Shown here one piece after another: positions 1 to 44,035 of a DNA stretch of 44,035 nucleotides. The stretch comes from an uncultured Candidatus Berkelbacteria bacterium (GTDB taxonomy: Bacteria; Patescibacteriota; UBA1384; CAILIB01). Position 1 is the first letter of the stretch; the number at the start of each line of letters is the position of its first letter. Where the stretch lies: NCBI GenBank assembly GCA_903834195.1, contig CAILIB010000018.1:1-44035 (forward strand), read 5' to 3'. The notes under the pieces were generated by a model. That model saw only the letters and a list, made by a program, of their open reading frames with translations. It searched no databases and was not told the origin of the DNA. Position numbers and translations under genes: made by a program.

Positions 1-75
1 AAACCTTGGATGACTGGTGTCATCGATGGCTTTTCAAGAGTTGTTCCTTGGCTCGAATTCCACCTTGCCGAATAA
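1..75 (+). CDS. 3' end of an unidentified gene
   Basis: The first 25 codons of the + strand are open and end in TAA, giving a C-terminal peptide that ends LEFHLAE. It converges with the DUF929 gene, whose stop lies 6 bases further on. Such tight convergent spacing fits the rest of the window. The fragment is too short to assign a family, and its reality rests only on the open frame and the spacing. Confidence 0.4.
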   Translation, partial: KPWMTGVIDGFSRVVPWLEFHLAE

Positions 76-81
76 ATTGCT

Positions 82-951
82 CTATTTATTTACTGTAGCA
101 GTCTGTGCTTTAATTTGTGTTTCCAGTGACTGGATAACTGGAAGTGTGCACACATTTCCTGGCTGATCATTTGTGAGAATACAAATGGTAGCAGTAAGTG
201 AATTCGCAGTTCCGATTACACCCTTCGAGATTGCATCATCCGGATTTGCCAATGCAGCTGCAATATCATCAGCTGACTTACCTTGCAAAATGCTTGGATC
301 GTATGATGAACCATTACTCAGATATTTACCGTAGTAAATGAATGGAACAGAACCTGCTGATTGAGAAGGAACATATGGAGCAGCGTCATATGTATTAACA
401 ATATTCTGTTGATCTGCAGTTAAGGTATCGAGCGTACCATACGAAGTTCCGTGCTGAACGTTATCCATGGTTTCTACACCTTGGAAATCAACATACTGAC
501 TAGTATACGATGAGCCGTGGAATGAGAAGCTTTGTGTGTTAGGGTACACATCAGCAGAAGCTGAATGAGTAATTTTCAAACCACTAAACGTTCCAAAACG
601 AGAGAGTGCCACAACCACTGGCCAACGTTGGGTTGCACAATACGGACAGAATTCCCCACCAACATAGAGAATGCTTGGCTTATTATCTTTAGTAAATGCC
701 TGCGGATTCGCAATTACACTTGGTAACGTTTTAACTGTACCAGCACCAACGCTCGCAAAAACTGAATCTGGTACGGTAGAAACCTTCTTCATGATATCTG
801 CTGAAGCCTCAGTATTCGCTGAAGAACTTGTACCTGTTCCCACTTTTACAACAACCACAGTAATTACTGCAATAATTGCCACCACTACAATCGCCAAAAT
901 AACGCGCATTCGCGTATCAATATCGCCACTAAAATTACTACTTGAACTCAT
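82..951 (-). CDS. Membrane-anchored DUF929 thioredoxin-like protein
   Basis: The protein has 289 residues. A short polar N-terminus is followed by one hydrophobic segment at about residues 17-37 and a Ser/Thr-rich linker, so the main domain should face outside. The domain carries a thioredoxin-type redox motif, FCPYC, with cysteines 102 and 105, just after a predicted beta strand (SILYVGG). The later part (VETMDN, VPFIYYGKYL) matches the layout of DUF929, a family known mainly from archaea and some CPR bacteria. A role in extracytoplasmic disulfide chemistry is inferred. AAGGG lies 4 bases before the ATG. It closes a run of three minus-strand envelope genes but also has its own -10 element at 981-986. 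Confidence 0.85.
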   Translation of the reverse strand: MSSSSNFSGDIDTRMRVILAIVVVAIIAVITVVVVKVGTGTSSSANTEASADIMKKVSTVPDSVFASVGAGTVKTLPSVIANPQAFTKDNKPSILYVGGEFCPYCATQRWPVVVALSRFGTFSGLKITHSASADVYPNTQSFSFHGSSYTSQYVDFQGVETMDNVQHGTSYGTLDTLTADQQNIVNTYDAAPYVPSQSAGSVPFIYYGKYLSNGSSYDPSILQGKSADDIAAALANPDDAISKGVIGTANSLTATICILTNDQPGNVCTLPVIQSLETQIKAQTATVNK

Positions 952-980
952 AGCACCCTTATTTAGTAATAGGTACTCCT

Positions 981-986
981 ACTATA
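981..986 (-). promoter_or_regulatory. -10 element TATAGT for the DUF929 gene
   Basis: On the minus strand TATAGT stands about 30 bases before the start codon, and the AAGGG ribosome site (956-960) lies between them. No good -35 hexamer is visible 17 bases upstream. The same hexamer serves as the -10 of the RiPP precursor gene. Confidence 0.4.
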
Positions 987-1013
987 GCTAAACTACACTA
1001 TTTCACCAGTATG

Positions 1014-1688
1014 CTAGAGTGCTGGCGCTGCCTGCATCTTAAGTGATGAGGCAAACTTTTGAAAAATAGTCACATATTGAAGTCTTTGAACTGAATCGGC
1101 ATCCGAAGTTGAACCAATTGAGATTCGCGTGGCAAAAATTGGACCTTGTATACCAAATTGCGTGTAATCAGTAATTTTACGAACACCTACTGAGTTGGTT
1201 GAATCGTACTGTGTTACTTCTCCATTAACCCCAAGTATCGTTTTCGCATTGACTTTCATTGCTCCCTGATCATCCTGGGCGGCGGCTGAAATATCTGCGG
1301 TGGAATTAACAACATACACCTCGAGTTTTGCCCCAGCTGTCAGATCAGCCGGACGACCACTATCAACAGCGCGCGGGTCATAACTTACAAATGCATCCTG
1401 AGATGGAACACTCCAGGTACTTGGGTAATCAACCTGGTAGGCAACCGAACCTATCGTACTACTGTAGTGATCATATGTAAGATCAGGGGCTATTGAAGGT
1501 GTTGCTGTTGGAACAATTGAGACTACTGGCGTTGGAGTGAGGGTAACTTTATCAACTACAACTGGTGTAACTTGAACACCAGTACTTTGTGAAACCTTCG
1601 CAAACACATAGGCACCAACAGCCACAACAAAAACAAGCCCAATCGCAACTGGAATAGCAATACGCGGATTCGGGTGAGGCATCAACAT
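1014..1688 (-). CDS. Membrane-anchored extracytoplasmic protein, unknown function
   Basis: The protein has 224 residues. It begins with a short Pro-rich cytoplasmic stretch and a hydrophobic anchor (about residues 10-30). A Val/Thr/Pro-rich linker follows (about 35-68), then a compact domain with YQVDYPSTWSV, reminiscent of PsbP-like or lipoprotein domains whose members often start 'Y..DYP..W'. That resemblance is weak. The start could be Met1 or Met3, and no ribosome site is visible. It lies 9 bases after the next upstream minus-strand gene, so the two are probably co-transcribed. Confidence 0.7.
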   Translation of the reverse strand: MLMPHPNPRIAIPVAIGLVFVVAVGAYVFAKVSQSTGVQVTPVVVDKVTLTPTPVVSIVPTATPSIAPDLTYDHYSSTIGSVAYQVDYPSTWSVPSQDAFVSYDPRAVDSGRPADLTAGAKLEVYVVNSTADISAAAQDDQGAMKVNAKTILGVNGEVTQYDSTNSVGVRKITDYTQFGIQGPIFATRISIGSTSDADSVQRLQYVTIFQKFASSLKMQAAPAL

Positions 1689-1697
1689 GCAACAAGC

Positions 1698-2096
1698 TTA
1701 GTAATACGCTGGGTAAAAATTCTTTAAACAAGAAGTTTGTACATCAACCCCTAAACTGGATGGCTCATGCATGAGACAACTGAGAAAGTTTGCGAATGCA
1801 GCATCACCTGTTGGATCACTCTTCGTTGACCATTGCTGGAGGTTCGCAATTTCAAAACAGTATCCATACCCATCCTTGGCCCAACCGGAACCACAGGTTA
1901 AGCTAGAACTCGCTTTGGCTTTAGTTGGATCAGGCGTTTGATTAGCCACAACAAGAGGTGCCACTGCAGCGGCTCGCTCAAGAACAGGCACAGCAGTTGC
2001 CCCTGCAACATTCCCTTTCAAAACATAGCCTGCAGTAAAACTCACAAGAACGCCAAGCACTAACACTATAAATGTACCGCCAGAAATCCTTTTCAT
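1698..2096 (-). CDS. Small membrane-anchored protein, unknown function
   Basis: The protein has 132 residues with an N-terminal signal-anchor (about residues 8-27) after Lys-Arg, an Ala/Val-rich spacer, and a C-terminal domain with four cysteines (CGSGW, YCFE, SCLMH, SCLKN) that could form two disulfides outside the cell. The nearby DUF929 thiol protein would suit such a substrate, but that is inference. No family is recognised. It is the first gene of the minus-strand envelope trio. Confidence 0.65.
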   Translation of the reverse strand: MKRISGGTFIVLVLGVLVSFTAGYVLKGNVAGATAVPVLERAAAVAPLVVANQTPDPTKAKASSSLTCGSGWAKDGYGYCFEIANLQQWSTKSDPTGDAAFANFLSCLMHEPSSLGVDVQTSCLKNFYPAYY

Positions 2097-2117
2097 ATAC
2101 TGTAAGTATACGACCAG

Positions 2118-2474
2118 CTAGGCAACTTGTACATCTGCATGCTTAATATAGAGCACCTTGTTCCCATCAGGATCTAAGATACTAAATTCTATTCCCCAAG
2201 GACGCTCTTCGATGTCTTTGTGAAATTGGATACCTTTGTCGCGAATATCTTGGTACACTCGCTCAATTTCAGTCACTTCAATAAATACCGTTTGATACCC
2301 AGGAACTTCTCGATCTTCGGTTTTATTCTTGATGCCCAGTTTTCCACCATTCGGAAAAATAAAGGAAACGAAGCGCTCAGTACGATATTGAAACACAAAG
2401 CCCAATGTATCTTGGTAAAATGGGATTACCTTTTCAATGTCATTACTGTAAAAAATCGCACTGTCTAAATTCAT
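2118..2474 (-). CDS. VOC-family protein (glyoxalase/bleomycin-resistance fold)
   Basis: The protein has 118 residues, the usual size of a single VOC domain made of two beta-alpha-beta-beta-beta modules. Typical signatures are 'FYSNDIEKVIPFYQDTLGF' near the N-terminus and 'PWGIEFSILDPDGNKVLYI' at the C-terminus, where the Glu of the second module usually helps bind a metal. Substrate cannot be inferred. The gene diverges from alanine racemase across a 62-bp gap that contains a TGTTAC-N7-GTAACA inverted repeat. Confidence 0.88.
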   Translation of the reverse strand: MNLDSAIFYSNDIEKVIPFYQDTLGFVFQYRTERFVSFIFPNGGKLGIKNKTEDREVPGYQTVFIEVTEIERVYQDIRDKGIQFHKDIEERPWGIEFSILDPDGNKVLYIKHADVQVA

Positions 2475-2524
2475 TTTCTCGAGATTACCTGTTACACAAA
2501 TCGTAACACAATCTCAGCATCGTA

Positions 2525-2539
2525 TATACTAAATACATG
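2525..2539 (+). promoter_or_regulatory. Leaderless promoter-start module of alr
   Basis: The string TATACTAAATACATG combines a -10 hexamer (TATACT), six bases and the start codon, so transcription should begin at or next to the A of ATG. The identical 15 bases precede and include the start codon of the ATP-grasp gene (minus strand, 8597-8611). No ribosome-binding site is present at either. Confidence 0.55.
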
Positions 2540-3697
2540 TCACTTTCTCATTCAATTACGCTTTCCTTACAGAAACTGCGTAAAACCTTCAAAAATCAAA
2601 ATTGGGTTGAGATTTCTCAATCAACCATTTTGAACAACTTTGATTTGTTTCAGTCTCTTCATCCAGAACAAGGGGTTATACCTGTCCTGAAAGCAAATGC
2701 ATACGGTCATGGGCTAGAGCAGATTGCTGAAATTCTCAAGGCACGAACGTTTCCCTATATCGCAGTAGATGGGTACTTTGAAGCACTCCGCATTCGTGAA
2801 GTGTCCCCTCAACCAATTTTGGTCATGGGAGCAATTGACCCCGACAATTTTAAACGGATGAAGTGCAGTACATACACGTTTGTGATAAGTGATATCCAAA
2901 CTGTCGTTGCACTTGGCGCGTTACAAAAACGTGTAAAAGTTCACATCGAGCTTGAGACTGGCATGAACCGATACGGGGTAAAATCAAAAGATCTAGACGC
3001 ACTCCTCTCTGAACTTAAAAAGTACCCAAAAATTCAGGTTGAGGGCGTAATGTCTCACCTTGCCGATGCTGATGGTCCGCACGAAACATACACTGTACAA
3101 CAAGTGGCGCTATTTGATGCTGGTGTAGAAGTAATTCGTGCTGCTGGATTTTCGCCTTCAATTGTTCATATCGGCCAATCTGCAGGAAATATTGTTGCGC
3201 AGTCAAAATATGCACAAACATTTCGACTTGGCTTGGGGCTGTACGGTTTCAATCCATTTCCAGCCGAGCATCCGAAAGCCCCTCTCCTAACTACGCTTAG
3301 GCCGGCCCTGCAAATCATGAGCACTATTACCAAAGTCCATGAACTAGCGCCCGGTGAGAGTGTCAGTTACGGGTGCACATTTACCGCAACGCGTCCGACG
3401 CGCATTGGCGTACTTCCCCTTGGCTACTACGAAGGCATTCCGCGCGCACTCAGTAATGTCGGATGTGGTTTGTCCCAGAAGAATGAAGTCCTGCCTATTG
3501 TAGGTCGTATTTGTATGAACCATCTCATGGTGGATATTACAAATACACAAGTTGCATTCAACGATACTGTCGTAGTTATGAGCGCGAACCCAAAAGATCC
3601 TAATTCAGTTGATCAGATTTCAAGCATCCACGGGATATTCAATTACCTACTTCTTGTGCAGATAAACGAAAACTTTAAACGGATAATTACACCATAA
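2537..3697 (+). CDS. alr: Alanine racemase
   Basis: This PLP enzyme interconverts L- and D-alanine for peptidoglycan. The protein has 386 residues, normal length. The PLP lysine is Lys52 in PVLKANAYGHG. The second catalytic residue is Tyr278 in SVSYGCTF, and the dimer-interface Met lies in GRICMNHLMVDIT. Most family members have Met-Asp in that last motif, whereas here it is Met-Asn (Asn328). The N-terminus is about 20 residues longer than usual. The start follows a -10 element with no leader or ribosome site. The gene stands alone, followed by the sigma factor after 57 bases. Confidence 0.95.
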   Translation: MSLSHSITLSLQKLRKTFKNQNWVEISQSTILNNFDLFQSLHPEQGVIPVLKANAYGHGLEQIAEILKARTFPYIAVDGYFEALRIREVSPQPILVMGAIDPDNFKRMKCSTYTFVISDIQTVVALGALQKRVKVHIELETGMNRYGVKSKDLDALLSELKKYPKIQVEGVMSHLADADGPHETYTVQQVALFDAGVEVIRAAGFSPSIVHIGQSAGNIVAQSKYAQTFRLGLGLYGFNPFPAEHPKAPLLTTLRPALQIMSTITKVHELAPGESVSYGCTFTATRPTRIGVLPLGYYEGIPRALSNVGCGLSQKNEVLPIVGRICMNHLMVDITNTQVAFNDTVVVMSANPKDPNSVDQISSIHGIFNYLLLVQINENFKRIITP

Positions 3698-3730
3698 CGT
3701 TACTTTTTTCTTCTTCCTGCGTAGTACCTA

Positions 3731-3745
3731 GTGAAGCCGCTTCAC
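3731..3745 (+). promoter_or_regulatory. Inverted repeat GTGAAG-CCG-CTTCAC before the sigma gene
   Basis: A perfect 6-bp inverted repeat with a 3-base centre ends 8 bases before the sigma-factor ATG, where a ribosome site would normally be. No Shine-Dalgarno sequence is visible. It could be an operator or an RNA hairpin limiting translation; the sequence does not decide. Confidence 0.4.
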
Positions 3746-3753
3746 AAAAAACC

Positions 3754-4344
3754 ATGCCCCAAAATCAATCTGAACTCACTGACGCCGAACTTGTTCACTT
3801 GCATTGCACAGGAGACACCTCTGCTTTTTCTGAACTTTACGAACGATACGCACACCCCATTTTTGCCTACGTTATGTACCGAGTTTCAGAAAGAACTACG
3901 GCTGAAGATATTACCAGTACAGTTTTTATGCGGGCTTTGGAACATACCAAAAAGTATAACCCTAACCGTGGTTCATACGGTTCTTGGATCTACCGAATTG
4001 CGCGAAATGCCCTCATCGATCATTTCCGGCGGAACCGTACAACTGCAAACCTTGATGATTTCCTCGATTCTCTCATCGATCCAGGACTATCACCGGCTGA
4101 ACACGTCGTAGCGCGGGAACGAGCCTCAGCAGTTCACACGGCCCTATATTCACTCTCAGAAATCCAGCGAGAAATTCTTCTCCTTCGTTTTTGGGACGAT
4201 TGTTCTTTTACTGAAATCGCCAAAATTACTGGAAAATCAGAAGCTGGATGCAAAATGCAGCTCCGACGAAGCCTAGATACACTTCGTACCCATCTTCCCC
4301 TAGCCACACTCATCCTCTTCCTCACCACTCACACGTTCCAATGA
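3754..4344 (+). CDS. ECF-type sigma-70 family sigma factor
   Basis: The protein has 196 residues with only sigma regions 2 and 4, as in extracytoplasmic-function sigma factors. Region 2 covers about residues 20-95 (FSELYERYAHPIFAYV, then TAEDITSTVFMRAL, then SWIYRIARNALIDHFRR). Region 4 covers about 130-185 and contains the helix-turn-helix stretch FTEIAKITGKSEAGCKMQL. It should direct RNA polymerase to a small regulon. Its stop overlaps the start of the next gene (ATGA), so the two are translationally coupled, the usual layout of a sigma factor with its anti-sigma regulator. The last residues (LATLILFLTTHTF) are unusually hydrophobic. Confidence 0.95.
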   Translation: MPQNQSELTDAELVHLHCTGDTSAFSELYERYAHPIFAYVMYRVSERTTAEDITSTVFMRALEHTKKYNPNRGSYGSWIYRIARNALIDHFRRNRTTANLDDFLDSLIDPGLSPAEHVVARERASAVHTALYSLSEIQREILLLRFWDDCSFTEIAKITGKSEAGCKMQLRRSLDTLRTHLPLATLILFLTTHTFQ

Positions 4345-5699
4345 ACACCACAGAAATCATCAATTCACTTATATCCGCTGACCCCAGTTTAGCCAGCCAG
4401 CGCGATCTGCTCGAAAAGCTAATACCTGAACTTATTGCAAGTCGACCAGTTGCTGAAATTACCGATTCGTTTCGCATAACCTTAAAACAACGACTTGTCG
4501 AAGAACAGCAATCAATAGTACCTGCTTCCACTGGTTCAAAACTTCGCTCAACTTTTATACGCTATAGCGCATATGGTAGCGCCTGTTTAGCACTTATTCT
4601 TATTACTGCTGGCGGTGCATATTTTTCCCGACACAATACTACAGAGCCACCCACCACCCCGCTTTCAATTCATCAAGTTGGCGATAAAGCATTTGGCGCC
4701 CTTTCGTTTTCTGGAAGTGGAAGTGGAAAAAGTACAGCCTCAAGCAGCGGCTCTATGGCTATCAACCCTAATGCAGCTGATTCAACGAGTGTAATTACAC
4801 CATACCCAATCTGGAGTTCCAATCCATACACTATTGCACAGCCGGTTATCGACTCTCTCCCAAAATCGGTCGAAGTATTTAAACAACTCCCAACCAGCGA
4901 AGGTGTAGCTGCATTATTTAGCACACTCCTTCCAACTGGAAATGCAATGCGAAATGTCACAAACTATTCTCTTCGTACTGGAGATTATTTAATTCAAACT
5001 GACCTCACAACAGGTACAATTTCGATTGAATCCATCAATCAGTCTATTGCCACACCTTTAATACATTCAGGAGCTACAAGTAGCTCCGATCCAGCAATGC
5101 CTTCATTTGTTACGCCAAGTCCAACACCAATTTCTCCAATCAGTGATGAAGATGCTCTCAATATTGCTGCAGCATTCACACAAAAAATTGGCATAGCCAC
5201 TGGTTACTTTGGAACACCTGAGGTTATCAAGCCCCCAACAACCGCTGTAGAACCTTTATACTACCCCATGTATAGCACAACTACTGTTGTATACCCACTC
5301 ACCATCAGTGGACTCCCAGTTGTTGATCAGAGTGGAACCCCAGTTGGTATTACCATTCAAATTAATCCCCAAGATCGCACGGTCAGCTATGCTAACATCA
5401 GTACTACATTCCAATTTGAACGCTCCGTTTATCCTGTAAATGCTGAGACATTTAAGAAATCTGTTCAGTCAAATAATTCGAATACGTACTCACTGTACGA
5501 TGGCGCACCAACTGATACCACAACCCCTACACCTATAACACTCAAAGACCCTACACTTGTTCTCATGCTTTTCACGCAGAACAGCAGCACAACAAATCAA
5601 ACTGAGTCCTATTTAGTACCATCATACTCCTTTGCAAACCCATCTCAGAATAGCTACCCTGCGAAAATCGTAGTTCCTTTACCTGATTTAAGTCAGTAA
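4341..5699 (+). CDS. Predicted membrane anti-sigma factor or sigma-linked sensor
   Basis: The start chosen is the ATG overlapping the sigma stop. An in-frame start 31 codons earlier would lie wholly inside the sigma gene and add a low-complexity His/Pro/Ser stretch. The protein has 452 residues: a cytoplasmic helical part (about 1-75), one transmembrane segment (about 78-100, ACLALILITAGGAYF) and a long external domain rich in Thr, Ser and Pro. The external part contains SDEDALNIAAAFTQKIG, a motif style seen in secreted YpeB/PepSY-like domains, but I cannot assign it firmly. Gene order and topology suggest it holds the sigma factor inactive until an envelope signal arrives. Confidence 0.72.
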   Translation: MNTTEIINSLISADPSLASQRDLLEKLIPELIASRPVAEITDSFRITLKQRLVEEQQSIVPASTGSKLRSTFIRYSAYGSACLALILITAGGAYFSRHNTTEPPTTPLSIHQVGDKAFGALSFSGSGSGKSTASSSGSMAINPNAADSTSVITPYPIWSSNPYTIAQPVIDSLPKSVEVFKQLPTSEGVAALFSTLLPTGNAMRNVTNYSLRTGDYLIQTDLTTGTISIESINQSIATPLIHSGATSSSDPAMPSFVTPSPTPISPISDEDALNIAAAFTQKIGIATGYFGTPEVIKPPTTAVEPLYYPMYSTTTVVYPLTISGLPVVDQSGTPVGITIQINPQDRTVSYANISTTFQFERSVYPVNAETFKKSVQSNNSNTYSLYDGAPTDTTTPTPITLKDPTLVLMLFTQNSSTTNQTESYLVPSYSFANPSQNSYPAKIVVPLPDLSQ

Positions 5700-5702
5700 A
5701 AC

Positions 5703-6269
5703 CTACTTCTTAATCTGCTCGTCAAAGGTTAGTTTGATGTACGACAGCTCATCGATACCATTCATCTGGTAGATTTGCATTGCAACACAAATCTTCTTGT
5801 CTTCAGGATTAAACCCGAGCAACTTGATTGTTGCGTCAACCTCTTTCCACGTTTTGGCTTCAATTTCTACGTATGGGTTGAGGAGTGGCCAGAAGTCGAT
5901 ATCCACTTCAACATCATTCAAGATGTAGCGAATTCGACGATTCTCTTCGTAGAACTTCAACTCCATACCGATGCGCTCAAGAAACTCAGCAGCTGTATCA
6001 AAGCTACTTACCGTCATCTCAACTTCGTACATTCCAGTGTCCTTGCCAAGCTCACTCACGCCTTGGCGCTGCTTGAATCCCATGGTAATTTTGTCACCCT
6101 CATCCCGCACACGCACCCACGAGTTATTCGCATTTAATCGGTGATCAGGATAATCGTATACACGACGGCGGTACATACGATCAAATTGCTTAACCGCACC
6201 AAGCTTGCCTAATTTTTCTTCAATTTCTGCAACATTTACGTCGAGAAACTTAACTTCTATTTCTTCCAT
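5703..6269 (-). CDS. CYTH-domain protein (class IV adenylate cyclase/thiamine-triphosphatase-like)
   Basis: The protein has 188 residues, one CYTH domain. The N-terminal signature ExExK appears as EIEVKF, and other barrel-strand motifs are recognisable (RRRVYDYPDHRL, WVRVRDEG, YEVEM, RRIRYILNDVEVDIDFWP, YVEIEAK). These charged residues line a tunnel that binds triphosphates and divalent metals. Members include CyaB cyclases, tripolyphosphatases and thiamine triphosphatases; the sequence alone does not decide between them. It converges with the anti-sigma gene with 3 bases between the stops. Confidence 0.9.
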   Translation of the reverse strand: MEEIEVKFLDVNVAEIEEKLGKLGAVKQFDRMYRRRVYDYPDHRLNANNSWVRVRDEGDKITMGFKQRQGVSELGKDTGMYEVEMTVSSFDTAAEFLERIGMELKFYEENRRIRYILNDVEVDIDFWPLLNPYVEIEAKTWKEVDATIKLLGFNPEDKKICVAMQIYQMNGIDELSYIKLTFDEQIKK

Positions 6270-6378
6270 ACCCTAGTATTAATTCTTCATGTTCACAGTA
6301 TACAGAAATTTTGAGTGTTGACCTTAACGCAGCTAGGGCATATGCTCGGATAACTTCACATTCTTAAATATTCCACCC

Positions 6379-6786
6379 ATGAATCAACATACAACGTTCG
6401 TAACTATTGGCGTCGTAGTTATTGTTGCTGTAGTTGGCGGAGTAGGATATGCTCTCCAGCAATCCTCAAATAAGAGTACGAGCCCAACTCCTACACCTGG
6501 CACAAGCACCCAAACTCCAGTTAGTTCAGTTGACGGTAAGGCTTCAGTAACTATTCAGAATTTTAATTTTTCTGCCCCGAACGTAGTTATTCACGTGGGC
6601 GATACAGTACAGTGGACGAATAATGATAGCACTGCCCACACTGTAACCAGTACTGATGGTGGACCGCTTAGTAGCGGAAATCTGGTTACCGGCTCAGTGT
6701 ATAGTTACACATTTACCAAAGCCGGCTCATACGCATATAAGTGCACCTACCATCCTTCAATGGTTGGAACAGTAGTGGTTCAGTAA
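6379..6786 (+). CDS. Membrane-anchored plastocyanin/azurin-like blue copper protein
   Basis: The protein has 135 residues. A hydrophobic N-terminal segment (about 5-25) is followed by a Ser/Thr/Pro linker and a cupredoxin domain from about residue 52. The type-1 copper ligands are visible: His in DSTAHTVTS, then Cys, His and Met in KCTYHPSMVGTV. The loop between Cys and His is short, as in plastocyanin-like proteins. It would carry electrons on the outer face of the membrane. TAAATA stands 8 bases before the ATG, so the message may have almost no leader. Confidence 0.92.
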   Translation: MNQHTTFVTIGVVVIVAVVGGVGYALQQSSNKSTSPTPTPGTSTQTPVSSVDGKASVTIQNFNFSAPNVVIHVGDTVQWTNNDSTAHTVTSTDGGPLSSGNLVTGSVYSYTFTKAGSYAYKCTYHPSMVGTVVVQ

Positions 6787-6837
6787 TCCATCAACATAGA
6801 GTGCTGATGTTGACCACTTCCACTATTTTGCTAGCAT

Positions 6838-6855
6838 AGGAGGTGGAAGAAAAAA
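6838..6855 (+). promoter_or_regulatory. Strong ribosome-binding site AGGAGGTGG
   Basis: AGGAGG lies about 9 bases before the ATG of the 217-residue gene, an almost perfect complement to the 16S rRNA 3' end. It stands out because many other starts in this window have no ribosome site at all. Confidence 0.6.
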
Positions 6856-7509
6856 ATGACGAATGAACTACTCGGAACCCTCGCCTTTGTCGGAAAGGTC
6901 TACCCGATGACTTATTCCGACCCACCTAATTCCACACACTCCCCTACAAGACGACGTGAATTCACTTGTAATGAGAATCGCTCTGAAATAGTTCGGAGAA
7001 TTGGTACCATTTTCGGTGATGATGGTGAGGTTGCTCATCGTCTCATACCAGAGGATCTGAATCCAACCCAAAATTGCACTGAGGCAGTCATTGTATATAT
7101 CTGTGATTCACACAGATATCACCCTTCGACTGGTTACGAAGCTACCGGGCCATATAACATTGGTACCGATTTGGGTGACATTCGAACCATCCTTGATGTT
7201 CACAATTTCACAATAGAAACTATCATTGGCGTCAGCGTCAGAGGTACTGGTCCAAAGCTTGCTCATTATGGGCTACTCACAAATATTCCACTCTATTTTA
7301 AACCTGGGTTGGAAACTCGTGATAAGGTACTTCAAGGCAAAAGCCTTAAAGCCGTCCCGAAACCCGATCGCTTGTTTCTTAGAGAGGTAGATGCGCTCGA
7401 AGCGAGGCATTTTAGTTTATCTTTGCCAGATTGCCGGGCATACGAAACCCCCGAATTGCCGTCACCAAAGATCACGGTTAAAGGCCAATACACCTTTAAC
7501 TTCTATTGA
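6856..7509 (+). CDS. Unknown 217-residue cytoplasmic protein
   Basis: No family is recognised. It has no signal peptide or membrane segment and looks like a mixed alpha/beta soluble protein, with hydrophobic strands at EAVIVYICDS (about 76-85) and TIETIIGVSV (about 117-126). Two short motifs, DSHRYHPSTGYEATGP and GTGPKLAHYGLL, hold conserved-looking His, Tyr and Gly residues and could belong to an active site. A strong ribosome site and a good terminator frame it as a one-gene unit. It is convergent with the ATP-grasp gene and near the nitrilase-fold gene, so a shared role is possible but unproven. Confidence 0.75.
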   Translation: MTNELLGTLAFVGKVYPMTYSDPPNSTHSPTRRREFTCNENRSEIVRRIGTIFGDDGEVAHRLIPEDLNPTQNCTEAVIVYICDSHRYHPSTGYEATGPYNIGTDLGDIRTILDVHNFTIETIIGVSVRGTGPKLAHYGLLTNIPLYFKPGLETRDKVLQGKSLKAVPKPDRLFLREVDALEARHFSLSLPDCRAYETPELPSPKITVKGQYTFNFY

Positions 7510-7551
7510 GCGATATTAGGCCAAAAAAGCCTAGTCTCGCTCTCTTTTTTT
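7510..7551 (+). terminator. Rho-independent terminator after the 217-residue gene
   Basis: TAGGC (7517-7521) pairs with GCCTA (7529-7533) around an A-rich loop. GCGA (7510-7513) pairs with TCGC (7537-7540) outside it, and a run of T follows at 7544-7551. It begins directly after the stop codon and lies at the end of the convergent ATP-grasp gene. Confidence 0.8.
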
Positions 7552-8599
7552 AATGCAACACATCACATGTCTTACTCGATGAATCCCAATTTGTGACACG
7601 ACCATTTTTTGGAATAGTAATAACATCTTCTTCAAATACTCCTTCTGCATGACCCATCTCCCCAAGCAAGAGTTGCGGAATCGTAACTGTGGTAACTCGA
7701 ACGTTTGCTTCCAGAAAAACTATGTTCCCTGTTTCTTTTGAAACAATGTAGTCGATTCCCCAAAAGCCTTGGTACGTTGTAAGCAGGCCTGTAAGCAATG
7801 CTGACACACATGCTTCAAGCCCCTGCCTAACTTGAATTGGCAAACTCTCAGGTGCGTGCAATGTACCACCAATACACGATGTTTTAGCATGTGTGGCGAA
7901 TATCTGTTCACTCCATCCAAAAACCACTGTATCGTCACCGCGGGTGTAGAGCGAAACACTACATGACACTCCTTGAACTTCTTCCTCCCAGTACCAATGA
8001 TCTGGATCTTTCTCGATCATCTCCCTGAAATTTTGCCCATCGTAGTTTTTCTCGTGTCCAACAGTACAGACTTCTAACCCACCACAGCCAAACTCATGTT
8101 TCAGGTAATACCCTGGTTGCACGTGATCAAGTATTGAATCCTTACCCCAGACAGATGTGAGTTCAGCTGGCACGCATTGCTTCTGCAAAACCTTATTATT
8201 GAATCGACAAAAGTCAGTGTACGAATAGGTACTTTTCTTGCCGTGCATTTCTGCTAGACGATCAATCGCCGGATGAGGAACTGCTGTCCAAATTTGATCT
8301 ATCTCGTCCCAATTCAACGTGTCCGGCAATCGCTCGGCAATTGAAACAAACCCGTGTGGGTGTGCAGATATACACGAGTGAACACCTTCACGTTGCAACG
8401 ATGGTAGATACCCATCATTCACTACTACAGTGCCGGCAGATACTACAGGTAGGAGCATGTTCTCGTAATACACCAACCAGGTACTATGTTCACCAACTGA
8501 ACTACTCGCAGCACGAAAGTCAGAAATATAGAGAGTTTTTGCAGAGCGAAACTCTGCAATGTGGCGAGGAGTAAGTCTAAAGAGTTCTAATGTGTGCAT
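7550..8599 (-). CDS. ATP-grasp domain protein, unknown substrate
   Basis: The protein has 349 residues. The C-terminal two thirds show an ATP-grasp layout. YYLKHEFGCGGLEVCTV gives the ATP-binding Lys and Gly-rich loop (about 175-190). WYWEEEVQGVSCSVSLY matches the 'EEF..G.E.SVS' strand (about 208-224). GFWGIDYIV...GNIVFLEANVRVTT supplies the metal-binding Glu and Asn (about 277-305). Such enzymes join a carboxylate, activated as an acyl-phosphate, to an amine or thiol. The N-terminal third is not recognised. The start is leaderless, with TATACT six bases upstream. It diverges from the nitrilase-fold gene with about 73 bases between the starts. Confidence 0.85.
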   Translation of the reverse strand: MHTLELFRLTPRHIAEFRSAKTLYISDFRAASSSVGEHSTWLVYYENMLLPVVSAGTVVVNDGYLPSLQREGVHSCISAHPHGFVSIAERLPDTLNWDEIDQIWTAVPHPAIDRLAEMHGKKSTYSYTDFCRFNNKVLQKQCVPAELTSVWGKDSILDHVQPGYYLKHEFGCGGLEVCTVGHEKNYDGQNFREMIEKDPDHWYWEEEVQGVSCSVSLYTRGDDTVVFGWSEQIFATHAKTSCIGGTLHAPESLPIQVRQGLEACVSALLTGLLTTYQGFWGIDYIVSKETGNIVFLEANVRVTTVTIPQLLLGEMGHAEGVFEEDVITIPKNGRVTNWDSSSKTCDVLH

Positions 8600-8611
8600 G
8601 TATTTAGTATA
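8597..8611 (-). promoter_or_regulatory. Leaderless promoter-start module of the ATP-grasp gene
   Basis: Read on the minus strand this is TATACTAAATACATG, identical over 15 bases to the module at the start of alr. The -10 hexamer is 8606-8611 and the ATG 8597-8599, leaving no room for a 5' leader. Confidence 0.55.
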
Positions 8612-8672
8612 CAGGACCGTGTAAATCTGTTATATTCCACCTGCCAAATCTTTGGCTGAGGAGGCTTCGGCC

Positions 8673-9581
8673 ATGGACAATAAAACTTTTTGCTTGCAAC
8701 TTGGGATCCCCACAGTCCCCATTACCAGCTATGCCGCTGCCGCTAAATATTTCAACAAAGTAATCAATGAGCGTGTAGTTCCAAATGCTTCGAAAAATGG
8801 AGAAACGTATGTCGTCGGACCTGAGTTCTTAGATCTCCTGTACGGGATGATTGCGACAAATGAGCACGGAGTCCCTTTCCCGACCCCTGATACGATTCGA
8901 AGTATTGCCGAAACATCTTGGGAACAATTCTCGCGGCACATGTCGACATGCGCAAGCAAGAATCGTGTTTGGCTTTCAGGAACCTGTCTAATGCCAACTG
9001 ATACCGGCGTCAAAAACATGAGCGTCGTATTCGATAGCACTGGCAGGCTTGTACACAAATGCCCAAAGGTTTTCCTTACACCCAAGGAGATAGACATGGG
9101 CATCGTTCCAGGTAAGTTTTCCGAGATAACCATTTTGGAAACCACTGAATGGGGACGAATTGGATTCCCCACCTGTTTCGACAATTTCTCGAAGGAGGTT
9201 ATGGATGTGTATGCATCCTTAGACCCCCAACGACTTCATGTTGGCTCATTCGGAACGAGCAAATGGGACGATTACGAGTCGGAGGAATTCGGCGGTGACA
9301 ATCCACGCTGGCAGCCAGACGCCTGGCTAGATGTCACGATTCGATCGTTCCGTAAACTTCCAACTGTGAAGGTAATCTTCAACTCGTTCTGGAGCGGAAC
9401 TAGTCCCATTGGAACCTGCATCCCGCAATCAGCGATCACGAAATCGCACACAAGAAACAAAAAAATGGTGCAATGCCCATACGTTGGCATGAACGATATG
9501 GATATGCCTCACTTGTTTGAGTGGTGTGCGAGCATGCGAGAGGGAACCCAGGTTGGCTATTACTGGAATCACCAAGACTAG
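8673..9581 (+). CDS. Carbon-nitrogen hydrolase (nitrilase-fold) protein
   Basis: The ATG at 8673 is preferred over an in-frame TTG at 8652 because GAGGAGG (8658-8664) lies at the right distance before it. This gives 302 residues, normal for the family. The Glu-Lys-Cys triad is visible in order: Glu in VVGPEFLDL, Lys in HKCPKVFLTPKE, and the nucleophile Cys in GRIGFPTCFDN. Members hydrolyse nitriles, amides or carbamoyl groups, or transfer acyl groups; the substrate is unknown. A TATATT -10 element lies at 8631-8636. The divergent ATP-grasp gene suggests paired making and breaking of an amide bond, which is inference. Confidence 0.83.
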   Translation: MDNKTFCLQLGIPTVPITSYAAAAKYFNKVINERVVPNASKNGETYVVGPEFLDLLYGMIATNEHGVPFPTPDTIRSIAETSWEQFSRHMSTCASKNRVWLSGTCLMPTDTGVKNMSVVFDSTGRLVHKCPKVFLTPKEIDMGIVPGKFSEITILETTEWGRIGFPTCFDNFSKEVMDVYASLDPQRLHVGSFGTSKWDDYESEEFGGDNPRWQPDAWLDVTIRSFRKLPTVKVIFNSFWSGTSPIGTCIPQSAITKSHTRNKKMVQCPYVGMNDMDMPHLFEWCASMREGTQVGYYWNHQD

Positions 9582-9590
9582 ACCACCATT

Positions 9591-9628
9591 GCCCTGCGAC
9601 GGATTTCCGTTCGCGGGGCTATTTTTTT
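9591..9628 (+). terminator. Rho-independent terminator after the nitrilase-fold gene
   Basis: GCCCTGCGA (9591-9599) pairs with TTCGCGGGGC (9610-9619), with one G-T pair, and a run of seven T follows at 9622-9628. The 3' arm and T run overlap the stop and end of the convergent inositol-monophosphatase gene. Confidence 0.8.
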
Positions 9629-10428
9629 GCCAAAACTTTCTGCACAACCGCCAATACCTGCTCATAAATTGCAGGCGCACCCATAGAGTAACTAAACATC
9701 TCGTCTAAACGGTCAAACGCATTCGAGTAATCAATCGTACTTCCATCAAAATGCGTATATACTCCACCAGCTTCTTCAATAATAATCTGCGGTGCCACAA
9801 CATCCCAAATTTTACCCCGACTAGCCATAAAACTCCCATACCGACCTTTTGCCACCATGGCAATATCGTAACACGACGCACTGGAGCGCACGTTGAGCAC
9901 TTTTGGAATAAGTTCAGCTACGATCTCCCCATGTTGACGATAGCCTTCTGGCGTTTTTGAATGCAACCCAAACGCCACAAGCGATTTACGCAACACTGTT
10001 TGACTTGTCACGTGTATTGGCACACCGTTACAGATGGTTCCCTGCCCTTTTGCAGCAATGTACGTTTCTCCAAATGACGGCAGTGCAATTCCTCCTGCAA
10101 TAGGAATGTCATTTTCGAGAAGTCCTAGCATAATTCCGTACATCGGTACCGCAGCAGCGAAGTTTGCAGTGCCATCTATCGGATCAAGCACCCAGGTATA
10201 GGCTGACTTCTTATTTACACCGCCGGTTTCTTCGTTGATCGTATTATGATCAGGAAATTGCTGATTGATCGCATTTAACATGTACGTACCAACGGCCAAA
10301 TCAGTTTCGGTAAGGACCTGCGTTTCTGAACCTTCTTTTGTAGTGGATTCTACACCATTACCAAAATGTTCAAGTGCGATTTGTGAAGATTCTCGCAAAA
10401 CTTGAGCAATAAAAGGACGATAATCCAT
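9619..10428 (-). CDS. Inositol monophosphatase family protein
   Basis: The protein has 269 residues. The metal and phosphate site motifs are complete: NEETGG (Glu), WVLDPIDGTANF (Asp-Pro-Ile-Asp-Gly-Thr) and the C-terminal WDVVAPQIIIEEAGG (Trp-Asp). The family is Mg-dependent and lithium-sensitive and hydrolyses inositol-1-phosphate, sugar phosphates or 3'-phosphoadenosine 5'-phosphate, so the exact substrate is open. TAATAC lies a few bases before the ATG, which suggests a nearly leaderless start. It converges with the nitrilase-fold gene. Confidence 0.93.
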   Translation of the reverse strand: MDYRPFIAQVLRESSQIALEHFGNGVESTTKEGSETQVLTETDLAVGTYMLNAINQQFPDHNTINEETGGVNKKSAYTWVLDPIDGTANFAAAVPMYGIMLGLLENDIPIAGGIALPSFGETYIAAKGQGTICNGVPIHVTSQTVLRKSLVAFGLHSKTPEGYRQHGEIVAELIPKVLNVRSSASCYDIAMVAKGRYGSFMASRGKIWDVVAPQIIIEEAGGVYTHFDGSTIDYSNAFDRLDEMFSYSMGAPAIYEQVLAVVQKVLAKK

Positions 10429-10495
10429 TGGAGGTATTAGTGTTTTTCTCTTGTCACTTAACTGTATACCGCTGAGGGTAGTGAAACAAGAGAAC

Positions 10496-10768
10496 TTACG
10501 CTACCTTACGATACACTTCTTTGCGGTGACCAATTTTTACTACTTGTACAATGAGTTGCTGACCCTGTATTTCATATATTATTCGATAGTCAGCGTGCCG
10601 AATTCGGAATAATTTTAGTGAGCCATGTAGCTTTGTTACACCCATCGGATATGGGTTAGCGGCAAGAGCTGCGATTTTCTTCACAATTGCCCACCGATAA
10701 ATGAGTGGCACCGCTGCCAATTCTTTCTTTGCTGTTTCAGTTATGTACACCGTATACGCGTGTGACAT
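10496..10768 (-). CDS. RelE/ParE-family toxin
   Basis: The protein has 90 residues, typical for the RelE superfamily. Hallmarks are an N-terminal helix pair (ETAKKELAAVP, RWAIVKKIAAL), the strand KLHGSLKLFRIRHADYRIIYEI with basic residues, and the C-terminal VVKIGHRKEVYRK with His-Arg and Tyr. RelE members of this form cleave mRNA on the ribosome. It starts 2 bases after the antitoxin stop. Confidence 0.92.
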   Translation of the reverse strand: MSHAYTVYITETAKKELAAVPLIYRWAIVKKIAALAANPYPMGVTKLHGSLKLFRIRHADYRIIYEIQGQQLIVQVVKIGHRKEVYRKVA

Positions 10769-10770
10769 AA

Positions 10771-10989
10771 TTACAGCAGACCTTCAGCTTTAAACTCCGC
10801 CACCACATCATCGAAAAGATGGAGTGGTTCTTTTTTGCGATGTATTGAGTCCTCAATATCTTCTAGATCCTCGAGGTACTGATACTTGAGTGCATCTTCA
10901 ACTAACTGGGAAAAACTTGTACCAGTTTCAGCCGCCCGCAGTTTAAGGGCACGAAATAACTTGTCGTTAAGTGTGATTGTGGTTCGCAT
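10771..10989 (-). CDS. Ribbon-helix-helix antitoxin
   Basis: The protein has 72 residues. The N-terminal ribbon-helix-helix DNA-binding motif (MRTTITLNDKLFRALKLRA, then GTSFSQLVEDALKY) covers about residues 1-40. The acidic tail (DLEDIEDSIHRKK, LHLFDDVVAEFKAEG) should wrap the toxin. It precedes the RelE-like toxin gene, the common antitoxin-first order, and probably represses its own promoter. Confidence 0.9.
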   Translation of the reverse strand: MRTTITLNDKLFRALKLRAAETGTSFSQLVEDALKYQYLEDLEDIEDSIHRKKEPLHLFDDVVAEFKAEGLL

Positions 10990-11067
10990 ATTGAAAGATT
11001 ATGTACTAAAAAAGTAGCATCTTTGCATCAAAACATCAATATTCTATGTTGGCGAAAACCAAGAGTA

Positions 11068-11835
11068 CTACGATCTTGCCACAGGAACTGCTAATTTCCA
11101 CAACGCTTCAAACTGCTGCCGATACGAGTCAGCAATCTTCTTATTTTCGATACTTACAATTGAGATATTGTCAGGATCCATTACCTCTAGGGCAACTTTG
11201 TTAGCAAAAATAACCGTGGCTACTGGGCCAACATAGGCACCTGGCAACTCCCGCACTTCTAGTAACGGTTGGGCAGCAAACTGCTCCGAGAAATCCTGCC
11301 CTTCAAAGGCAATCATACGTAGCGAGATATTCCGCTTGGTAAATAGTTTGGTGTACTTCTCAAACAGCGGCCACACCCCTTCCAACTGATTAAATCCTCG
11401 TCCTTGCCCACCAAGAATAAGGTACTCGTCATTCTTTTTTAATACGGTCAATACATCTTCAAATAGGGCTTCAAATGAACCAACACCTTCGCCAACCCGA
11501 ACCACATGCGGCTGACGTTGGTGCATACCCTTCAAAATTGGCTGAATTGCCTCGGCAACTTTTACCTTTTCCTCAACCCGTTTAATTAAAATATCTGGAT
11601 CGGTGACAGCAAAATAGGCCCGCTTACGCTTTTCAAACTGGCGGATGAGTCCACTCTCTTCCATGCGTTTGAGGGCGCGATACGCCTGCTCACGGTGCAG
11701 CTTTACGTTTTCCAATAATATTCCCACTGACGCTTCCCCGTTGCGCAGAATCTCCACGTACAGTGCTGCTTCGTGATTGGAAAGGCCAATTTCTTCCAAC
11801 TGTTGTATCACCGAGTTGTTGCTGTTTTCTTGCAT
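11068..11835 (-). CDS. TrmB-family transcriptional regulator of the RiPP locus
   Basis: The protein has 255 residues. The N-terminal winged helix-turn-helix (about 8-80: IGLSNHEAALYVEILRNGEASVGILLENVKLHREQAYRALKRMEESGLI) is the TrmB/sugar-regulator type. It is followed by a coiled link (RVEEKVKVAEAIQPILKG) and a ligand-binding-like domain. It is transcribed divergently from the peptide-ycaO genes. A perfect 14-bp palindrome sits in the spacer of its own promoter, and a second similar site overlaps the -35 of the facing promoter, so it probably controls both. AAGGAG lies 4 bases before its ATG. The inducing ligand is unknown. Confidence 0.9.
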   Translation of the reverse strand: MQENSNNSVIQQLEEIGLSNHEAALYVEILRNGEASVGILLENVKLHREQAYRALKRMEESGLIRQFEKRKRAYFAVTDPDILIKRVEEKVKVAEAIQPILKGMHQRQPHVVRVGEGVGSFEALFEDVLTVLKKNDEYLILGGQGRGFNQLEGVWPLFEKYTKLFTKRNISLRMIAFEGQDFSEQFAAQPLLEVRELPGAYVGPVATVIFANKVALEVMDPDNISIVSIENKKIADSYRQQFEALWKLAVPVARS

Positions 11836-11855
11836 GCTACTCCTTATTTTTTTCT

Positions 11856-11884
11856 ATTCTATAACACATGTGTTACAAAGTCAA
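11856..11884 (-). promoter_or_regulatory. Promoter of the trmB-type gene
   Basis: On the minus strand TTGACT (11879-11884) and TAGAAT (11856-11861) are separated by exactly 17 bases, a good sigma-70 promoter. The spacer holds the palindrome TAACACATGTGTTA. Bound regulator would block the polymerase, which suggests autorepression. Confidence 0.75.
11862..11875. promoter_or_regulatory. Operator-like palindrome TAACACATGTGTTA (site 1)
   Basis: A perfect 14-bp palindrome lies between the -35 and -10 of the regulator's own promoter. A closely related sequence, TAACAATGTGTTG, stands about 30 bases away at 11893-11905. Paired symmetric sites in a divergent gap next to a winged-helix gene are what a dimeric regulator would bind. 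Confidence 0.7.
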
Positions 11885-11892
11885 TATTTGTT

Positions 11893-11905
11893 GTAACAAT
11901 GTGTT
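11893..11905. promoter_or_regulatory. Operator-like site TAACAATGTGTTG (site 2)
   Basis: It matches site 1 except for one missing base in the centre and the last base. It overlaps the first bases of the -35 hexamer of the precursor-ycaO promoter, so regulator binding there should repress the peptide operon. Confidence 0.6.
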
Positions 11906-11932
11906 GACATATATGTATTTAACAGGTATAGT
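11904..11932 (+). promoter_or_regulatory. Strong sigma-70 promoter of the peptide-ycaO operon
   Basis: TTGACA (11904-11909) is a perfect -35, the spacer is 17 bases, and TATAGT (11927-11932) is a one-mismatch -10. Transcription should start near 11939, about 20 bases before the peptide gene. It is the best promoter I see in the window. Confidence 0.8.
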
Positions 11933-11959
11933 TGCGGTAATTAATTAGTAAATAAGGAC

Positions 11960-12034
11960 ATGAACTTGAACTCCGCAATTAAACCACAGCTTCCCTACGC
12001 CGGTAACAGCGCCATAAAGCCTCAGCTACCGTAA
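11960..12034 (+). CDS. Candidate RiPP precursor peptide with duplicated NSAIKPQLP
   Basis: The gene has 24 codons and a TAA stop. Residues 4-12 and 16-24 are both NSAIKPQLP, joined by Tyr-Ala-Gly, so the peptide is two 12-residue units. The DNA copies differ at 8 of 27 bases, all synonymous, and one Ser uses TCC against AGC, a two-base switch. That indicates selection on the amino-acid sequence rather than a recent duplication. AAGGA (11954-11958) is too close to the ATG at 11960 but ideally placed, 7 bases, for an in-frame TTG at 11966. The true product may therefore be 22 residues starting Met-Asn-Ser. Each unit has one Ser, the likely target of the YcaO enzyme, and there is no Cys or Thr. 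There is no obvious separate leader. Confidence 0.8.
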   Translation: MNLNSAIKPQLPYAGNSAIKPQLP

Positions 12035-12039
12035 CATTG

Positions 12040-12067
12040 AAAGAGACCTGCCTGAGCAGGTCTCTTT
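12040..12067 (+). terminator. Perfect 12-bp hairpin between peptide gene and ycaO
   Basis: AAAGAGACCTGC pairs perfectly with GCAGGTCTCTTT around the tetraloop CTGA. Only TTT follows before GTGTACC, so it is a weak terminator at best. It more likely acts as a partial terminator or mRNA stabiliser that keeps the peptide message far more abundant than the enzyme message. It begins 5 bases after the peptide stop. Confidence 0.7.
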
Positions 12068-12078
12068 GTGTACCAAAA

Positions 12079-13593
12079 ATGAAAAAATATATACTGAATA
12101 GTGACTGGGATATAATTCCTCGAAACGAAGGCGTTGAACTCGTACACCTTGTACAACCAGAACTCTCCTTCACATTGGCCTATTTTCCAAACCAAGTCCA
12201 ATTCTTCACCAAGATACTCCACGGTGCAACACGAAAAGAACTCAGCACACTCAATAATACGAAAATAGTATCCACACTTCGTGCACGTGGGGTAGTTTCC
12301 TATACTCAAATCACAAACAGCCCCCTCAAAACGCGTGACTACCTCAAACTTCTCCAGCACCACTGTGTAGGTGCAGGAAAAATACTAACAGAATGTCACC
12401 TACTTCCAGCTGGGCACAATCCACTGGCAAAACTTCTCAATGTGAGCTATTCAAGTGGCTTTGCACCCGCCTGCGTGCCGCACCAATCGTCGCTCAGTGG
12501 CGGCTGGGGTACTGACCCAGACCCAAAATTAGCCCAAATAAAGTCCATCGTTGAGGGAGTGGAGCGCTATGCCCTCGCCGACTATTCACTCACAAAGTTC
12601 AATAATACATCGCTGGACGATGTAAAAGATAAATTACTTACTACAGCTCAAATGTGCTCTTCTGAAGAAATTCTTAATTCAGCACAAAACCTCTATTGGC
12701 AAGAATTACACCAAATCTCCGGTGAAAAAACCATCTGCGCACCACTCGATTTTTTGCATCATCCAGTCAACTATACTGAGTTGCAACGACCTCCAGTTAC
12801 TGCACTCAATATTTCTGGTGTAGCCGGCCACCAAAGTATCAACGCCGCCATCACCAACGCCACATTGGAACTTTGCGAACATGAAGCACTCATGGTTGCA
12901 TGGTTCGGCAACCGAACAACACCCACAATTCGACATACGAGCCTACCACAACAATCTCAAGACATGATTCATGCTGCCGAAGCAATGGGGTGGAAAATTA
13001 TTCTCAAAGATATTTCTCTCGACCTTGTTCCTGTGGTGATGGCGGTTGGCCTAGGCCCAGTTGGAAAGCGCGCGTTAACTATCGGCTCCTGCGCAGCTTT
13101 TACATCTCGCTATGCAACTGGCAAAGCCTTATCCGAAGTATTCCGAGAAATACTACTCGACGAAAGTTCCCCTTCTGAAATCCCCGGTATCAATCGAGAA
13201 AACGTAAATGACATTGCCAGCCACAGTTACTTCTACGCCCATCACAAAAACCTAAAATATGCCCAACACCTCTGGGAAAATGGTGAAGAAATAGACGCAA
13301 CCGATATCCTTACCCACACTTCAACACCTATCGAAGAAAAAGATGAGTGCGAATACATCATTAAACACGTTCTCAAAAATAATTGCATCGAAACATATTT
13401 CGTAAACATTACACCAGAAGAAATTCGCACCCAAAATATTCAGCTGTATATAGTGCGAGTAATTGCTCCGGAAATGGCCCGCCTCACTGTCGGATACGGC
13501 AGACTTCCCGCCCAAACTGAGCGCTTTAAAATGCTGATCAAAACCTACGGCACACCAAAGGAACAAGACACTCTACTACACCCTTTCAGCTAA
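12079..13593 (+). CDS. YcaO cyclodehydratase with fused recognition-like domain
   Basis: The ATG at 12079 is chosen; an in-frame TTG at 12037 would start just before the hairpin. The protein has 504 residues. The YcaO ATP site is visible: SIVEGVER (about 156-163), SGVAGHQSINAAITNATLELCEHEA (about 246-270) and GKALSEVFREILLD (about 365). YcaO enzymes use ATP to activate peptide backbone amides and form azolines, amidines or thioamides. The C-terminus, LLHPFS, resembles the Pro-rich end of azoline-forming YcaOs. The first about 110 residues (PELSFTLAYFPNQVQFFTKILHGATRKEL) look like the winged-helix leader-recognition domain, here fused. No dehydrogenase, TfuA or separate ThiF-like partner is adjacent. 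Confidence 0.9.
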   Translation: MKKYILNSDWDIIPRNEGVELVHLVQPELSFTLAYFPNQVQFFTKILHGATRKELSTLNNTKIVSTLRARGVVSYTQITNSPLKTRDYLKLLQHHCVGAGKILTECHLLPAGHNPLAKLLNVSYSSGFAPACVPHQSSLSGGWGTDPDPKLAQIKSIVEGVERYALADYSLTKFNNTSLDDVKDKLLTTAQMCSSEEILNSAQNLYWQELHQISGEKTICAPLDFLHHPVNYTELQRPPVTALNISGVAGHQSINAAITNATLELCEHEALMVAWFGNRTTPTIRHTSLPQQSQDMIHAAEAMGWKIILKDISLDLVPVVMAVGLGPVGKRALTIGSCAAFTSRYATGKALSEVFREILLDESSPSEIPGINRENVNDIASHSYFYAHHKNLKYAQHLWENGEEIDATDILTHTSTPIEEKDECEYIIKHVLKNNCIETYFVNITPEEIRTQNIQLYIVRVIAPEMARLTVGYGRLPAQTERFKMLIKTYGTPKEQDTLLHPFS

Positions 13594-13631
13594 TCGGGTG
13601 TACAATATGCGCATACACACCGCTATCGCGC

Positions 13632-13979
13632 ATGCCGCATACATCCAAAAAGAAACCTGTAAAGACAAATTTCAGCAGCGCTCGCTACTGGGGTATTCGC
13701 ATACTGTGCGCAATCGCCATTTTCTGTGCTATCCAATTTGCCTGGAATACCACCTTTCACCCAACCAACGCCAACTCGTGTATCCAAAATTACCACGATA
13801 CTCACTCAGAATGGAGCTTGCCAGGCCATGAACTTGACGCCGAAGCAGCCTGCGGAACAGTTGATGACATCTTTTTATCAGTGCTCGATATCGCCGGTGT
13901 TATCGGCTCAGGACTCTTAGGCATCCTACTTCTCTCACCTGAGATTTACCGCTACATGAAGCAGCGGACGAACATCTAG
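13632..13979 (+). CDS. Two-helix membrane protein next to ycaO
   Basis: The protein has 115 residues. A basic N-terminus (SKKKPVK) precedes helix 1 (about 22-40). An external-looking loop of about 45 residues holds two cysteines (NSCIQN, AACGTV), and helix 2 (about 84-103, DIAGVIGSGLLGILLL) is followed by a basic tail. Both ends should be cytoplasmic. It lies 38 bases after ycaO on the same strand; TACAAT at 13600-13605 could give it an extra promoter. An immunity or export role is a guess from context. No family is recognised. Confidence 0.68.
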   Translation: MPHTSKKKPVKTNFSSARYWGIRILCAIAIFCAIQFAWNTTFHPTNANSCIQNYHDTHSEWSLPGHELDAEAACGTVDDIFLSVLDIAGVIGSGLLGILLLSPEIYRYMKQRTNI

Positions 13980-14036
13980 CTATTCACACCTGCGCTAACC
14001 GCGTACGATAATAGTATATATATGTAACTTAACGAT

Positions 14037-14453
14037 ATGGACTCAAGTATTCCTTTCTGGGGAGTGATTTTAGCAACACTATCCTCCTTTATAATTGGAT
14101 CAATCTGGTACAGCCCTGCAACTTTCCTCAAGCCATGGCAAAAAATGACTGGCACGTCTGATGCCGACATGAAGAAGAACTTCGGCTCTTCAATGGTATG
14201 GATTGGTGTTTCATCACTAGTTACAGCATACGTATTAGCTCACTTCATCCGATACACTGAACATGTAACCTATACAACAGGTGTTACAGCCGGCGTAGAA
14301 ACAGCACTCTGGATTTGGCTTGGTATTGGCCTTACAACCATTGTTACAGCTGGTGCTATGGAGTCACGTGACAAGATGGTGATGGCAATTACCGCCGGTA
14401 ACCGCCTCGTTACACTCCTTGTTATGGGTCTCATCATTGGCGCCTTTATGTAG
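14037..14453 (+). CDS. DUF1761-family membrane protein
   Basis: The protein has 138 residues with four predicted membrane helices (about 8-28, 53-73, 82-105 and 115-137). The N-terminal pattern, PFWGVILATLSSFIIGSIWYSP followed by LKPWQKMTG, and the central 'W..G.SSLVTAYVLAHF' are typical of DUF1761. The family's function is unknown. It is followed by a strong bidirectional terminator and appears to be a single-gene unit. Confidence 0.88.
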   Translation: MDSSIPFWGVILATLSSFIIGSIWYSPATFLKPWQKMTGTSDADMKKNFGSSMVWIGVSSLVTAYVLAHFIRYTEHVTYTTGVTAGVETALWIWLGIGLTTIVTAGAMESRDKMVMAITAGNRLVTLLVMGLIIGAFM

Positions 14454-14463
14454 GTTCAACCAA

Positions 14464-14495
14464 CTAAAAAACGCACCTCACGGTGCGTTTTTTAG
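14464..14495. terminator. Bidirectional terminator
   Basis: CTAAAAAACGCACC pairs perfectly over 14 bp with GGTGCGTTTTTTAG around a 4-base loop. The stem gives a T run in both directions. It ends the DUF1761 gene and the long minus-strand chemotaxis operon. Confidence 0.92.
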
Positions 14496-14505
14496 TTTAC
14501 TCGTT

Positions 14506-14922
14506 TTATGAGTAGAGTTCTTGGTAGGTGTACCCGCGCTTAATCAGCTCGGCTGTACAACTCTTCTTCTTGATCCAATAATCAGAAACTGCTGAACGTT
14601 CTGCATCATCCAAATCTTCAAGTGATGCCGCATTTCGTTGAAATACTTTCTGCGCCCGTTCGGCTAAATCTTGAGACAGACTCATTTGAACCATGAGTTC
14701 TTTCACATCTTTCTCAAGTGCCTGAAGCTTGGCAAAACTCTTGCCTAAATCGGTAGCAGGATCGTTCATATCGCTAATAATTTTGGCACCAGCTTCTCCA
14801 AGTGAGCCCGCCATTTCAATCTGATCACGGAATAATTTCAGTGAAGCTGAAACTCCGTTCTGCAGAAACAGGTGGATCATGTTGTTCGATTCCTGCAGTT
14901 CTAAGTCGTAAAGAGTTGCCAT
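14506..14922 (-). CDS. Helical protein at the end of the chemotaxis operon
   Basis: The protein has 138 residues, almost wholly helical and without membrane segments. Runs such as KSFAKLQALEKDVKELMVQM and SQDLAERAQKVFQR suggest coiled-coil packing. No family is recognised. It begins 2 bases after the response regulator stop and is the last gene before the operon terminator. That position argues for a part in the same signalling pathway, for example as an adaptor or output of the response regulator. This is inference from order only. Confidence 0.72.
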   Translation of the reverse strand: MATLYDLELQESNNMIHLFLQNGVSASLKLFRDQIEMAGSLGEAGAKIISDMNDPATDLGKSFAKLQALEKDVKELMVQMSLSQDLAERAQKVFQRNAASLEDLDDAERSAVSDYWIKKKSCTAELIKRGYTYQELYS

Positions 14923-14924
14923 GA

Positions 14925-15341
14925 TTAAATATATTTCTTTACCAAGTCTACAATTTTCGGTAGTCCGGTGTTTGCTTTAATAAAGTAGTCTTTCGCCCCT
15001 AGCTCGGTTGCCCGATCCATACTTTCCATGTCTGACACACCGGTGAGGAATATCAGTGGGATGCTTGCAGTTTCTGGGGTGCCTTTAACATACTTGAGAA
15101 CTCCGAACCCATCAAGGTTTGGCATCTTTATATCGCAGAGAATCAGTTTAAACTTCTGATCTTGTGCAAGTGTATTGATTCCAATTTGACCGTCTGCTGC
15201 AACGATAAGGTCGTAGCCTGAGGTTGTTAGAATCAATGTAAGTGCTTGTGAGAAAAATGGATCATCCTCACAGAGCAAGATACGTGGCTTGGCTGTTGCA
15301 ACAGCCACCTCTTCTTCTTTTGGTTTACCGAATAGTCCCAT
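14925..15341 (-). CDS. Single-domain response regulator
   Basis: The protein has 138 residues: a short N-terminal extension (MGLFGKPKEEE) and a receiver domain from about residue 18. The acidic pocket is CEDD (about 24-27), the phosphoacceptor Asp70 lies in LILCDIKMPNLDG, the Thr is in IFLTG and the Lys is Lys122 in YFIKANTG. It has no output domain, so it acts by protein contact like CheY. It is the third receiver protein encoded in the operon, counting CheB. Confidence 0.92.
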   Translation of the reverse strand: MGLFGKPKEEEVAVATAKPRILLCEDDPFFSQALTLILTTSGYDLIVAADGQIGINTLAQDQKFKLILCDIKMPNLDGFGVLKYVKGTPETASIPLIFLTGVSDMESMDRATELGAKDYFIKANTGLPKIVDLVKKYI

Positions 15342-15347
15342 GGTAGG

Positions 15348-16430
15348 TTATGCGTTACTAGTAGTTGACCTGCTCCCCACCTTTGGTGGTGGGTTAGGCA
15401 TAGGTTGTGGATTAATAATGGTTAGGGCAGAGTGCGGCAGAACATCACCGTGCTGACTACTCTGAATTAAGCGAATTGCCCCCTGTGAAGGTGTCATGGT
15501 AGGCAAAATAATATCAGCTTGCGGGGTAATATTGCGAATTTCTTGCATGACTCTCTCAGCATAACTCCCCTTCATCTTCATAAGTCCACCTGCGATCACA
15601 ACTGGAAGGTGATTCGACTTTTTCAGATCCAATCGGCTGATGATAGTCTTATACGCATCTACAATATCAGCCACTGACTCATTGATGATCTTACTTAACT
15701 CAAGACTGTGCATAAGGGCTGGGTCATTCACTACATAACTCAATTGAGCAATCTCACGCACCGGAAGACCTTCAGAAGCGTAGATCCACCCAATCAATTC
15801 CTCCGGACTTTTCAAGGCTAAGGCAGCGAGAACTTTATCTGTTATCGGAGTTTTTGCAGAACGACCATCATACTCGCGCATAACCTGGCGCAAAAGTGAA
15901 CGCCCAATCCAATATCCTGAACCCTGGTCACCGAGCAGATGCCCCCACCCTCCAGCTGTAGCCTCACGGCCATCACCCGCCACACCGTAACAATGTGCGC
16001 CGGTACCGATTGTAATTGAAACTCCGTAATTTTTCTCAGTTCCCGACTTGAGGGTAATTAACCCATTGTGCACGAAGGAAATTTTCTTGCAGTTAAAAAC
16101 CGGACTATCCTTATCGAGCTTTTGAATAAAACTTCGAATCCGTGAAACATCGCTTGGACTATCAAAGCCAGACATTCCAACACAAACTTGGTCAAAGTTT
16201 TGATCTAAAGCGCGATCCTTATGCTTCATGTGCATGCTTGCACGAGCGCTGTTTGCAACTTTTAAGAGAGCTTCGTAGGTATGAACCGGCGAAACATTAT
16301 GTGGATTTGCCCCGTAGTTCAACAGTGAGCGGGCCAAAATAAATCCACTCTCATCAGTAATAACAGCTTCGGTGTGCGAACCTCCAGCGTCAATTCCTAG
16401 ATATAATTGTGGGGTAAGTGTGCTGAGCAT
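15348..16430 (-). CDS. BadF/BadG-type ATPase, N-acetylglucosamine-kinase-like
   Basis: The protein has 360 residues. It has the sugar-kinase/Hsp70 actin fold: phosphate-1 motif YLGIDAGGSHTEAVITD (about 9-25), a phosphate-2 region TIGTGAHCYGV, the diagnostic GGWGHLLGDQGSGYWIGR (about 157-174), and the adenosine motif VVIAGGLMK. The GDQGSGYWIG block is characteristic of N-acetylglucosamine kinases. AGGGGAA overlaps the cheD stop as its ribosome site, so it is translated within the chemotaxis operon. A sugar kinase there is unusual: it may phosphorylate an amino sugar taken up by chemotaxing cells or act as a sensor. Confidence 0.88.
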   Translation of the reverse strand: MLSTLTPQLYLGIDAGGSHTEAVITDESGFILARSLLNYGANPHNVSPVHTYEALLKVANSARASMHMKHKDRALDQNFDQVCVGMSGFDSPSDVSRIRSFIQKLDKDSPVFNCKKISFVHNGLITLKSGTEKNYGVSITIGTGAHCYGVAGDGREATAGGWGHLLGDQGSGYWIGRSLLRQVMREYDGRSAKTPITDKVLAALALKSPEELIGWIYASEGLPVREIAQLSYVVNDPALMHSLELSKIINESVADIVDAYKTIISRLDLKKSNHLPVVIAGGLMKMKGSYAERVMQEIRNITPQADIILPTMTPSQGAIRLIQSSQHGDVLPHSALTIINPQPMPNPPPKVGSRSTTSNA

Positions 16431-16438
16431 ATATTCCC

Positions 16439-16918
16439 CTAAAGACTAGTTCTAACTTGTACAACTCCACTACTGAGATCAAAGCTGGCAGCGCGCCCAA
16501 CTGATCCTCCAACATCTTCTCCAACAATTCTAATACTGTACGTTCCAAGAAGTGCTTTAATCGATTCAACGTTTTTTTCACCAACTCGAACCGATCGTCC
16601 CTGAATTTCAGGAAACATACTTGCGCCACCAACTAACTTTGCAACAAGTGCCGAAGCAGAAACACCCATTGTTGAAAATTGGCTAATGATTACCTTAATT
16701 GCAGCATCGGCATAACGCAGGTCTTCCTCGGTATAACTTGTTGCATTAGCTGCTTCGGGACGAACTGGCAACATAATATGCGCCAGTGCCCCCTTTTTTG
16801 TTTGGGCATGAAACATGCAGAGAGCCACACAGGAGCCAATACCAGCAGTAGTGAGCACAAATGGTGCATCAGCGATTTTCAGCGTGCCCATAGATACTTC
16901 TACGATGTTATTTTCCAC
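16439..16918 (-). CDS. cheD: Chemoreceptor glutamine deamidase CheD
   Basis: The protein has 159 residues. CheD deamidates Gln residues on chemoreceptors and binds CheC. The catalytic triad is visible: Thr24 in LTTAGIG, Cys30 in GSCVALCMF and His47 in GALAHIMLP. The end holds VGGSVGRAASFDLSSGVVQVR, the typical CheD C-terminal strand pair. Its start overlaps the cheC stop by 11 bases, and the CheC-CheD pairing fits archaeal and Thermotoga/Bacillus-type systems. Confidence 0.95.
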   Translation of the reverse strand: MENNIVEVSMGTLKIADAPFVLTTAGIGSCVALCMFHAQTKKGALAHIMLPVRPEAANATSYTEEDLRYADAAIKVIISQFSTMGVSASALVAKLVGGASMFPEIQGRSVRVGEKNVESIKALLGTYSIRIVGEDVGGSVGRAASFDLSSGVVQVRTSL

Positions 16919-17525
16919 TCGGTACCTCTTCTGGTGTCGCTTGGATTTTACTCAAAATAGTATCCAGCCCTGGCTTATCAAACAGAATTAGGAAGAACCC
17001 ACTCACCACATGTCCTTCGACAGTAAATGGTAAGTGAATTGCATACGCATCGCTCCCTGTTTCAGCGTACGAGATTATTACTTGATCTATCACTGCGCCG
17101 GCGTAGTCGTCGGTATAGTTTGGTACGGTCAACATAATCGAAAGATGCAGCCGATTAGCCATTTCACTAATAATCACGCCACTTGAAATGTTCCCCAACT
17201 CTTTAAGAGCCGATGCCTCAAACTCACCTAGTGTGGTTGTGGTCCCACTCGCATTACCCATCATTAAATCAACCAGAATAGCAGCCTCCGACGCACTCAC
17301 AAAGAGAAATATATCACCAACAATATCGCCCACTAGTGGGATATAAATACTGGCTAAACTAGCAACTCCAATAATCTTACTGATTTCTGAAAGTGGAACT
17401 TGCCCCAAATGACCAAGGTTCAACTGAACTGGTTGACGTACAACAGATGCCAAGCCCGCGCTCAGCTTTTCCTGCAGAACCGTCGCCAACCCACTCAGTG
17501 GACCTTGCTCGATGTTTACTTCCAT
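16908..17525 (-). CDS. cheC: CheY-P phosphatase CheC
   Basis: The protein has 205 residues. CheC removes phosphate from CheY-P. The usual CheC has two ExxN sites. The second is intact (Glu109 and Asn112 in EFEASALKELGNISSG), followed by the expected helix EMANRL. At the matching N-terminal position I read LQEKLSAG (Glu19, Ser22), so the first site seems to have lost its Asn. The start overlaps the cheA stop. It probably works as a heterodimer with CheD. Confidence 0.9.
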   Translation of the reverse strand: MEVNIEQGPLSGLATVLQEKLSAGLASVVRQPVQLNLGHLGQVPLSEISKIIGVASLASIYIPLVGDIVGDIFLFVSASEAAILVDLMMGNASGTTTTLGEFEASALKELGNISSGVIISEMANRLHLSIMLTVPNYTDDYAGAVIDQVIISYAETGSDAYAIHLPFTVEGHVVSGFFLILFDKPGLDTILSKIQATPEEVPSGK

Positions 17526-19558
17526 GTTAACCCGTCAAAGTTAATGATCGGAGCTGCATTTCCATCGGCTAGAATAGTTGCACCTGAGAAGTGCGTACTA
17601 CGTTTCAAGAGTGGCCCAAGTGGTTTAACCAGAATTTCTTCTTCGGAAATAATCTTATCTACCACACAACCGATCATCTCTTCACCGCGGCGCACGAGTA
17701 CAACGGTTACCAAGGAATTATCTTCCTTTACACCACCGATTCCACCAAACATCGTATCAAGATCAAAGAGGAATACTTCCTGACCATCAATAGCTACTAC
17801 ATTTGTACCTACTGAAGAACGCAGATCGCTCTGGCGCAATTGCACTGTACGGACAATTTCGTTTGCTGGTAGAGCGAATACTTGCTTACCAACACCAGCC
17901 AAAAGTGCTTGCATGATTGCGAGCGTCATTGGCAACCGAATAATAAATGCAGTTCCCTTTCCAACTTCAGTTTCAACAGTAATGTCACCACCAAGCTTTT
18001 TGATTGAACTTCGCACTGCACTCATTCCTACGCCACGACCAGAAATATCGGTTACTTCTTCACTGGTTGAAACACCATCAAGGAAGAGCAATTTCTCATG
18101 TTGATTTCCCTGAAGAATCTCATGTAACTCTGCTGCAGTTAACACACCCTTCTTTACAGCTGCATGTCCAAGCTTCTCCCACTCGATACCTTGACCATCG
18201 TCCCTAATCTCAACATAGAACTTATTGTCTTTGGTGTATGAGCGCATAGTAAGGACTGCTTCTTCAGCTTTTCCTATAGCTTTACGTAGCTCTGGAAGCT
18301 CAATTCCATGATCAATTGCATTTCGTACTAAGTGCACAAATGGCTCTGTCAAGTGATCAATAATAGTACGGTCAACCGTAGTATCTTCACCTTCCATCTC
18401 CAAACGAACCTTCTTATTCGTCTTATGTGCAACGTCGCGAACTAATCGTGGAATCGTATGCAGCGCCATGCTGATTGGGAAGAGACGTGCTTGCATTACG
18501 TAGAACTGAAGATCTGTAACGAGACGATCCAAACGGTGAATTTCTGCCTTTAATGCAACATCAGCCTGCACTTGAGAGCTCGTCTTGAGACGCATCTTTA
18601 GGAGTACGAGCTCTTCTGAGATTCCGATCATCTGATCAAGACGTTCAACTTTAAGCGTTACAGTTGAGATTTGTTCACTTGTAGCTGCGGCTGGTTTTGC
18701 TGGAGCATCTGGAGTTGTAACTTCTTTATTACTAGCCAGTACTTCACTAGCGGCGGCAGCGGCATCAGCTGTTGAACCAATTACAGTATTAGCGTTACCC
18801 GCTATTTGACCACCAACTTGCGGTTTTGGCATTGGCACATCATCGAGAGACATTGGCATTGGGGCAAACGCTGAATTCGTTGGAGGCGTAGCCGCAACTA
18901 CTGGAGTTGGAACTGGAGCTGGTGCGACAACGGCCGGCACAACTACTTCTGGCATTGTTGGCGCAGGTACTACAGGTGCAACAAGTACTGACGCAGGTAC
19001 TGCAACTTCAACAACGGCTGGAGCAACAGGAACTTCACTTGCTGGAACAGGTACTACCGGAGCAACCTCTGCAACTACAGGGGTCTCAACTACAGGGGTC
19101 TCAACAACAGGAGCCTCAACTACAGGAGCTGCTGCAGGCTGAGGAGCCTCACCTGACTTACCGAAACCATCAGTAGTAAGACCTGTTATAGCTTTAATAC
19201 GATCAACATACTCTTTGCAAGAAAGCTCTGTACTACCAGCTGCAATCGCATCAAGCGAAGCGCTAATTTGATCAAATGCCTCAAAGAGCGCATCTGCCAG
19301 CTCTTTTTGCATCTTCATAGAACCGTTTCCGATAGCAGTAAACAAATCTTCAATAACGTGACCAAGCGTGGCAATCTGCTCAAATCCCATTGCACCACTT
19401 TCACCCTTCAACGAGTGACCTGTGCGCATGAGTTCTTCCATCAGACTGAGATCATTTGGATTTGATTCAATCTTCAACAAAATATCTTGCATTAACTGCA
19501 GATGCTCACGAGCTGTCTGTAAGAACAGGTCTTTAAATTGATCCATTTCCAAACTCAT
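17516..19558 (-). CDS. cheA: Chemotaxis histidine kinase CheA
   Basis: The protein has 680 residues. The order is P1 Hpt domain (1-130, phosphorylated His48 in TGHSLKGE); a long linker (about 136-296) dominated by Val, Pro and Ala where a P2 domain would normally sit; P3 dimerisation (about 297-365); P4 ATPase (about 366-545, with HLVRNAIDHGIE, DDGQGI and GRGVGMSAV); and P5 CheW-like domain (about 546-680). It phosphorylates CheY and CheB when receptors are unoccupied. The start overlaps the cheB stop by 4 bases. The linker shares its composition, and the string VPASVLV, with the tail of the CheY-like gene two genes upstream. Confidence 0.97.
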   Translation of the reverse strand: MSLEMDQFKDLFLQTAREHLQLMQDILLKIESNPNDLSLMEELMRTGHSLKGESGAMGFEQIATLGHVIEDLFTAIGNGSMKMQKELADALFEAFDQISASLDAIAAGSTELSCKEYVDRIKAITGLTTDGFGKSGEAPQPAAAPVVEAPVVETPVVETPVVAEVAPVVPVPASEVPVAPAVVEVAVPASVLVAPVVPAPTMPEVVVPAVVAPAPVPTPVVAATPPTNSAFAPMPMSLDDVPMPKPQVGGQIAGNANTVIGSTADAAAAASEVLASNKEVTTPDAPAKPAAATSEQISTVTLKVERLDQMIGISEELVLLKMRLKTSSQVQADVALKAEIHRLDRLVTDLQFYVMQARLFPISMALHTIPRLVRDVAHKTNKKVRLEMEGEDTTVDRTIIDHLTEPFVHLVRNAIDHGIELPELRKAIGKAEEAVLTMRSYTKDNKFYVEIRDDGQGIEWEKLGHAAVKKGVLTAAELHEILQGNQHEKLLFLDGVSTSEEVTDISGRGVGMSAVRSSIKKLGGDITVETEVGKGTAFIIRLPMTLAIMQALLAGVGKQVFALPANEIVRTVQLRQSDLRSSVGTNVVAIDGQEVFLFDLDTMFGGIGGVKEDNSLVTVVLVRRGEEMIGCVVDKIISEEEILVKPLGPLLKRSTHFSGATILADGNAAPIINFDGLTWK

Positions 19559-20586
19559 AGAGACTCCACCATGCCTGCAACTGCAGGAATTATCTGATTA
19601 AGTGGCAAGACGTGATCGGCCAAGTCTTCCTTTACAACTTCTTGGGCCATTCCATATACCACGGATGTTTCTTCATTCTGAACGTAGGTTGTACCGCCCT
19701 TGAATTTAATTTCACGCATTCCAACTACCCCATCTTGACCCATCCCTGTAAGGATCACCCCTACCATAGATCGGCCAAAAATCGGTGCGAGGGAAAGCAT
19801 CATTTTGTCTACCGTTGGACGCAATTTCCACTGTGGTGGATCAAGCGTCAACGTTGCTTCTGCACGTGTTACTAAGTTCGTTGTTACTGGCTTAAAAACC
19901 AAATGGTAATCACCTTTCGCAACGAGGATTTTACCAGCTTCGACTACATCCCCATTTTCAGCTTCTTTCACTGGAATGGGACAAATTTTAGCAAGACGCT
20001 GGATGAATCGTGATGTAAACTGACCTGGCATATGTTGAACAATCACTACCCCTGCCGAAAAGTTTTTCGGAAATTGTTGGAGAATTTCTGACAGCGCTTC
20101 TGGTCCACCGGTCGACGAACCAATTGCTACAACCACTCTTGGCTCATGACGATGGATATTTGGGTGCACACTTTTAGTATGTGGAGCATGCTGACGAATC
20201 TCATGCACAAGTTGTTCTCGTACTACTGCCAAATTATCTGAACCTTCAGGTCGTTGCACAAAACCCACAACCCCTGCCTGAATTAGTGGCAGGATATGCC
20301 TCGCCATCTTCGGATCTGAATCTGTGAGTGCAATGAGTGGCATTGATACACCTTGCAGTAAATCAAACCTTCTCAGCGGCAGTTCATGATTTAAAATTGC
20401 ATCAAGCACTACTACATTTGCGCCAGATTTCTTTATCTCTTCTTTTAATCCTTCTTCAAATGGAGCACTTCCAACCACAGCAATACCCTGCTCAAGCGAG
20501 AGCATCTGAGTAAGAGCGAAGCGCACGAGCACATCGTCACTAACTACAAATACGGTACTAGGTGTTTCAGGAGTACGATCAGACAC
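19555..20586 (-). CDS. cheB: Chemoreceptor methylesterase CheB
   Basis: The protein has 343 residues. The C-terminal methylesterase (about 148-343) has its triad: Ser158 in AIGSSTGGPEAL, His185 in VQHMPGQF and Asp285 in LTGMGQDGV. The N-terminal receiver keeps the acidic pair (SDD, residues 16-18) and Asp62 in VVVLDAI. The otherwise invariant Lys of the KP motif is replaced by Arg112 in FVQRPEG, so phosphorylation control may be altered. CheB removes methyl groups from receptors and can deamidate them. It sits between the cheY-like gene and cheA. Confidence 0.95.
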   Translation of the reverse strand: MSDRTPETPSTVFVVSDDVLVRFALTQMLSLEQGIAVVGSAPFEEGLKEEIKKSGANVVVLDAILNHELPLRRFDLLQGVSMPLIALTDSDPKMARHILPLIQAGVVGFVQRPEGSDNLAVVREQLVHEIRQHAPHTKSVHPNIHRHEPRVVVAIGSSTGGPEALSEILQQFPKNFSAGVVIVQHMPGQFTSRFIQRLAKICPIPVKEAENGDVVEAGKILVAKGDYHLVFKPVTTNLVTRAEATLTLDPPQWKLRPTVDKMMLSLAPIFGRSMVGVILTGMGQDGVVGMREIKFKGGTTYVQNEETSVVYGMAQEVVKEDLADHVLPLNQIIPAVAGMVESL

Positions 20587-20595
20587 AAGACTGAA

Positions 20596-21351
20596 TTATG
20601 TTAGCTGGATAGGTGGAGTTGGAACATCAACTGCGGATGCAGGTACCACCTCAGTTACAACAGGTGTTGAAACTGGAGCTGGTGCAGTTGGTATGCTTGG
20701 TGTAACCAAGACTGATGCAGGAACAGTAACCACTGGGGGTACTGGAGCAGCAGGAATGACTGGTGCTACTGCGACTGGAACTGAAATAGGTGTTGGCACC
20801 ACTGGCGTAACAACTGCTTCTGGTTGCACTGGAAGTGCTGGGGCATCTGGAATCACAACAGAAACTGGTACTACTACTGGCGGTGTTACAGCTACTGGAG
20901 TTGTCGGAATCACCTCAGGAACTACTTGTGCAGGTGCAGCGGGTGTAGCAGGTGCTGTCAGAGCCGTAGGAGCAACTGCCCCCGCAGGCATCTCCCCGCT
21001 CACAACCTTGTTAAACACCTCACGAATTTGTTCTGGTTGAAATGGTTTTGCAAGAAACGCATTAGCCTTAAGTGCTTCAGCTTTCTGCACCATTTCATCC
21101 TGACTAATCGATGTAACAAAGATGATCTTTGCTTCTGGGTTAATCGCCCGAATTTCTTCCATGGCCATAATGCCATTTTTGACTGGCATGATGATATCGA
21201 GGAATGTTACGTCAAACCTGTAGTTTCGGTACAACTCAACAGCTACGTCACCATTCTCAGCTTCCATGAACTCAACATTTGGTGTGTCTTTTAGCGCAAC
21301 CTTAATGATGGTGCGCATGAATGCCGAGTCGTCGGTGAGGAGTATTTTCAT
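20596..21351 (-). CDS. CheY-like receiver with long Pro/Val/Ala/Thr tail
   Basis: The protein has 251 residues. Residues 1-118 form a complete CheY receiver: acidic Asp7-Asp8, phosphoacceptor Asp52 in VTFLDIIMP, Thr80 and Lys102 in FLAKPF. Residues 119-251 are a low-complexity tail of Val, Pro, Ala and Thr (for example TPVVPTPISVPVAVAPV) with no recognised fold. The same kind of sequence, including VPASVLV, forms the linker of CheA. CheY normally has no tail, so this may tether it in the array or place it at a motor or pilus machine. Confidence 0.9.
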   Translation of the reverse strand: MKILLTDDSAFMRTIIKVALKDTPNVEFMEAENGDVAVELYRNYRFDVTFLDIIMPVKNGIMAMEEIRAINPEAKIIFVTSISQDEMVQKAEALKANAFLAKPFQPEQIREVFNKVVSGEMPAGAVAPTALTAPATPAAPAQVVPEVIPTTPVAVTPPVVVPVSVVIPDAPALPVQPEAVVTPVVPTPISVPVAVAPVIPAAPVPPVVTVPASVLVTPSIPTAPAPVSTPVVTEVVPASAVDVPTPPIQLT

Positions 21352-21362
21352 AAATAACGCGG

Positions 21363-23195
21363 TTAGTTAGACCCTTCTTCTTTGTCACGAGTCTCAAGAA
21401 TCTTATCCATAAGACCTTCTGGAATAAGTGGCTTACTTGCACTAACAGGGGCTGCTGGAGCTTGATGATGCGTAACTACAGGAGCTGCTGCCGGAGTAGA
21501 AACAGTATGTGACTTAATCAGGTTCTCAATTTTGGCAGCATCAGGAGCGTTTTTTGGATGTGACATTTCGAGCACATCTGAAACCTTGAAACGACTAATC
21601 AACGACTGAAGCTCTTGAGAAGTAGCAGCTAACTGTTGAGCTGCACTCGCAACTTGCTGCATAGATGAACTGGTCTGTTGAACACCAGAGCTCATCTGCT
21701 GACTTGAAGAGGCTGATTGCTGAGCTACTGCTGCAACTGCATCTACTGAACTTTCGATAGCTGAAACGCGTTGTCCAATTGATTGAAGTGCTGAAAGCGC
21801 TTGGTCTACTACTTTGCCGCCGTCTTCAACTTCTTTACGGCCAGATTCCATGCTAGATACAGCTTCATCAGTACTACTCTTAATCTGACTAATCAGTTCT
21901 TCGATGTGCTTTGTGGCATTCTGTGATTCTTCAGCAAGCTTACGCACTTCATCAGCTACAACTGCAAATCCACGACCGGCTTCACCAGCACGAGCAGCTT
22001 CGATTGCAGCGTTCAGTGCCAAGAGGTTTGTTTGACCAGCAATGCTGTTAATCGTATCAACGATGCCAACGATTTCCTGACTCTTTGATCCAAGCGAAGA
22101 AACTGCATTTGAAGACTTTGTTACCGCGTCAGCCAATGTTTTCATCTTAGCGCCAGCTGCTTCAGCTGCTTCAGCACCACTCTTTGATTCGGTACCAAGT
22201 GACTTTGCCTCACCAGAAACCTGGGTTGTCTGCTTTGCCAAGTTCTCACTACCCGCTGCAACTTCTTGAACAGCACTACTCACCTGCTGAGTTGCTGCAT
22301 TTACTTGCTGTGTGGAAGAAGCCAGCTGCTGTGATGTTGCCGAAATGGTTTGCATCCCGGTCGACACCTTGCCAATGATTACTTCAATGTTTTCAACAAA
22401 CTTGTTGAACCAAAGGGACAATGTTCCAAACTCATCCTTTGAAGTAGCATCCAGGCGTTGAGTAAGATCGCCTTCACCTTGTGCAATATCACGAATACGA
22501 GCCGTAATAGCTGAAACACTTCCAGTGATCTGGCGAATGATAAAGAATGAAAGCGCACCGGTTAGAGCTAAGATAATCAGGGCCAGCGCGTAATCGAGAG
22601 TGTTCCGACTGGTGATTGTAGCTGTTGCATCATCTTGTGCAGCGGTTAGATCATCACCTGCCAAAGTAGCTAGTTTATCAACACTTGCTCGATCAACTTT
22701 ATAGGCACTTGCAAGTGAAGTTGTAAGCACTGTCTGGGCTTGTGCTAATGAAACTGCATCTCCTTTTTGAATAAGTGGAACGAACTGAGTGTCCATTACC
22801 TTAAAGAAGGCAGCACCACTATCATTTAACTCACCAAGAGTAAGGTCTCGTACAGCTCCGGCATCAAGTGTGTCTGACCAAAACTTCTGACGGGTTGCAA
22901 ACTGACCCTCCAAATCTTGATATGCCTTAATATGATCTGCTCGACTCGAAGTATCAGTATCATTCAACATCAAGTTGGCATCCAGGTAACTCTCAATTAC
23001 ATAAAGAGGTGGTGGAAGAATATCAGCAACAACATCCTTATCATTCGAAATACGCATGTAGCGCGGACTATTAATTGCAACCTCAGTAACAGTTTGGGAA
23101 CTGAGCCAGATGTACGCAGCAAAACCAACAACAAACACGCCGAACAAGAGGATCAACTTGTTACGTACGCTTATATCTTTGAGAGCTAGTGTCAT
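21363..23195 (-). CDS. Methyl-accepting chemotaxis protein 1
   Basis: The protein has 610 residues. Transmembrane segments lie at about 13-31 and 200-220, with a mostly helical extracytoplasmic sensor of about 165 residues between them, like four-helix-bundle sensors. A HAMP domain follows (about 222-275), then the signalling coiled coil. The hairpin tip [19 protein letters not shown] leads into [19 protein letters not shown]. The C-terminus ends in a Pro/Ala linker and [16 protein letters not shown], almost the same as the tail of MCP 3. It is the second gene of the operon, after cheW. Confidence 0.96.
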
Positions 23196-23205
23196 TGTGA
23201 AAATG

Positions 23206-23775
23206 TTATGCTTGTGGCTTGACGATTTGATCGCCAGCGGTTGGTATATCGTCTTCTTTTAAAACACGATGAAGATTAAGAATAAGTATTACACGCTCAT
23301 CTACCACCATTACGCCGTGAATATACTCAGCATCCACTTTCAAATTTCCCATTCCTTCAGCAGAGCGTACTGCATCTGGATTGAAATTCATTACTGAACT
23401 CACCGTATCTACCAATACACCAAAGAGTGTCTTGTCAGTTTTGACCAAGATAATGTAGCCTTCTTTACCATCTTCACGCTGCAGACCAAAAAGACGCGCT
23501 AAGCTCACGACTGTAGCAACAGTGCCACGCACATTAATAATTCCAGAAACGTATTCTGGAGCGTTTGGAAACGGCGTAATATCCCCTGCAGGAATTATCT
23601 CTTGGATATCGAGAATAGGTGCCGCGTACTCTTCTTCACCCAAACGGAACACCACATACTGTTCAGTTTGCTCAACATTTTTCCCTTGTTCTGCACCAGT
23701 TTGCGGCACTGGCGAGCCCCCCTTAATTTCTTCCATGTTGAGTAAAGTATTTATTTTACTTAAGTTGTTGATCAA
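23206..23775 (-). CDS. cheW: CheW adaptor 1
   Basis: The protein has 189 residues from a TTG start, or 176 from Met14. The CheW domain begins near [22 protein letters not shown] (about 40-61) and includes [22 protein letters not shown], the strand-turn motif common to CheW proteins. It couples receptors to CheA. It heads the main chemotaxis operon, with its promoter in the divergent gap shared with a cheY. Met14 has no ribosome site, and the TTG lies about 30 bases from the predicted transcription start, so the start is uncertain. Confidence 0.94.
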
Positions 23776-23812
23776 ATATCTGACAAATAAGTTGATCTAT
23801 CTAGTCAAAAAT

Positions 23813-23842
23813 ATTGTAATTGACCAGGAATGAAACTACAAT
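23813..23842. promoter_or_regulatory. Symmetric divergent promoter of cheW operon and cheY
   Basis: ATTGTA (23813-23818) and TACAAT (23837-23842) form an inverted repeat. On the + strand TTGTAA (23814-23819), 17 bases, then TACAAT make a promoter for cheY. On the minus strand TTGTAG (23836-23841), 17 bases, then TACAAT (23813-23818) make one for the cheW operon. Each -10 overlaps the other direction's -35, so two polymerases cannot occupy it together. Confidence 0.65.
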
Positions 23843-23870
23843 AGATTAGAAATATCAGTAAAAATACACC

Positions 23871-24257
23871 GTGAAAAAAGTCCTTGTGGTTGATGACCAA
23901 GCCTTTATCCGTCAAATTTTCATGCAGTTGATTCGTCAGATTCCTGACACTGAAGCAATGGAAGCTGAAAATGGAAATGCTGCACTTGGCAAAATGAAAG
24001 TTGCCCACCCTGACCTCGTACTTCTTGACATTACAATGCCTGGAAAAGATGGTTTGAGCGTTCTGCAAGAAATGCGGGCCGATCCTACCCTCTTCGAAAT
24101 TCCGGTCATTGTAATTAGCGCCCACGCTGACCAAGAAGCACACACCAAGGAATTGGGTGCAAAGGCGTTCATTAACAAAGTTGACTTGAACAATATTGAT
24201 CTTGGCGGAATCATCCGCGAGTTCATTGGTGTTCAGGCTGAAGCAATCGCCGCGTAA
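23871..24257 (+). CDS. cheY: Chemotaxis response regulator CheY
   Basis: The protein has 128 residues from a GTG start. The receiver motifs are complete: Asp8-Asp9, phosphoacceptor Asp53 in LVLLDITMPGKDG, Ser83 in IVISAH and Lys103 in FINKVDL. It has no tail, unlike the other CheY in the window, and is the better candidate for the free signal carrier. It is divergent from the che operon and shares its promoter region, which should keep the two in step. No ribosome site is visible. Confidence 0.93.
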   Translation: MKKVLVVDDQAFIRQIFMQLIRQIPDTEAMEAENGNAALGKMKVAHPDLVLLDITMPGKDGLSVLQEMRADPTLFEIPVIVISAHADQEAHTKELGAKAFINKVDLNNIDLGGIIREFIGVQAEAIAA

Positions 24258-24361
24258 CAAAGCACGAGATTGTTCTGATTTTGGTAGACTCTGCTTGTCA
24301 GCGCCTGCCATTTTCGGTATGGTTGAGATACTAATTATAGTGATCTGTCAGTTCTTCTATC

Positions 24362-25144
24362 ATGATCTCAACATACATCTCTCTACTTGGTGAATTTGGT
24401 TTAGATAACCAAGAATCTCGCACCTACCTTACCCTCCTTGAAATTGGTGCTGCTAATATTTCCGACATTGCACTGCACTCAGGCATAAAGCGCACTTCAA
24501 TATACAACTTCATTGGCCACCTGGTTGAAATAGGAGTTGTAAATCAGAGTGTCCAAGGTAAAAAGCGAATTTACAAAGCTGTAGATCCTGAGAGCCTTGT
24601 AACCCTTCAAGAAAAGAAGCTTGAAACGTTCAAGAAACGAGCAAAAGAGCTCGCGCTGTTTGTAAATCCAAACGTAGAAAAGCCACGTATCACCCACTAT
24701 GTTGGAACTGATCAAATCAAACAGATTTTTAACGAAATTGTGAACTGTAAACATGAGTGCATGTTTATTTGGCCCCACACATTAATTCCAACTACAGTAA
24801 AATGGGGCGATGATTACTTGGGTGATTTAGAAGAAATGCGTATCAAGTCCGGCGTGACTCACCGCTTACTCCGCATTCCAAGTTTAGATCTTGATAATTT
24901 CATTACTCCCAGCCTAGCTGATGAGCATTTGCGTGAAATCCGCTACGCTTTGAAAGGAACTGACTTTCCAATGGCAATGTGCATTTACGATACTGGAAAG
25001 GTTGCCTTTGTTTCGTCTCACCGTGAGTCTTTTGGATTTATGATTGAAAGCAAAGAGCTCTATCAATCAATGACGTTTCTTTTCAACCTATTTTGGAACT
25101 CGCTCGAGAAGCCAGAAAATATAATTCGCGAGAGCTCTAAGTAA
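24362..25144 (+). CDS. TrmB-family transcriptional regulator 2
   Basis: The protein has 260 residues. The N-terminal winged helix-turn-helix (about 5-75: FGLDNQESRTYLTLLEIGAANISDIALHSGIKRTSIYNFIGHLVEIGVV) is the TrmB type and is followed by a coiled segment and an effector-like domain (VGTDQIKQIFNEIVN). It lies between cheY and a histidine kinase pair, so it could adjust chemotaxis genes, though no matching operator is obvious. It converges with the response regulator gene, with 1 base between the stops. Confidence 0.88.
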   Translation: MISTYISLLGEFGLDNQESRTYLTLLEIGAANISDIALHSGIKRTSIYNFIGHLVEIGVVNQSVQGKKRIYKAVDPESLVTLQEKKLETFKKRAKELALFVNPNVEKPRITHYVGTDQIKQIFNEIVNCKHECMFIWPHTLIPTTVKWGDDYLGDLEEMRIKSGVTHRLLRIPSLDLDNFITPSLADEHLREIRYALKGTDFPMAMCIYDTGKVAFVSSHRESFGFMIESKELYQSMTFLFNLFWNSLEKPENIIRESSK

Positions 25145-25145
25145 G

Positions 25146-25535
25146 CTACGCAACGAAACTTGGCGCATCAAGCACGCGCTTAATATCATCAATCAGTTCA
25201 TCGAGCCGATGTTCTGATTTGGTGTAATATTTCTCTACACCAAGCTGAATATATGATTGTTCCTGATTTGGATCATTAGAGCCAGACACCACAAAAACTG
25301 GGAGATTTTTCCAGGCTGCATTTCCTTTTAGTTCCGAAACAAATTGCAGACCATCACCATTACCAAGTAAAAAGTGATCAACCCAAATTGCATCAATTTC
25401 TGGGAAGTTTGCCAGGTATTCACGAGCTTGTACCACTGAACGTGCTGGTAGCATTGTCCAGCCAAAATCATCAAACTTTTTGTGTATTACTGCTTGAAAA
25501 AGCTTATCATCTTCAAGGACGAGTATGGTATGCAT
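25146..25535 (-). CDS. Response regulator partner of the soluble histidine kinase
   Basis: The start at 25535 gives 129 residues beginning MHTILVLEDD and stands 4 bases after the kinase stop. A longer start would overlap the kinase by 71 bases. The receiver has its acidic pair (Glu8-Asp9-Asp10), phosphoacceptor Asp53 in AIWVDHFLLGNGDG, Ser84 in VVSGS and Lys106 in YYTKSE. HFLLGNGDG replaces the usual 'MPxMDG' loop. There is no DNA-binding domain, so it should act by protein contact. Confidence 0.88.
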   Translation of the reverse strand: MHTILVLEDDKLFQAVIHKKFDDFGWTMLPARSVVQAREYLANFPEIDAIWVDHFLLGNGDGLQFVSELKGNAAWKNLPVFVVSGSNDPNQEQSYIQLGVEKYYTKSEHRLDELIDDIKRVLDAPSFVA

Positions 25536-25539
25536 TGAA

Positions 25540-26625
25540 TTACTGTGCGTATGGGAGATAGAGACAAAATGAAGATCCTTGACCAACTTCCGACCACTCA
25601 AGGTACACACTTCCCGCCATTCCTTCAGCCATCAATTTGGCGATATAGAGCCCTAGCCCGCTACTTCGATTTGGATCAAGAGTAAGAGCGTCATGGTTAT
25701 GTGCTTGACGGAACTTCTTGAAAACCTCATCCCGATCTTCTGGTGCAATTCCCGGACCTGTATCCGAAACTCGAATTTGAACGCCATGCTCATGTGCCTC
25801 GAGCGTAAATCGAACTTCTCCTTGCTTAGTAAACTTAAGCGCATTTCCAGCTAAGTTGGTCAAAATCTGTTTACTCCGCTGACGATCTGCCCAAACTGGA
25901 TTGAACCCACTGCATTCAGTCATGAGCAATTGAATCGCCGGATTCTGGTTTATCCCTGTTAAATCCCGAATGAGCTCGGCAACTAAGTCCTTAGCTGAAA
26001 AACTTTCAAGGACATAGGTAAATCGACCCTGCTCCAGCCGATCCATATTCAAAAAATCATTCACCATTGAAACAAGTCCATCTGTAGAATGAATAATCTC
26101 TTCAGTCATATCCTTGAGTAGCGGATCCGGATACTCAAGGTGATAGTAATCCTGAATTAATTTTGCGCAGCCACTTACAGCAACTAACGGGGTGCGCAAT
26201 TCGTGGGAAAGTATCGAAAAAAATTCTTTGCGTGCGGCTTCATCCTGACGATACTTTGTTTCATCAGTAAGAATAATGCAACAATGTTCAGGCTGTGCGA
26301 GCGGGACTAAACTACCTGAAAATGACTTTTCACGTGTATGCAACTCACCTAAATTAACAATTGCACGCTCTGAAATACATCGCTCAACTTCTTCAGTAAA
26401 GGTTTTTTCAGGTTCAAAGGAACGATTTAACTCATTTACCAGTGCAACTCCCGGAAATTGAAGTGCAAAGGCAGTATTCCGGTACCAAATGTCAGCTGCA
26501 CCGTGAACTAAGAGCGCAACTGCAACTGGCATTGCATCTACTAAGAGCGCCATAGACGCAAGCTGAGCTGAACTGTGATCTTCTTCGTGTGCACTCATAT
26601 GCACAATATCGTAGATCCTTATCAT
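25540..26625 (-). CDS. Soluble sensor histidine kinase
   Basis: The protein has 361 residues without a transmembrane segment. The first 125 residues resemble a PAS-like sensor (VDAMPVAVALLVHGAADIWYRN). The HisKA domain carries His141 in FFSILSHELRTPL. The ATPase domain has the N box NLAGNALKFT, G1 DTGPGI and G2 GLGLYIAKLMAEGM. It should detect an internal signal and phosphorylate the response regulator just downstream. The start may be Met1 or Met10. Confidence 0.92.
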   Translation of the reverse strand: MIRIYDIVHMSAHEEDHSSAQLASMALLVDAMPVAVALLVHGAADIWYRNTAFALQFPGVALVNELNRSFEPEKTFTEEVERCISERAIVNLGELHTREKSFSGSLVPLAQPEHCCIILTDETKYRQDEAARKEFFSILSHELRTPLVAVSGCAKLIQDYYHLEYPDPLLKDMTEEIIHSTDGLVSMVNDFLNMDRLEQGRFTYVLESFSAKDLVAELIRDLTGINQNPAIQLLMTECSGFNPVWADRQRSKQILTNLAGNALKFTKQGEVRFTLEAHEHGVQIRVSDTGPGIAPEDRDEVFKKFRQAHNHDALTLDPNRSSGLGLYIAKLMAEGMAGSVYLEWSEVGQGSSFCLYLPYAQ

Positions 26626-26790
26626 TAAAAATTAATGAAAAACTACGTAGATATAGCCCATATTCTACGACATTCAATAAATTCCAGGTTCAACATATCA
26701 TTTTTATTTTCGACTTAGTTAATCGTATTTAGTGTCGATATATTAGTCGAATATCTTGTATACTAGAAATACATATTGTAATTAAATTTA

Positions 26791-26806
26791 GGAATAGGGG
26801 CATTCC
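26791..26806 (+). promoter_or_regulatory. Hairpin presenting the ribosome site of MCP 2
   Basis: GGAAT (26791-26795) pairs with ATTCC (26802-26806), leaving AGGGGC in the loop just before the ATG at 26809. The loop holds the only ribosome-site-like sequence of the gene. A 5-bp stem is weak, so a regulatory effect is uncertain. Confidence 0.35.
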
Positions 26807-26808
26807 AC

Positions 26809-28998
26809 ATGGCGCAACGAACATCAAAAAAAGCGAAGAATGCGATTAATTTAGCCATAATCGCAGTTATTTGTGGAGTAGGAGGAGTTACTGCTAACAG
26901 TCTGGTTGCCAGCGCTCACACTAAGGCTATTAGCACAGTAAACACCGACTATAACGACAAAATCACAGCAAACGAGCTTACAGCAAAAGCTAGTGACTTA
27001 GAATTTGTCTTCAAGCACATGTACGAGTCAGCGCGTACCATTTCCCTTCTTCCTGGAATGCGCAGTAACGCCGGTGGAAATCGTCAAGCAGACGGACCTC
27101 TCGGAAATAATGATGGGAGTACTTCACAAGATGCAGTTGAGCAAGGCCGTCTTAGTACTGAAGCGAGCCAGACCATCCAACAGCTCTTCAATAACCTCGC
27201 CAGTGACGTAAACGTTGGTGAAGTATATACAGTGGGGAAAGGCTTTGATTACGTAAATAAAAACAATGTGCCATTCACGATGAATGACACATTACTTTTC
27301 GGGACTAATGGCCAGAACACATCCACAGCGGCAGCTACAACTTCTGACACACCTTCTGCCTATGAAGGTGATGAGTATAGCTACTTCCCTAAAGTCTTAA
27401 GTGACTACGAGGCAAAGTACCCTACCCTCAACTTCGCATCTATTACTGATATTCCTGCCACGTTTTCCTCAGTTATGCTGACGTGTCTGAATGACCAGTA
27501 CGTCTCAATCAGCAATGGAAACAAGGCTGAGACAAATGGAATTGTCTACACAATTCCATACTATGGTACCGACGATGCTTTCAAAGGCATGGTTGCTGTG
27601 ATTTTCCGTACCGATATGATTGAGGCTCGCTTGATCGGTGTGCCAAATCTGATTATCACCGACCAAGACAAAACTGATGCTAAAACAGCCGGCTGGAGCA
27701 TGCCAACTACACCAGCTAACTATGTCTTGTATAACACCGAGAATAAAACGTACATCTACGATCGTCGCAATACCGATTTAAAAAAATTGGTCGACTCAGG
27801 CAAGATCCTTACCACAGCTAGTAATGTACTACGAGCAGATGTTCCTACCACTGGCGATGTCCATTGGAAACTCGCCTATGTTATTCCAGATAGCGCTTAT
27901 GCTGCTGCTGCAACCAGTGAAAACAACCTCTATCACCTCAAAGTTTACGGCGTACTATTTGGCACAATTCTTTCAATCGGTATCCTTCTCCTCATTCTCC
28001 GACAGATCGAAAAGCGCGGTATGCTTGTTACCTACGGCAAGATGCTCAAGGACGCTTCCCAAGGTGATCTTCGTCAACGCATGGACGACTCCTTCGATTA
28101 CGAGTTCAAGTCGATTGCCAGAAACTACAATGCATTCCTCGATAATATTTCCAAGATCATAGAGAAAATTAAGGATTCGTCTGGCACACTTGCTTCCCAA
28201 GGAACAAGTTTGGATGCTGCAATCCACTCAATCTCTGGGAAAGCCGAGAACCTTGATGCTAATTCAGCCGAGGCTGCTCGAAGTGTAGAAAGTATTACAT
28301 CGACCATCAAGGACATGCATACAAAGTCTGGTAATGCTGCAACTGCTGCAACTCAGACAAGCGACTTAACTAACGCTTCTATCCAACGCAATATAGACCA
28401 GCTTCAAGAAGTAAAGTCGGCTGTTGACGAAGCAACCCAACGTGTTACTAATCTTGAAAAGAGTGCTGGTGAAATTGGAGAGTTCGTTAACGTAATTAAT
28501 GAGATCGCTGCCCAAACCAATCTCCTTGCTCTGAATGCCGCTATCGAAGCTGCCCGCGCTGGAGAGTCTGGTCGTGGATTCGCAGTAGTTGCTGACGAAG
28601 TCCGTAAACTTGCTGAAGGTACCACCGAGTCTACTGCCAAAATTGAGAGTATGGTGCACACCATCCAAGAGGAGACTAAAGAGACCTCAGTACAAATGCA
28701 GAAAGCCAGTGAAGCCGCCTCTAAGGGCACTGACCAAGCCAATAAGTCTGGTGGAGACCTTAAGGAGATTAAAGAGCACCTTGCCCAGCTCCAGCAGGCC
28801 CTGGAAGACATTACAGCCAACACTCAGTCACAGGTTGATGCCGCCGAGGTTATCTCACAGTCACAAAGCGAAGTTAAGACTATTGCAGCTGAGACTACTC
28901 ACGAAATCAGCGACAGCGCAAAATCGATTCAAGATATTGCAGTAATTGCCAACGAATTAAACCAACTGGTTTCATTCTTCAAGACTGATACTAAATAG
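26809..28998 (+). CDS. Methyl-accepting chemotaxis protein 2 (large sensor)
   Basis: The protein has 729 residues. Transmembrane helix 1 lies at about 14-33 and helix 2 at about 379-397, with an external sensor of about 345 residues between them. That is about twice the size of the sensors of MCPs 1 and 3 and fits a double-Cache-like domain. HAMP and the signalling coil follow, with tip [19 protein letters not shown]. It lacks the C-terminal [10 protein letters not shown]-like tail of the other two MCPs. It stands alone between a long upstream region (26626-26808) and a terminator. Confidence 0.94.
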
Positions 28999-29004
28999 AT
29001 AGTA

Positions 29005-29047
29005 AATAACCCCGGATTTCACTTTCGTGTATCCGGGGTTATTTTTA
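29005..29047 (+). terminator. Rho-independent terminator of MCP 2
   Basis: AATAACCCCGGAT (29005-29017) pairs perfectly over 13 bp with ATCCGGGGTTATT (29031-29043) and is followed by more T. It is one of the strongest hairpins in the window. Confidence 0.92.
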
Positions 29048-29090
29048 TTGAGAAAAATACATAAAAATATTAGTACTACTAAAAAACCAC

Positions 29091-29606
29091 ATGGAACCAA
29101 TAATCTCACATGTCGCTTCGTGTCGCGAACGTGGTTTAACTGATGAAGAAACATGCAACTTTCTCCGTGTACAGGGCTATACTGAAGAACAAATTTCTAT
29201 TGCACTTTCTTCTCAACAACCTGCAGTAGTACAACCTAATATTTCAGGAACCACAATTGTGGCAAACCCTACTGATATTAAAGTTGATCCAGGCTACCTT
29301 GAGAGTTTTTCTTGGGGCTACTTTGGCACAAGCTTTGTGTACATCATTGCAATGAGACTTCCGATTTGGTCTTATTTGGCCCCTATTTTTTACACAATAC
29401 TGTGGGTAATATTACGAATTCCAATTGCACTTTTCTTTGTCTTTGTCCCGTTTGGAGGAATATTTTTTGCCCTGTTAAACATTATTGTTCCGCTTTATAT
29501 CTGGTACCGATTAGCTCATACCGTACGAACACCTGCATTCTATGGTCCTCGGAAATGGTCTTCCGATGAAGATTTTGTGAATACTCAGGACATATGGGAT
29601 TTATAG
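29091..29606 (+). CDS. Small membrane protein with UBA-like N-terminus, unknown
   Basis: The protein has 171 residues. Residues 1-43 form a small helical unit (GLTDEETCNFLRVQGYTEEQISIAL) that resembles UBA-like or 'SHOCT-style' three-helix motifs. A linker follows, then at least two membrane helices (about 80-100 and 102-140) with GIFFALLNIIVPLYIWYRLAHTVR. No family is recognised. It overlaps the next gene by 13 bases, so the two are coupled. Confidence 0.65.
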   Translation: MEPIISHVASCRERGLTDEETCNFLRVQGYTEEQISIALSSQQPAVVQPNISGTTIVANPTDIKVDPGYLESFSWGYFGTSFVYIIAMRLPIWSYLAPIFYTILWVILRIPIALFFVFVPFGGIFFALLNIIVPLYIWYRLAHTVRTPAFYGPRKWSSDEDFVNTQDIWDL

Positions 29607-29827
29607 GAAAAATTGCGTTTGTTATTTTAACTATCCTTGGCATTATGATTGCAAGCTTCACAGTTTCAATAGAACAAAAAAAGACAGCTGAAACTAATGC
29701 ACAGAAACAGTGTACCGATGCTGCATATAATGAATCGTATTCAGGCACACTTTCAACTCTAGGCGATGTAAACTCGTCGATTACTGACTGCATGAACTCA
29801 AGAGGATACCCTAACTATCAACCATGA
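29594..29827 (+). CDS. Short anchored protein, unknown
   Basis: The protein has 77 residues. An N-terminal membrane helix (about 4-24, KIAFVILTILGIMIASFTV) precedes a short external part with two cysteines (KQCTD, TDCMN) about 29 residues apart that may form a disulfide. The N-terminal helix layout is slightly pilin-like, but there is no prepilin cleavage motif. It overlaps both neighbours by a few bases. Confidence 0.6.
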   Translation: MGFIGKIAFVILTILGIMIASFTVSIEQKKTAETNAQKQCTDAAYNESYSGTLSTLGDVNSSITDCMNSRGYPNYQP

Positions 29828-30201
29828 ACACAGTCTCATACTTCGAAATTCATACAACTGAACCAGAACGTGCAATCACATTTTACTCAAACATCTTTGA
29901 GTGGAAATTTGAGAAAGAAGCACTTCTCCCTATCGATTACTGGCAAATTTCCACCAATGGTATAAACGGTGGACTCCTCAAGCGCCCTATTCAAACCCCA
30001 CCCAATGAGTACGGTACAAACGCATTTATGTGCTCAGTAATTGTTGAAAACTTTGACGACACAGCTGCAAAAATTCTTTCTAACGGAGGTATTATCGCCC
30101 TCCCAAAGTTCGCAATTCCGGGCAAGTGCTGGCAAGGCTACTTCATCGATACAGAAGGTAATACATTCGGAATTTTCCAGGTTGATGAACACGCTGCGTA
30201 A
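29824..30201 (+). CDS. VOC-family protein 2
   Basis: The protein has 125 residues and overlaps the preceding stop (ATGA). The VOC fold is indicated by MNTVSYFEIHTTEPERAITFY at the N-terminus (metal His in FEIHT) and GYFIDTEGNTFGIFQVDE at the C-terminus, similar to the 'PxGNxFgifq' ending of glyoxalase-like proteins. The function is open. It is followed at once by the remnant of another VOC gene. Confidence 0.9.
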   Translation: MNTVSYFEIHTTEPERAITFYSNIFEWKFEKEALLPIDYWQISTNGINGGLLKRPIQTPPNEYGTNAFMCSVIVENFDDTAAKILSNGGIIALPKFAIPGKCWQGYFIDTEGNTFGIFQVDEHAA

Positions 30202-30213
30202 ACATAGGCATAG

Positions 30214-30339
30214 GACGACACCTTTGGAACTATTACCGATACATTCGGAATCGACTGGATGGTAAATATTACCACCAGCTACGCAATTAGTACCGCTCAA
30301 GAAGTAAAACAGTCACCTGTGCACCAGCCTCTTTTCTAA
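30214..30339 (+). pseudogene. Remnant of a PhnB-like VOC gene (C-terminal end only)
   Basis: The frame reads DDTFGTITDTFGIDWMVN and then unrelated residues to a TAA. That segment matches the usual C-terminus of PhnB-like VOC proteins ('G..TDKFG..WMVN'). A stop codon stands immediately upstream in frame and no start is available, so only the last about 18 conserved codons survive. It directly follows an intact VOC gene and overlaps the end of the DUF1905 gene on the other strand. Confidence 0.6.
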
Positions 30340-30556
30340 TTGCTTTACGAGTTTCGGTCTTTATTGGCAATTTATGGGTTCCATTTCCCATTGCCATAAA
30401 TGAGCTTTTGAACGGTTTACCGTTGATTACTCCTCGAACTTTTACTATCCCACGCGTACCAAAAAATTCGACTGATTCTGGCCACACCACATACGTCCAT
30501 CCATGTGCGTTTGGACTTTTCTCGAGTACTGCTGTAAATTCCTGATTTAATCGCAT
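30287..30556 (-). CDS. DUF1905-domain protein
   Basis: The protein has 89 residues, one DUF1905 beta-barrel domain. Typical pieces are [21 protein letters not shown], then [28 protein letters not shown] and [21 protein letters not shown], close to family consensus. The biochemical role is unknown. It is the last gene of a minus-strand set with the DUF4260 and DUF1801 genes, 8 bases after the former. Confidence 0.88.
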
Positions 30557-30564
30557 GGTGATAT

Positions 30565-30912
30565 TTAGTTACTCGAATCCAGATGAGTATGCTTAAATGC
30601 ATCAGTGTACTTTAAGCCATATCCAAGTGTACGGTCAAAGAATATGTGCCCCAGCACGATTGTTCCGTAGAACTGAACTGCAGGCCAACCCATGTACAAA
30701 CCTACAACGTACAATAATACTGCAATTCCTAGGTGATGAATGAAATTATAGGTAAATGCCCCAATCTTAGGATTAATTAAGTATCCAACCATACCAAAAT
30801 CTGGTGTGAGAAACAGGACAATAAACCACCAAAACGAATAGCTCATCTGCAGCGCAAGTACCACAGCTAAAATAAGACCAGCACAATATTCAAGTGATAG
30901 GAGTATTTTCAT
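30565..30912 (-). CDS. DUF4260-family membrane protein
   Basis: The protein has 115 residues with three or four hydrophobic helices (about 5-22, 26-40, 55-75 and 78-92). The C-terminal signature [21 protein letters not shown] is diagnostic for DUF4260. The function is unknown. Its start overlaps the stop of the DUF1801 gene by 4 bases. Confidence 0.88.
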
Positions 30913-31301
30913 TTTGAACTCATTTTTGCTGAATCCATTTCTTTCAGCCTAGTTCGAATAATTTCCCTAAGCACCTCTTCAGGTAAAGGCTTTTCAAGTG
31001 TGAAGTGTATTGAACCTGAAGTAAGATCAAACCCATGCAATTTCTCGCGCATCGAATCAATTGTGCGTCCACTGCACGGATATATACTTAAATGTTTTTT
31101 CCAAGACAAAAACCCAAGCAAATTTTTTCCCATGTACGTATACATCGGCATTGCGTAGGCAAAGCTCTTCTCAGCTTCTGGCTCCACTTCAATAACCAAA
31201 GCACCAATGTGCTCGAATGCAGCGCGCACCTCATCTGATTGCTCAGTAAGATACTGCTCAAATTTTTGCATCTTTGTATCCATGTGCGTAGATATTAGCA
31301 A
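30909..31301 (-). CDS. DUF1801/YdhG-like protein
   Basis: The protein has 130 residues, or 124 from Met7 (position 31283). The frataxin-like DUF1801 fold is indicated by SFAYAMPMYTYMGKNLLGFLSWKKHLSIYP and the C-terminal GSIHFTLEKPLPEEVLREIIRTRLKE. Some family members were proposed as iron chaperones; others have no known role. It heads the DUF1801-DUF4260-DUF1905 set. Confidence 0.88.
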   Translation of the reverse strand: MLISTHMDTKMQKFEQYLTEQSDEVRAAFEHIGALVIEVEPEAEKSFAYAMPMYTYMGKNLLGFLSWKKHLSIYPCSGRTIDSMREKLHGFDLTSGSIHFTLEKPLPEEVLREIIRTRLKEMDSAKMSSK

Positions 31302-31325
31302 AGATTTACCACCCGAGACAGTCCT

Positions 31326-32291
31326 CTAGCGTACAACGACATTTTTAGGAGATTGCGAAAAGTACCCACGAATATTTTCCACTGATGTATCCCGAATTCG
31401 CTCAACCGCTTCCTTGGTATCAAAAGCAACGTGAGGCGTAATGAGGACATTAGGAAGCGAGAGAAGCTGCTGAAGGATGTTGCCAGGGTTTCCGTCAATA
31501 AGCGCACTTTCCCCTTCAAACACATCAAGTCCGGCGGCGGCAATTTTCCCGTCGTGCAGAAAATCGAGCAACACCTGAGTATCGATAAGTTCTCCGCGAG
31601 CAGTATTAATTACCACTAGTGAAGGCTTACAGTACTGGAGCACCTCCCAGTTCAGCATATGGTGGCTCTCTGGTGTTAATGCAACGTGCAGAGAGATTAT
31701 ATCTGACTCACGTACCAGCTGTTCTAATGAAACGTACATAAAATCTAACTCACGTGCACGGTCTTCATTAGGATAGAGATCATAAGCAATCCGACGCATT
31801 TCAAAGCCCGATGTCATCTTGAGCATGTGGCAGCCAATCCGACCGGTCCCGATGACACCAATGGTTTTACCTCGAAGGTCGAAGCCCATGAGGCCGTCTT
31901 GACTCATTCCTCCGGCACGGGTTCGGTTTACAGATTCAACCACCTTACGTGAGAGAGCCAACAGTAACGCAAAAGCCTGTTCAGCCACCGTATTCTCACC
32001 ATAACTAGGTACATTACTTACCGTTATGCCGTGCGATTCAGCCGCTGGATTAATGTGATTAAAACCGGTTGAACGTGTTGCTATCATTCGCAGATTTGGC
32101 AAGGCAGCAATCATCTCCTCGGAAATCTGTGATTTAACAAAAACTGATACAACTTCGGCATCGTCGGCAATATCCTTAGCCTGATCTAGTGTCATAAACG
32201 GCCCGTTCACACAACAAACAACCTGATCAGGAAACGTCGCCTGCCAAAAATCTTTCTCCTCCGGTTCGCACTCAAAAATATAGACAGCCAT
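31326..32291 (-). CDS. D-isomer-specific 2-hydroxyacid dehydrogenase
   Basis: The protein has 321 residues. The NAD-binding Rossmann motif is GKTIGVIGTGRIGCHML (about 143-159). The catalytic Arg lies in NTARGELIDT, and the catalytic His in VLITPHVAFDT. It would reduce a 2-oxoacid such as pyruvate to the D-hydroxyacid with NADH. It follows pyruvate kinase by 7 bases, so D-lactate formation from pyruvate with NAD recycling is the natural reading. Confidence 0.92.
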   Translation of the reverse strand: MAVYIFECEPEEKDFWQATFPDQVVCCVNGPFMTLDQAKDIADDAEVVSVFVKSQISEEMIAALPNLRMIATRSTGFNHINPAAESHGITVSNVPSYGENTVAEQAFALLLALSRKVVESVNRTRAGGMSQDGLMGFDLRGKTIGVIGTGRIGCHMLKMTSGFEMRRIAYDLYPNEDRARELDFMYVSLEQLVRESDIISLHVALTPESHHMLNWEVLQYCKPSLVVINTARGELIDTQVLLDFLHDGKIAAAGLDVFEGESALIDGNPGNILQQLLSLPNVLITPHVAFDTKEAVERIRDTSVENIRGYFSQSPKNVVVR

Positions 32292-32298
32292 ACCCCTC

Positions 32299-33333
32299 CT
32301 AGCTTAGTAAATCAGCTTCTTTGTATAAGTATTCTTCCGCTCGTTTTATTATTTTTTGCATGGTTAAAACTGCGTTCACTGGATCTATTCCTTCAGTAGT
32401 TTCATCCGAAAGAAGTAACGCATCGGCTTTTTCTAGCACTGCCTCAGCAACATCTGAAACCTCAGCCCGTGTTGGGCGCAGTGAATGAACAAGTGAGTAG
32501 AGCATCTGAGTTGCAACAACTACAGGTTTATCAGCGTGCCGTGAAAGGGCGATAATGTCTTTCTGAACAAATGGTACATCTTCCATTGGCAACTCAATAC
32601 CAAGGTCACCACGTGCAACCATAACACCATCACTTGCCTCGATAATCTCAGCCATATTTTCAGCAGCTGTTTTACGCTCAATCTTACTCATCACTTTAAC
32701 TGGTCGATCACCAATAAGACCTCGCACTTCGGCAATTTCTTCCTTGCGTGACACAAACGATAGCGCTATCCAATCCACTCCTTCCTCTAGAAGAAAATCC
32801 AAATCTCGGCGATCTTTGTCAGTGAGACAGGAGTCTAAAACAGTCTCAGGCAAGTTTATGGCCTTATTCGATTTAAGCATGCCACTGTTTGTCATGCGCA
32901 CTTGAATGCGATGACCTTGCACATCAGTAATGACGCCTTCGATAAACCCATTCAGAAACGATATCGGCTGACCAGTTTTAACGTACTCGTGAATTGTGGC
33001 GTCATTTATTGGAATATCGTACAGCTGAGCTTCCCCCGTAGTTGTGGCAAACCAATAGGAGTTTTGTTCTGTCAAAAACACACCTTCATCGGCAATTTTA
33101 CCAATACGAATATGCGGCCCTTGTAGATCTGCCTGCATAAGAACATGCGTTCCTAGTTCCTGATTAAGTCGTGCAATAACCACTCGTAGATTTCGATAGT
33201 CATCGTATGGCATATGTGAGAAGTTGCTCCGAAACATGTATACTCCCGCCTGCATCAAGCGTCGCAACACATCTTCTGGATAACTTGCCGGCCCCAAGCT
33301 CGCAATTACTTTTGTTCGAAGTTCAGTACTCAT
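32299..33333 (-). CDS. pyk: Pyruvate kinase lacking the C-terminal domain
   Basis: The protein has 344 residues against about 470 in E. coli. The barrel and B domain are complete: TKVIASLGPAS, MFRSNFSHMPYDDY, catalytic Lys in SKIERKTAAENM, metal site in GVMVARGDLGIELPMEDVP, and TQMLYSLVHSLRPTRAEVSDVAEA. It stops after ADALLLSDETTEGIDPVNAVLTM plus one helix. The missing domain is the allosteric and tetramer-contact one, so regulation should differ. It makes ATP and pyruvate from phosphoenolpyruvate and sits with gpmA and the dehydrogenase. Confidence 0.92.
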   Translation of the reverse strand: MSTELRTKVIASLGPASYPEDVLRRLMQAGVYMFRSNFSHMPYDDYRNLRVVIARLNQELGTHVLMQADLQGPHIRIGKIADEGVFLTEQNSYWFATTTGEAQLYDIPINDATIHEYVKTGQPISFLNGFIEGVITDVQGHRIQVRMTNSGMLKSNKAINLPETVLDSCLTDKDRRDLDFLLEEGVDWIALSFVSRKEEIAEVRGLIGDRPVKVMSKIERKTAAENMAEIIEASDGVMVARGDLGIELPMEDVPFVQKDIIALSRHADKPVVVATQMLYSLVHSLRPTRAEVSDVAEAVLEKADALLLSDETTEGIDPVNAVLTMQKIIKRAEEYLYKEADLLS

Positions 33334-33348
33334 CTCACTCCCTTTTTA

Positions 33349-34470
33349 TTACAAATCAACGCCCACGGCGTCTTGAATAGAACTAAATCCATCACGGTGC
33401 AATAGTGTAACTAAGCCACAATTTATACTACTGACCACTTGTGGACCTTCGTAAATCATCCCAGTAACCATTTGTATCAGCGACGCACCGAGGCGGATTT
33501 TGCGGTAGGCGTCTTCAGCAGTAAACACTCCCCCACAACCAACAATTGTGAATGACTTCCCCCACTGACGTGCAACATGGGCAATCATCTTGTCGGAAAG
33601 CTCTGAAACAACGTGACCACTTATTCCACCTTTTTCGGGCAATACTTTTTCTTTAATTGCAGAATTGTTGCGGTTTTTAGTTAAGTTCGAGCAAATAACC
33701 CCAGTTACTCCACCAGCTTTGGCGACAGCCAAAAGCTGATCAAGTTTTGCAAATGGTAAATCCGGAGACAACTTAAGAAATAGTGGTTTATTTGTCGGCA
33801 CCTTTGCCACTGCATCTAATAGCTCTTTAAGTTTAGTCGGATCAGTAAACGGTTGATCATTACAGGTATTGGGACAACTTAAATTAAGCGTTGTATAGGC
33901 ACCTATATAGGCAAACTTTTCGTAGGAGTAGAGGTAGTCAGCAATTGCCTCTTTGTAGTCCATCGTTTTTGCATCATTGGTCGGAGCCAAACTTGTCCCA
34001 ACTGGAAGCATAAACTCATCTTCAGCAATGCGGGAAGAAATGGCATCACACCCATCGTTCATCAAGCCATAATTTACTACGAGGGCCCCAGATTCAGGTA
34101 ATCGAAAGAGCCGAGGTTTTGGATTTCCAGCACATGGACGCGCCGTAACCGAACCAATTTCCATCCAGCCAAAGCCAACCTCTGGCAAAATACCAATGAG
34201 GCGGGCGTTTTTATCAAAACCTGCAGCCAGACCAACTGGGTTAGCAAAATCAATACCAGTAATCTTCTGTACAAGCATCGGGTGAGTGTACCCAAAAAAT
34301 GCTCGCGTAACATTCCGCCCGATTACATTTTTTCCGAGAGCTGCCCCCATTGAACCGATCTGATCATGTACAAGTTCAGGATCACGCTTAAAAAAGAACG
34401 GCTTTGCAACATGCGTGTATACAAACCGCTCTAACTGATTTCGTTTTTGAATAAATAGTTCTGTGGCCAT
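33349..34470 (-). CDS. pyrD: Dihydroorotate dehydrogenase, class 2-like with Cys at the base position
   Basis: The ATG at 34470 overlaps the gpmA stop region by 1 base less than an alternative at 34479, and gives 373 residues. It oxidises dihydroorotate to orotate in pyrimidine synthesis. The backbone is class 2 (membrane, quinone-using): an N-terminal extension with RDPELVHDQIG, then NPVGLAAGFDKNARLI, GFGWMEIGSVTARPCAGNPKPRLFRLPE and VVNYGLMNDG. The catalytic-base motif, however, is LNLSCPNTC with Cys, as in class 1, where class 2 has Ser-Ser-Pro-Asn-Thr. Electron acceptor and class should be treated as open. Confidence 0.9.
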   Translation of the reverse strand: MATELFIQKRNQLERFVYTHVAKPFFFKRDPELVHDQIGSMGAALGKNVIGRNVTRAFFGYTHPMLVQKITGIDFANPVGLAAGFDKNARLIGILPEVGFGWMEIGSVTARPCAGNPKPRLFRLPESGALVVNYGLMNDGCDAISSRIAEDEFMLPVGTSLAPTNDAKTMDYKEAIADYLYSYEKFAYIGAYTTLNLSCPNTCNDQPFTDPTKLKELLDAVAKVPTNKPLFLKLSPDLPFAKLDQLLAVAKAGGVTGVICSNLTKNRNNSAIKEKVLPEKGGISGHVVSELSDKMIAHVARQWGKSFTIVGCGGVFTAEDAYRKIRLGASLIQMVTGMIYEGPQVVSSINCGLVTLLHRDGFSSIQDAVGVDL

Positions 34471-34471
34471 A

Positions 34472-35233
34472 TCACCCAACTTCCTGCAAAAATGCCTTAC
34501 CCATTTCTATTTGTTGCTGTACCCCGCGTGCAATTTCTTCGGGAGTGTTGAGATAGTAATGCTGAATTGGGTGCATGTCATCATCCAACTCATAAATGAG
34601 TGGCTCTCCTATCGGAATATTCAACTCCATCACCTGATCCTCAGTCAATTTGTCCAAGTGTTTTACGAGTGCACGAAGTGTGTTACCGTGCGCCACTATA
34701 AAAACCACTCGCCCAGCATCAACTTCTGGAACAATACTATCTACCCAATAATTAAGGACGCGATCATACGTATCTTCCAACGACTCAGTGTCCGGTAATA
34801 GTTCCGGATCAACACCTTCATAGCGCCGGTCGTTAATCGGGTTGCGCTGATCTTCTTGGTCTAGTACTGGTGGGCGAACTGAATAACTTCGTCGCCACTC
34901 TTTTACTTGTGCCTCGCCGTATTCAGCCGCAGTTTCAGATTTGTTTAACCCTTTTAGAGCGCCGTAATCACGCTCATTTAAACGCCAACTTTTATGTTCC
35001 GGAATCCAGGCGTGATCCATTGCATCAAGTGCAATCCACATCGTATGAATTGCCCGCTTCAAGAAAGAGGTAAATGCAACATCTACTTCGATACCAGATT
35101 CTTTGAGAAGTTTGCCAGCATTTTTAGCCTGGGCACGCCCAACGTCATCAAGCTCAACATCCATCCACCCAGTAAACAGGTTTTCCTTGTTCCATTCGCT
35201 TTCACCATGTCTGAGTAGGATGAGTTTGTGCAT
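34472..35233 (-). CDS. gpmA: 2,3-bisphosphoglycerate-dependent phosphoglycerate mutase
   Basis: The protein has 253 residues. It interconverts 3- and 2-phosphoglycerate through a phosphohistidine. Motifs are LILLRHGESEWNKENLFTGW (His9), the catalytic Glu in WRLNERDYGALKG, RRSYSVRPP, and the second His in FIVAHGNTLRALV. It is the first of four minus-strand genes that continue through pyrD and pyruvate kinase to the 2-hydroxyacid dehydrogenase, a lower-glycolysis group. Confidence 0.96.
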   Translation of the reverse strand: MHKLILLRHGESEWNKENLFTGWMDVELDDVGRAQAKNAGKLLKESGIEVDVAFTSFLKRAIHTMWIALDAMDHAWIPEHKSWRLNERDYGALKGLNKSETAAEYGEAQVKEWRRSYSVRPPVLDQEDQRNPINDRRYEGVDPELLPDTESLEDTYDRVLNYWVDSIVPEVDAGRVVFIVAHGNTLRALVKHLDKLTEDQVMELNIPIGEPLIYELDDDMHPIQHYYLNTPEEIARGVQQQIEMGKAFLQEVG

Positions 35234-35327
35234 GTATTCCTGTTAGCGTCTAAAATAGACACATAAATTCTACTCCTCATTTCTTCAGGTTGAAAGAGGG
35301 GTAGAGCTTTAAAATATACCTTAAATG

Positions 35328-35345
35328 TGCTATAGTCCGGCAATG
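35328..35345 (+). promoter_or_regulatory. Extended -10 and leaderless start of the 92-residue-frame gene
   Basis: TGC-TATAGT (35328-35336) is an extended -10 element, and the ATG at 35343 lies 6 bases after it, so the message should begin at or next to the start codon. No ribosome site is present. Confidence 0.5.
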
Positions 35346-35603
35346 ACCATTTTGAATTGGTTCCTATACCCGTATTACCTGGGTATCTTCGTCGCACAGC
35401 TGATAAGTGCAGCTTTTTTCCGCCACACGAATCAGGTTTTCTGTGGCCCTCGTACCACGACCAATAAAGCCTACGACAAAAAACACACCATGATTCACGG
35501 ATTCCTTGAATCATTCGTAAGAATCCCGATCCTGGGTCCAATCACTGTTATCCTCATCGCACTATCATGCGCTGGGATACACAAACTCAGGTACTCATCC
35601 TGA
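35343..35603 (+). CDS. Small membrane protein, unknown
   Basis: Starting at the ATG at 35343 the protein has 86 residues. It has one hydrophobic segment near the N-terminus (about 5-24, LYPYYLGIFVAQLISAAFF), a polar middle with KKHTMIHGF, and a second hydrophobic segment (about 54-72, ILGPITVILIALSCAG). No family is recognised. A clear promoter upstream and a good terminator downstream argue that it is real. Confidence 0.65.
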   Translation: MTILNWFLYPYYLGIFVAQLISAAFFRHTNQVFCGPRTTTNKAYDKKHTMIHGFLESFVRIPILGPITVILIALSCAGIHKLRYSS

Positions 35604-35609
35604 CCTCGC

Positions 35610-35653
35610 GCCTCCTGTCCTACCCCAATGTAGAACTGGAGGCTACTTTTTTT
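35610..35653 (+). terminator. Rho-independent terminator after the small membrane protein
   Basis: GCCTCCTGTCCTAC (35610-35623) pairs with GTAGAACTGGAGGC (35630-35643) with two mismatches, followed by TACTTTTTTT. Its 3' part overlaps the end of the convergent prenyltransferase gene. Confidence 0.82.
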
Positions 35654-36590
35654 GACCAGATTTCTGCAAGAACCAGAAGAATAGCGCGTACGTCACTAGA
35701 GCAACAATAAACGGCAACCAAATCGGTTCATCCCCCAAGCTAAACACATACACATTCGTGAGAAATGCACCCAGCCCCATATTCAACGCCAAGAATAGTC
35801 TCCATCCCGCATTGGTCTTCGGCGACTTTTCATCTGTCACATTCCAAAATCGTCCTGTATTTACAGCATACAACAAAACTCCAACCGCTGCACCACCTCC
35901 AAGCACAGTAGGAAACATGAAAAATGTAATCAACGCAGCACACACATACCCAATTGTACTTAGTCGAACCGTCCACGCAGCACCAAACACCGTCGAGACT
36001 GAGCCAATCCCACCTTCTCGATCAAAAACAGTGTCTTGCACCGCTCCAAAGGCATGACTAGCGGCGGCCCAAATCGCATACGCAAGTAGTATAAGCACAT
36101 GCCTCGACCCTAAACTGCCTTGCAATGCCAGTGCATAGATAAACGGAGTTACAAAGTGACAGGCTGACGTAAACGAATCAAGAAAAGGCACTTCCTTAAA
36201 CCTAAATGGTTTGGCACTATAGGCCACGACCATAAAAAGTGAAAAGGTTAACCACCCTGCTGCAACCAAACTTCCTGATGCATATAGGTACCCTGCCAGT
36301 GGCACAGTACACACCACAATCCACACCCACAATTGCATAAAATGACGCGGCGAAAGGAGCGCCCCTTCTAACGATGCCTTACGCGGATTTAACAAATCTG
36401 ACTCGTAATCAAAAATGTCATTTATGCCGTACATCGCCAGGTTATACGGAAACAGAAAAAAGAACGTAGCAATAAAAAAGAGCGGCGAAAGCGTTCCTCC
36501 TGATACCAGCCAGCCGACTACAAAAGGAAAGGCTGTATTAACCCATGAAAACGGTCTCGAAGCGAGGAATGCAGATTTAGCGCTGTTCAT
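35643..36590 (-). CDS. UbiA-family prenyltransferase, probable lycopene elongase
   Basis: The protein has 315 residues with about eight or nine membrane helices. The first Asp-rich motif is YGINDIFDYESDLLNPRK (about 54-71), and the second is AVQDTVFDREGG (about 182-193). The family transfers prenyl groups, and both motifs bind Mg-diphosphate. Immediately upstream are two half-size lycopene cyclase genes in the order known from C50 carotenoid clusters of Corynebacterium (crtYe-crtYf-crtEb). A lycopene elongase adding C5 units is therefore the best call. It overlaps the preceding gene by 14 bases. Confidence 0.85.
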   Translation of the reverse strand: MNSAKSAFLASRPFSWVNTAFPFVVGWLVSGGTLSPLFFIATFFFLFPYNLAMYGINDIFDYESDLLNPRKASLEGALLSPRHFMQLWVWIVVCTVPLAGYLYASGSLVAAGWLTFSLFMVVAYSAKPFRFKEVPFLDSFTSACHFVTPFIYALALQGSLGSRHVLILLAYAIWAAASHAFGAVQDTVFDREGGIGSVSTVFGAAWTVRLSTIGYVCAALITFFMFPTVLGGGAAVGVLLYAVNTGRFWNVTDEKSPKTNAGWRLFLALNMGLGAFLTNVYVFSLGDEPIWLPFIVALVTYALFFWFLQKSGQKK

Positions 36591-36864
36591 AGAATGTCAT
36601 AAGGATGATTGGAATGAACACCATGGCAAATGTGTAACTAAAATCTTCAATAGGAATACTTCCAATGTACACTCCCAGCAGAGATGATACGTTATACGTT
36701 ACAATTGGAAGCCCGGTAAGTATCACGTCAAAAACGAGTGTAAAAACGAGTAATATACATAGTGTTAACCAATTTTGCCTAACACTAAATACTTGAGTTT
36801 TAAGGAAGAAATCCAGCAAAACTGGAATAATTAGTACGGCAATCGCCAAGAGTGGATAGGTCAT
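36577..36864 (-). CDS. Lycopene cyclase subunit (CrtYf/CrtYd-like)
   Basis: The protein has 95 residues with three membrane helices. The lycopene cyclase domain motif appears as SIPIEDFSYTFAMVFIPIILM, where Pro-x-Glu-Asp is conserved. It is half the size of fused cyclases and acts with its neighbour as a heterodimer. It shares 4 bases with the upstream subunit and 14 with the prenyltransferase. Confidence 0.85.
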   Translation of the reverse strand: MTYPLLAIAVLIIPVLLDFFLKTQVFSVRQNWLTLCILLVFTLVFDVILTGLPIVTYNVSSLLGVYIGSIPIEDFSYTFAMVFIPIILMTFYEQR

Positions 36865-37166
36865 TTTTTCCTCCGTACTAACTCATGCACAATGAGGGCG
36901 AAGTAACTCGTGAATGTAAGGAGAATCAATTCTTCAAGTGGAAACTGGTGACTGAATAAAAACACGCCACAAACGTACTGAGGATTAGTTGCAAATATAT
37001 TCAGTGATATACCCACAGCATCAGCTAGAATCAACACAATCACTGACCCTAAAATCCCCAATTGAACTGAACGACGCCGAATAATAGCCCGCCCCACGTA
37101 AAGATCCCCCAGTATGACCGCCCCCATACTCAGTAGCAATGCAATAATATAATAGTACGGTGTCAC
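36861..37166 (-). CDS. Lycopene cyclase subunit (CrtYe/CrtYc-like)
   Basis: The protein has 101 residues from a GTG start with GGAG about 8 bases upstream. Three membrane helices are visible. The motif FPLEELILLTFTSYFALIVHE matches the 'PxEE' box of the lycopene cyclase domain. Together with the next gene it should close the ends of an elongated C50 lycopene derivative. It is divergent from the phytoene desaturase gene. Confidence 0.85.
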   Translation of the reverse strand: MTPYYYIIALLLSMGAVILGDLYVGRAIIRRRSVQLGILGSVIVLILADAVGISLNIFATNPQYVCGVFLFSHQFPLEELILLTFTSYFALIVHELVRRKK

Positions 37167-37186
37167 AACAATTCTCCAGGTATGCT

Positions 37187-37194
37187 AGTATACT
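37187..37194. promoter_or_regulatory. Palindromic -10 box AGTATACT between crtI and the cyclase genes
   Basis: AGTATACT is its own complement, so TATACT can be read as a -10 element in both directions from nearly the same bases. It lies between the divergent crtI and cyclase genes. No good -35 is seen on either side. Confidence 0.4.
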
Positions 37195-37219
37195 CTACGT
37201 ATATTGTTAGCAGACAACG

Positions 37220-38701
37220 ATGAAAGTAGCGATTATTGGGAGCGGAATTGGTGGACTTGGTGCAGCAGCACTCCTTGCTTCACGAGGGTATGAAGTAACC
37301 GTGTACGAAAAAAATGACGTCCTTGGTGGTCGTGCAGCCGTATACGAAGCTGAAGGGTTTACATTTGATATGGGGCCATCATGGTACCTCATGCCTGATG
37401 TGTTCAAACAATTTTTTGATCTGCTCGATGAGGATGTCGACGAACTACTCGACCTCGTCCGCCTCGACCCTTCTTACCGCGTATTTTTTGAAGGAACCCC
37501 GGAACCGGTTGATATCCCTGCTGATACCAAAGAACTTGCCCATATCTTTGAACAATTTGAAGCTGGTGCCGGTGCCAAACTATCTAAATATCTTGCCCGG
37601 GTAAAAGCTCAGTACGAAGTAATTACCACTCATTACCTCTGGAAAAATCTACAGTCACCGCTCACTCTCGTGGGTCGAGGTGCTGGAAAAGCCCTTATCC
37701 ATGTTCCACTTTTTGGCAGTGTGGATTCGTACGTTAAACGAACGTTCTCATCCCCTAAAATACGCCAACTTCTCGAGTATACCCTCGTATTTCTCGGTGC
37801 ATCACCGTACAACGCACCTGCAATGTATGCAATGATGGCCCATGTTGATTATGGGTTAGGTGTCTTTTACCCTCAAGGCGGGATGTATACCCTGATCGAG
37901 GCACTTGTTTCTATCGGCAAGAAACATGGTGTCACATTTAAACTCAACACACCCATCACCGCGATTATTACTCAAAAAGGGCGAGCTACAGCAATCCGTC
38001 TTGAAGATGGCAGTGAGCCACAATACGACATTGTCATTTCAAATGCCGACATGGAACACACTGAAACCGTGCTTCTGGAAGAATCTGCCCGCAGTTACCC
38101 AAAAACGTACTGGGACAGGCGAACCCTCGGGCCATCTGCCCTCCTCATGTACCTGGGAGTAAAAGGTGATATTGAACAATTCAAACACCATACGCTCTAT
38201 TTTTCGGAAGATTGGTCAACGCATTTTAAGAGCATCTACGAGTCAAAAGATCTCCCAGAAAACCCTTGTTTTTACCTCTGTGCACCGAGTAAAACTGATC
38301 CAAGCGTAGCTCCGAAGGGGTTTGAAAATGTGTTTGTTCTCATCCCTCTTCCCGCTACACATTTCAATGATTCAGAAATGCACACCTACGCTGAATCAAT
38401 CATCGATCATATTAGCACCGTCACTGGAGTAAAAGATTTTAGAGAACGTATCACCTACCGACGCGACTTTTATCCATCCGAATTCATCACCCGCTACAAT
38501 AGTCAAAGTGCAACCGCACTAGGACTTGCACACACCCTGACTCAAACTGCCTTTTTGCGTCCAAGTGGGAAAAGCCGCAAATTAAAGAATCTCTACTACG
38601 TTGGGGCTGGCGTGCACCCTGGCGTTGGAATGCCAGTTTGTCTGATCAGTTCACATATTTCTGCTCAACAGATTTTCAAAGATTTTCCCCTCGCCACATA
38701 A
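37220..38701 (+). CDS. crtI: Phytoene desaturase
   Basis: The protein has 493 residues. The N-terminal FAD-binding motif is VAIIGSGIGGLGAAALLASRGYEVTVYEKN (about 3-32), followed by LGGRAAVYEAEGFTFDMGPSWYLMP. The C-terminal signature is NLYYVGAGVHPGVGMPVCLISS (about 455-476), typical of CrtI. It converts phytoene to lycopene, the substrate of the elongase and cyclases encoded divergently. No crtB or crtE gene is in the window, so phytoene synthesis must be encoded elsewhere or its product taken up. Confidence 0.95.
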   Translation: MKVAIIGSGIGGLGAAALLASRGYEVTVYEKNDVLGGRAAVYEAEGFTFDMGPSWYLMPDVFKQFFDLLDEDVDELLDLVRLDPSYRVFFEGTPEPVDIPADTKELAHIFEQFEAGAGAKLSKYLARVKAQYEVITTHYLWKNLQSPLTLVGRGAGKALIHVPLFGSVDSYVKRTFSSPKIRQLLEYTLVFLGASPYNAPAMYAMMAHVDYGLGVFYPQGGMYTLIEALVSIGKKHGVTFKLNTPITAIITQKGRATAIRLEDGSEPQYDIVISNADMEHTETVLLEESARSYPKTYWDRRTLGPSALLMYLGVKGDIEQFKHHTLYFSEDWSTHFKSIYESKDLPENPCFYLCAPSKTDPSVAPKGFENVFVLIPLPATHFNDSEMHTYAESIIDHISTVTGVKDFRERITYRRDFYPSEFITRYNSQSATALGLAHTLTQTAFLRPSGKSRKLKNLYYVGAGVHPGVGMPVCLISSHISAQQIFKDFPLAT

Positions 38702-38817
38702 TCAACATCAAACAGAGGTTAGACCGTTTCTTTTCTGTCGACTATACCTTAGACTTAATGAGTACCTGTGCGTCCATATTTGGCGTACGTATTCAAAAGA
38801 TGGGTAATGTATCTCAT

Positions 38818-39303
38818 ATGACAGAAGAAACCACACAAGGTCACCTTTCAGAATCTGGAGAGAGTGAACAGTTTGTTACATTTAGAATCGGTGAAGAAGA
38901 CTACGCCACTGCAATTCTGGATGTGCAAGAGATTATTTCTACCGGTGAAATCACACCCTACCCAAATAGTAGTGCATATCTACTCGGTGTAATTAATGTC
39001 CGCGGCACAGTTGCTAAAGTCGTTAGTCTGGCCAAATTATTTGGTATTCCAAGTACTGTAGGAAGTTCTCCAGAAAATAATGGCTACATTATTTTGACCA
39101 AAAAGGATGAAACCCTCATTGGCATGCTGGTTGATACAGTAAACTCAGTGCTCAAATTTGACAAAGATCTCATCCAACCCGTTTCGGCAATTAGTTCAAC
39201 AGCTACGGCAACTGAATTTATTCAAGGAGCTGCAATGGTGAATGAAACCATGCTTCTTATTCTCGATGTTCCCCACATTTTAAATAAAATTGAACTCCAG
39301 TAA
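38818..39303 (+). CDS. cheW: CheW adaptor 2
   Basis: The Met at 38818 (MTEETTQG) is preferred. It gives 161 residues and places the CheW domain at about residue 18 (EQFVTFRIGEEDYATAILDVQEI). Starts at 38758 or 38800 are possible; a start at 38638 would lie inside crtI. The core motif [22 protein letters not shown] is nearly the same as in CheW 1. It precedes MCP 3 by 15 bases, repeating the cheW-mcp order of the main operon. Confidence 0.92.
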   Translation: MTEETTQGHLSESGESEQFVTFRIGEEDYATAILDVQEIISTGEITPYPNSSAYLLGVINVRGTVAKVVSLAKLFGIPSTVGSSPENNGYIILTKKDETLIGMLVDTVNSVLKFDKDLIQPVSAISSTATATEFIQGAAMVNETMLLILDVPHILNKIELQ

Positions 39304-39318
39304 TCACACTAAACGTAT

Positions 39319-41043
39319 ATGAAGTCACTTAGTATCCGGGCAAAGATCATTGGTAGCTTTAGCCTCGTCATCCTCATTTCGCTCATTACAGCTGTAACAA
39401 GTTACGTCAAACTTCAGTCGGTTGAGAATGATGTGACCAATATCAAAAACACCTCCTTCCCCGCCTATCGTATCTCTGCTCAGTTATACGAGAACATTAC
39501 TGAAATTCAACAAAACGATACTGACTGGGCCCTTACTGGCAATACCAAAGATGACAAGCCAGCTTCGGATGATTTTCAAACTGCGTTTACTGATGAAGTT
39601 GCCCAATACAAGAAGCTTGTTCCTTCAAGCGCAACTGCACTGGACACACTCACGACCGACTATAAAGGTCTGAATACCAAAGGCATATACATGGCTCAGA
39701 ATTGGGTTGGTGAACCTGATTCTCAAACCCTGATGGATGATTTTGACAAAACAAGTAACGCTGTCCGCACAGATGTTACCAACATCCTCAGTAGTACTGA
39801 CAAGCTGGTTCAGAATGCCCTGGAACAAAACGCCAGTGACGCTTCCACATTGCGAACAATTGTTCTCCTAATGAGCCTCCTTTCCCTCGTTATCTCAATT
39901 GTTGCCGGACTCGTAATTACAGGCGCAATCAGCAAGCCGATCAACCTCCTCATTAGTGAGATTCAAAACATCGCCCAAGGTGATGGCGATCTCACGAAGC
40001 GTATGGAAATTACTTCAAACGACGAACTCGGGACTCTAGCACTTTGGTTCAATAAATTTGTCGACAATATCGAGAAGCTTATCATGCAAGTGAACAGTAG
40101 TGTTGCAAGCATTTCGGCAACCTCTCAACAACTCGCATCATCCACGCAACAAGTTAATTCAGCTACACAACAGGTAAGTAGCGCTGTTCAGGAAGTTGCT
40201 TCCGGAAGTGAGAACTTGGCCCAAAAAACCATGGATGTATCCAACGATACCAAGGCACTGACAACCGAGTCAGAGAAGGGCTCGGCATCAGCAAAAGAAG
40301 CCGGCACGAAGATGAAAACACTCGCACAAGCAGTGGAGGCATCATCATCCGCAGTATCGTCACTTGGGTCAAAGAGCCAGGAAATCGTTGGCATCGTCGA
40401 CACCATCAATAATATTGCTTCTCAGACAAACCTCTTAGCACTGAACGCTGCCATTGAAGCAGCTCGTGCCGGTGAAGCTGGTCGTGGTTTCTCTGTTGTT
40501 GCTGACGAAGTGCGCAAACTTGCTGAAGAATCACAACAAGCAACTAAGAACATTGAAGCCCTCATCAGTGAGATGAAGTCCAGCACCGACCTGGCAGTTT
40601 CCAGCATGGAGGGTGGACGACGTGAAGTTGAAAAGGGTAGCAAAGTAGTTGAAGAAGCACTAAACTCACTCGAAGAAATTGGCAAAAAGGTTGGTTCAAT
40701 TGAGGCATCTGTTGATACGCTTTCCGCAGTTGCTCAACAATCTGCTTCATCAAGTCAACAGATGAGTGCCGGTGTCCAACAGACCAGCTCTTCTATGGAA
40801 CAGGTTGCGAGTGCAGCACAACAACTTGCTGCCACTGCACAAGAGCTTCAATCACTCGTAGGACATTTCAAAGTTAGTGAAGTACTCAAACAATCTCACC
40901 CTACCCCACAAGCAGCACCAAGTCGTCCTGTAGTACCTACTCACATCACGACTAACACTGCAGCAAAAGCTGATGGCATTGTGCCAGCGTCTGTAATGGA
41001 AAAAATTATCGCAACCCGCGACAACGAAGAAAAGGGTAACTAA
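39319..41043 (+). CDS. Methyl-accepting chemotaxis protein 3
   Basis: The protein has 574 residues. Transmembrane helices lie at about 9-28 and 178-200, with a four-helix-bundle-like sensor between them ([23 protein letters not shown] is typical). HAMP and the signalling coil follow, with tip [22 protein letters not shown]. The cytoplasmic part is close to MCP 1, while the sensor differs. The end, [16 protein letters not shown], matches the MCP 1 tail. Its stop overlaps the end of the convergent sortase gene by 4 bases. Confidence 0.96.
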
Positions 41044-41687
41044 TTTAACGCCGCACCTACAATAGTTCGCTCTGTATAATCCTTCACCGCCGGATTATAC
41101 ACACCACCACATGTAATAAGGTTGAGCTGACTCTTCACACCTGGAAGTTGAGAGAAGAGTTGATTTGCTGCATCTGTTGTTGGAACGTTAGTAACATACA
41201 CAGCATGAAACGTTCGCTCGGTACCATTTGCTAGGATCACCGTAATCACATCACCGACCTTTACTTGAGCTAATTTAGCAAACACACCATCCCGACCCTT
41301 ACCGTTTACATGTCCATCAATAACACTCAAGCCAACTTCACCGGGCGAATTTGAGTGCGTAAACCACCCAGCAAGATTAATATTGGTTGGAACAGCCACT
41401 TGCGAGAACTGATCCACACCAACACGTTGAATGAGTGCGTCCATACCAACACTTTGAATCCGAATAATTTCAGGTTCAGTTGGTTGAGGCAAAGAAGGAT
41501 ATTGCCTCTTTAAAACTGGAGTCTCGTCAGGTGTAGTTGTTGAAATGCTAACTTCTGGCACTATTTTTACAACAGGTGCAGATGACGTTTTCTTGTGAAC
41601 ATACCCGTAATACGAACCCACACTTATTACACAAACAACACCACAAAAAACAGTTACAAGCGGTTTACTCAACGTAAACGTACGCAT
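41040..41687 (-). CDS. Class F sortase
   Basis: The protein has 215 residues. An N-terminal anchor (about 8-28) and a Thr/Pro linker precede the sortase barrel (about 70-215). Active residues are His in [13 protein letters not shown], Cys in LITCGGVYN and Arg in [11 protein letters not shown]. The early motif [21 protein letters not shown] is typical of class F. Sortases cleave a C-terminal motif on secreted proteins and link them to the wall or to each other. It starts 3 bases after the large surface protein gene that ends in APKTG. Confidence 0.92.
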
Positions 41688-41690
41688 GTG

Positions 41691-44035
41691 CTAATAGTGA
41701 ATACCAGTTTTTGGTGCCCCAATAGTACCCTTTGCAAGTCCAGCTGGGTCTACGATAACTCCATTCGCCACACCATCTTGATCAAGCTCGCCACCATCTT
41801 TAACTTGGTAGACTAACTTCATCACATTCTGCCCCCCAATAGTCACTGTGGAAACAACTGCACCAGGAATTGCTGAATAGCTCTGATTCGTTGAGTTATA
41901 CTTTCGCCCTACTAGAGAACTATCTGTGACTCCGTAATAATACTGAGTAACCGTCGCTGTAAAACCAACTGAACCACAACTAGTGGTAAAGTTCATCAGG
42001 CCTGCTGGATAACTAAAGCCCATATCTGCTTTGGAAACACTCGTAGAAGCGATAAGACCTACTGAGGTTACAGTACATGCAGAATCAAGCTGAAGTGTGC
42101 TATACGCATTAGTTACCGGGTCAACAAAGCTTGCCACGTTTGCTTGGTGACTATCTGCAATACCATCGCCATTTCCATCACCTGAATTAGGTGCTGCGGC
42201 TTCGATAGCGTTTGAAACCCCGTCCGAGTCATCATTCGCGACCGGAGTAGCTGTAGGACTAGGTGTTGGGGTAGGAGTTGGATCCGGCGCAACAAGTTCA
42301 AAGGTTGGATACAAACCTGCATTCTTAACCCAAATCCCCTCAAAATCCCATGTTGACATCGGTACGTCTGAGCTGTTGTTCTTGAAGTAAGACGCCTGAC
42401 TTCCATCGGTATTAACTGCGGTACAAGTAATCTCAACTCCACCAGTACAAACACTCTGACCAGTACTGGTTTTATCGTAATAGTTACCACTCATAACAAC
42501 GTCATGATCACCCATCGTGTGACCACCAAGAATTGCTCCGGTTGAACTCTGATCACCGGTTACGATCAATCCTGCTGCAAAAGAATTGCTAATTGCCAAT
42601 GTATTTTGTGCAGTCGTCATCTGATCTGCAAGACCAAGGATACCACCAACATTAAATCCACCGGTAATTGTTCCCGACGCATAATCTCGTTGGATATTCA
42701 GCGCAACATCAGCGCTGGGATTAGTGCTTGCACGACCAGTATTTCCTACGATTCCACCAACGTAACTCGCACCCGTAATATTTCCGTGTGTGTAGCAATC
42801 TTGAATGGTGAGATTCTCATTTCCCGACCCACTTATTTCATTAATATATGCTACTAATCCACCAACAGTATCGTTAGAAGCACTTACATTTCCGGTAGTA
42901 AAACAGTGCTGAATGGTTAACGTTCCCCCATTTGCCATATTGATGTACCCGAGCAATCCACCTGCTGTTGAAGCTGCACTAATAACCGTTCCAGTACTTG
43001 ATACTTGGGAAATCGTACTCACATCAGAATTTGAGAGCTCATCTCCACCAAGCAAGCCTCCAACTGTATCATTACCTGTCACATTCAGATTTGATACTAC
43101 GTTTGTAATGGTTGGATTAGTTGATTGACCAGCAAGAGCACCTACACGATTATTTCCCGTAACACTTCCCGATGAGAGTGTGACATTTTCAACGGTTCCT
43201 TGAATGATATTTCCAAACAGGCCAACATTATCTGACTCCGAATAATTCAGAGTGAAGTTTGAAATTGCATGATTCTGTCCGTTAAATGTTCCCCGAAAAC
43301 CCGAAGGGAAAAGTGGAGCAATACCATCAACACCATCACAATTAATATCATTAGCCAGATTAATTGTATCCCAAGCGTTATTTGCATTTGCACCAATACT
43401 CTCTAACTGTGCACATGTGGTAACACTCCACGTAGCAGGACTTGTAGTAATAGTTGTGTTAAGTGAAGAAATTGTTGGTAAACCAGAATCACTTCCGTAC
43501 TCAACAACATATGCAGGAAGCGTCCGAACACCACAGTTTAGATCATTCCATTTTCCGGTGCCACCTGAAAGAAATTGTGCACAGTCTTCGTTTCCTGCGT
43601 TATTTGGCTCACCATTGCTCCAGTTAGCATAATTACCACCAACTCGTGCACCTGACTGGTTTCCACTCCAAAACTGAGTTCCATTTTCAGGCCCATCTAC
43701 CCATCTCCAATCACCTTCAACAACAGAATCGCTCGCACCCATCCACCCATCACCTGAAAGGCGGGCCGTAACGAACGCGTTCTCTTCTGCTGATGTAATT
43801 GTAACTAAGTACCCAGGCACTCCATATTTTGTCCGAAGATCTGCAGCAGCTTTAGCCTGATTCCAGGTTCCAGATGAACTAACAACTTCATAGATGTGAC
43901 CATTGGTTGGAAAATATACTTCACCAGGCGCTACCAACGAAGCCTCCAATGTATCAGTACCAAAACTAGAGCGTGTATATGTAAGCGACTGCAGCGCTGC
44001 ATTGTCGTCAGTCAACGTACCACTAAACTGTAATG
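41691..44035 (-). CDS. Large surface protein with C-type lectin and GLUG repeats (5' end missing)
   Basis: The frame is open to the window edge, so the N-terminus, including any signal peptide, is outside. About 780 residues are visible. First comes a C-type lectin domain with the Ca/sugar-binding motifs GEPNNAGNEDC and GKWNDLNC. Then a region of GLUG-like repeats (VGLFGN, VGGLLGG, VGGLVAY, VGGIVGN, VGGILGL). A Thr/Pro linker follows, then DSDGVSNAIE and GDGNGDGIAD (Asp-rich Ca loops) and a terminal domain resembling 'choice-of-anchor' domains. The last residues are GAPKTGIHY, a sorting-like motif without a following membrane helix. The adjacent sortase is the likely processing enzyme. Confidence 0.88.
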   Translation of the reverse strand, partial: LQFSGTLTDDNAALQSLTYTRSSFGTDTLEASLVAPGEVYFPTNGHIYEVVSSSGTWNQAKAAADLRTKYGVPGYLVTITSAEENAFVTARLSGDGWMGASDSVVEGDWRWVDGPENGTQFWSGNQSGARVGGNYANWSNGEPNNAGNEDCAQFLSGGTGKWNDLNCGVRTLPAYVVEYGSDSGLPTISSLNTTITTSPATWSVTTCAQLESIGANANNAWDTINLANDINCDGVDGIAPLFPSGFRGTFNGQNHAISNFTLNYSESDNVGLFGNIIQGTVENVTLSSGSVTGNNRVGALAGQSTNPTITNVVSNLNVTGNDTVGGLLGGDELSNSDVSTISQVSSTGTVISAASTAGGLLGYINMANGGTLTIQHCFTTGNVSASNDTVGGLVAYINEISGSGNENLTIQDCYTHGNITGASYVGGIVGNTGRASTNPSADVALNIQRDYASGTITGGFNVGGILGLADQMTTAQNTLAISNSFAAGLIVTGDQSSTGAILGGHTMGDHDVVMSGNYYDKTSTGQSVCTGGVEITCTAVNTDGSQASYFKNNSSDVPMSTWDFEGIWVKNAGLYPTFELVAPDPTPTPTPSPTATPVANDDSDGVSNAIEAAAPNSGDGNGDGIADSHQANVASFVDPVTNAYSTLQLDSACTVTSVGLIASTSVSKADMGFSYPAGLMNFTTSCGSVGFTATVTQYYYGVTDSSLVGRKYNSTNQSYSAIPGAVVSTVTIGGQNVMKLVYQVKDGGELDQDGVANGVIVDPAGLAKGTIGAPKTGIHY

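Follow-up and report, generated by a model that had tools for sequence, protein, structure and literature searches.

The stretch of DNA analyzed here (the window; all 44,035 nucleotides of contig CAILIB010000018.1 of an uncultured Candidatus Berkelbacteria bacterium) contains, directly before the gene of a YcaO protein, a frame of only 24 codons in which the nonapeptide NSAIKPQLP occurs twice. The peptide products of these small, probably host-dependent bacteria are little known. The locus raises the question of whether this frame is a gene and, if so, whether its product is the substrate of the neighboring enzyme, as in a RiPP pathway. Its features are collected in Table 1.

Table 1. Positions of the TrmB, peptide and YcaO genes and of associated elements within the window
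Feature	Position	Strand	Remarks
Transcription regulator of the TrmB family, encoded divergently to the peptide	11068–11835	-	Pfam TrmB, 3.5e-11
Near-perfect palindrome TATAACACATGTGTTACA in the trmB/peptide gap, operator-like	11860–11877	.	putative regulator-binding site
24-base element ATTTGTTGTAACAATGTGTTGACA, operator-like, overlapping the -35 box	11886–11909	+	23/24 bases identical in the relative G002
Sigma-70-type promoter, TTGACA-17-TATAGT	11904–11932	+	11/12 consensus bases
AAGGA, Shine-Dalgarno-like, 1 base before ATG (AAGGAcATG)	11954–11958	+	direct reading
Peptide gene, putative RiPP precursor, MNLNSAIKPQLPYAGNSAIKPQLP	11960–12034	+	open reading frame; comparison with G002
Unit 1, NSAIKPQLP	11969–11995	+	G002 counterpart NSPIKPQIP
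Unit 2, NSAIKPQLP	12005–12031	+	G002 counterpart SAPTHPSLP (ungapped alignment)
Perfect 12-bp hairpin between the peptide and YcaO genes	12040–12067	+	no T run; absent in G002
YcaO protein, 504 residues, lone (no partner gene)	12079–13593	+	Pfam PF02624, 1.7e-31, cut-off exceeded
N-terminal part of YcaO (about residues 1–74, borders approximate), RRE-like	12079–12300	+	predicted beta-beta-beta-alpha-alpha-alpha

The peptide and its two units

The 24-residue peptide starts with ATG, its two units are separated by Tyr-Ala-Gly, each unit contains one Ser while Cys and Thr are missing, and the frame ends in Pro-stop. The initial annotation described the units as identical in all nine residues while differing silently at 8 of 27 bases, including a switch of the Ser codon, and deduced long selection on the peptide. 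A recount agrees: the eight differences are distributed 1/1/6 over codon positions 1/2/3, all of them are synonymous, and Ser is encoded by TCC in one unit and AGC in the other. The synonymous sites between the units are near saturation (6 of 6.5), and eight changes placed at random on either unit would leave all nine residues intact with a probability of 1–2 x 10^-6. Together with the conservation in another genus described below, this silent-only change bears out the proposed selection.

The degenerate DNA pattern of a unit occurs twice in the window and in none of 100 shuffles of it. The same pattern, which also fits the peptide of the relative, is absent elsewhere in the source genome and from 379 other Patescibacteria genomes. 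A missed N-terminus of the YcaO protein was considered as the origin of the frame and rejected, as 119 bases and a difference in frame separate the two starts in the window, and a stop codon lies between them in the relative.

The corresponding locus in another genus

When the YcaO protein was used as a query against 99 relatives, one other genome gave a match, with 44% identity. This genome, G002, is a Candidatus Berkelbacteria MAG of the same family and another genus (contig JAGVEG010000097.1). The gap between its TrmB and YcaO genes contains a frame of 24 residues, MANSPIKPQIPMPDSAPTHPSLPR, which ends 9 bases before the YcaO start, so that the order TrmB–peptide–YcaO is kept in two genera. 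The motif NSxIKPQ[LI]P is common to both peptides at the equivalent place and behind an equivalent promoter. An ungapped alignment of the two covers 21 residues; in it, unit 1 shares NS-IKPQ-P (7/9), while unit 2 shares 3/9 and keeps the P-x-L-P pattern; the G002 peptide ends in Pro-Arg. The alignment score of 53 compares with a maximum of 33 in 5,512 background frames, taken from related DNA (82 kb), and it was bettered by none of 5,000 gap shuffles and none of 20,000 shuffles of peptide composition.

Because the relative keeps the motif, its place and its promoter, and the motif is absent in 379 genomes, this comparison of two loci shows a genuine peptide gene with linkage to TrmB and YcaO. 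The 24-residue gene is evolutionarily preserved under selection, and the same evidence supports its translation. The initial annotation had named, as a refuting observation, relatives that have this YcaO gene and no conserved peptide frame; in the one relative available the frame is present, so that the proposal was not refuted. Scans of genome contigs for more relatives gave the G002 locus only. Viral contigs yielded no YcaO relative, and four matches to the peptide pattern found there sit inside unrelated frames; phages gave no relative, and plasmids gave remote YcaO proteins only (22–26%).

YcaO genes are present in 13/380 genomes of the phylum. The nearest other one (locus L006, genome G365) encodes a protein of 23–25% identity that can be aligned end to end, including the N-terminus; it adjoins a SagB-type peptide dehydrogenase, that is, a RiPP setting. 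An NSxIKPQxP peptide was not found near this gene, and the class of G365 yielded no further relative besides G365 itself. The YcaO genes of L006, L007–L011, L013–L016 and L018–L019 lie beside, or are fused to, SagB-like dehydrogenases and appear to belong to azole-peptide loci.

The YcaO protein and its N-terminal part

The YcaO gene does follow directly on the peptide, as first described, with its ATG 45 bases past the peptide stop codon. The YcaO domain is canonical. In profile comparison the protein is similar to MJ1094 of archaea as well as to the peptide cyclodehydratases TruD, MusD and LynD, and the ExxER and N...E..E..A regions are visible in the alignment. The SagD-family model TIGR03604 gives a match of 4.9e-30 with a score of 104.7, under the family cut-off of 219.25. 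A proline-rich C-terminus is typical of azoline-forming YcaO proteins; the C-terminus here reads LLHPFS (window) or LHPFS, and the proline-rich PxPxP end is missing.

The N-terminal part appears to be RRE-like. A model of the first 98 residues, made from two sequences, has a pLDDT of 56 overall and of about 65 in residues 1–70, the full-length AlphaFold model having a pLDDT of 31. The best of 350,542 PDB chains compared with the N-terminal model is the leader-bound lasso RRE TbiB1 (E 0.07, probability 0.89); a second TbiB1 chain is in fourth place, and the third and fourteenth places are taken by the cyanobactin oxidase ThcOx. Going by the titles of the entries, both TbiB1 and ThcOx are RRE proteins. 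Since all PDB matches stay above E 0.001 and hhalign found no significant similarity to other candidate RREs, the assignment serves as a lead.

Neither the SagB-type dehydrogenase (TIGR03605) nor the TfuA partner (PF07812) was found in the source genome (G000) or in G002, which are 76% and 84% complete, so that the missing partner genes are no proof of absence. A low-power search for the E1-like TIGR03882, in which the controls also gave no match above the cut-off, found none in either genome. The two loci share no gene for a transporter, a protease or immunity.

Promoter, hairpin and TrmB regulator

The strong promoter that the initial annotation had assigned to the peptide is present; G002 has identical TTGACA and TATAGT hexamers with a spacer of 16 bases. 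When the whole genome was searched for the operator-like pattern, a single match, with one mismatch, came up, and no informative second site. The pattern demanded one base after the palindrome that is missing in the window and is too strict to exclude a regulon, because the locus itself is missing from its match list.

The hairpin between the two genes, which the initial annotation had left unmentioned, is strong (-22 kcal/mol, z -5.6). An intrinsic terminator was not found after the peptide in either locus, the hairpin having no T run in the window and G002 having no hairpin; for these reasons a role in termination or attenuation was rejected as unlikely. The hairpin is inessential, since it is absent from G002, although it may shift the peptide-to-enzyme ratio, perhaps toward more peptide than enzyme.

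The G002 ortholog of the regulator is 59% identical and divergent at the equivalent place. TrmB matches number 18 in the source genome and 10 in G002, and no NSxIKPQxP-like motif lies beside other TrmB genes in nine stretches of these two genomes. A literature search found no described TrmB–YcaO pair, nor the motif of the peptide.

For a genome of 1.1 Mb, eighteen matches represent a striking expansion. Many are clustered on contig C15 at 75–123 kb (L043–L045), one also lies at 24362–25144 of the window, and the divergent neighbor of these TrmB genes is often a methyltransferase gene or a small unknown gene. On its other side the trmB gene adjoins a ParE toxin-like and ribbon-helix-helix antitoxin-like pair (10496–10989, - strand). 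Elsewhere in the window, an ATP-grasp-domain protein (7550–8599, - strand) is divergent from a 309-residue protein without Pfam or NCBIfam match (8652–9581, + strand), and the two possibly form another small pathway. The segments 14506–26625 and 38638–41043 encode, as read from the translations, a large chemotaxis-like set with methyl-accepting proteins and CheA/CheB/CheW/CheY/CheD-like proteins, unusual for so small a genome, and 41691–44015 on the - strand encodes a large protein that looks secreted and has a C-type lectin domain (3.6e-12).

A probable minimal RiPP pathway and its alternatives

The peptide probably serves as precursor in a minimal RiPP pathway, in which the RRE-like/YcaO fusion acts on it; the three-gene arrangement kept in the relative makes a role as substrate of a new, stripped-down pathway most likely. 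The initial annotation had proposed a RiPP precursor from position. The linkage to YcaO now holds in two genera, and we infer the role as substrate, together with the RRE binding, the type of modification, the control by TrmB and the hairpin device.

In the proposed mechanism, the RRE-like N-terminal part would bind the precursor through NSxIKPQ[LI]P, and the ATP-dependent YcaO domain would then modify the peptide backbone. In known YcaO reactions, activation of a backbone amide with ATP is followed by attack of a side chain to give an azoline, of an amine to give an amidine or of sulfide to give a thioamide (PMC7136475). The modification would most likely be placed at the conserved Ser or at the residue before it, as an oxazoline or as an amidine formed via an oxazoline, with a change of -18 Da. 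A thioamide is less likely because no TfuA was found, and the presence of one conserved Ser per unit makes an oxazoline or a Ser-assisted amidine the best guess. The divergent TrmB might repress or sense from the operators in the shared gap.

Several observations count against the RiPP reading. A length of 24 residues is very short for a leader and a core (31–89 for AmiA-type precursors, PMC8442711), only two loci are available, G002 shows little conservation of unit 2 and the enzyme has the LLHPFS end. The loci have no transporter, protease or immunity gene in common, and the RRE-like assignment comes from a low-confidence model.

The identity of the two units in the window favors two equivalent targets, and units 1 and 2 of this peptide are probably two cores. 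The comparison with G002 favors unit 1 as a recognition sequence: only unit 1 is canonical in the G002 sequence, and with 7/9 of its residues conserved, as opposed to 3/9 in unit 2, it may have this function. A leaderless two-gene system, which would consist of a self-recognizing RRE–YcaO fusion and a 24-residue precursor whose units are both recognition and product, with a dedicated TrmB and a peptide modified on the backbone at N-S/K-P-Q without known relative, is a tentative extension that we regard as possible but doubtful.

The same difference in conservation is an argument for a division into leader and core, where unit 1 would be a docking leader for the RRE-like domain, unit 2 a species-variable core and the identity in the window a lineage-specific trait. 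RRE domains do bind N-terminal leaders (PMC7470986). This arrangement fails, however, to explain why unit 2 was held to the protein sequence of unit 1 while the silent sites became saturated, and it is rather unlikely.

The peptide, modified or not, could also be a ligand or signal of TrmB, instead of or besides a secreted product, given that a conserved divergent TrmB adjoins it, that the operator-like element is common to both loci and that there is no transporter nearby. Yet the family is large in both genomes, the members checked have no similar adjoining peptide, and known TrmB ligands are sugars, making this role improbable.

Slightly less probable still is a regulatory upstream peptide, the translation of which would control YcaO expression together with the hairpin, by attenuation or arrest as in TnaC. 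TnaC is a peptide of 24 residues that also ends in Pro, and the position between promoter and enzyme gene, the strong hairpin and the Pro-stop end would all suit such control. On the other hand, the hairpin has no T run, and G002 keeps the peptide without the hairpin. Moreover, the peptide of G002 ends in Pro-Arg, the N-terminal unit rather than the end is conserved, a stretch of one controlling amino acid is missing and Rfam gave no match above threshold. A chance open frame, which the shortness of the frame and 14 other frames of 20 residues or more in the region might suggest, was rejected as next to impossible in view of the silent-only divergence, the conservation in another genus and the absence of the motif elsewhere.

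If the minimal pathway is true, a locus this small would show how short the list of parts required for a YcaO pathway can be. The putative substrate is short enough to be synthesized, so that the chemistry of the enzyme on a near-leaderless peptide is directly testable.

Comparison with known systems

RiPP precursors have been described in CPR bacteria at graspetide loci (PMC8939145), which differ from the present locus in their ATP-grasp chemistry and unrelated precursors; no description of RiPPs of a TrmB–YcaO kind in these bacteria was found in the literature. The YcaO protein of L006 has equal length, comes from the same phylum and is alignable end to end, but a SagB-type dehydrogenase is encoded alongside. 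Linear azol(in)e peptides of the SagD family (TIGR03604) are made with a YcaO of the same peptide-cyclodehydratase kind, whereas the source genome yielded neither a SagB dehydrogenase nor an E1-like partner and the peptide has no heterocycle-rich core.

TruD and LynD of the cyanobactin pathways are similar in YcaO profile, and their precursors contain repeated cores that are flanked by short recognition sequences (PMC8442711 for the latter). Unlike the present protein of about 500 residues without an E1-like domain, they are RRE–E1–YcaO fusions, acting on precursors of the 70-residue class in pathways with proteases.

A close parallel is found in the streptamidine RiPPs of Actinobacteria (AmiA/AmiD), which are characterized by a six-membered amidine and in which a lone YcaO works on precursors that carry a motif one to three times and have no Ser/Thr/Cys-rich regions (PMC8442711). 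The systems share a YcaO of the standalone class, repeated motifs, a precursor poor in Ser/Thr/Cys and a conserved core Ser (PMC8442711). The initial annotation regarded the peptide as unlike classical azole peptides; this stands as to the missing Cys/Ser/Thr-rich core, but the repeated motif and the unusual core are not unprecedented, as streptamidine precursors share both. The present locus differs in that neither peptide has the ALV of precursor motif A or B and that AmiB, the AmiC hydrolase, the AmiE dehydrogenase and transporters are missing. Its precursor has 24 residues as opposed to 31–89, and an N-terminal RRE-like part takes the place of a separate partner. The locus thus departs from streptamidine in its motif, its very short precursor, the putative fusion with an RRE-like part, the TrmB partner and its phylum.
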